DNA of 42,467 nucleotides from Myxococcaceae bacterium JPH2 (GTDB taxonomy: Bacteria; Myxococcota; Myxococcia; Myxococcales; Myxococcaceae). A model generated the notes under the pieces. It saw nothing but the letters and a program-made list of their open reading frames with translations. It was not told the DNA's origin and made no database searches. Below, one piece after another: positions 1 to 42,467 of this stretch. How positions within the stretch are numbered: the first letter of the stretch is position 1; each line of letters begins with the position of its first letter. Where the stretch lies: the NCBI GenBank assembly GCA_016458225.1, contig JAEMGR010000033.1, forward strand, positions 1 through 42,467. Reading direction: 5' to 3'. The translations under genes were made by a program, and so were the position numbers.

Positions 1-2
1 AG

Positions 3-461
3 CAGCGGCTCCACACGCGCTCGGGCCCGCCCACGCCGGACGACTTCGACGAGCTGCTCTGCCGGCGCAGGAAGTCGCGCTTCTTCCTGGCCCACCCGCG
101 CGCCATCGCCGCGTTCGGCCGCGAGTGCACCCGACGGGGCATCTATCCCATCGAGGTGGAGGTGCAGGGCCGCAAGGTCATGGCGTGGCGGGGCGTTCCC
201 ATCCTGCCGTGCGACAAGCTGCCCATCACCGAGGAGCGCACCACGTCCATCCTCGTGCTGCGCACCGGCGAGGCGGATCAGGGCGTCATCGGCCTGCACC
301 ACACGGGCCTGCCGGACGAGGTGGAGCCCGGCCTCTCCGTGCGCCGGATGGACGTGAGCGAGAAGGCCATCACGTCCTACCTGGTCAGCACGTACTTCTC
401 CGCGGCCCTCCTGGTCCCCGACGCGCTCGGGGTCCTGGAGAACGTGTCGCTGGGAAGCTGA
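3..461 (+). CDS. Family 2 encapsulin shell protein, C-terminal part (5' end outside window)
   Basis: Frame open from the left edge; the first full codon is at 3 and the TGA is at 459-461, giving about 152 residues. What is seen: a stretch beginning TPDDFDELL, then [68 protein letters not shown] and a tail ending [11 protein letters not shown]. These match my recollection of the HK97-fold C-terminal half of family 2 (SrpI-type) encapsulin shells. Known role of the family: self-assembling protein nanocompartments that load a cargo such as a cysteine desulfurase or terpene synthase. The cargo gene and any cyclic-nucleotide-binding insertion would lie upstream, out of view. The gene converges on the prolyl-AMP ligase gene and probably marks the cluster border; nothing seen ties it to the pathway. 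The phrase-level match makes the family call good, but the subtype cannot be decided. Confidence 0.82.
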
Positions 462-471
462 GTTGTCCTCG

Positions 472-503
472 GGCCGAGCGCGGTCAGTCCTCCGCGCTCG
501 GCC
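472..503. terminator. Perfect 12-bp GC-rich inverted repeat between convergent genes
   Basis: Arms GGCCGAGCGCGG (472-483) and CCGCGCTCGGCC (492-503) are perfectly complementary around an 8-nt loop. The hairpin sits 10 nt after the encapsulin stop, and its right half is the last codons of the minus-strand ligase gene. No U-tract follows on either strand, so it would be a GC-only stem. Its position between two converging genes fits a bidirectional transcription stop; this is inferred from structure only. Confidence 0.55.
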
Positions 504-1983
504 GCTGCACGCGCTCCGTCAACGCGCGGCGGTCCAGCTTGCCGTTCTGCGTGCGCGGCAGCTCCGACAGCACGCGCACCTCGTCGACAATCATGTAGCG
601 GGGCAGGCGCTCCGCGCAGTGCTTCTTGAGCTGGAGCAGGGACGGAGGTCGCGGGCTGGGGCTCACCACGCACGCGACGAGCCGCGCCTCCAGTCCGCTG
701 CCGCGCGCGACCACGCCCACCGCCTGGACGTCCGGGTGGGTGAGGAGCGCCGCTTCAATCTCTCCGGGCTCGATGCGCCGGCCGCGCACCTTGAGCATGC
801 TGTCGCGCCGGCCGACGTACTCGAAGGCGCCGTCCGGGAGCTCGCGGCACAGGTCTCCCGTGGCGTAGGGACGGTCTCCCTGCGGTGGGTGGCCCCAGTA
901 GCCCCGCATCACCGTGGGCCCCTCCACCATCAGCTCGCCCAGCTCCTCGCCCTCGGCGCGCGCCAGCCACACCCGGTCGCCGCAGCTCGCGAGGCCGATG
1001 GGGACGGGCTCGGTGCGCTCGGGGGCGATGTCCTTCACCTCGTGGAACGTGCACACGTTCGTCTCGGTGGGACCGTAGAGGTTGAAGCACCGTGCTTGTG
1101 GCAGGTGCTCTCTCAGCGGGCGCAAGTGCTTGATGGGGAAGGGTTCTCCCGCGAAGAGGACCGCGCGGAAGGGCAGGTCCGCGTGCTCCAGCAAGCCGCC
1201 CTCGCGCATCATCAAGATGAGGGCCGAGGGCACCGAGTACCAGACGGTGAAGCGCTCGCTCTGGACGAACTCCACCAGCTTCCGGGGCGCGAAGGCGAGC
1301 GCCTCGGGGATGAGCGTCACCGAGGCGCCGCCGAGGAACGCCGCGTAGAGGTCCAGGACGGACAGGTCGAAGTAGAAGGGCGCGTGGTTGCTGAAGCGAT
1401 CCTCGGGCGTCGTCCCGAGAAGCGCGTGGCACCACTCGATGAAGGCCAGCGCGTTGCGGTGGCTGATGCACACGCCCTTGGGCGTGCCCGTGGAGCCCGA
1501 CGTGTAGAGGATGTACGCGAGCGCGTCCTCCTCGAGCCCGTGAGGTGGCACCGGCTCCGCGGAGCGGGCGGAGAGCTGTCCCCACGCGAACCCCGGCCCG
1601 GTGTCATCCACGAGGAGCAGGCGCGGGGGCGCGCGGCCCTCGACGCTCAAGTCGCCCGCGCGCGAGGCGGACGTCACCACCACCTGGATGCCGCAGTCCT
1701 CCACGATGCGCAGGGTCCGCGAGGCGGGGCTGTGCGGATCCAACGGCACATACGCCGCACCGAGCCTCGCGATGCCCTGCATGGCCGCCACCGCGCGCGC
1801 GGACTTCTCCGTCCAGAGGCCCACCCGGTCGCCCCGCTGGACGCCCAGCTCGAGGAGGGCTCGGGCCACGCGGTTGGCGAGCGCGTCGAGCTGGCCATAG
1901 GTGAGCGTCTCGTCCGGACCCTTCACCGCGACGGACGTGGGGAACCGCGCGGCCGAGCGGCGCACGATGTCGTCGAGTCTCAT
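484..1983 (-). CDS. L-prolyl-AMP ligase (PltF/RedM-like stand-alone adenylation enzyme) for a pyrrole starter
   Basis: About 499 residues, the usual length for a free-standing adenylation enzyme. It activates an amino acid as its adenylate and loads it on a carrier protein. Seen: A3 YTSGSTGTPKG (about 160-170), A4 around FDLSVLDLY (about 205-213), A5 NLYGPTE (about 301-307), A7 YATGDL, and A10 NGKLDRR with the catalytic Lys near the C terminus. The ten-residue specificity code read by hand is D-L-L-Y-L-A-L-V-C-K. As I recall it, this is the code of the proline-activating ligases of pyoluteorin, undecylprodigiosin and aminocoumarin pathways (PltF, RedM, CloN4). The ATG at 1981-1983 overlaps the stop of the dehydrogenase gene (ATGA), so the two are translationally coupled. 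No carrier protein lies beside it; the partner may be the ACP of the gene at 3255 or one encoded elsewhere. Confidence 0.9.
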   Translation of the reverse strand: MRLDDIVRRSAARFPTSVAVKGPDETLTYGQLDALANRVARALLELGVQRGDRVGLWTEKSARAVAAMQGIARLGAAYVPLDPHSPASRTLRIVEDCGIQVVVTSASRAGDLSVEGRAPPRLLLVDDTGPGFAWGQLSARSAEPVPPHGLEEDALAYILYTSGSTGTPKGVCISHRNALAFIEWCHALLGTTPEDRFSNHAPFYFDLSVLDLYAAFLGGASVTLIPEALAFAPRKLVEFVQSERFTVWYSVPSALILMMREGGLLEHADLPFRAVLFAGEPFPIKHLRPLREHLPQARCFNLYGPTETNVCTFHEVKDIAPERTEPVPIGLASCGDRVWLARAEGEELGELMVEGPTVMRGYWGHPPQGDRPYATGDLCRELPDGAFEYVGRRDSMLKVRGRRIEPGEIEAALLTHPDVQAVGVVARGSGLEARLVACVVSPSPRPPSLLQLKKHCAERLPRYMIVDEVRVLSELPRTQNGKLDRRALTERVQRPSAED

Positions 1984-3119
1984 AGGCCCAGGTTGCTCGC
2001 GATGATGTCCCGCTGGATTTCCGACGTGCCGGAGAACAGCGTGCTGGGAATGGTGTCTCGCAGCACCCGTTCGATCCCCGTCTCGGACACGTAACCCATG
2101 CCGCCGTGGATCTGGATGGCATCCAGGCCGCACTGCACCGCCGCCTCGCTGATGGCCAGCTTCGCCAGCGACACCTCCATCGCCGCGTCCTCGCCCCGGT
2201 CCATGCGCCAGCACGCGCGGTACAGCAGCAGGCGCGAGGCCTCCAGGCGCTGCTTCATGTCCGCGAGGCGGTGCGAAATGGCTTGGTTCTTGCCGATGGC
2301 GCGCTTGAACTGCTTGCGCTCGCGCGCGAAGTCCACCGTCTGTTCGAGCACGCGCTCCATGAGCCCGACGTAGCCGCCGAACAGGCACGCGCGCTCCCAC
2401 TGCATGGAGCGCTTGAAGAGGGGCGCGCCCTGACCCTCCGCGCCGAGTCGCGCCGCCTCGGGGACCTGGCAATCCTCCAGGTAGATGGGCGCGATGGGCG
2501 AGGTGGACAGGCCCATCTTCTGGAACGGCTTGCCCACGGTGAGGCCCGGCGTGCCCTTGTCCACGAGGAAGGCGCTCAGGCCCATGTACCCGTGGGATGG
2601 GGCCGTGACGGCATAGACGAGGAACACGTCCGCGACGGGGCCATTGGTGACGTAGCTCTTCGTGCCATCCAGCACGTAGCCCGAGTCCGTGCGCCGCGCG
2701 CGCGTCTGGAGCGCGAAGACATCCGAGCCCGCCTCGGGCTCGGAGATGGCATTGGCGCCCACCCATTCCCCAGAACACAGACGCGGCAGGTAGCGTGCCT
2801 TTTGTATGTCGTTACCACCTTCGAGGATGGGTAATACGCACGCGAACAAGTGCGCCCCCACGGAGAACACGAGCCCTGTATCGGTGCAGCCGCGCCCCAG
2901 GGCCTCCATCAGCCGCGCCGTCGTCAGCGCATCCAGTCCCAGTCCTCCATAGCGCTCGGGGATGGGCAGCCCCAGGAAGCCGAACGCTCCGCAGTGGCGC
3001 CACTGCTCCAGGAAGAGCCCCGGTCCCGACCGCGGATCCGTCAGCCTCGCCTTCGCGAAGGCGAGGGCACGCTCATAGAGATCCGTCTGCTCGCGCGTCC
3101 AATCGAAGTCCATGCGCAT
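1980..3119 (-). CDS. L-prolyl-S-carrier dehydrogenase (PltE/RedW-like acyl-CoA dehydrogenase fold flavoprotein)
   Basis: 379 residues, full length for the family. It would take carrier-bound prolyl to pyrrolyl-2-carboxyl by FAD-dependent four-electron oxidation. Seen: NAISEPEAGSD (about 123-133) for the FAD/substrate loop, DGTKSYVTNG (about 151-160), WERACLF (241-247), GKNQAISHRLADMK, QIHGGMGY and the C-terminal SGTSEIQ. The usual C-terminal base Glu of medium-chain dehydrogenases is Ser here (FSGTS). The Glu of WERACLF (E242) sits where isovaleryl-CoA-type enzymes and, as I recall, PltE keep theirs. First gene of the two-gene minus operon, with its stop overlapping the ligase start. Two ATGs are possible (3119 and 3113): the second would begin MDFDW, like PltE, while an AGG four bases upstream favours the first. 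Paired with the ligase the function is well supported. Confidence 0.9.
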   Translation of the reverse strand: MRMDFDWTREQTDLYERALAFAKARLTDPRSGPGLFLEQWRHCGAFGFLGLPIPERYGGLGLDALTTARLMEALGRGCTDTGLVFSVGAHLFACVLPILEGGNDIQKARYLPRLCSGEWVGANAISEPEAGSDVFALQTRARRTDSGYVLDGTKSYVTNGPVADVFLVYAVTAPSHGYMGLSAFLVDKGTPGLTVGKPFQKMGLSTSPIAPIYLEDCQVPEAARLGAEGQGAPLFKRSMQWERACLFGGYVGLMERVLEQTVDFARERKQFKRAIGKNQAISHRLADMKQRLEASRLLLYRACWRMDRGEDAAMEVSLAKLAISEAAVQCGLDAIQIHGGMGYVSETGIERVLRDTIPSTLFSGTSEIQRDIIASNLGL

Positions 3120-3254
3120 CCGACCTGTCTGTGGATTGTTGGCCAGTCAGCAATTATCTTGCAGGAGAGATATGCGGTTATTTTTCAGCGCCAAGGCCGG
3201 AAAAACAGTGAATCCTTGACGTGATAAATGATGATGCATTAGAAGTCCACACCC
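3120..3254. promoter_or_regulatory. Divergent AT-rich intergenic region, probable promoters for both arms of the cluster
   Basis: This 135-bp gap is the only divergent junction in the window. A hand count gives about 45% G+C over 3121-3240 against roughly 70% around it. On the plus strand a TTGACG box lies at 3216-3221, but the hexamer 17 bp downstream (TTAGAA, 3239-3244) is a poor -10 and would leave almost no leader before the ATG at 3255. A TGGCCA palindrome sits near 3139-3144. I could not identify a sigma-54 site or a recognised operator. Its role as the control point for both operons is inferred from position and base composition. Confidence 0.55.
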
Positions 3255-5459
3255 ATGCGGTGTGAGTCAATTGCGGTGGTCGGGATGGGATTCCGACTTC
3301 CTGGGGCGGATTCTCCTCGGACTCTCTGGAACAACCTATGTGACGGGTTGGATGTGACTGGTGATATCCCGCCAGAGCGCTGGGGCGTTGGTCTGTTTCA
3401 AGCCATGAATTCAGACGCCGCGGGTCGGATCCGCGGGCGGCGCGCGGGGCTGGTGTCAGACGTGGACGCCGTGGATGCCAATGCCTTTCGGCTCTCCAAG
3501 CGTGAGCTGCGGCAGATGGACCCGCAGCATCGGATCCTCTTCGAGTGCGCGTGGCACGCCCTGGAGGACGCGGGCCTGCCGCTGGAGGGCCTGCGCGGCA
3601 GTCGGACGGGCGTCTTCGTCGGCAGCAACTTCAACGACTTCCAGCGGATGCTGGCCCGCGACTGGGCGGCGCTGGATGGCTACTCCTTGTTGGGCACCAC
3701 GCCCGCCTTCGCCGCCAACCGCATCTCCTACGCGTTCGACCTGCGAGGGCCGAGCACCTGCTCGAGCGTGGGGTGCGCCTCGTCCACCGTGGCGGTGCAC
3801 GAGGCCTGCCGCAGCCTGCTCCTGGGCGAGGTGGAGCTGGCGCTCGCGGGCGGGGTGGAGCTGATGCTCTCGCCCGACAGCAGCATCATGCTGTCGCAGG
3901 CCGGTGTGTTGTCTTCCACTGGACAGTGCCGGACGTTGGATGCGGGCGCGGACGGCTACGTGCGCGGCGAGGGCGCGGGGATGATCGTCCTCAAGCGCCT
4001 GTCCCAGGTGGCGCCGGGGGAGCGCGTCTACGCGGTCATCCGCGGCGGCGCGGTGAACCACAACGGCCGCAACGAGTGGTTGATGGCCCCGAGCGTGGAG
4101 GCGCAGGCTGACGTCATCCGGCAGGCCTGTGAGCGGGGCGGGGTGGCGCCCGCCAGCCTCGACTATGTGGAGCTGCACGGCTCGTCCTTCCTCAAGGGGG
4201 ACGCGGCCGAGGCGCTCGCCATCGGCCAGGTGCTGGGTGGCCAGCGCGCGGCACCGTGCCGGCTGGGCGCGGTGAGCAACAACCTGGGCTACCTGGGCGC
4301 GGCGGCGGGCATCGCCCAGCTCATCAAGGTCTGCCTGTCGCTCTGGCACCGGACGCTGCCGCCCACCATCCATGTGGACGCGCCCAACCCGCTCATCCCC
4401 TTCGAGGAGCTGGGCCTGAGCATCCAGACAGGACGCGAGGCCTGGCCTGTCCCGGCGCTGGGTGAGCCGCGACGCGCGGGTGTCGTGTCCACCTCCTTGG
4501 GCGGCGCCAATGCCTTTCTCGTGCTGGAGGAGGCCCCCGCGCGCCCACCCCAGACGTCTCCCGATGCTTCCGTCGAGGCCCACCTGCTGGTGTTCTCGGC
4601 GCAGTCGCCCGAGGGGTTGATCGCGCGTGCGCGACAGCTTCGTGACTTCCTCGTGGAGACGGACGAGGCCGAGGCGCGGCTCGTGGATGTTTGTTTTACC
4701 GCGGCCCTGAAACGCCAGCACCACCGCCACCGCGTGGCGATGGTGGGGAGCAGCCGTGCGGGATTGGTGTCGCGGCTCGAGGATTTCCTACTCAATCCCG
4801 CGCAGACGCGTTGGGTGGAGCAAGGCCAACCAACCTCACTGGTTGAGGCGTCAGAGACCTTTGTTGACTCGGGATATGTTTCGCGAGAAGTCTTTCTCGT
4901 GGGTGGTGGGGCCTGCGTGAGTCTTCCAATTCATCCCTTTCAGAGACAGCGTTTGTGGCCGGAATGGCTGACGCCCGAGGAGGTGTCTCGTGCGCCCGGC
5001 TCGGTCCGCGCCCCCGTGCCCGCCGCGGCGCCCGTGCCCGAGCGCCCGGGTGCCACGGACTACCGCGCGGGCACTCCCGCGGAGCGTGAGGCCCGGCTCG
5101 CGGACTTCCTGCGCGCGCAGCTCGCGGAGGTGCTGGAGCTGGAGGTGGCGTCGCTGGACACGCGCGCGCGGACCTTCTTCGAGCTGGGGCTCAACTCCCT
5201 GGGCGTCGCGCAGCTCAAGGCGCGCATCACCGGGGCGCTGGGCATCGCGATGTCGGCGACGGTCCTCTTCGAGCACCCCCGGTTGGACGCGTTGGCGTCG
5301 CGCCTGCGCGCGCTGATGGATGACACGCCGGCGGCTGTTCCCGAGGGCTCCCACGGCGAGGAGTGGGCGCTGGTGGAGCGCATCGCGGGGCTGTCCGAGG
5401 AGCAGGCGCGCGAACTGATTGCCCGGAAGCTGGCGGAACTCACCATCGAGGTCGGATGA
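3255..5459 (+). CDS. PKS module remnant: atypical KS - (AT deleted) - ACP
   Basis: 734 residues. KS about 4-425: active Cys kept in an altered context (GCASS, C174), first His kept (ELHGSS, H308), but the second His of the usual NIGH motif is Tyr (NNLGY, Y346) and the preceding Lys is Ser. Loss of that His usually goes with a KS that transfers chains without decarboxylative extension. The KS-AT linker is present (about 445-510), then only about 45 residues precede the post-AT linker LPIHPFQRQRLW (557-568), where an AT would add about 300. ACP about 612-690 with FFELGLNSLG, Ser 648. The C-terminal helix (GLSEEQARELI) looks like a docking element. ATG 3255 is the only possible start, since an in-frame TAG lies at 3240-3242; no strong ribosome site is seen. 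First gene of the plus operon, its stop overlapping the next start. Likely accepts and passes on the pyrrolyl starter. Confidence 0.85.
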   Translation: MRCESIAVVGMGFRLPGADSPRTLWNNLCDGLDVTGDIPPERWGVGLFQAMNSDAAGRIRGRRAGLVSDVDAVDANAFRLSKRELRQMDPQHRILFECAWHALEDAGLPLEGLRGSRTGVFVGSNFNDFQRMLARDWAALDGYSLLGTTPAFAANRISYAFDLRGPSTCSSVGCASSTVAVHEACRSLLLGEVELALAGGVELMLSPDSSIMLSQAGVLSSTGQCRTLDAGADGYVRGEGAGMIVLKRLSQVAPGERVYAVIRGGAVNHNGRNEWLMAPSVEAQADVIRQACERGGVAPASLDYVELHGSSFLKGDAAEALAIGQVLGGQRAAPCRLGAVSNNLGYLGAAAGIAQLIKVCLSLWHRTLPPTIHVDAPNPLIPFEELGLSIQTGREAWPVPALGEPRRAGVVSTSLGGANAFLVLEEAPARPPQTSPDASVEAHLLVFSAQSPEGLIARARQLRDFLVETDEAEARLVDVCFTAALKRQHHRHRVAMVGSSRAGLVSRLEDFLLNPAQTRWVEQGQPTSLVEASETFVDSGYVSREVFLVGGGACVSLPIHPFQRQRLWPEWLTPEEVSRAPGSVRAPVPAAAPVPERPGATDYRAGTPAEREARLADFLRAQLAEVLELEVASLDTRARTFFELGLNSLGVAQLKARITGALGIAMSATVLFEHPRLDALASRLRALMDDTPAAVPEGSHGEEWALVERIAGLSEEQARELIARKLAELTIEVG
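4771..4980 (+). other. Low-GC scar where the AT domain is missing
   Basis: Inside the KS-ACP gene, the stretch joining the KS-AT linker to the post-AT linker drops to about 56% G+C (hand count over 4861-4980), against about 70% in flanking coding sequence. The encoded residues (about 506-556) match no AT motif: there is no GQG, GHSxG or HAFH. The frame is open throughout, so this is a tolerated in-frame loss and not a frameshift. Confidence 0.6.
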
Positions 5460-8400
5460 TGAATCGCAAGGACGGCGTGGGCTCGGAGCTGACTCCCCTC
5501 CAGCAGGCCCTGCTCACCATCGAGAAGCTCCAGCGCAAGCTGGTCGCGGTCACCTCGGGGAGCGAGGACGCCATCGCCATCATCGGCATGGGGTGTCGCT
5601 TCCCGGGCGGGGCCTCGGGGACGGCGCGCTTCCGCGAGCTGCTGTGGGGCGGGCGCGAGTCGGTGGTGGAGGTCCCGGCGGAGCGCCGCTCGCTGCAGGG
5701 CATTCATGATCCGGACCCCGCGGCTCCCGGCAAGTCCACGCTGCGCCGGGCGGCCTTCGTGGACGGGGTGGAGCGCTTCGACGCGGAGTTCTTCCGCATC
5801 TCGCGGCGCGAGGCGGAGGGGATGGATCCGCAGCAGCGCTTCTTCCTGGAGGTGTGCTGGGAGGCGCTGGAGGACGCGGGGCTGCCGCCGCACGCGCTGC
5901 GAGGAACGCGAACCGGCGTGTTCGCGGGCGTCCACGCTCGGGACTACGCCCTCATCGCGGAGGGCGGGTTGGAGAAGGTCGGCGCGCACTACTCGTCCGG
6001 AGTGGATGCCAGCTACGTCCCGGGTCGCCTGTCGTATCTGCTCGGGCTCGAGGGCCCGAGCCTGGCGGTGGACACCGCGTGCTCGTCGTCGCTCGTCGCC
6101 GTGCACCTGGCGTGTCAGAGCCTGCATGCGGGGGAGTCGACGGTCGCCATCGCGGGGGGCGTGAAGCTGCTGCTGGCCCCGCACCTCAGCGTGTTCCTCA
6201 CCAAGGCGGGCGCGCTGTCTCCCTCGCAGCGGTGCCGCGCCTTCGACGCCGCGGCGGACGGCATGGTGCAGGGCGAGGGCTGCGGGGTCGTCATCCTCAA
6301 GCGCCTCCGGGACGCCGTGCGCGATGGGGACCGAGTGCTCGCCACGCTGCGCGCGACGGCGATGAACCACGATGGCGCGAGCGGGGGCCTCACGGTCCCG
6401 AACGTCCGCGCCCAGGAGTCGCTCTATCGCCTCGCGCTCCAGCGCGCCGGCATCGAGCCCGGCCAGGTGGACTACCTGGAGGCCCACGGTACGGGCACGC
6501 GGCTGGGTGACCCCATCGAGTTGGAGGGCGTGGCGCGGGTGTACGGGGCCGGGCGCGCTCCCGAGCACCCGCTGTGGATGGGGTCGCTCAAGCCGAACAT
6601 CGGACACACGGAGGCCGCGGCGGGGATCGCCGGGCTCATCAAGGCGGTGTGCATCCTCCAGTCCGGGACGATTCCTCCGTCGCTCCACTTCGAGCACCCG
6701 ACGCCGGAGTTCTCCTGGGAGGGCTCGGGGCTGGCCGTCGTCCGCGAGCACACGCCGCTTGCGCCTCAGGGCCGCGCGCACCGCGTCGCCGTCAGTTCCT
6801 TTGGCATGAGCGGCATGAACGCGCACGCCATCGTCGAGTCCTATCGCGAGGCACCCTCGGCGCACCTCGATGCGGGGCCCTACCTCCTGCCCTTGTCGGC
6901 GCGGAGCGAGGCGGGGCTTCGCGAGCTGGCGGGCACGTGGCTGCGCCAGCTCACCGAGGTGCCGGACGCGAACCTTCGTGACGCGTGCTTCACCGCCGGC
7001 GCGGGGCGCTCGCATCACGAGCATCGCATGGCGCTCGTGGCGCAGACGCCCGAGGCCCTGCGGGCCCTATTGCGCAGCGCGGCCGAGGGGCGCGGCGGCG
7101 CGGGCATCCACCGAGGTTCGCTCACGGGCGCGCCACCGAAGGGCGTGACGTTCATCTTCGGCGATGACGTCGAGCAGGTGGATGGGCTCGTGCGGGAGCT
7201 GCTTGCTCGGGACCCTTCCTCGATGCGGCAGCTCGAGGGGCTGGACGCCGCGTTCCGCCGGGTGGCGGGCTGGTCGGTCTCCGAGCACCTGGCGCGCGGA
7301 AGTCGCGGGCCCCAGGCCGCGGATGTCCGAGCGCGAGGCACGGGTGTCCTGCTGGCGTGCCAGCTCGCGCTGGTCGCGTGGTGGCGCGCGTGCGGCGTCG
7401 AACCGCTGGCCGTCGCGGGGCATGGCGCGGGCGGAATCGCCGCGGCGGTCGTCGCTGGGTTGCTCACGGAAGAAGAAGCGATCCGTCTGGCGCTGCGCCT
7501 GCCGGACCCCGAGCCCCTCCTGGCTCGCACCGCGCGCTGCCACTTCTTCTCCTTCGCGGAGGAGTCGTGGCTCTCCGAAGGCGCCATGCCGCCCTCGGGC
7601 AGGTGGGTGCGCGAGGCGGTGGCCTCCGAGTCGCCGGATTGGGACCTGGTGGCCGAGCATCTGGTGGCGCGTGACTTCGCCTCCGTCTTCCTGGAGGTGG
7701 CGTGTGGTGAAGCGCTCGCGGACGCGCTGGACGCCTCCGCGCGGCGACGCGGTCGCGAGGTGCTCGTCCTCAAGGGGGATCCGCGAGACGGCGGCGAGGT
7801 GCTCCAGGGCGTGCTGACTCGGGCCGCGCGCGTGTACTGCGCGGGGCTCACCTTGCGCTTCGACTACCTGTTCCCCGAGGCGCGCAAGGTCTCGGCTCCG
7901 ACGTATCCCTGGCAGCGCGAGCGTTACTGGTGGGATGGCCAGCGCGAGGCGCCGCGCGTCGTGTCGTCTCCGACTCCAGACGTGTCCGCGCGTTGGGAGG
8001 GGCTGCTCTGGGACCTGGTGTGGCGTCCTCGGGAGGTTGCTCCTGAGTCGACGAAGCGGGGCGGGCGCTGGCTCGCCGTGACGGAGAACCTGGAGGCGGC
8101 GCGTCCGCTTCGCGAGGCCTGGGGGACGGAGCACGGCGAGCTGGTGGTGGCGTGCGCCGGGCCCACCTCCGCGCGTGCGACGCCGGGCGAGCACCGGGTC
8201 GACTTCGGTCAGGGCGCTTCCTTCGCGCGAATGCTGGATGAGGTGGTGGCCTCGGGCGAGCCACTGCGTGGCGTGCTCTTCCTGGCGAGTCAGGACCCAC
8301 TGGAAGAGTCCGCACCCCGGGGCGCGGCGGCGCGGCGTCAGGCCGTGGCGTTCACTTTCCTGGTCCAGGCGATGGCGCGCACCGCGCTGCCGGGCGCTCC

Positions 8401-9832
8401 CCGGCTGGTGCTCGTCACCCGAGGCGCACAGGAGGAGGACGGCGCGACGGGGCCGCTGTCGCTCGCGGGCGCGTCGCTCTGGGGGCTGGCCCGTGTGCTC
8501 GCGCACGAGCACTCCGAGCTGCGGTGCAAGCGGGTGGACCTGGATGCGCGACCCGGCATGGAGGCGTTGCGCGCGCTCCCCGGGGAGCTGGCGATTCCAG
8601 CGGCGAGTGACGACGACGAAGTGAAGCTTCGCGGGGGGCAGCGATTCGTCTCCGCGCTCATTCCGGGACAGCGCGCCGTGGGCGCCACGGGCGCGTTCCG
8701 TCCGCGCGCGGATCGGACCTACGTCGTCACGGGGGGCCTGGGTGGCATTGGCCTGCGGCTGGCCCAGTGGTTGGTCGCGCAGGGCGCGCGTCACGTGTCG
8801 CTGTGGGGCCGCTCAGGCGAGAGCGCGCAGGCTCGCGAGGTGCTGGCATCGCTGCGCGCGACGGGGGCTCGCGTGGAGACGCGCCGGGTGGACGTGGGCC
8901 AGCGCGACGCCGTGGCGGAGGGGCTCGACGCGCTTCGGCGCGGAGGTCCTCCGTTGGGGGGCGTCTTCCATTGCGCGGGCGTGCTCGCGGACGCGTCGTT
9001 CCTGCAACTGGAGCCCGCTGCCTTCGACACGGTGATGGGGCCCAAGGTGGATGGCGCGTGGAACCTCCACACGCTCGTCACGGACGCCACCGTGGAGCAG
9101 TTCGTCCTCTTCTCCTCGACGGCGGGGTTGGTGGGCTCGCCCGGACAGGGCAACTACGCCGCCGCCAACGCCTTCCTCGATGCCCTGGCCCGCTTCCGCC
9201 GCGCGCGGGGGCTGCCGGCGGTCAGCCTCCAGTGGGGAAGCTGGGGCGAGGTCGGCATGGCCGCCACGGACGCACGGCGCGGCGAGCGACTCGCCGAGCG
9301 AGGCATGTCGCCGATGTCCGTGGACGAGGCGCTGGGCGTGATGGCCGTCACGCTCGCGGACGCTCCGGTCAACCGCGGCATCGCGCGCTTCGACCCGAAG
9401 CGCTGGGCGCACGCCCATCCCGCCATCGCGGGCAGCGCGCTGTTCCGCGAGCTGCTGCCCACGGCGGAGCAAGGCGCCGCGACGGGGACTCCGCGCAAGC
9501 TGCGCGAGGTGCTGCTGGCGCTGGAGCCAGACGCCCGCGCCCGCGCGCTGGAGGCCCGGCTCAAGGAGATGATCGCGGAGGTCAGCCGCGTGGCCCCCGA
9601 GCGGCTGTCGTCCACCGACTCGTTCGAGGCGCTGGGGTTCGACTCCATCATGGCCCTGGAGCTGCGGGACCTGGTGCTCGCCGAGCTGGACGTGGGGCTG
9701 CCGCTCAAGAGCTTCGTGGATGAGCACTCCATCGCGCAGGTGGTGGCGGAGCTGCTGGAGCGGCTCGCGGTGGCGCGGGTGCTGACCGCGGGGGCCTCGG
9801 AGCGCACGGATACCAAGCGGGTGCTGCTATGA
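5456..9832 (+). CDS. PKS module: KS - inactive AT - KR - ACP
   Basis: 1458 residues from the ATG at 5456, which overlaps the previous stop; a second ATG follows at 5459. N-terminal coiled docking helix about 12-33. KS about 36-460 is intact: DTACSSS (C209), EAHGTGT (H344), NIGHTEAAAG (H384). The AT region (about 565-800) is short and decayed: the GQG motif is replaced by FIFGDDVEQ, the nucleophile motif reads GHGAGG (Gly 657 in place of Ser), and the HAFH/YASH segment is gone; the post-AT linker APTYPWQRERYW remains. KR about 1085-1270 looks active, with TGGLGGIG, SST, Tyr 1234 and Asn 1238 of NYAAAN. ACP with GFDSI, Ser 1397. No DH or ER. It would extend by one unit and reduce to a hydroxyl if malonyl is supplied from elsewhere. 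Its C terminus should dock to the TubC domain of the next protein. Confidence 0.9.
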   Translation: MMNRKDGVGSELTPLQQALLTIEKLQRKLVAVTSGSEDAIAIIGMGCRFPGGASGTARFRELLWGGRESVVEVPAERRSLQGIHDPDPAAPGKSTLRRAAFVDGVERFDAEFFRISRREAEGMDPQQRFFLEVCWEALEDAGLPPHALRGTRTGVFAGVHARDYALIAEGGLEKVGAHYSSGVDASYVPGRLSYLLGLEGPSLAVDTACSSSLVAVHLACQSLHAGESTVAIAGGVKLLLAPHLSVFLTKAGALSPSQRCRAFDAAADGMVQGEGCGVVILKRLRDAVRDGDRVLATLRATAMNHDGASGGLTVPNVRAQESLYRLALQRAGIEPGQVDYLEAHGTGTRLGDPIELEGVARVYGAGRAPEHPLWMGSLKPNIGHTEAAAGIAGLIKAVCILQSGTIPPSLHFEHPTPEFSWEGSGLAVVREHTPLAPQGRAHRVAVSSFGMSGMNAHAIVESYREAPSAHLDAGPYLLPLSARSEAGLRELAGTWLRQLTEVPDANLRDACFTAGAGRSHHEHRMALVAQTPEALRALLRSAAEGRGGAGIHRGSLTGAPPKGVTFIFGDDVEQVDGLVRELLARDPSSMRQLEGLDAAFRRVAGWSVSEHLARGSRGPQAADVRARGTGVLLACQLALVAWWRACGVEPLAVAGHGAGGIAAAVVAGLLTEEEAIRLALRLPDPEPLLARTARCHFFSFAEESWLSEGAMPPSGRWVREAVASESPDWDLVAEHLVARDFASVFLEVACGEALADALDASARRRGREVLVLKGDPRDGGEVLQGVLTRAARVYCAGLTLRFDYLFPEARKVSAPTYPWQRERYWWDGQREAPRVVSSPTPDVSARWEGLLWDLVWRPREVAPESTKRGGRWLAVTENLEAARPLREAWGTEHGELVVACAGPTSARATPGEHRVDFGQGASFARMLDEVVASGEPLRGVLFLASQDPLEESAPRGAAARRQAVAFTFLVQAMARTALPGAPRLVLVTRGAQEEDGATGPLSLAGASLWGLARVLAHEHSELRCKRVDLDARPGMEALRALPGELAIPAASDDDEVKLRGGQRFVSALIPGQRAVGATGAFRPRADRTYVVTGGLGGIGLRLAQWLVAQGARHVSLWGRSGESAQAREVLASLRATGARVETRRVDVGQRDAVAEGLDALRRGGPPLGGVFHCAGVLADASFLQLEPAAFDTVMGPKVDGAWNLHTLVTDATVEQFVLFSSTAGLVGSPGQGNYAAANAFLDALARFRRARGLPAVSLQWGSWGEVGMAATDARRGERLAERGMSPMSVDEALGVMAVTLADAPVNRGIARFDPKRWAHAHPAIAGSALFRELLPTAEQGAATGTPRKLREVLLALEPDARARALEARLKEMIAEVSRVAPERLSSTDSFEALGFDSIMALELRDLVLAELDVGLPLKSFVDEHSIAQVVAELLERLAVARVLTAGASERTDTKRVLL

Positions 9833-12800
9833 CTCTGGACGCGCTCCTTCAGGCGCTGGCGGCGCACGGCATCACCCTGGCCGTGGAGGGTGAGCGGCTC
9901 GCGGTCGACGCGCCCTCTGGCGAGATTCCCGCCGCGCTGCGCGAGCAGCTCGTGGCGAACAAGGCGGAGCTGCTGGCCCTGCTGTCCCGCCAGGGCCGCG
10001 CGCCCGAGGCCCCACCCGAGGTGGTGGCGCGTCCCGAGGAGCGGCACGAGCCGTTCCCGATGACCGAGCTGCAGCAGGCCTACAGCGTGGGCCGTCAGTC
10101 CGAGCTGGAGCTGAACGCGTCCATGCACGCGTACAACGAGCTGGACTGCCAGGCGCTGGACGTGGCGCGGTTCGAGGAGGCGTGGAACCAGGTCGTGGCG
10201 CGCCACGAGATGCTGCGCGCGGTGGAGGTGCCCGGCTTCCAGCAGCGCATCCTCCCCAGCGTTCCTCGCTACGCGCTCCCGGTCGAGGACTTGCGCGGGC
10301 GCGGCGCCGAGGAGACCGAGGCGCGCCTCGCCGCCATCCGCGAGCGTCTGTCTCAGCAGGTGCACTCGCTGGACACGTGGCCGTTGTTCGAGCTGCGGGT
10401 CTGCCTGCTCGACGATGACCGCGCACGGCTGTTCATGAGCATCGATGGCACGTTCATCGATGGGTACAGCTTCCAGATTCTCTACCGCGAGCTGGTGCAC
10501 TTCTATCAACACCCCGAGGCGGTCCTCACGCTGCCGCCCCTCGCGCTGTCGTACCGCGACTACTCGCTCGCCGTGAATGGCGCGCGCGGGGCCCGCCATG
10601 CCCGCTCGCTGGCGTACTGGCGCGAGCGGCTGGCCCGGCTCCCTCCCGCGCCCGACCTGCCGATGGAGAAGGAGCCGCGCACGCTGCGGCGCCCGCGCTT
10701 CCGTCGCTGGTTCGCGCGCGTGGAGGCGGAGGAGTGGCAGCAGCTCAAGCAGCGGGCCCGAGCGCGTCGACTGACGGAGCCGGAGCTGCTGCTGGCGGCC
10801 TACGCGGAGGTCATCGCGCACTGGAGCCGCAGCCCGCGCTTCACCCTCAACGTCCCGCACTTCAACCGCCTGTCCATCCATCCGCAGGTCAACGACATCA
10901 TCGGGACCTTCGCCAGCTTCACGCTCGTGGAGGTGGACCACCGCCCGGAGCGCACGTTCACCGAGCGCGCCCACGCCATCCGAGATGAGCTGCTGCTCGC
11001 GCTGGAGCACCGCGAGGTCAGCGGCGTGGAGCTGCTGCGCGAGCTGTTCCGGGCCCAGGGCCGCATCTCCGGCGCGCTCATGCCCGTGGTGATGACGAGC
11101 TTCGCGTCCCACTCCAAGAGCCGGGACTCGCACTGGGTGGACTTCCTGGCCGAGTCCTTCGGAGGGCTCGTCGAGGCGCTGACGCAGACGCCGCAGGTGT
11201 GGATCGACCTGCAGATCGTCTACCAGCGCGGCGGTGTCTTCCTGAACTGGGACGTGGCCGAGGAGCTGTTCCCGCCCGGGATGTTGGAGGACATGTTCAA
11301 TGCCTTCCGCGCGCTCCTGCACCAGCTCGCGGAGGACGACGCGGCGTGGTCGCGCAAGGACCTGGAGGTCATCCCCTGGCGGCAGCGCGAGGTGCTGGCC
11401 CGCGTCAACGACAACGCGCTCCCCTTGAGCGGGGCGCTCTTGCACACGGGGTTCTTCCGCAACGCCGCCGAGAGGCCCAACGCGCCCGCGCTGGCGACCT
11501 CCGAGGGAACGCTTACCTATGGCGAGCTGAGCCGGCGCGCCAGCCGACTCGGGCGGGAGCTGCGCGAGCGGGGCGCGACGCCCAACCGCGTCGTCGCGGT
11601 GGTGATGGAGAAGGGCTGGGAGCAGATCGTCGCGGTGCTCGGCATCCTCAGCTCGGGCGCCGCGTACCTGCCCATTGACGCGGGGCTGCCGCCGGAGCGG
11701 CGCGCGTACATGATCCGCAATGGCGGCGCCGAGCTGGTGGTGACCCAGCCTCGCTTCGCCTCGCGGGAGTGGCCCGAGGGCTTGCAGGTCCTGGCGCTCA
11801 CGCCCGACGCGTTCTCCGCGCACCGCGACACGCCGCTGGCGACCCTCCAGCGTCCCGAGGACCTCGCGCACATCCTCTACACGTCGGGCTCCACGGGGCA
11901 GCCCAACGGCGCGATGCTCACGCACGCGGGGATGGTCAACGCCATCGAGTGGACCCATCGCCGCTTCGGCGTGGGACCGGATGATCGGCTCATCGCCCTG
12001 AGCGCGCTCCACCACGACTTCTCCGTCTATGACGTCTTCGGCACCTTGAGCGCGGGTGGCCTCATCGTGCTGCCGGATGCGGCCCGACGCAGAGATCCCG
12101 CGCACTGGGTCGAGCTGATGGCCCGTCATGGCGTCACGGTGTGGAGCACCGTGCCCGCGATGATGGAGATGCTGCTGACGTACCTGGAGGGCGGCAACGT
12201 TCGCCTCGGGTGCCCGCTGCGGCTGGTGATGCTGGGCGGGGATTGGATCCCCGTGACGTTGCCCGCGCGACTGCGGGCTCGGTTCGGCGGCGTGAAGCTC
12301 GTCAGCGTGGGCGGGCCCACGGAGACGTCGCTGTGGAACATCACCCACCCGGTGGAGGAGGCGGACGAGCGCCGCCGCAGCATCCCCTACGGCAAGCCCA
12401 TCGCGAACACGCGGTACTACGTGATGGACGAGCGGTTGGCGGAGCGACCGCTCTGGGTTCCAGGTGAGCTGTGCTGCGCGGGCATCGGCGTGGCGCTCGG
12501 CTACGTGGGCGCGGGCGCTGGGTCCGCGAAGTTCACCCTCCACCCGCGCACCGGTGAGCGCATCTACCGCACGGGCGACCTGGGACGGTATCTGCCCGAT
12601 GGGACCATCGAGTTCCTCGGCCGCGTCGACTTCCAGCTCTCCATCCGTGGGCAGCGGATTGAACCGGGCGAGATTGAGGCGGCGCTCCACCGCGAGTCGA
12701 GCCTGCGCGCGGCCGTGGTCGGCGCGGTGGGAGAGCACCACGAGAAGCGCCTCGTCGCCTACGTCGTCCCAGCGGAGGGTCACAAGGACGTCGACACGCG

Positions 12801-15800
12801 GCGCATCCGCGAGTCCCTGGCGCGCTCGCTGCCCGAGCACATGGTGCCGGCGACCTTCGTGGTGCTGGACGAGCTGCCGCTGACTCGCAACGGGAAGGTG
12901 GACCGGCGTGGACTGCCACACCCGGACGCGGTCGCGCGCCCGCTGCGTGTCTCGGAGCCCGCGCCGGTGTCGCGGGTTGCCTCGGGCGAAGCGCGCGAGC
13001 TGACGGCGGGGTTGGCCAAGGCCGTGGGCGAAGTGTTGGGCGTGCCTCCCGTGCAGCCGGATCGGAACTTCTTCGAGCTGGGCGCCAACTCGGTGCACCT
13101 CATCCAGCTCCACTTGCGGCTCAAGGCGTCGCTGGGGGTCTCGGTTCCCGTCGTGGAGATCTTCGGCAACCCCACCGTCCGGGCGCTGGCCCGACACCTG
13201 GGGGCCTCGGGGGTGGAGGAGGGCGCCGCAGCTCCGAGCCTCGGCGCGTCGGTGCCCGCGGCCGGAGAGCGGGACATCGCCATCGTCGGCATGAGCTGCC
13301 GGTTGCCTGGGGCGCCTTCGCTGGAGGCGTTCTGGAACAACCTGGTGAACGGCATCGAGTCCGTTGCCGCGTTCAGCGATGACGAGCTGCGCGCCGCGGG
13401 CGTGAGCGCGGCGGCGTTCCGCGACCCTCGCTACGTCCGCGCCTCGGCGGTGCTGGAGGGGCATGACACCTTCGACGCCGACTTCTTCTCCCTGACGCCT
13501 CGCGAGGCGCGCGCGTTGGATCCGCAGCAGCGCGTCTTCCTGGAGTGCGCCTGGGAGGCGATGGAGCACGCGGGCCTGCTCCCCGGAAAGGGAGACGCTG
13601 TCGTCGGGGTCTACGCGGGCAAGAGCGTCAGCCACTACCGCTACCCGTACCCGGACCTGACGCGCCCGCTGAACTTCTTCCAGGACCTCATCTCGCAGGA
13701 CAAGGACTTCCTGGCCACGCAGACGTCCTACAAGCTCGACCTGCGCGGCCCGAGCGTGAACGTGCAGACGGCGTGCTCGACGTCGCTCGTCGCCGTGTCG
13801 ATGGCCTGCGACGCGCTGCTCAACGGGAGCTGCGATGTGGCGCTCGCGGGGGGCGTGGCCATCAAGGTCCCGCACGCGGTCGGCTACCTGTTCGAGGAGG
13901 GGAGCATCTTCTCGGGCGATGGCCACTGCCGGCCGTTCGATGCCCGAGCGAACGGAACCCTCCCGGGGAGTGGCGCGGGCGTCGTCGTGCTCAAGCGCCT
14001 CAGCGACGCGCGTGCTCACGGTGACACCGTCCTCGCGGTCATCAAGGGCACCGCCATCAACAACGATGGACACCGCAAGGTGGGCTTCATGGCGCCCGGT
14101 GTCGAGGGGCAGGCGGACGTCGTGCGCCGTGCCCATCAGCGGGCCGGTGTGGAGCCGCGCTCCATCTCCTACGTGGAGGCCCACGGCACGGGGACCGCGA
14201 TCGGCGACCCCATCGAGGTCGCGGCGCTCACGCGTGCCTTCGCGGGCGAAGCGGGCTCACGCGCCTGCGGGCTCGGCTCGGTGAAGAGCAACATGGGACA
14301 CCTCGACAGCGCGGCGGGCATCGCCGGGTTGATCAAGGTCGTGCTGTCGCTTCAGCACCGGACGTTGCCGCGCTCGCTCCACTTCGAGTCGCCCAACCCG
14401 AACATCGACTTCCAGAGCGGTCCCTTCTACGTCGTCGCCCAGAACCAGCCGTGGACCGCGACCGAGGGGCCGCTGCGCGCCGGGGTCAGCTCGTTCGGCA
14501 TCGGAGGCACCAACGCGCACGTGGTGCTGGAAGAGGCCCCCGCGCCCGTGGCGGCCGTGGCCTCGGAGGCTCGGGCCGAGCGCTCGCGGCACATCCTGAC
14601 GCTGTCCGCGCGCAGCGAGGCGGCGCTGCGTCAGCTCGCGGGGCGCTATCGCGAGCGGCTGGACTCCACGGAGGACGTGCTCGCGGACCTCTGCTTCTCC
14701 GCGAACACCGGACGGACGACCTTCGAGCATCGGCTCGCGGTGGTGGGGGTGGATCGCGCGCATCTGTCCACGCTGCTCAGCTCGGCGGAGCGTCAGGAGG
14801 AGCGACCTGGGCTGGTGCGTGGCGTGCCCGACCTCAAGCAGTCCGCGAAGGTCGCGTTCCTGTTCTCGGGGCAGGGCTCCCAATACGTTGGCGTCGCGCG
14901 CGAGCTGTATGCGACGCACCCTGGCTTCCGTCAGCGCCTCGATGCGTTCGATGCACTGCTGCGCGGAACGTGGACACGCTCGCTCCAGTCGGTGCTCTAC
15001 CCCGCGCCGGGGGAGGACTCGGTCCTCGATCAGTTCGACCACGCGCAGCCCGCGCTCTTCGCGCTGGAGTACGCGCTGGGCGAGCTGTGGATGTCCTGGG
15101 GCGTGATGCCGGATGTCCTGCTCGGCCACAGCACCGGCGAGCTGGCGGCTGCGTGCCTCGCGGGCGTGATGAGCGTGGAGGACGGACTGAAGCTGGCGGT
15201 GCACCGCGGCAGGCTGATGCACCAGCTCCCCGAGGGTGGAAACCTCGCGGTGTCGGCGAGCGAGGCCCAGGTGCGTGAGGTCCTCGCTCAAGGAGGCTGG
15301 GCCATCGGTGTCGCGGCGCTCAACGGGCCCGACAACGTCGTGGTGTCGGGCCCTCCCGAGGAACTCGCCGCGGTGACGCAGGCGATGGAGGCGCGTGGCT
15401 TCAAGGTCCGGCGCCTGAACATCCCGCGCGCGGCCCACTCGGTGATGGTGGAGCGCATCCTGGAGGAGTTCCGCGCGGTCGCTCGGACGCTGACCTTCTC
15501 GCTGCCGAAGCTTCCGATGGTCTCGGGCATGACGGGAGCGCCCATCACCGAGGCCATCGCGACCCCTGACTACTGGTGCGCGCAGCTTCGCGAGCCCGTG
15601 CGCTTCGCGGACGGCGTGCAACGCCTCTACCAGGACGGCGCGCGTGTCTTCGTGGAGATCGGCCCCAAGGCCACGCTGCTCGGCATGGCGGCGCGGTGCG
15701 TGCCCGAGGGCGAGTGCGCCTTCTTGCCGAGCCTGAAGCCCGAGGACGGAGGTTGGCAGCAGCTCCTGGAGAGCGCCGCGGGACTGTTCGTCCGGGGCGT

Positions 15801-18735
15801 GCACGTGGACTGGGCCGCGCTCGATGCGGGCCCGTCGCGCCGCAAGGTCACGCTCCCCACGTATCCGTTCCAGCGGCAGCGCTTCTGGGAGGAGGGCGCG
15901 GGACTCCAGCGCCCCAACGGCGCGAGCACGTCCCGCGAGGAGCACCCGTTGCTCGGAGCGCGAGTGCCCCTGGCGCTGCTGGAGGGCGGGGCGCTCCTGT
16001 TCGAGACGACCCTGGGGCCCTCGGCGCACGCGTTCCTCGGACAGCACCGCGTGTTCGGGACGCCCACGTTGCCGGCCACCGCCTACGTCGAGATGGCGCT
16101 CGCGGCGGGCGCGCGCATGCTCGGAACCTCCGCGCTGCGCTTGTCGGACCTGGCGCTGCTGGCCGCGATGACCTTCCCCGCGGATGCCGAGCGCCGCGTG
16201 CAGGTCTCGGTGAGCGGTGCGGCGGGAGGTCGCGCATCGGTGCGCATCTTCAGCCGCTCCATCGCGAACCCGGATGAGGCGTGGCTCCTCCATGCCACCG
16301 CGACGCTTGCTCCCTGGAATGAGAGCGAGGAGACGCGTGGCGAGCCCGGACTCGACGCGGTGCTGGAGGGGCTGCGCGCCGCGCCGCTGCTCCAGGACTA
16401 CTACCAGCGTGCATTGGAATCCGGCGTCGACTTCGGCCCCGAGTTCCGAGGCATCACCGAGCTGCGCCAGCAGGGCGAGCAGGTCCTCGCCCGCATCGAG
16501 AAGCCCGCCACGCTCGGGGGTACGGGCGCCTATCTCGCGCATCCGGCCTTGCTGGATGCCTGCCTTCAGGTCGTGGGCGGGGCCTATCCCGAGCTGGCGG
16601 AGTCCGAGGTCTACGTGCCCATGCGCATCGAGAGCCTCGTGTTGTCCGGAGGACTCGAGGCCGGTGTGTGGAGCCACGCGGTGGTGCGGCCTCTGGATGA
16701 GGGGCGGCAGCGGCTGCGCGCGGACGTCAGCGTCTTCACCAGCGAAGGACGGCGGTGCGCGCGCGTGGAGGGGTTGGAGCTCCAGCGCACGACTCATGAG
16801 GCGCTGGGACTCGCCGCGGGTTCGGAGCTGGATCCGCTCCTCTACGAGCGCGTCTGGGAGCCCGCCGCGCTGGGCGAGGTGGGGCCGGGGGCGCGAGGAG
16901 CGGAGGAGGGGGCTTGCCTCATCCTCGCGGATGACGCGGGCGTGGGTGAGCGGCTGGCGCGGACCTTGAGCGAGGCGGGGCGTCCTTGCTTCGTGGCGAC
17001 GCGCGGACTGGCGTTCCGCAAGCTCGGAGCGCGGCGCTTCGAGCTGCCGGAGGACCCGGACGCGCTGCCCGCGGCGCTGCGTGAGGCGGAGCTGCCGACG
17101 GGACTCGCGGACGTCGTCGTGCTGTGGGGCCTCGATGGCGCGACCACGGACTCCCTCATGGACGCTCGCCTGGAGGATGCCACGCGGCGAGGCTGCGGAA
17201 GCGCCTTGGGCGTGCTGCGCTACCTCATCGAGCGAGGCCACTCGGAGGCGGTGTGGTTGATCACACGGGGCGCGCAGTCCGTGTCGCCCGGAGATGCGGT
17301 GCCGGGCCTCGCGCAGGCGCCGCTCTGGGGCATGGCGCGCCCGCTCGCCATCGAGTCGTCCGAGATGGATTGCCGGTGCGTCGACCTGGATCCACGCGCC
17401 GACCTCGACGCGCAGGTCGATGCGCTGCTTCGAGAGTTGGGCGCGCGCCGCGAGGCGACCGACAACCAGGTGGCCTACCGCGGTGTCCGTCACGTCGCGC
17501 GGCTGCGGAGGACGGAGGCCCGTGCGCTGCTTGCCTCGCGCGTCGAGCGTTCCGAGCTGTTCCGCGCGGACCGCAGCTACCTCATCGCGGGTGGGCTCGG
17601 GCGACTGGGCCTGCTGACCGCGGAGCTGCTCGCACGGCGGGGCGCGCGCACCTTGGTCCTGACCGGCCGAGCCGAGGCAACCCCGAGCGCGGCCGAGCGA
17701 CTGGAGCGCTTGCGTCGGCAAGGCGTCCGGGTCGAAGTGCGGCAGGTCGATATCGCGGACGCGACGGCGCTGGGGGCATTGCTGGAGGAAGTGGCCCGCG
17801 AACTCGCGCCGCTGGGCGGCGTGTTCCACTCGGCCGGCGCGCTCGACGACGGCGTGCTGCGACAGCAGCGCTGGGCGCGCTTCGAGTCGGTGCTGCGGCC
17901 CAAGGTCCGTGGTGCATGGAACCTGCACCGACTGACGGCCCACCTGCCGCTGGAGCACTTCGTCCTCTTCTCGTCGGTGGCGTCGCTGGTGGGCTCAGCG
18001 GGGCAGACGAACCACTGCGCCGCGACGGCCTTCGAGGACGCGCTGGCGCATCACCGCCGCGCCGAGGGACTGCCGGGGCTCAGCATCAACTGGGGCGTGT
18101 GGGCTGGCGACGCCGGGGCCCGCGTGGCCGTGAGCGAACAGGCGCGCACGCCGGGCCTGGATGCACTGCCGGCGCGGCAGGGGCTCCGCGCGCTGGAGCT
18201 GTTGCTCACCACGCGCGCCACGCAGGTGGGCGTGGCGGCCATCGACTGGGCGGTGTTCGGCGGAGGGCGCTCGTCACCGTATGACCAGGCGCTGCGCGAG
18301 CGAGCGCGCGGGCAGGTGGGCGCGCGCGCGACGTTCGTGGAGACCTTGGCGAGGGCGCCGGTCGCCCAGCGTCGCCGCCTCTTGATGGAGTACCTGCGCG
18401 AGCAGGTGGCTTGGATGCGCGGCCTGGGCTCGGGCGAGTCCATCGACCCACGGCAAGGATTCCAAGAGATGGGCATCGACTCGTTGGCCGCGTTGCAGCT
18501 CAAGAACCGGCTCCAAGCGGGCTTCGGCGTCACGCTGCCTGCCACCCTCGTCTTCAACTACCCGACGACGGAGAAGCTCGCGGCGCGGCTCGCGGAGGAC
18601 TGCATCCCGCTGGAGTTCGAAGTGGAAGCGGAGCCCGGGCCCGTGGCGCGCGAAGCGAGCGCGCCCGCGCTGGAGGGGCTGACCGAAGCGAACCTCGCGA
18701 ACCTGCTCTCCGAGCAGCTCTCGAAGATGAACTAG
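9829..18735 (+). CDS. Hybrid NRPS-PKS: TubC docking - Cy - A - PCP - KS - AT - DH - KR(altered) - ACP
   Basis: 2968 residues; ATG overlaps the previous stop. TubC-type docking domain 1-55. Heterocyclisation domain about 75-500 with the Cy signature D206-x4-D211-x2-S214 and the FNRLSIHPQVND block, so Ser, Thr or Cys is condensed and cyclised to an azoline. A domain about 545-1040; hand-read code D-F-Y-S-M-G-V-L-W-K matches no code I know well, and A3 reads TGQPNG instead of TGxPKG. PCP Ser 1088 (GANSV). KS Cys 1316 (TACSTS, the form often seen after an NRPS module). AT GHSTG Ser 1768, with RAAHS at 1867-1871 where malonyl ATs have HAFHS. DH His 2073 (HRVFGTPTLP) and Asp 2243. KR keeps the NADPH motif, Lys and Ser, but the catalytic Tyr and Asn are His 2729 and Thr 2733. 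ACP Ser 2885. No oxidase domain is present to form an aromatic azole. Confidence 0.92.
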   Translation: MTLDALLQALAAHGITLAVEGERLAVDAPSGEIPAALREQLVANKAELLALLSRQGRAPEAPPEVVARPEERHEPFPMTELQQAYSVGRQSELELNASMHAYNELDCQALDVARFEEAWNQVVARHEMLRAVEVPGFQQRILPSVPRYALPVEDLRGRGAEETEARLAAIRERLSQQVHSLDTWPLFELRVCLLDDDRARLFMSIDGTFIDGYSFQILYRELVHFYQHPEAVLTLPPLALSYRDYSLAVNGARGARHARSLAYWRERLARLPPAPDLPMEKEPRTLRRPRFRRWFARVEAEEWQQLKQRARARRLTEPELLLAAYAEVIAHWSRSPRFTLNVPHFNRLSIHPQVNDIIGTFASFTLVEVDHRPERTFTERAHAIRDELLLALEHREVSGVELLRELFRAQGRISGALMPVVMTSFASHSKSRDSHWVDFLAESFGGLVEALTQTPQVWIDLQIVYQRGGVFLNWDVAEELFPPGMLEDMFNAFRALLHQLAEDDAAWSRKDLEVIPWRQREVLARVNDNALPLSGALLHTGFFRNAAERPNAPALATSEGTLTYGELSRRASRLGRELRERGATPNRVVAVVMEKGWEQIVAVLGILSSGAAYLPIDAGLPPERRAYMIRNGGAELVVTQPRFASREWPEGLQVLALTPDAFSAHRDTPLATLQRPEDLAHILYTSGSTGQPNGAMLTHAGMVNAIEWTHRRFGVGPDDRLIALSALHHDFSVYDVFGTLSAGGLIVLPDAARRRDPAHWVELMARHGVTVWSTVPAMMEMLLTYLEGGNVRLGCPLRLVMLGGDWIPVTLPARLRARFGGVKLVSVGGPTETSLWNITHPVEEADERRRSIPYGKPIANTRYYVMDERLAERPLWVPGELCCAGIGVALGYVGAGAGSAKFTLHPRTGERIYRTGDLGRYLPDGTIEFLGRVDFQLSIRGQRIEPGEIEAALHRESSLRAAVVGAVGEHHEKRLVAYVVPAEGHKDVDTRRIRESLARSLPEHMVPATFVVLDELPLTRNGKVDRRGLPHPDAVARPLRVSEPAPVSRVASGEARELTAGLAKAVGEVLGVPPVQPDRNFFELGANSVHLIQLHLRLKASLGVSVPVVEIFGNPTVRALARHLGASGVEEGAAAPSLGASVPAAGERDIAIVGMSCRLPGAPSLEAFWNNLVNGIESVAAFSDDELRAAGVSAAAFRDPRYVRASAVLEGHDTFDADFFSLTPREARALDPQQRVFLECAWEAMEHAGLLPGKGDAVVGVYAGKSVSHYRYPYPDLTRPLNFFQDLISQDKDFLATQTSYKLDLRGPSVNVQTACSTSLVAVSMACDALLNGSCDVALAGGVAIKVPHAVGYLFEEGSIFSGDGHCRPFDARANGTLPGSGAGVVVLKRLSDARAHGDTVLAVIKGTAINNDGHRKVGFMAPGVEGQADVVRRAHQRAGVEPRSISYVEAHGTGTAIGDPIEVAALTRAFAGEAGSRACGLGSVKSNMGHLDSAAGIAGLIKVVLSLQHRTLPRSLHFESPNPNIDFQSGPFYVVAQNQPWTATEGPLRAGVSSFGIGGTNAHVVLEEAPAPVAAVASEARAERSRHILTLSARSEAALRQLAGRYRERLDSTEDVLADLCFSANTGRTTFEHRLAVVGVDRAHLSTLLSSAERQEERPGLVRGVPDLKQSAKVAFLFSGQGSQYVGVARELYATHPGFRQRLDAFDALLRGTWTRSLQSVLYPAPGEDSVLDQFDHAQPALFALEYALGELWMSWGVMPDVLLGHSTGELAAACLAGVMSVEDGLKLAVHRGRLMHQLPEGGNLAVSASEAQVREVLAQGGWAIGVAALNGPDNVVVSGPPEELAAVTQAMEARGFKVRRLNIPRAAHSVMVERILEEFRAVARTLTFSLPKLPMVSGMTGAPITEAIATPDYWCAQLREPVRFADGVQRLYQDGARVFVEIGPKATLLGMAARCVPEGECAFLPSLKPEDGGWQQLLESAAGLFVRGVHVDWAALDAGPSRRKVTLPTYPFQRQRFWEEGAGLQRPNGASTSREEHPLLGARVPLALLEGGALLFETTLGPSAHAFLGQHRVFGTPTLPATAYVEMALAAGARMLGTSALRLSDLALLAAMTFPADAERRVQVSVSGAAGGRASVRIFSRSIANPDEAWLLHATATLAPWNESEETRGEPGLDAVLEGLRAAPLLQDYYQRALESGVDFGPEFRGITELRQQGEQVLARIEKPATLGGTGAYLAHPALLDACLQVVGGAYPELAESEVYVPMRIESLVLSGGLEAGVWSHAVVRPLDEGRQRLRADVSVFTSEGRRCARVEGLELQRTTHEALGLAAGSELDPLLYERVWEPAALGEVGPGARGAEEGACLILADDAGVGERLARTLSEAGRPCFVATRGLAFRKLGARRFELPEDPDALPAALREAELPTGLADVVVLWGLDGATTDSLMDARLEDATRRGCGSALGVLRYLIERGHSEAVWLITRGAQSVSPGDAVPGLAQAPLWGMARPLAIESSEMDCRCVDLDPRADLDAQVDALLRELGARREATDNQVAYRGVRHVARLRRTEARALLASRVERSELFRADRSYLIAGGLGRLGLLTAELLARRGARTLVLTGRAEATPSAAERLERLRRQGVRVEVRQVDIADATALGALLEEVARELAPLGGVFHSAGALDDGVLRQQRWARFESVLRPKVRGAWNLHRLTAHLPLEHFVLFSSVASLVGSAGQTNHCAATAFEDALAHHRRAEGLPGLSINWGVWAGDAGARVAVSEQARTPGLDALPARQGLRALELLLTTRATQVGVAAIDWAVFGGGRSSPYDQALRERARGQVGARATFVETLARAPVAQRRRLLMEYLREQVAWMRGLGSGESIDPRQGFQEMGIDSLAALQLKNRLQAGFGVTLPATLVFNYPTTEKLAARLAEDCIPLEFEVEAEPGPVAREASAPALEGLTEANLANLLSEQLSKMN

Positions 18736-18742
18736 GCCCGTC

Positions 18743-21700
18743 ATGTCCGCGCACCCGAGCGATACCGGCTACGGCGACCTGATGAAGCGCGCGCTCCTGA
18801 AGCTCCAGGAGGCGCAGTCGCGCCTGGATGCCCATGAGCGTGCGAAGCACGAGCCCATCGCCATCATTGGGATGGGGTGCCGCTTCCCCGGCGGCGTGAC
18901 GACGCCCGAGCAGTACTGGCGACTGCTGAGCGAAGGGCGGGACGCCATCACGGAGGTCCCCGCCACGCGATGGGACGTGGACAGCTTCCATCACCCGGAC
19001 CCGGACGCGCCGGGCCGCGTCTCCAGCCGCTTCGGCGGGTTCCTGGACCGCATCGATCAGTTCGAGCCGCGCTTCTTCGGCATCTCTCCGCGTGAGGCGG
19101 CGCGGATGGATCCGCAGCACCGGCTCTTGCTCGAGTGCACCTGGGAGGCGCTGGAGTCCTCTGGCCGGAATCCCACGTCCCTGCAGGGCACGCGCACCGG
19201 CGTGTTCATCGGGATGATGGGGCAGGACTACACGCAGATCGCCACGCAGTCCCCCGAGCTCATCGATGCCCACACGGGAGCGGGCAATGGCGCGAGCGTC
19301 GCGTCGGGACGGCTCTCGTACACGTTCGGGCTCCAGGGCCCCAGCCTCACGGTCGACACGGCGTGCTCGTCGTCTCTCGTCGCCGTCCACCTCGCGCTGC
19401 GCAGCCTGCGCCAGCAAGAGGTGGACTTCGCGGTGGCGGGCGGCGTGAACCTCGTGCTGTCGCCGGTGGCGTCGTTGATTGAATCGCGCGCGCACATGCT
19501 GTCGCCGGATGGGCGCTGCAAGGCGTTCGATGCGTCGGCCAACGGGATTGGCCGGGGCGAGGGCTGCGGCGTCATCGTGCTGCGGCGCCTGTCGGATGCG
19601 ATTGCGCACGGTGACCCCATCGTCGCGGTGCTGCGCGGCTCGGCCGTCAACCAGGATGGCCGGACCAGCGGGCTCACCGTCCCCAACGGGCTCGCGCAGC
19701 GACAGGTCATCCAGGACGCGCTGAAGGACGCCCGCGTGGATGCCTCGCAGGTGGGCTACGTGGAGGCGCACGGAACGGGGACGGCGCTGGGGGATCCCAT
19801 CGAGCTGGAGGCCCTGGCCGCTGCCTACGGAGACAAGGCCGCGCGAAGCCAGCCGCTGGTGGTGGGCTCGGTGAAGACGAACCTCGGCCACCTGGAGGGC
19901 GCGGCGGGCATCGCTGGGCTCATCAAGTCCGCGCTGTGTCTGTCGCGCGAGCGGATTCCCGCGCACCTCCACCTGCGCAATCCCTCGCCGCACGTGGACT
20001 GGAATCGCCTCTTCATCGAGGTGCCCACCACGCCGCGAGACTGGCAGGCCGGCGAGCCTCGCTTCGCCGCGGTCAGCTCCTTCGGGTTCTCCGGCACGAA
20101 CGCCCACCTCATCCTGGAGTCCGCGCCGAGGCCCGCGCAGTCCGCCGTGCACGAAGAGCGGCCCTGGCATCTGCTGGGTCTGTCGGCGCGCACGGTGGGG
20201 AGCCTGCGGACGCTCTCCGGTGACGTGGCGAACGTGCTGGGCGCGGAGCACCTGGGCACGCTCGCGGAGGTGTGCCACGCGGCCAATGTGGGCCGCACGT
20301 CGCTGGAGGAGCGCGCGGCCTTCATCGCGCCCACGACCGCGTCCATGGCCGAGGCGCTGCGCGGCTTCCAGCAAGGACTGGCCACGGAGCCCGGTGCCTG
20401 GGTCCAGGGACGCAAGGGCCTGGAGGTACCGCGCCTCGCGTTCCTCTTCTCCGGGCAGGGCGCGCAGTACGTGGGCATGGGGCGCGAGCTGTTCGCCACG
20501 CATCCTGACTTCCGGAGCGACCTCCTCCGGTACGAGGCCATCCTGCGGCCTCACCTGGAGCGTCCACTCACGCAGGTGCTCTTCGAGGCGCGCGACGGAG
20601 CCCTGGACGAGACGCGCTTCACCCAGCCCGCGCTCGTCGCGCTGGAGCTGGCGCTGGCGCGACTGCTCCAGTCGTGGGGGCTTCAGCCGGACGCGCTCCT
20701 CGGGCACAGCGTGGGCGAGTACGCGGCGGCGCTGTTCTCGGGCGTGATGGAGCCCGAGGAAGGCCTGCCGCTCGTGGCCGAGCGCGCGCGGCTCATGCAG
20801 GCCCTGCCCGAGCGCGGGACGATGCTCGCCGTCCTCGCGGACGAGGCGCGCGTGGCCCCGTTGCTCAGCGCCTATCCCCGCGTGTCCCGCGCGGCGCTCA
20901 ATGGCCCGCGCAACACGGTGCTGTCCGGAGATGCGGCCTCGCTCGATGCCCTGTCGCGGACGCTGGCCGCGGAGGGAGTCGAGTGCCGACGGCTGAAGGT
21001 CTCTCACGCCTTCCACTCGCCCCTGATGGAGCCGATGGTCGCGGACTTCGAGCGCGCGGCGGGGCGCGTGGCCATGCGGACATCACGCATTCCGCTCATC
21101 TCGAACCTCGACGGAGAGGAGGGCGGCGAGGCGATGGCGCGTCCAGGCTACTGGGCGCGGCATGTGCTCGCGCCGGTGCGGTACGCGGCGGGCATCCAGA
21201 CGCTCGTGCGGCGCGGGGTGCGTGCCTTCCTCGAGGTGGGGCCCAAGCCTGTCCTCGTGGGGCTGGCGCGCGAGGGCCGCGTGCCCGAGGACGCCGTGTG
21301 GCTGGAGACGCTTCATCCCCGCCGAGGGGACTGGCAGGGGCTGCTGCGCTCCCTCGCGGAGCTGTACGTCCGAGGCGTCGAAGTGGACTGGACCCGCTTC
21401 GATGGTGCTCCGACGCGGCGGCGCGTGTCGTTGCCTACCTATCCGTTCGAGCGACAGCGTCACTGGCTGGAGGTGCCCGCGCCGTGGGCGCGTCAGGCGC
21501 CTCGTTCATCCGCGCATCCTTTGCTCGGGGCGCGATGGGACTCGATGGCGCTGCGCGAGGGCACCACGGTCTTCGCGGGTGAGCTGCGGGCCAGCTCGCT
21601 TCCGTTCCTGAGTGAGCACCGCGTGCATGGCAAGGCAGTGGTCCCCGCCACGGCCTTCGTGGAGATGGTGGCCTCGGCGGCGGCGCGGGTGCTCGGCTCG

Positions 21701-24283
21701 GAGTCGCTCACGCTGGAGGAGTTCACGCTGCATCAGGCGCTCGTGCTCTCGGAGCAGCGGGCCACGCGAGTGCAGACGCTCGTGGAGCAACGCGGCGATG
21801 CGGGCTGGACCTGCACCCTGGTGAGCAAGGAGGACGAGAGCGCCGAGGACGGGCCGCGCGCTTCAGCGGGCTGGCGCACGCATGTCACGTGTCGTCTCTC
21901 GGTGCTCGACGCCCCCAGGCCCCGGGGCGACCGGAATGCGTGGAAGCGGAGCTGCCCGGAGCAGGTCTCGGTGGAGGACTTCACCGCCGCGATTCGCGAG
22001 CGCGGGCTCGACTATGGCCCGTCGCTGCGGCTCCTCGAGTCGCTGCATCGCGGGAGGCACGCCGCGTTCTCCGTCAGCCAGGTGGAGGCCGGGCCAGACA
22101 CCTTCCGCGCGCATCCGGCCCTGCTCGATGCGTGCTTGAGGACGGCCGCCGCCGTCACGCCGCTCGCGCCCGAGGACCCGTTGCTGTTGCCCGTCGCGCT
22201 CCAGCGGATCGACCTGTACGAGCCGCTGCCCGCGCGCGTCTGGACCCACGCCACGCAGCGCTCGTCACTGGGCGCGGCGGGTCTCCCCGTGACGGACCTC
22301 ACGGTGTGCGGGGAGGACGGCGCGGTGGTGGCCACGCTCACGGGCCTCACCGTCCGCAAGGCGGATCGCGACGCGCTCTTGCGGGGGCTGGATGGAGAGC
22401 TGCCGGACTGCGTCTATCGCACCGCATGGAGTCCGGCACAGGCCGTCACGCCGCCGAGGCTCGCGGGACAGCACTGGGTGCTGTTCGCGGACGCGGGTGG
22501 GGCAGGGGCGCTCCTCGCGAGTCAGCTCACCGCGCGAGGCGCCCGCGTCACGCAGGTGCGCCGAGGCGCGGAGCCGAGCCGCGCGGCGGAGCGCCTGTCG
22601 GTGGATGCAGCCTCGCCCGAGTCCATCGCGGCGCTCCTGACGCGTTGGGCGGACGCGCCGCCCCAGGTCTGCCTCTACCTGTGGGATGTCGATGCGCCGC
22701 GCGATGCCGAGCCCCGGCTGGATGCGCTCGATGCGCCGCTGCTGCTGGTCCAGGGAATGCTGCGCGCGACGTGGCGCACCGCGCCTCGCTTCGTGGTCGT
22801 CACGCGGGGGACGCAGCGACTCGGCCTGGAGCCCGTGGCGCCGAACGTCGCGCAGGCTCCGCTGTGGGGCTTCGCCCAAGCGATTGCGACCGAGGCTCCG
22901 GAGCTGAAGTGCCTTCGCGTGGACCTCCCCGCCGAGCCGGTCGAGGAGGACTTCGACCTGTTGTTGCGCGCCTGTGCGCTGCCCGACTCCGAGGCGCAGG
23001 CCGTGGTGCGCGAGCGACGCCTGCACACGGCGCGACTGGAGCGGATCCGCCCGCGCTCGGCGCCGAGTCGCGACGTGGCGGTGCTGCCCGATGCGACCTA
23101 CCTCATCGCGGGTGGGCTCGGCGGACTGGGGCTGCACCTCGCCGGATGGCTGGCGCACAAGGGCGCACGCCACGTGGTCCTGCTCGGTCGGCATGCCCCC
23201 ACCGAGGAGGCGAGTGCTCGGATTGCCTCTCTGCGCGAGCAGGGCGTCGACGTCCGCGTGGCACTCGCGGACATCGCGGTGCGAACGGACGTGGCGACGG
23301 TGCTGGAGGGACTGCGCTCCGGGCCTCCCTTGCGCGGCGTCATCCACGCGGCGGGCGTGCTGCGCGATGGCACCCTGGGCTCGCAGTCACCCGCGCGCTT
23401 CCATGAGGTGCTGGCGCCCAAGGTGCTCGGTGCGTGGAACCTGCACGTGCTCACGCGGGAGGACGCGCTGGACTTCTTCGTCGGCTTCTCGTCCGTCGCA
23501 TCGCTCATCGGGACGCCGGGACAGTCCAACTATGTCGCGGCCAATGCGTTCCTGGATGGGCTCGCGCATCTGCGGCACGCGCTGGACCTGCCCGCGCTGA
23601 CGCTCAACTGGGGCTCCTGGGGCGAGGCGGGCATGGCCGCGCGGTTGAGGTCGGCGGACGCGCCACCTCCTGGGGCGCTGGGCTTGGGTGCGCTCAGCGT
23701 CGAGCAGGGCCTGGCGTTCCTGGATCGACTGCTGGCTCGGGCGCATGTGCAGGTGGGCGTGTTCCCGGTCGACTGGGCACGGCTGGCCGAGCAGCTCCCA
23801 GGGCTCGCGCGCCAAGCGCTCGTGCAGGGACTGCTGGAGCTTCCCGCGGGGAGTCGGAGACAGGCGCCCGCGTTCCGCGCGCGCTGGGAGAGCGCACCTC
23901 CCGCGCGGAGGTTGGAGCTGCTGCGTCAGCACGTGGCGGGGCAAGTGGCGGCGACGCTCGGGCTGGCGGAGGCGGACGCGCCCACGGGCAGCGAGCGGCT
24001 GTTCGACCTGGGCTTCGACTCGCTGCTCGCCGTCGAACTCAAGAACCGCCTCGCGACCAGCTTGGGCCGGAGCCTTCGCACGACGCTCGTCTTCGACTTC
24101 CCCACGGTGAGCGGACTGGTGGCGCACCTCGGAGAAGAGCTGGGGCTGGGAGACGCCGCGCCGAGCCCCGAGCCCACGGGGCGCCCGGTCCAGGACGTCA
24201 TGGCGGAGGAGATTCAAGGGCTGTCCGAGCAGGAGCTGACGGCCCTCATCGATCAGGAATTGGAGAGCGCGCTTACGCGCTGA
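18743..24283 (+). CDS. PKS module: KS - AT(malonyl) - DH - KR - ACP
   Basis: 1846 residues, a full module. N-terminal docking helix (about 10-35), KS with DTACSSS (C208), EAHGTGT and NLGHLEGAAG. AT with FSGQGAQ, GHSVGE (Ser 656) and HAFH (755-758), the malonyl signature. DH with HRVHGKAVVP (His 959) and HPALLDAC. KR with GGLGGLG, LRD in place of LDD, and SNYVAAN (Tyr 1597). ACP GFDSL (Ser 1760), followed by a C-terminal docking helix (GLSEQELTALI). All catalytic residues are in place, so each pass adds two carbons and leaves a double bond, probably trans given a B-type KR. It starts 7 bp after the previous stop; the ribosome site is weak and translation may depend on coupling. Whether the module is used once or repeatedly, which would vary polyene length, cannot be read from sequence. 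Confidence 0.95.
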   Translation: MSAHPSDTGYGDLMKRALLKLQEAQSRLDAHERAKHEPIAIIGMGCRFPGGVTTPEQYWRLLSEGRDAITEVPATRWDVDSFHHPDPDAPGRVSSRFGGFLDRIDQFEPRFFGISPREAARMDPQHRLLLECTWEALESSGRNPTSLQGTRTGVFIGMMGQDYTQIATQSPELIDAHTGAGNGASVASGRLSYTFGLQGPSLTVDTACSSSLVAVHLALRSLRQQEVDFAVAGGVNLVLSPVASLIESRAHMLSPDGRCKAFDASANGIGRGEGCGVIVLRRLSDAIAHGDPIVAVLRGSAVNQDGRTSGLTVPNGLAQRQVIQDALKDARVDASQVGYVEAHGTGTALGDPIELEALAAAYGDKAARSQPLVVGSVKTNLGHLEGAAGIAGLIKSALCLSRERIPAHLHLRNPSPHVDWNRLFIEVPTTPRDWQAGEPRFAAVSSFGFSGTNAHLILESAPRPAQSAVHEERPWHLLGLSARTVGSLRTLSGDVANVLGAEHLGTLAEVCHAANVGRTSLEERAAFIAPTTASMAEALRGFQQGLATEPGAWVQGRKGLEVPRLAFLFSGQGAQYVGMGRELFATHPDFRSDLLRYEAILRPHLERPLTQVLFEARDGALDETRFTQPALVALELALARLLQSWGLQPDALLGHSVGEYAAALFSGVMEPEEGLPLVAERARLMQALPERGTMLAVLADEARVAPLLSAYPRVSRAALNGPRNTVLSGDAASLDALSRTLAAEGVECRRLKVSHAFHSPLMEPMVADFERAAGRVAMRTSRIPLISNLDGEEGGEAMARPGYWARHVLAPVRYAAGIQTLVRRGVRAFLEVGPKPVLVGLAREGRVPEDAVWLETLHPRRGDWQGLLRSLAELYVRGVEVDWTRFDGAPTRRRVSLPTYPFERQRHWLEVPAPWARQAPRSSAHPLLGARWDSMALREGTTVFAGELRASSLPFLSEHRVHGKAVVPATAFVEMVASAAARVLGSESLTLEEFTLHQALVLSEQRATRVQTLVEQRGDAGWTCTLVSKEDESAEDGPRASAGWRTHVTCRLSVLDAPRPRGDRNAWKRSCPEQVSVEDFTAAIRERGLDYGPSLRLLESLHRGRHAAFSVSQVEAGPDTFRAHPALLDACLRTAAAVTPLAPEDPLLLPVALQRIDLYEPLPARVWTHATQRSSLGAAGLPVTDLTVCGEDGAVVATLTGLTVRKADRDALLRGLDGELPDCVYRTAWSPAQAVTPPRLAGQHWVLFADAGGAGALLASQLTARGARVTQVRRGAEPSRAAERLSVDAASPESIAALLTRWADAPPQVCLYLWDVDAPRDAEPRLDALDAPLLLVQGMLRATWRTAPRFVVVTRGTQRLGLEPVAPNVAQAPLWGFAQAIATEAPELKCLRVDLPAEPVEEDFDLLLRACALPDSEAQAVVRERRLHTARLERIRPRSAPSRDVAVLPDATYLIAGGLGGLGLHLAGWLAHKGARHVVLLGRHAPTEEASARIASLREQGVDVRVALADIAVRTDVATVLEGLRSGPPLRGVIHAAGVLRDGTLGSQSPARFHEVLAPKVLGAWNLHVLTREDALDFFVGFSSVASLIGTPGQSNYVAANAFLDGLAHLRHALDLPALTLNWGSWGEAGMAARLRSADAPPPGALGLGALSVEQGLAFLDRLLARAHVQVGVFPVDWARLAEQLPGLARQALVQGLLELPAGSRRQAPAFRARWESAPPARRLELLRQHVAGQVAATLGLAEADAPTGSERLFDLGFDSLLAVELKNRLATSLGRSLRTTLVFDFPTVSGLVAHLGEELGLGDAAPSPEPTGRPVQDVMAEEIQGLSEQELTALIDQELESALTR

Positions 24284-24290
24284 GGACTCG

Positions 24291-29779
<5,489 letters not shown>

Positions 29780-29783
<4 letters not shown>

Positions 29784-32700
29784 GAATGGGCGAGCTGCTT
29801 GCCGAGCTGAACCGGCGAGGACTCGAGGTCTGGGCGGAGGGTGACCTCTTGCGGCTTCGCGGCCCGAAGGGCGCCGCGGGCGACGACCTGCGCAAGGTCC
29901 TGGCCGAGCACAAGGGCGAGCTGTTGGAGCTGCTGCGCGAGCGCCATCGGGTCCGCGAGGTGCAACCCATCACCCGCGCGCCTCGTGACAAGCCCGCGCC
30001 GCTCTCGTTCGGCCAGCAGCGGCTGTGGTTCCTGGATCAGCTGGAGCCGGGCAGCTCCACCTACAACCTCGCGCTGCCGATGCGCGTGGAGGGCGCGCTC
30101 GACACCGACCTCCTGGAGCGCTGCTTCACGGAGATTATCCAGCGCCACGAGATCCTCCGCACGTACTACGCGGAGGAGGAGGGCGTTCCGGTTCAGATCG
30201 TGGACCCCGACCCTCGGCTCGAGTTCCGCGTGCTGTCCGAGGAGACGGTGCTCGCGCTCTGCCCCGAGGGCCTGGAGGCCTACCTGCATCGCGAGGGGCA
30301 GCGTCCCTTCGAGCTGAGCCGTGACGCGATGCTGCGGGTGCTCGTCATCACGCAGGGGACCCAGGGCCAGCTCGTCCAGGTGTGCATGCACCACATCGCG
30401 GCGGATGTCTGGGCGCGCGGCATCATCATCCGGGAGCTGATGATGCTGTACGCGGCCTTCTCCCAAGGAGAGCCGTCGCCGTTGCCGCCGCTGGAGCTCC
30501 AGTACTCCGACTTCGCCGTCTGGCAGCGCGGCTACCTGGTGGGCGAGGTGCGCCAGGGGCTGGTGGACTACTGGCGCAAGCAGCTCGCGGGCCTGTCTCC
30601 GCTGCAGGAGCTGCCCACGGACCATCCGCGCCCGCGCGTGCAGACCTTCGCGGGAGGCGAGGTCCGCTTCGATATCGAGCCTGAGCTGGCCGAGGGGCTC
30701 AAGGCGCTCGGCCATGCGGCGAACACCACGCCCTTCGTGAGCATGCTGGGCGCGTTCTTCGTCCTGCTCCACCGCTTGTCGGGCCGCGAGGACCTGGCCC
30801 TGGGCGCCAACTCCATCAACCGCGGCCGCGCGGAGCTGGAGCCCCTGGTCGGCTTCTTCGTCGACAACCTGGTGATGCGCGTGGACCTGAGCGGGCGGCC
30901 CAGCTTCCACACGGTGCTGGAGCGCGTTCGCGAAGTGGTGCTGGGCGCGTTCGCGCACCAGGATCTGCCGTTCGACCTGCTCGTCGAGGAGCTCAAGCCC
31001 CCGCGCAACCTGGGCTTCAATCCCTTGTTCCAGACGGTGTTCTCGTGGACGCGGGAGGCGGGCGGATTCTCGAACCCCGCCGGCGCGAAGATTCTGCCGC
31101 TCGAGTTCGAGACGACGGCCTCCCGGTTCGACCTCAACTTCTTCGCCGAGGACCACGGCGATCGCCTGACGGGGCGCATCGTCTTCAATCGCGAGCTGTT
31201 CGAGCGCGAGACCATCCAGCGCTACGTCGCGTGCTTCCTCACGCTGATGCGGGCGCTGGTGGCGGAGCCTCATCGCCCGGTGGCGGAGCTGCCCCTGGTG
31301 CCGGTGGCCGAGCGGGCCCGCTTGCTCCTCGAGTGGAACGACACCCGCGCCGCGCCGCCTCGCGCGGAGTGCCTGCACGCGCTCTTTGAAGCCCGCGCGG
31401 CCCGCACCCCGGACGCGTGCGCGCTGGTCCTCGGAGATTCGGAGCTCACCTACGGCGAGCTGGATCAGCAGAGCGACCGCCTCGCCGCGCAGCTCCAGAC
31501 GTTGGGCGTGGGACCGGAGAAGGTCGTGGGCGTCTGCCTGGACCGGGCACCACGACTCATCGTGGGCCTGCTCGCGGTGCTCAAGGCGGGCGGCGCGTTC
31601 CTCCCGTTGGATCCCGACGAAGCCCCCGAGCGCCTGCGCCGCATCCTCACGGACGCGCGCCCGCACGTGCTGCTCGCCTCGGGCGAGGTCCCCGGCGCGG
31701 AAGGCCTGACGGTGGTCCTCCTGGATGACGAGGGCACGGGCCTGCCGAATGCCACGGGGCGCCGCCTGCGCCGCGACGTCACCGCGGAGAACCTCGCGTA
31801 CATCCTCTACACCTCGGGTTCCACCGGGCAGCCCAAGGGCACCCAGGTGACGCACGCGAGCATCGTCAACTACCTGCGCTGGAGCGTGGAGGCGTACCGG
31901 CTCCCCGAGGGCTCGGGCAGTCCGGTGCTCGGCTCCATCAGCTTCGATGGAACGCTCACCAGCCTCTTCGCGCCGCTGCTGGCGGGGCGCGCCTTGTTCC
32001 TGCTTCCCCGCGGACAGGAACTGGAGCTGCTCGCCTCCCGCGAGTACCCCGAGCAAGGCCTGAGCTTCATCAAGATGACGCCCTCGCACCTGCGGGCGTT
32101 CGAGGGACTGGGCCGCGCGCGCGAGGTGCTGGAGCGCACGCACGCGGTCGTCCTCGGCGGCGAGGGGCTCCACGGCGGAGACCTCGCGCGCTGGCGGGAG
32201 CTGGGGCTCTCCACGCGCGTCATCAACGAGTATGGCCCCACCGAGGCGGCCGTGGCCTGCTCGTTCTTCGACGTGCCCCGCACGGACGCGCCGCTGCCGG
32301 AGCGCATCCCCATTGGTCGACCCATCACCCACACCCAGCTCTACATCCTGGATCGCCAGGGGCAGCTGGTTCCGCCGGGCGTGCCCGGTGAGCTGTACAT
32401 CGGAGGGGCGGGCCTCGCGCGGGGCTACCTCGGGCGCCCGGACCTGACGGCGGAGCGGTTCGTCCCCCATCCCTTCGCGGGCGAGCTGCCCGGGCAGTCC
32501 GGCGCCCGCCTGTACCGCACCGGAGACGTGGCGCGGCACCTGCCCGACGGGAACATCGAGTACCTGGGCCGGCTGGATGATCAGCTCAAGATTCGCGGCC
32601 ACCGGGTGGAGTCCGGCGAGGTCGAGTCCGCGCTCGCCCGTCATCCGCAGGTGGTCCACGCCGCGGTGGTGCTGCACCGCGCGCCGGGCGAGTCGCCGCG

Positions 32701-34090
32701 CCTGGTGGCCTACGTCCAGCCCACGCCTCCGAAGCCAGGAGACGCCGAGGACCTGGAGGTGGCGCTGCGACGGTTCCTCCAGGGACAGCTCCCCGAGTAC
32801 ATGTGGCCGTCGAGCTTCCTGGTGCTGCCCGAGCTGCCGCTCACGCCCAGCGGCAAGGTCGACCGCAAGGCATTGCCCGCGCCGCGTCCGCGCGACGCCG
32901 GCCTCGGCGTGCGGTCGGAGGCGCGCACCGAGACGGAGCGCCAGCTGGAGCCGCTGTTCCGTGAGCTGCTCGGACTCGACGCGGTGGCCCCCGACGCGAG
33001 CTTCTTCGAGCTGGGCGGACACTCCCTGCTCGCCATCCAGCTCATCGCGCGCATCCGGAGCACGCTCGGCGTGGACGTTCCGCTCAACGAGGTCTTCGAG
33101 CGACCGACCATCGAGGGCCTCGCTCAATGGCTCACGCGGGCGGATCGTCCGACCGCGCTCGCGGTGCGCCTGCCCGACTGCGTGGTGGCGCTCAAGCCTT
33201 GGGGCAGCAAGCCGCCGCTCTTCTGCACACCGCCGTCCGCGGGCAGCCCGGCGGTGTATGTCTCACTCGCGCGCCAGCTGTCTCCGGAGCAGCCGCTGTA
33301 TGGCTTTCAGATGCCCGGGGTCACGGACGAGAAGCCGGCCCTGGCTTCCATCGAGGAGACCGCCGCGCTCTTCATCGACGGCATGCGGCAGGTCCAGCCG
33401 CAGGGGCCCTATCGCATCGCGGGCTGGTCCTACGGCGGCATCGTCGCCTGTGAGATGGCCCGGCAACTGGAGGCCCAGGGCGAGCACGTCGCGCTGCTGG
33501 CGTTGATCGACGGCGCATCGCTGGACCGCAAGGCCGCGCAAGACAGCCATGACGTGAAGGAAGCCGTCAGCACGGGCTCGCAGCTCGTGAAGGTGCTGGT
33601 CGAGACGCCGCTGCCGCGCGACTACGCGAGCCTGAAGCTCGTGGGCGAGTGGATGGGCATCAGCCTGCCCGACGCTCCCGGCGAGCTGCTCCGGCGCGAC
33701 GCGGACGGCCGTCGCAGCTACCTCCGGCGCTTCCTCCGCGACGTCCGGCGCACAGCGCGAAACATGCTCGTCACCCTGCGCGCGGAGCGCTCGTACACCT
33801 TCTCCTCGTACGAGGGCCACGCCACGCTGTTCCGCGCGGGGCCGTCACGTCCGGGCAAGGATTCACTCGTCGAGAGCGTGCGCCGCTTCGCGCGCTCCGG
33901 CGTGGAAGTCATCAGCGTGCCGGGCAATCACATGACCCTCATCATGGATGAGCGGAACGTGACGGTCCTCGCGCAACACCTGCAGAACTGTCTGGATGAG
34001 GTGGCCGTCGCGCTCGCCAGACAGGAACCCCGCCGGACCGAGCCCACGCTGACTCGGTGGACCGGTTCTTCCTCGAAGGAGGTCGCGTGA
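29780..34090 (+). CDS. NRPS termination module: TubC docking - C - A(asparagine-like) - PCP - TE
   Basis: 1436 residues; ATG overlaps the previous stop. TubC docking domain about 1-55. C domain about 70-480: FGQQRLWFLDQL and the catalytic HHIAAD (H204, H205, D209), but the usual Gly after Asp is Val. A domain about 520-1020 with TSGSTGQPKG, NEYGPTEA and SGKVDRK. The specificity code read by hand is D-G-T-K-V-G-E-V-A-K, one or two conservative steps from the textbook Asn code DLTKLGEVGK, so asparagine is predicted. PCP GGHSLL (Ser 1082). Type I TE about 1140-1420 with GWSYGG (Ser 1217), LIDGA and GNHMT (His 1384). It would condense Asn with the polyene acyl chain and release it. As the only TE in the window, it marks the end of the first assembly line even though PKS genes continue downstream. 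Confidence 0.93.
34076..34083 (+). promoter_or_regulatory. Strong ribosome binding site that sets the patatin gene start
   Basis: AAGGAGGT lies 6 bases before the ATG at 34090, inside the last codons of the NRPS gene, whose TGA shares one base with that ATG. This is the best ribosome site in the window. It rules out the in-frame ATG at 34057 as the likely start. Confidence 0.8.
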
Positions 34091-35193
34091 TGCCGCACCG
34101 GATTCTCGCATTGGATGGAACGCCCGTGTCTGGGGGCGAGGGGTATGTCTCGGCAGGCATGCTGGGCGCGTTGCGCCAGCTGCTCGACGAGAGTGGAGAT
34201 TCACGAGCGCTGCTCAACCAGGTGGACATGTTCGTGGGCACCTCCGCGGGCTCGTTCAACGCGGCGTTCTTCGCCAGCGAGGCGGACCCGGACCGGGCCT
34301 TCGACAAGAGCCTCCAGTTCTGGGGAGAGGTCGTCTCCATGAACAAGAAGGGCGTCTCCCTGGCCCGCACCGTCCGGGCGCTGATGGGAGGCAGCTCGCT
34401 GCTGGATTCGAGCTACATGCGCGACTTCTTCTCCAGCTACTTCGGGCCCAACCTGAAGCTGGGAGACCTGAAGCGCAAGGTCGTCATTCCCTCGTTCCAA
34501 CTGGATGGCAACCGGGGCGTCGTGCGCGCCTGGAAGGCCAAGGTGTTTCACAACACGGGCTCGGCCAACGACCCGGACATGAACGAGCTGGTGGTGGATG
34601 TCTTGATGCGCAGCGGCTCTCCGCCGATGTCGTATCCCATCTACCAGGGCATCCGGGAGAAGGGCAGCGGCTACGTGGATGGCGGGGTGTATGCGAACAA
34701 CCCCTCGCTGATTGGCCTCGCGCAGATCATCAACGACGCGTCTCGCAAGTCCAAAGAGGAGAAGCTGGAGACGTTGGAGTCGGACGCGCCCGACCTGAGC
34801 AACATCCTGCTGCTGTCCATGGGCAACGGTGTCATGCCCAGCTACCTCGACCCCAAGTTCCGCGATGGCACGGCCAACTGGGGCTTCAGTGAGTGGCTGC
34901 TCGACCTGCGCGACCCCATGGTCCTGGTGAAGATGCTGCTCGATTCCGGCTCGGACGCCGTGCACTACCAGTGCCGGATGATTCTCCGGAAGCAGTACCT
35001 CCGGCTGAATCCTCCGGTGGAGAAGAGCCTGTCCGCCACCGACCTGGAGCAGGTCGACAAGGTGCTCGTCCAACTCCTGAGCCAGCAGTCCACGCAGGAC
35101 CTCCTCCAGCGCACGCGCGTGTGGTTGCAGCGCTCCGGCTGGCTCGGAGGCGCCGCGGCCGCGGAGCCCCAACCCGCGTCCAAGGTGGGCTGA
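34090..35193 (+). CDS. Patatin-like phospholipase/acyl hydrolase
   Basis: 367 residues from ATG 34090. Patatin fold: an N-terminal LALDG followed by a Gly-rich turn (GGEGYVSAG) as oxyanion loop, the nucleophile elbow GTSAG (Ser about residue 55) and the catalytic Asp in VDGGVYANNP (about 198). These form the Ser-Asp dyad of patatins. No signal peptide or membrane segment is seen, so it is probably cytosolic. The family hydrolyses acyl esters of lipids; here it is embedded in the operon directly after the TE-containing NRPS. It could act as an editing hydrolase for stalled chains, an acyl-transferring or lipid-tailoring enzyme, or a self-protection factor; the sequence does not decide. The C-terminal tail is Ala-rich and probably disordered. 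Confidence 0.85.
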   Translation: MPHRILALDGTPVSGGEGYVSAGMLGALRQLLDESGDSRALLNQVDMFVGTSAGSFNAAFFASEADPDRAFDKSLQFWGEVVSMNKKGVSLARTVRALMGGSSLLDSSYMRDFFSSYFGPNLKLGDLKRKVVIPSFQLDGNRGVVRAWKAKVFHNTGSANDPDMNELVVDVLMRSGSPPMSYPIYQGIREKGSGYVDGGVYANNPSLIGLAQIINDASRKSKEEKLETLESDAPDLSNILLLSMGNGVMPSYLDPKFRDGTANWGFSEWLLDLRDPMVLVKMLLDSGSDAVHYQCRMILRKQYLRLNPPVEKSLSATDLEQVDKVLVQLLSQQSTQDLLQRTRVWLQRSGWLGGAAAAEPQPASKVG

Positions 35194-35239
35194 AGCCCGC
35201 GGTCCGTACCCGAGCGTGAGTGAACACAGGAGCCGTGGA

Positions 35240-36313
35240 ATGACGCGCATCATCCTTGTCACGGGAAGTGGCGGAGTCGGAAAGACAACCGTGGCGGCCG
35301 CGACCGGCCTCGCTGCCTCGCGCCGAGGCACGCGAACGCTGGTGCTGTCTTTTGACCAAACGCGGGGCCTCCGCGACGCGCTCGGCCAGGACGCGCACCT
35401 GGACATCCAGACCCTCGACGTCCACGCCGAGCTGGCGCGTGGCTGGAACGAGGGGCGGGGCGACATCGCCACGCTCCTGGGCGGAGGACTGGAGGGCGTG
35501 ACGGCCGAAGAGGTGGCGCTCGCGCCGGGCCTGGATGAGCTGCTCGCGCTGCTCCTCCTGGAGGAGCACGTTCGCTCGGGGCGCTACGCGTTGATCATCG
35601 TGGACGGGCCCTCGTTCGGCGCGGCGCTGCGCTTCGTGAGCGGCCCGGCCTCCCTGGGCTGGTACGTGCGGCGCTGGGCTGGCCCCGAGCGGAGCGTCCG
35701 CTGGGCCCGAGGGAACGTCGAGGCCCTCGCCCGGGTGCGCGATCGCCTGGGCGCGCTCGAGGCGCTGCTGCGCGATCCCGAGGTGACCACCCTTCGACTG
35801 GTGACGGCTCCCCGCGCCGGCGCGGTCGAGGAGGTGCGTCGGGCGTACTCGGCCTTCTGTCTCCAGGGGCTCTGTGTGGACGGCCTGGTGGTCAACCACC
35901 TCGGCTCCGCTCCGGCGGAGGACCTTGCTCGGACGCTCCAGGCGCAGGTCGAGCCGCTCCAGGTGGTCGAAGTGCCCCGGCAGTCCGCCGAGGTCGTGGG
36001 CCCCGAAGCGCTCATGGCCTTCGCCCGGCTGCTGCACGCGGACGGGGACCCCACCGGGGCCCGCGTCGCCTCGCCCGCGCTGGGGATCCGCAAGGACGCG
36101 GTGGATGTGTATTGCCTGGAGCTCCACCTGCCTTTCGCGACGCGAGACGAAGTCCATCTCTCGCGTCGTGAGGCGGAGCTGGTCATCCAGGTGGGTGACT
36201 TCCGGCGCAATGTCTTGCTTCCGCGCATGGTCGCCGCATTGGCGACCACGGGAGCCCGGCTGGAAGGAAACAGACTGATGGTGAGCTTTCAACCTGAGAG
36301 GAAAGACACATGA
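35240..36313 (+). CDS. ArsA/GET3-family ATPase with C-terminal HSP20-like domain
   Basis: 357 residues. An in-frame GTG lies at 35216, but AGGAG at 35228-35232 sits 7 bases before the ATG at 35240, so the latter is chosen. Residues 1-260 are a deviant-Walker P-loop ATPase: GSGGVGKTT at about 9-17, a switch-like SFDQTRG, and LIIVDGPS. The last about 70 residues (from DVYCLELHLPF to the end) resemble the small HSP20-like domain found fused to bacterial ArsA-type ATPases. No partner ArsB pump, arsenic operon or CxC metal site is seen. Known family roles are metalloid export and client-protein delivery. In this operon a chaperone-like task on the megasynthases or their product is more plausible than arsenic resistance, but this is inference. 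Its stop overlaps the start of the next small gene (ATGA), suggesting the two products work together. Confidence 0.83.
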   Translation: MTRIILVTGSGGVGKTTVAAATGLAASRRGTRTLVLSFDQTRGLRDALGQDAHLDIQTLDVHAELARGWNEGRGDIATLLGGGLEGVTAEEVALAPGLDELLALLLLEEHVRSGRYALIIVDGPSFGAALRFVSGPASLGWYVRRWAGPERSVRWARGNVEALARVRDRLGALEALLRDPEVTTLRLVTAPRAGAVEEVRRAYSAFCLQGLCVDGLVVNHLGSAPAEDLARTLQAQVEPLQVVEVPRQSAEVVGPEALMAFARLLHADGDPTGARVASPALGIRKDAVDVYCLELHLPFATRDEVHLSRREAELVIQVGDFRRNVLLPRMVAALATTGARLEGNRLMVSFQPERKDT

Positions 36314-36741
36314 CTTCGCAGAACAAGCGTTTGCCCAAGGGATTCTTTCGCCTGGAGACCCAACCCGAGGAAGGGGCACAGGTCGCCGGCTTCGTTGACG
36401 CGGTCATCCCCGGAGGGCGCGGCTTCGTGCAGCAGCTCTACCGCGCCAAGAGGGACTTCCTCCAGGGCGTGTCTCACTTGCTCGACGCGCAGATTCACGA
36501 GCTGGAGCACATCGACACGGCCATTCAGGACGACGCGCGCTCGGCGGGCGCCGAGGCCGGCGGCGAGCGGCGCCTCAGCCCGCGTATGAAGACCCTCAAG
36601 CAGTTGATGGAGGAGGCCACGCGCATGCGCGGCTCGGCGTCCAAGCAGAACGAGGCTCCGCCACAGGCGCAGGCCCAGGCGCCGCAGAAGCCCGCCGCGC
36701 CAGCCCCGGCCACCGCGCCGGAGAAGATCAAGCTCACCTAG
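36310..36741 (+). CDS. Small helical protein of unknown function, coupled to the ArsA-like ATPase
   Basis: 143 residues; I do not recognise the family. The ATG overlaps the ATPase stop and is preceded by AGAGGAAAG. The central region (about 25-75) has heptad-like leucines and charged residues (FVQQLYRAKRDFLQGV, LLDAQIHELEHID) and is probably a two-helix or coiled-coil segment. A second basic helix (about 85-105) follows. The last about 40 residues are low-complexity Ala/Pro/Gln and likely disordered. No signal peptide, transmembrane segment, cysteine cluster or catalytic motif. Because it is translationally coupled to the ATPase, an adaptor or partner role is the best guess. It lacks the leader/core layout expected of a RiPP precursor. 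Confidence 0.75.
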   Translation: MTSQNKRLPKGFFRLETQPEEGAQVAGFVDAVIPGGRGFVQQLYRAKRDFLQGVSHLLDAQIHELEHIDTAIQDDARSAGAEAGGERRLSPRMKTLKQLMEEATRMRGSASKQNEAPPQAQAQAPQKPAAPAPATAPEKIKLT

Positions 36742-36781
36742 CGCCAGCGAGCCGTTGAACGACCACGACGTTCTTTCGCCC

Positions 36782-36803
36782 CGTGGGAGCCCAGCGCCCC
36801 ACG
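36782..36803 (+). other. Weak hairpin in the widest gap of the plus operon
   Basis: CGTGGG (36782-36787) and CCCACG (36798-36803) can pair with a 10-nt loop, within the 90-bp gap 36742-36831. The stem is short with no U-tract. It could be a weak attenuator or chance. A TTGAAC hexamer near 36754 has no convincing -10 partner, so an internal promoter is possible but unsupported. Confidence 0.25.
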
Positions 36804-36831
36804 CGAGGCGTCCAGTGAGGAGGCAGTCGGG

Positions 36832-39669
36832 ATGGCACACGAGGCAACGGGCCGGATTCTCGCGGAGCGGCTCGCCGCGCTATCACCCGAAAGACGCGCG
36901 TTGTTGGAGCTGGCGCTGAAGTCTCGCGGGACGGCGACGTCCGGCGAGGCACCCAGCGCTCGGGGCCGCGCACTCACCCTGGATGCGTTCTTCCGCGCCC
37001 AGGCGGAGCAGGGCGGGGGCACGGTGGGCGCGTTCCCAACGCTCGCCCTGCTCGGGGAAGTCATCCCCGCGTTCTCCTGGCTGGACGCGGCGCGCGGGGC
37101 GGCCTCCGGCGCGCAGGCCGTGCTCCTCGCCGAGGCGCACCGGGAGCTGCGCGGCGCGCTCTTCCGGAACGTGGACCTCACGCGCTGCGAGCGCATCCTG
37201 GGCTTCGGAGCGGGGCAGGGGCAGGAACTCGTGGCGCTCGCGCGCCGCACGGCGACGCACCACCTCGTCGGGCAGGCCTCCTCCGCCGCCGAGGTGGAGT
37301 CCACGCGCCAGCTCGTGCGCAGCCACGGCCTCGAAGACCGTGTCGCCACCACCACCGAAGCACTCGGGGGGGAGGCCGCCGGTGAGCCGTTCGATCTGGC
37401 CTTCGGGCTGGAGGCGCTGCGCCAGACGGAGGATCGCTCGGCGCTCTTCTCTGCCCTCGGCAAGCGCGTGAAGGAAGGGGGCCAGCTGGTCCTGGGTGAC
37501 CTCTTCCTTCGCACCCGCCTGTCGCTCCCTCACGTCGAGCGACTGGGCCTGCCGCTCCTGGACGAGCTGTGCGCGGACCTCTCCGCCCATGGCTTCCTCA
37601 TCGAGGACTGCGTGGACGCGGCGCGCGAGGCCGCGAACTACCTCCACGCGCCGGGCCTGGAGGCGCAGCTCCAGCGGCTGGGTTGGGCGGCGGATGATGT
37701 CCGGACCGAGGTCGCGCGGGCCCACGAGGCGCTCGCGGGATTGCTCGCGGGAGACGCCGTCTCGTACCTGCTGTTGACCGCGCGCAAGCAGTCCAAGCTG
37801 GAGGCGTCCCAGCTCGAAGCCCAGAACCGCGAGCGGCTCATGCGTGCCCCGCGCTACGCGGAGCTGCCGCACACGTGGCTGTACGCGCCGCGCTGGCGGC
37901 CCGCTCCGGAGCGCGCGAGCGAACCCGAGACGGAGGCCGCGCCCAAGCCTGTTCACTGTCTGCTCTTCGCGGACCGGGGGGGCGTGGCGGAGGCGCTGGC
38001 GCGGCACATCGAGGCGGCTGGCGGACGGTGCACGCTCGTGCGCGCCGGTACCTCATTCCGCTCGGTCGGCGCGGGCGGATACGAAGTCGCCCCGCGCGCG
38101 CCCGAGTCCTTCCATCAGCTCATGGCTTCGCTCACCGCCGCCGGCCTCACGCCGTCGCATGCGGTGTACCTGTGGAACCTGGACGCCCCTCGGCCCGAAG
38201 CGCTGTCGGTCCTCGAGCTTCAGGACGAGGCGCTCGATGGTTGCGGCGCGGTGCTGTACCTCACCCAGGCGCTGCTCAAGAGCGGCTCCGCGTCGCCCTC
38301 GCTCTGGGTCGTCACCCGCGGGGCGCAGCGCCTGGAGGAGCGGGGCGAGCTGCCCGGACTGGTGGGCGCTCCGCTGTGGGGCCTGGGCAAGGCCATCGCG
38401 TATGAGCACCCCGAGCTGGATTGCCGTCGCGTGGACCTCGACCCCAGTCGGGATGTCGAGTCCGCCGCGCTCGGGCTCTGGACGGAGCTGCGCGGTGGAG
38501 CGCGCGAGGACCAGGTCCTGTTCCGCGAGGGAGGCCGGCACGTGCTGCGGCTCGTTCGCCATCGCCAGTGGGATTGGGAGGGAGTGGGGCGCTGGTCGTT
38601 CCGCGCGGACGCCACGTATCTCGTGACGGGCGGACTCGGAGGACTCGGGCTGATGGTGGCCCGCTGGATGGTGGAGCACGGCGCGCGCCACCTCGTGCTG
38701 CTCGGGCGCAAGCGCGCCAGCGACGTGTCCACCCAGGAGGTGGGCGAGATGCGCGCCCGAGGCGCGACCATCGTCTCGCTCGCGGGCGTCTCGGTGGACT
38801 CGGACCTCGACTTCGTGATGACGGGCATCTCCAAGCGCATGCCTCCCTTGCGCGGCGTCATCCACGCGGCGACGGAGGTCGATGACGGCATCCTCGTGCA
38901 CCAGACGCGTGAGCGCATGGGGCGCGTGTTCGCGGCGCAGGTCGCGGGCGCGTGGAACCTCCACCGCTGGCTGGCGGGCAGGCCGCTCGATTTCTTCCTC
39001 TCGCTGTCGTCCTCGACGTCGCTGCTCGGGGGCTCGGGGCAGACGAACCACCTGGCGGCCACGGCCTTCCTGGATGGCTTCGCCGAGTACCGCCGCTCGC
39101 TGGGACAACACGCCCAAAGCTCCAGTTGGAGCGCGTGGATGCAGCCAGGTGACGAAGCCCTCCAGGCCCTGGATGCGCGCATGCGCAAGAAGGGCGTGGG
39201 CATGCTGCCCGCCGAGCGCGCCTTCTCCGTGCTGGAGCAGGTCTTCGGGCCCGTGCCCGCGGTGGTGGGCGTCATGCCCATCCACTGGCCGACCTTCATC
39301 AGCGGACTCCCGGGCGATGCCCTGCCGCCGTTGTTCGAGGACTTCTGGGGCGGCTCGGACGCGGCTCGGAGTGACGCGAGCGGGCGTCGCGAGCTGCTGC
39401 GCCACGTGCGGAGCGGCTCGCGCGAGGAGGGCCGCGCGGCGGTGCTCGACTGGTTCCGCGCGAGGATCGCGCGAGTGCTGGAGCTGGGCGCCTCCCAGCT
39501 CCCCGAGCCCGAGCAGACGTTGCACGAGCTGGGCCTCGATTCGTTGATGGGCGTGGAGCTGAAGAAGCTGTTGCACAGCGAGCTTCGCGTCGAGTTCCCC
39601 CTTCAGGAGCTGCTGTCCGGCAAGAGCATCGGTGAGCTGTCGGACTCCCTCTACCTGGCGCTGCGCTGA
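36832..39669 (+). CDS. KS-less PKS protein: degenerate C-methyltransferase - degenerate KR - ACP
   Basis: 945 residues; GAGGAG lies about 8 bases before the ATG. N-terminal LSPERRALLELAL helix. Residues about 50-330 align by eye with the C-methyltransferase domain of CurJ-type modules (HRELRGALFRNVDL, then AREAANYLHAPGLEAQL and SYLLLTARKQS). Motif I reads LGFGAGQGQE (G124-G130), where active relatives as I recall have LDFGCGYGS, and the usual FEVAHH has become LEALRQ, losing the His pair. KR about 590-770 keeps GGLGGLG and the Ser, but the Lys of PKVxGAWN is Gln, and Tyr and Asn of NYAAAN are His 740 and Thr 744. The ACP is sound (GLDSL, Ser 904). There is no KS, AT or DH, so this is the C-terminal half of a module with an intact carrier and two apparently dead tailoring domains. 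It may serve as a carrier scaffold, perhaps for the radical SAM enzyme next door. Confidence 0.85.
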   Translation: MAHEATGRILAERLAALSPERRALLELALKSRGTATSGEAPSARGRALTLDAFFRAQAEQGGGTVGAFPTLALLGEVIPAFSWLDAARGAASGAQAVLLAEAHRELRGALFRNVDLTRCERILGFGAGQGQELVALARRTATHHLVGQASSAAEVESTRQLVRSHGLEDRVATTTEALGGEAAGEPFDLAFGLEALRQTEDRSALFSALGKRVKEGGQLVLGDLFLRTRLSLPHVERLGLPLLDELCADLSAHGFLIEDCVDAAREAANYLHAPGLEAQLQRLGWAADDVRTEVARAHEALAGLLAGDAVSYLLLTARKQSKLEASQLEAQNRERLMRAPRYAELPHTWLYAPRWRPAPERASEPETEAAPKPVHCLLFADRGGVAEALARHIEAAGGRCTLVRAGTSFRSVGAGGYEVAPRAPESFHQLMASLTAAGLTPSHAVYLWNLDAPRPEALSVLELQDEALDGCGAVLYLTQALLKSGSASPSLWVVTRGAQRLEERGELPGLVGAPLWGLGKAIAYEHPELDCRRVDLDPSRDVESAALGLWTELRGGAREDQVLFREGGRHVLRLVRHRQWDWEGVGRWSFRADATYLVTGGLGGLGLMVARWMVEHGARHLVLLGRKRASDVSTQEVGEMRARGATIVSLAGVSVDSDLDFVMTGISKRMPPLRGVIHAATEVDDGILVHQTRERMGRVFAAQVAGAWNLHRWLAGRPLDFFLSLSSSTSLLGGSGQTNHLAATAFLDGFAEYRRSLGQHAQSSSWSAWMQPGDEALQALDARMRKKGVGMLPAERAFSVLEQVFGPVPAVVGVMPIHWPTFISGLPGDALPPLFEDFWGGSDAARSDASGRRELLRHVRSGSREEGRAAVLDWFRARIARVLELGASQLPEPEQTLHELGLDSLMGVELKKLLHSELRVEFPLQELLSGKSIGELSDSLYLALR

Positions 39670-39676
39670 ATCCTTC

Positions 39677-39683
39677 AAAGGAG
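39677..39683 (+). promoter_or_regulatory. Ribosome binding site deciding a GTG start
   Basis: AAAGGAG lies 6 bases before the GTG at 39690. An ATG at 39688 overlaps it but is in another frame. The GTG frame carries the radical SAM protein, so GTG is the true initiator. Confidence 0.75.
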
Positions 39684-39689
39684 CTGGAT

Positions 39690-41714
39690 GTGTCTGGTGA
39701 TTCCATTCAAGTCCGATTCGTCGTCGCGCCGTTCCTCCCCGAGCATCAGCCCGCCCTCGGCGTCAGCACGATGCTCAGCCTCCTCCAGCAGAACGGCATC
39801 CGCGCGGATGTGCAGTATTTGAACGTGCAGTTCATGCGTCAGATTGGCTGGGAGCTGTATTACTACCTGTCCTACGCCACGCCTCCGGAGATCCTCGCCG
39901 GTGAGATGGCCTTCCTGCCCGCGTCGCCCGACCTCCTCCTGGGGGAGATGGTCTTCGCGCCGGCGCTCTGGGGCGAGGCGGCGTCGAACTGGGAGGAGTA
40001 CGCGGACCGGCTCACGCCGCTCCTGGAGGTGAAGCAGCACACGGAGGGCGCCAGCTCGGGAGGTGGCGCGCGCCGCGAGCAAGCCCTGCACTGGGGCCGG
40101 GCCCGCGAACTCATCCGCGCGCTGCGCGAGGACAGCCCGCGCATCGTGAAGCAGTGGGCCCAGGAGATCCTCCGCGACAACCCCCGCGTCGTCGGCTTCA
40201 CGTCCACCTTCCAGCAGAGCCTGGCCTCCCTGTCGCTGGCCAAGGAGCTGCGCCGGCTGCGGCCTCGTGAAGAGCTGACGCTCATCATGGGCGGCGCCAA
40301 CTGCGAGGCGGACATGGGCAAGGCGCTCGCGGACAACTTCCCGTTCATGGACCACGTGGTGTCCGGCGAGGGAGAGGGCGTCATCCTGAGCCTCGTCCAG
40401 AACGTGCTGGAGAAGAGCGGAGGTCGCCCCCAGCCTCGCTACGTGGCGGCGCCGCAGATCGAGAACATGGACTCCCTGCCCATGCCCGACTTCGATCACT
40501 ACTTCGCGGCCATCAAGGACATGCCCATGGCCAAGCGCGCCAACCTCACCGCCGAGTCATCGCGCGGCTGCTGGTGGGGCGCCAAGGCGCACTGCACGTT
40601 CTGCGGGCTCAACGGCTCCGGCATGGCCTATCGCAGCAAGGACCCGGGCCGCTTCGTCCAGGAGATGCGCACGTTGTCTCGGAAGTATGGCTTCAACTTC
40701 TTCATGATGGCCGACAACATCCTCGACCTGAAATACATCAAGTCGGTGTTCCCCGCGCTCATCACGCAAGGGGATGAGCTGACGATGTTCTACGAGACCA
40801 AGAGCAACCTGCGCAAAGATCAGCTGGAGCTGATGGTCGCGGGCGGCGTCACGGAACTCCAGCCGGGCATCGAGAGCCTCAGCACGGCGGTGCTGGAGCT
40901 GATGGACAAGGGGACCACCCGTCTCCAGAACATCCAGCTCATCAAGTGGTGCGAAGAGTTCGCCATCAACGTCAACTGGAACATCCTCTTCGGCTTCCCG
41001 GGAGAGCTGCCTTCGGAGTACGCGGCGATGGCCGAGCTCATGCCCTCGCTGTTTCACCTGCCGCCGCCGGGCGGAGCCGGGAAGATCCGGTTGGATCGCT
41101 TCGCGCCGTACTGGAAGACCCCCGAGAAGTACAAGCTCAAGAACGTCCGCCAGAAGTGGTCCTACGACTACGTCTACGCCCAGCTCCCTCCCGAGGAGCG
41201 CCGGCGCATCGCCTACTACTTCGACTACGACCACGAGGATGATCGCGACCCGACTGTCTACCTCCAGGACACCCTCAAGCGCACCGAGCAGTGGCGCGAC
41301 GGCTACAGCCGTGGCGTGACGCTGGAGCTCAAGAAGGACGGGGACAAGACGTTCATCCTCGACTCGCGAGAGGGCGCGTCGCGCGAGACGCCGCTGACGG
41401 CGGACGGCCTGCGGCTGCTCAAGTTCATGGACTCCATCCAGAGTTCCCGCGCCGCGCTGGCGCACGTGAACGAGGGGCGCGAGGGAGGGCCGCTGTCGGA
41501 GGCGGACTTCGACGCGCTGCTCGCGAGCTTCGTCGAGCGCAACTGGATCATCTGCGAGGGCGCGCGCTACCTCAGCATCGTCCTGGACCGGGGCGAGCGT
41601 CAGCGCATCATCGACCTGAAGATCGCCGCGCAGCTCGGGACGATTGACTGGAAGAGCATGGGCGCCCGTCCGGCCGTGAGCCCGGGCCCCGCACTCGCTG
41701 CCGCAGGACACTAG
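39690..41714 (+). CDS. Cobalamin-binding radical SAM protein of the RiPP C-methyltransferase type
   Basis: 674 residues from a GTG start. An N-terminal B12-binding-like Rossmann region (about 160-240: PRVVGFTSTFQQSLASL, IMGGANCEADMG, VVSGEGEG) is followed by the radical SAM core. The 4Fe-4S ligands are spaced C294-x7-C302-x2-C305 (SSRGCWWGAKAHCTFCGLNG), not the common Cx3Cx2C. That spacing and phrases such as MADNILDLKYIKSVFP, YETKSNLRKDQ, QPGIESLS and NILFGFPGE match my recollection of the ribosomal-peptide-maturation radical SAM family 1 (TIGR03975). Members methylate unactivated carbons of peptides with methylcobalamin. The C-terminal about 120 residues may form a substrate-recognition domain. 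No RiPP precursor is visible; it sits between a KS-less ACP protein and a new PKS gene, so a carrier-bound polyketide/peptide or the released product is the likely substrate. Start and family are well supported; the substrate is inferred. Confidence 0.88.
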   Translation: MSGDSIQVRFVVAPFLPEHQPALGVSTMLSLLQQNGIRADVQYLNVQFMRQIGWELYYYLSYATPPEILAGEMAFLPASPDLLLGEMVFAPALWGEAASNWEEYADRLTPLLEVKQHTEGASSGGGARREQALHWGRARELIRALREDSPRIVKQWAQEILRDNPRVVGFTSTFQQSLASLSLAKELRRLRPREELTLIMGGANCEADMGKALADNFPFMDHVVSGEGEGVILSLVQNVLEKSGGRPQPRYVAAPQIENMDSLPMPDFDHYFAAIKDMPMAKRANLTAESSRGCWWGAKAHCTFCGLNGSGMAYRSKDPGRFVQEMRTLSRKYGFNFFMMADNILDLKYIKSVFPALITQGDELTMFYETKSNLRKDQLELMVAGGVTELQPGIESLSTAVLELMDKGTTRLQNIQLIKWCEEFAINVNWNILFGFPGELPSEYAAMAELMPSLFHLPPPGGAGKIRLDRFAPYWKTPEKYKLKNVRQKWSYDYVYAQLPPEERRRIAYYFDYDHEDDRDPTVYLQDTLKRTEQWRDGYSRGVTLELKKDGDKTFILDSREGASRETPLTADGLRLLKFMDSIQSSRAALAHVNEGREGGPLSEADFDALLASFVERNWIICEGARYLSIVLDRGERQRIIDLKIAAQLGTIDWKSMGARPAVSPGPALAAAGH

Positions 41715-41723
41715 GTCGCCCCG

Positions 41724-42467
41724 ATGCCCAACGATCCGACCTCCTCCTCGCCGGAGGCGATGACGCCCCTTCAGCGGGCGGCGCTGGCCATCAAGACCCT
41801 CCGCGCGCGCGTGGAGGGCCTCGAACAGGCACGCTCGGAGCCCATCGCCATCATCGGGATGGGCTGTCGTTTCCCGGGCGGCGCGGACAGTCCGCGCCAG
41901 TACTGGGAGCTGTTGCGCTCGGGCACCGACGCGGTAGGGCCGGTGCCCGCGGATCGCTGGGATGCGGACGCGTACTACGCCCAGGACCCCGACGCGGCCT
42001 GGAAGATGAGCGTGCGAGAGGGCGGCTTCCTCTCGCAGCCCATCGCTGGGTTCGACTGTGAGTTCTTCGGGCTCTCGCCCCGCGAGGCCAGCTACGTGGA
42101 CCCCCAGCAGCGCCTCATGCTGGAGGTCGCGTGGGAGGCCTTGGAGGACGCCGGCATCGCCCCGGGCTCGCTCGCGGGCAGCGAGACCGGCGTCTATGTC
42201 GGCTTCTTGAGCAGTGATTACGGCCGCGTCCCCTTCAATGCCATCAAGACCGGGGACCTGCCGTACATGGGTACCGGCAACGAGCTGAGCTTCTCGGCGG
42301 GGCGCGTCTCGTATGTCTTGGGATTGCAGGGCCCCTCGATGGTGGTGGCCACGGCGTGCTCGTCCGCGCTCGTGTCCGTGCACCTCGCGGCGCAGGCCCT
42401 GCGCCAGGGCGAGTGCGCGTTGGCGCTCGCGGGCGGCGTGAACCTCATCCTCCATCCGGACAACAAC
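41724..42467 (+). CDS. PKS gene, N-terminal KS (continues beyond window)
   Basis: Frame open to the right edge: 248 residues with no stop. ATG 41724 lies 9 bp after the previous stop. N-terminal docking helix (about 12-35, TPLQRAALAIKTLRARVEGLE), then a KS from about residue 39: IAIIGMGCRFPGG, DPQQRLMLEVAWEALEDAG and the active-site ATACSSALVSVH (Ala where Asp is usual before TAC). The window ends before the catalytic His residues and any AT. The N terminus resembles that of the protein at 5456 (TPLQQALLTIEKL), suggesting a docking partner of the same class. It may supply the KS (and AT) half that the preceding MT-KR-ACP protein lacks, or start another full module. Confidence 0.9.
   Translation, partial: MPNDPTSSSPEAMTPLQRAALAIKTLRARVEGLEQARSEPIAIIGMGCRFPGGADSPRQYWELLRSGTDAVGPVPADRWDADAYYAQDPDAAWKMSVREGGFLSQPIAGFDCEFFGLSPREASYVDPQQRLMLEVAWEALEDAGIAPGSLAGSETGVYVGFLSSDYGRVPFNAIKTGDLPYMGTGNELSFSAGRVSYVLGLQGPSMVVATACSSALVSVHLAAQALRQGECALALAGGVNLILHPDNN

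Follow-up and report, generated by a model that had tools for sequence, protein, structure and literature searches.

A putative starter-relay ketosynthase–ACP protein of cis-AT ancestry at the loading end of a DKxanthene-type assembly line

Introduction

A 42,467-nucleotide stretch of DNA from Myxococcaceae bacterium JPH2 (hereafter the window) encodes an assembly line whose entry protein is a ketosynthase (KS) fused to an acyl carrier protein (ACP), with the acyltransferase (AT) cut out and with residues of the KS active site replaced. What can such a KS do at the very point where a starter unit would be expected to enter? A first, sequence-only reading of this DNA had proposed a domain deletion that left a transfer-only KS and a carrier, placed at the entry point of a pyrrolyl starter; the fused ACP would either be the carrier on which proline is loaded or take part in a relay from a separate carrier. 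We consider it likely, from gene content, residues, conservation and phylogeny, that the KS-ACP protein relays the starter unit into a DKxanthene-type assembly line.

Results

The locus and its pyrrole genes

DKxanthenes are yellow pigments of myxobacteria. Sequence makes it almost certain that this locus is a DKxanthene (dkx) cluster, because orthologues of its KS-ACP gene occur in Myxococcus and because its gene content fits the published cluster and product. Five named Myxococcus records, including M. xanthus AM003, carry orthologues at 64–69% identity, and Citreicoccus inhibens carries one at 93%; an orthologue is also present in one record titled Comamonas, which is apparently mislabelled. 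The reference cluster (dkx, BGC0000986) is given as MXAN_4289-4305 in an excerpt of PMC3986340 and is placed in Myxococcus and Stigmatella in an excerpt of PMC12766979, and its product is composed of asparagine, a polyene, an oxazoline and a pyrrole (excerpt of PMC4902038). The locus appears to match this description with a pyrrole cassette, a putative Cy module, polyene-type modules, an Asn-like A domain and a TE (Table 1). Two genes are additional in JPH2, one for a radical-SAM C-methyltransferase and one for a further KS-AT(dead) protein; neither has an orthologue in the 60-kb stretches read at three other dkx clusters. The condensation domain of the second multimodular protein was typed from its DGTFIDGYS, which fits the Cy motif DxxxxDxxS, and six of nine hand-read code positions in the last A domain agree with an Asn code.

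Upstream of the KS-ACP gene, and divergent from it, lie the genes of a ligase and a dehydrogenase. The ligase, which the sequence-only reading had placed at 484, indeed occupies 484–1983 on the minus strand, and its best PDB match is 6o6e, ‘L-proline--[L-prolyl-carrier protein] ligase’ (E 1.5e-147); its ATG overlaps the dehydrogenase stop, and the true gene is shorter than the 764-aa open reading frame. The dehydrogenase best matches 6cxt (‘butyryl-CoA dehydrogenase’, E 3.9e-118), followed by the prolyl-ACP dehydrogenase 4irn (E 2.4e-113) and the L-prolyl-[PCP] dehydrogenase 5zw0 (E 3.7e-112). With these pyrrole genes adjoining, the proposal that the KS-ACP protein is the entry point of the pyrrolyl starter gains support as a prediction.

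Table 1. Features of the window, with coordinates counted from its first nucleotide
Feature	Coordinates	Strand	Basis and remarks
Prolyl adenylation enzyme, stand-alone (predicted L-proline:carrier ligase)	484..1983	-	PDB match 6o6e
Prolyl-carrier dehydrogenase (predicted pyrrolyl thioester formation)	1980..3119	-	PDB matches; Pfam acyl-CoA dehydrogenase
KS-ACP relay protein (putative)	3255..5459	+	single open frame, 734 aa; orthologues in 23/195 Myxococcota genomes
KS domain, predicted non-elongating	3264..4535	+	about residues 4-427; Pfam and AF2 model
Cys174, nucleophile kept	3774..3776	+	codon read directly; 23/23 orthologues
Asn270 at gating loop-2 Asp position (D265 of FabF)	4062..4064	+	codon read; mapped to FabF
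His308, kept; HGTGT position, now HGSSF	4176..4178	+	23/23 orthologues
Ser341 at catalytic Lys position	4275..4277	+	codon read directly; 23/23 orthologues
Tyr346 at NIGH His position	4290..4292	+	codon read directly; 23/23 orthologues
Ser414 at gating loop-1 hinge Gly position (G399 of FabF)	4494..4496	+	codon read; mapped to FabF
KS-AT linker domain, residues 443-512, retained	4581..4790	+	Pfam CurL-like_PKS_C, RhiE-like linker
AT deletion scar, residues 513-553 (41 residues)	4791..4913	+	looser constraint
Post-AT linker CVSLPIHPFQRQRLWPEWLTPE (from residue 554), highly conserved	4914..4979	+	median dN/dS 0.061
ACP, PKS type	5091..5330	+	Pfam and profile scores; carrier Ser648 in 23/23
C-terminal tail, helical, presumably docking-domain-like	5370..5456	+	docking class putative
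Module 1: KS (C-H-K-H) - dead AT remnant - KR - ACP	5456..9832	+	N-terminal helix presumably docking-like
TubC docking - Cy-type condensation - A - PCP - KS - AT - DH - KR - ACP	9829..18735	+	
KS-AT-DH-KR-ACP module	18743..24283	+	
KS-AT-DH-KR-ACP module	24291..29783	+	
C-A-PCP-TE	29780..34090	+	A-domain residues near an Asn code

A KS that keeps its nucleophile and loses two condensation residues

Pfam resolves the KS-ACP protein into KS-N (residues 4–251), KS-C (259–374), a linker domain (about 443–512) and a PP-binding domain (618–683), with no match to an AT domain at E 0.001. Codon by codon, Cys174 and His308 are present and the NIGH His is Tyr346, as the sequence-only reading had it; the change of the catalytic Lys to Ser341 had gone unmentioned there. 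The proposed domain deletion also agrees with the data, in that no AT is matched, both linkers are kept and the tree (below) gives a cis-AT ancestry. The AT is indeed replaced between the two linkers, but by 41 residues and not the roughly 45 first claimed. The codon of the carrier Ser648 was read directly at 5196–5198, and the start of the module 1 gene at 5456 overlaps the stop of the KS-ACP gene; the helical C-terminal tail of the KS-ACP protein and the N-terminal helix of module 1 are presumably docking elements.

An AF2 model of residues 1–575, computed from 29 mixed KS rows, reached a mean pLDDT of 81.6, with 274 residues at or above 90 (a model from 8 close orthologues, with a mean pLDDT of 39.7, was discarded). 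The top solved Foldseek match to this predicted structure is the CurL KS-AT didomain 4mz0. Mapping by way of an own-genome FabF-like protein places Asn270 and Ser414 at gating-loop positions, which in FabF are Asp265 in loop 2 and the hinge Gly399 in loop 1 (excerpt of PMC7138838).

Fixation and selection

A profile built from eight orthologues and searched over 195 Myxococcota genomes gave 23 matches above 1000 bits, the next match scoring 535 bits; seven of the top-scoring matches below the 23 (one per genome) all read C-H-K-H at the positions of Cys174, His308, Ser341 and Tyr346. The C-H-S-Y signature and the carrier Ser are present in all 23 orthologues, which are all open frames with no internal stop, and their active-site Cys is invariant, with both TGC and TGT codons in use. 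Because C-H-S-Y recurs in 23/23 orthologues, a mutation by chance or a sequencing error is excluded. Among 158 gathered KS domains (duplicates included), the signature was found in 30 rows, all of the dkx type, and in none outside that family.

Purifying selection acts on the KS of the KS-ACP protein as it does on module 1's intact KS: the median pairwise dN/dS is 0.188 for the former and 0.158 for the latter, these and the following values being descriptive, as pairs share branches. The KS must do some work. Median values for other segments are 0.425 (AT scar), 0.061 (post-AT linker) and 0.555 (dead AT of module 1). The fused ACP exceeds the ACP of module 1 twofold in dN/dS (0.583 versus 0.285) and 1.6 times in dN (0.314 versus 0.200), and the residue before its carrier Ser is Asn or Ser; because of this doubled ratio and this variable residue, the role of the fused ACP could be weaker than assumed.

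Ancestry of the KS

For the tree, rows at least 85% alike to a retained row were removed from the 158 KSs, leaving 77, and the further removal of long or odd rows (L041, L042, L044, L134, L136, L159) and of 11 rows from represented clades left 60. In this 60-row tree the KS of the KS-ACP protein (the dkx KS) and a KS from the cyanobacterium Brasilonema are sisters with support 100/99, and the pair, on a long branch of its own, nests in a larger group that includes cis-AT modules of the same assembly line. Among the four nearest ordinary rows, an AT motif follows L006, L015 and L025, and L014 stops at a contig end. Ten ordinary KSs were sampled across the tree, and a GHSxG[EQ] AT motif occurs downstream of eight of them; the exceptions are L014, cut off as noted, and L016, after which no such motif was found.

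The genome also holds KS0-like domains, with C-A-K-H or C-N-E-H. A clade uniting the dkx KS with them was rejected by AU tests (p-AU 3.9e-5 and 2.9e-66), in a comparison that has only three such rows, L159 being left out as a long branch. These domains look trans-AT by their surroundings, because their stretch (contig C16, 155–179 kb) has no AT match and a free AT gene lies at 126.9 kb. The KS of module 1 was likewise rejected as sister of the dkx KS (p-AU 6.4e-5).

Nesting among cis-AT KSs and a fold match to the CurL KS-AT didomain are what an AT deletion predicts. As part of the same explanation as the relay, and with the same good probability, we propose that the KS-ACP protein is descended from an ordinary cis-AT KS-AT-ACP module whose AT was deleted, an origin independent of the trans-AT KS0 domains. 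The tree that the sequence-only reading had called for therefore gives a divided answer: the dkx KS does stand on its own long branch with a His-lacking sister, but it nests with cis-AT, mostly extending KSs and does not group with the own-genome KS0 of trans-AT type. This ancestry does not refute a transfer-only function, because the long branch is shared with a second KS that is missing a catalytic His. The functional argument rests on residues, not on clade; that the tree neighbours of the dkx KS are mostly extending KSs is a counterpoint to the relay.

A sister protein with different losses

The sister KS belongs to a KS-AT(dead)-ACP protein (QDL19052) encoded on plasmid pBOCT1 of Brasilonema octagenarum. 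Its gene neighbours resemble their JPH2 counterparts (ligase 59%, acyl-CoA dehydrogenase 62%, carrier 34%), and a P450 and an FAD enzyme also lie beside it. In QDL19052 the KS has kept Cys, Lys and the second His and has Asn for the HGTGT His, whereas the dkx KS has lost Lys and the second His. The AT, deleted in the dkx protein, persists in QDL19052 as a remnant; because it is shortened and reads GDGLGE for GHSxGE (Ser to Gly), it cannot supply malonyl. The next large gene after QDL19052 is an NRPS, with no module 1 in between.

The two KSs have 12 residues in common that are each rare (<5%) in 66 ordinary KSs, any one of which shares at most four of them; two of the 12 sit at the gating-loop Asp and hinge Gly positions (Asn270, Ser414). 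As far as sequences tell, two relatives with the same neighbours appear to have lost different condensation residues and both AT functions and to have kept the Cys, a comparison that on the Brasilonema side rests on one sequence. Other pyrrole cassettes looked different. One with a dehydrogenase at 67% and a ligase at 56% (genome G019; KS row L116) had no KS-ACP gene within the 19 kb read, and no C-H-S-Y KS was found at five pyrrole-type loci of the plasmid set (two of them unannotated), of which 31–41 kb each were read.

Which carrier holds proline

A stand-alone carrier gene is present in every genome with a KS-ACP gene (5/5 + 18/18, or 23/23). It lies on the same contig in 20/23, about 37–47 kb away, and on a different contig in three (JPH2, G152 and G156). 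The JPH2 carrier matches the carrier-like chain of 6cxt (E 1.2e-11) and solved PltL (E 8.5e-9); the other chain of 6cxt is the best match of the window's dehydrogenase. Against a PKS-ACP profile built on the five remaining PKS ACPs of the window, the fused ACP reaches 42.8 bits; against a stand-alone-carrier profile it reaches 6.1 bits, where the seven member sequences of that profile score 130–145 bits. The fused ACP was rejected as a PltL-type prolyl carrier on these scores.

Given a PltL-like carrier in 23/23 genomes and the PKS type of the fused ACP, the separate carrier is most likely the one that receives proline, with the KS-ACP protein downstream of it. Of the two routes in the sequence-only reading, the one in which proline is loaded on the fused ACP thus gains no support, and the relay from a separate carrier is the one these predictions favour.

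Module 1 and its AT

The KS of module 1 is C-H-K-H in 23/23 genomes. In its AT the nucleophile Ser is replaced by Gly in all 22 readable sequences (a contig end truncates the 23rd), the GQG motif is absent, and 215–252 residues separate the fixed points. That KS and KR are intact suggests that module 1 extends; if so, malonyl must come in trans because the AT is dead, a dependence that the dead AT itself predicts. Gene content suggests later modules' ATs or free AT genes as the source, and the genome has frames of 315–377 aa for free ATs on contigs C16, C19 and C30. There is a precedent in the CalA module, which was acylated in trans in vitro (excerpt of PMC10204065).

Discussion

A probable relay for the pyrrolyl starter

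Gene content, residues, fixation, selection and the tree were obtained directly, and every chemical step of the following route is inferred. The ligase would load L-proline on the separate PltL-like carrier, encoded at the other end of the cluster, and the dehydrogenase would convert the carrier-bound prolyl group to a pyrrolyl-2-carboxyl thioester. Cys174 would then accept the pyrrolyl group and pass it to the fused ACP without extension, since the Lys and the second His needed for decarboxylation are lost; the retention of Cys174 in 23/23 orthologues beside these losses is consistent with the transfer-only KS of the sequence-only reading. The fused ACP would deliver the group to module 1, whose intact KS would take it and add one malonyl unit supplied in trans; reduction by the KR of module 1 and the Cy-A-PCP module would follow. 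The presumed docking elements of the KS-ACP protein and module 1, and the rare residues shared with the Brasilonema sister, two of them at gating-loop positions, also speak for this route.

A published KS offers a model for the transfer. HtmA1 KS3 (Cys-Asn-His), the KS0 of a trans-AT dehydrating bimodule, transfers an acyl group from one ACP to another without extending it, and product is lost in the C155A variant (excerpt of PMC8456789). By analogy with this hangtaimycin KS we infer that the KS-ACP protein may transacylate in the same way, at the start of the line. Both have kept the Cys and lost a catalytic residue, as KS0 domains do, and in the dkx KS both traits are found in 23/23; they differ in that the dkx KS is Cys-His-Tyr with Lys changed to Ser, is of cis-AT ancestry and stands at the line start. 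The dkx KS has kept the HGTGT His, which is the residue lost in the published KS0 sources consulted. Loss of the second His is the pattern neither of these sources nor of the own-genome KS0-like domains, which speaks against the relay. A KSQ loading domain has Gln in place of the active-site Cys and is ruled out here by Cys174 in 23/23.

Such a relay is not chemically needed, because in the pyoluteorin (PltL to PltB) and calcimycin (CalN3 to CalA) lines the pyrrolyl-carrier primes an extending KS directly (excerpt of PMC10204065). As in those lines, a pyrrolyl-S-carrier would prime a type I PKS, and the carrier and ligase match PltL and its ligase complex; unlike them, a predicted KS0-ACP protein is interposed before the extending KS.

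Alternative explanations

The fused ACP might instead be the prolyl or pyrrolyl carrier itself, the direct target of the ligase and the dehydrogenase, with the KS as a scaffold. Their genes adjoin and the carrier Ser is kept in 23/23, yet the same 23 genomes all have the PltL-like carrier, the ACP scores on the PKS side (42.8 versus 6.1 bits), and selection on the KS and its Cys is something a mere scaffold need not show; we judge this improbable. An extending KS, in which Tyr346 and Ser341 replace His and Lys or module 1 helps, would make the protein a normal module that receives its malonyl in trans. It would fit the retained Cys and first His, the nesting among mostly extending KSs and an adjoining module that also has no working AT, but Lys and the second His are gone in 23/23, the sister KS too has lost a catalytic His, and the gating-loop Asp and hinge Gly are altered, all of which make it distinctly improbable.

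We also give little credence to a gatekeeper or proofreader, a KS that chiefly selects pyrrolyl over prolyl or hydrolyses wrong starters, with ACP transfer secondary. The altered active-site loops in both sister lineages and the less constrained fused ACP would suit it, and the module-1 KS of PltB is selective for the pyrrole starter (excerpt of PMC10204065); invariance of the carrier Ser in 23/23 argues against it. Gatekeeping is compatible with a relay. That the protein is a relic, a decaying module kept for gene order or docking alone, is barely credible: the deleted AT and the looser constraint on the ACP point that way, whereas the KS has a dN/dS near that of module 1's intact KS, 23/23 orthologues are open with no internal stop, and the Cys stays invariant across TGC and TGT codons. 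The starter relay is the reading that we retain.

Novelty and implications

The DKxanthene cluster and its product are already known; what we rate as new is that a putative KS0 derives from cis-AT stock, bears a new residue signature and sits in a loading position. In the excerpts of DKxanthene papers that were searched, no statement on the dkx KS was found, and the findings may be partly known already. The dead AT of module 1 is a further point newly added here.

A wider picture is one that we favour only slightly: the DKxanthene entry end would be an AT-free island in a cis-AT line, in which a Cys-His-Tyr KS0 relay is combined with a module 1 that receives malonyl in trans from the AT of a different module or from a free transferase, and the transfer-only loading KSs would all go back to a single pyrrole-loading ancestor of cis-AT type, myxobacteria and cyanobacteria having since lost different catalytic residues. 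The relay would amount to a two-carrier adaptor by which a starter made on a free carrier enters a cis-AT line with no AT involved, and this could be useful for starter-unit engineering. These results suggest that loading-end KSs of cis-AT stock can acquire KS0 function through loss of Lys and the second His instead of the HGTGT His. If the relay is true, predictors that count one extension per KS-ACP miscount the dkx cluster by one.

Module 1 and the fused carrier

In the AT remnant of module 1 (5456-9832), Gly stands in place of the nucleophile Ser in all 22 of the 22 readable orthologues, and both the KS and the KR of this module look intact. Given the Ser-to-Gly change at the AT nucleophile, module 1, if it extends, would need malonyl to be supplied in trans. 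The ACP (5091-5330) fused to the KS in the upstream KS-ACP protein has a dN/dS twice that of the module 1 ACP, and the residue preceding its carrier Ser is either Asn or Ser. KS-ACP is also encoded in a database record (L035) titled 'Comamonas sp. KCTC 72670', a title that is probably wrong.

Gene content of the very probable DKxanthene (dkx) cluster and its surroundings

An extra KS-AT protein of this genome (L057) has an intact KS and an AT in which Ser is again replaced by Gly (GFGTGE). Its counterpart in a second genome, G001, is 92% alike, and its top matches in three other dkx clusters reach only 45-47% and are to other modules. The B12 radical-SAM C-methyltransferase is likewise present in G001 and is absent from all three other dkx clusters checked; its gene sits amid PKS genes. 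Two further proteins have counterparts in these three clusters, the patatin-like protein at 65-68% and the ArsA/Get3-like ATPase at 46-50%.

The window's own genome carries a second pyrrole cassette, with a dehydrogenase (51%), a ligase (45%) and a carrier of its own, and this cassette adjoins another PKS-containing cluster. At the window edge, the encapsulin gene and the prolyl ligase gene are convergent.

Features of the window and of two other contigs (C21, C50) of the same genome (G000)
Feature	Position	Strand	Remark
Type 2A encapsulin shell protein, SrpI-like	3-461		truncated by contig start
Patatin-like protein	34057-35193		resembles CBASS phospholipase model, score below the model's cut-off
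ArsA/Get3-like ATPase	35216-36313		with HSP20-like domain
B12 radical-SAM C-methyltransferase	39690-41714		scores 573 bits on TIGR03975 (cut-off 282)
Second pyrrole cassette (L125)	G000:C21, about 101.8-105 kb		
Extra KS-AT protein (L057)	G000:C50:21754-24606	-	951-aa frame
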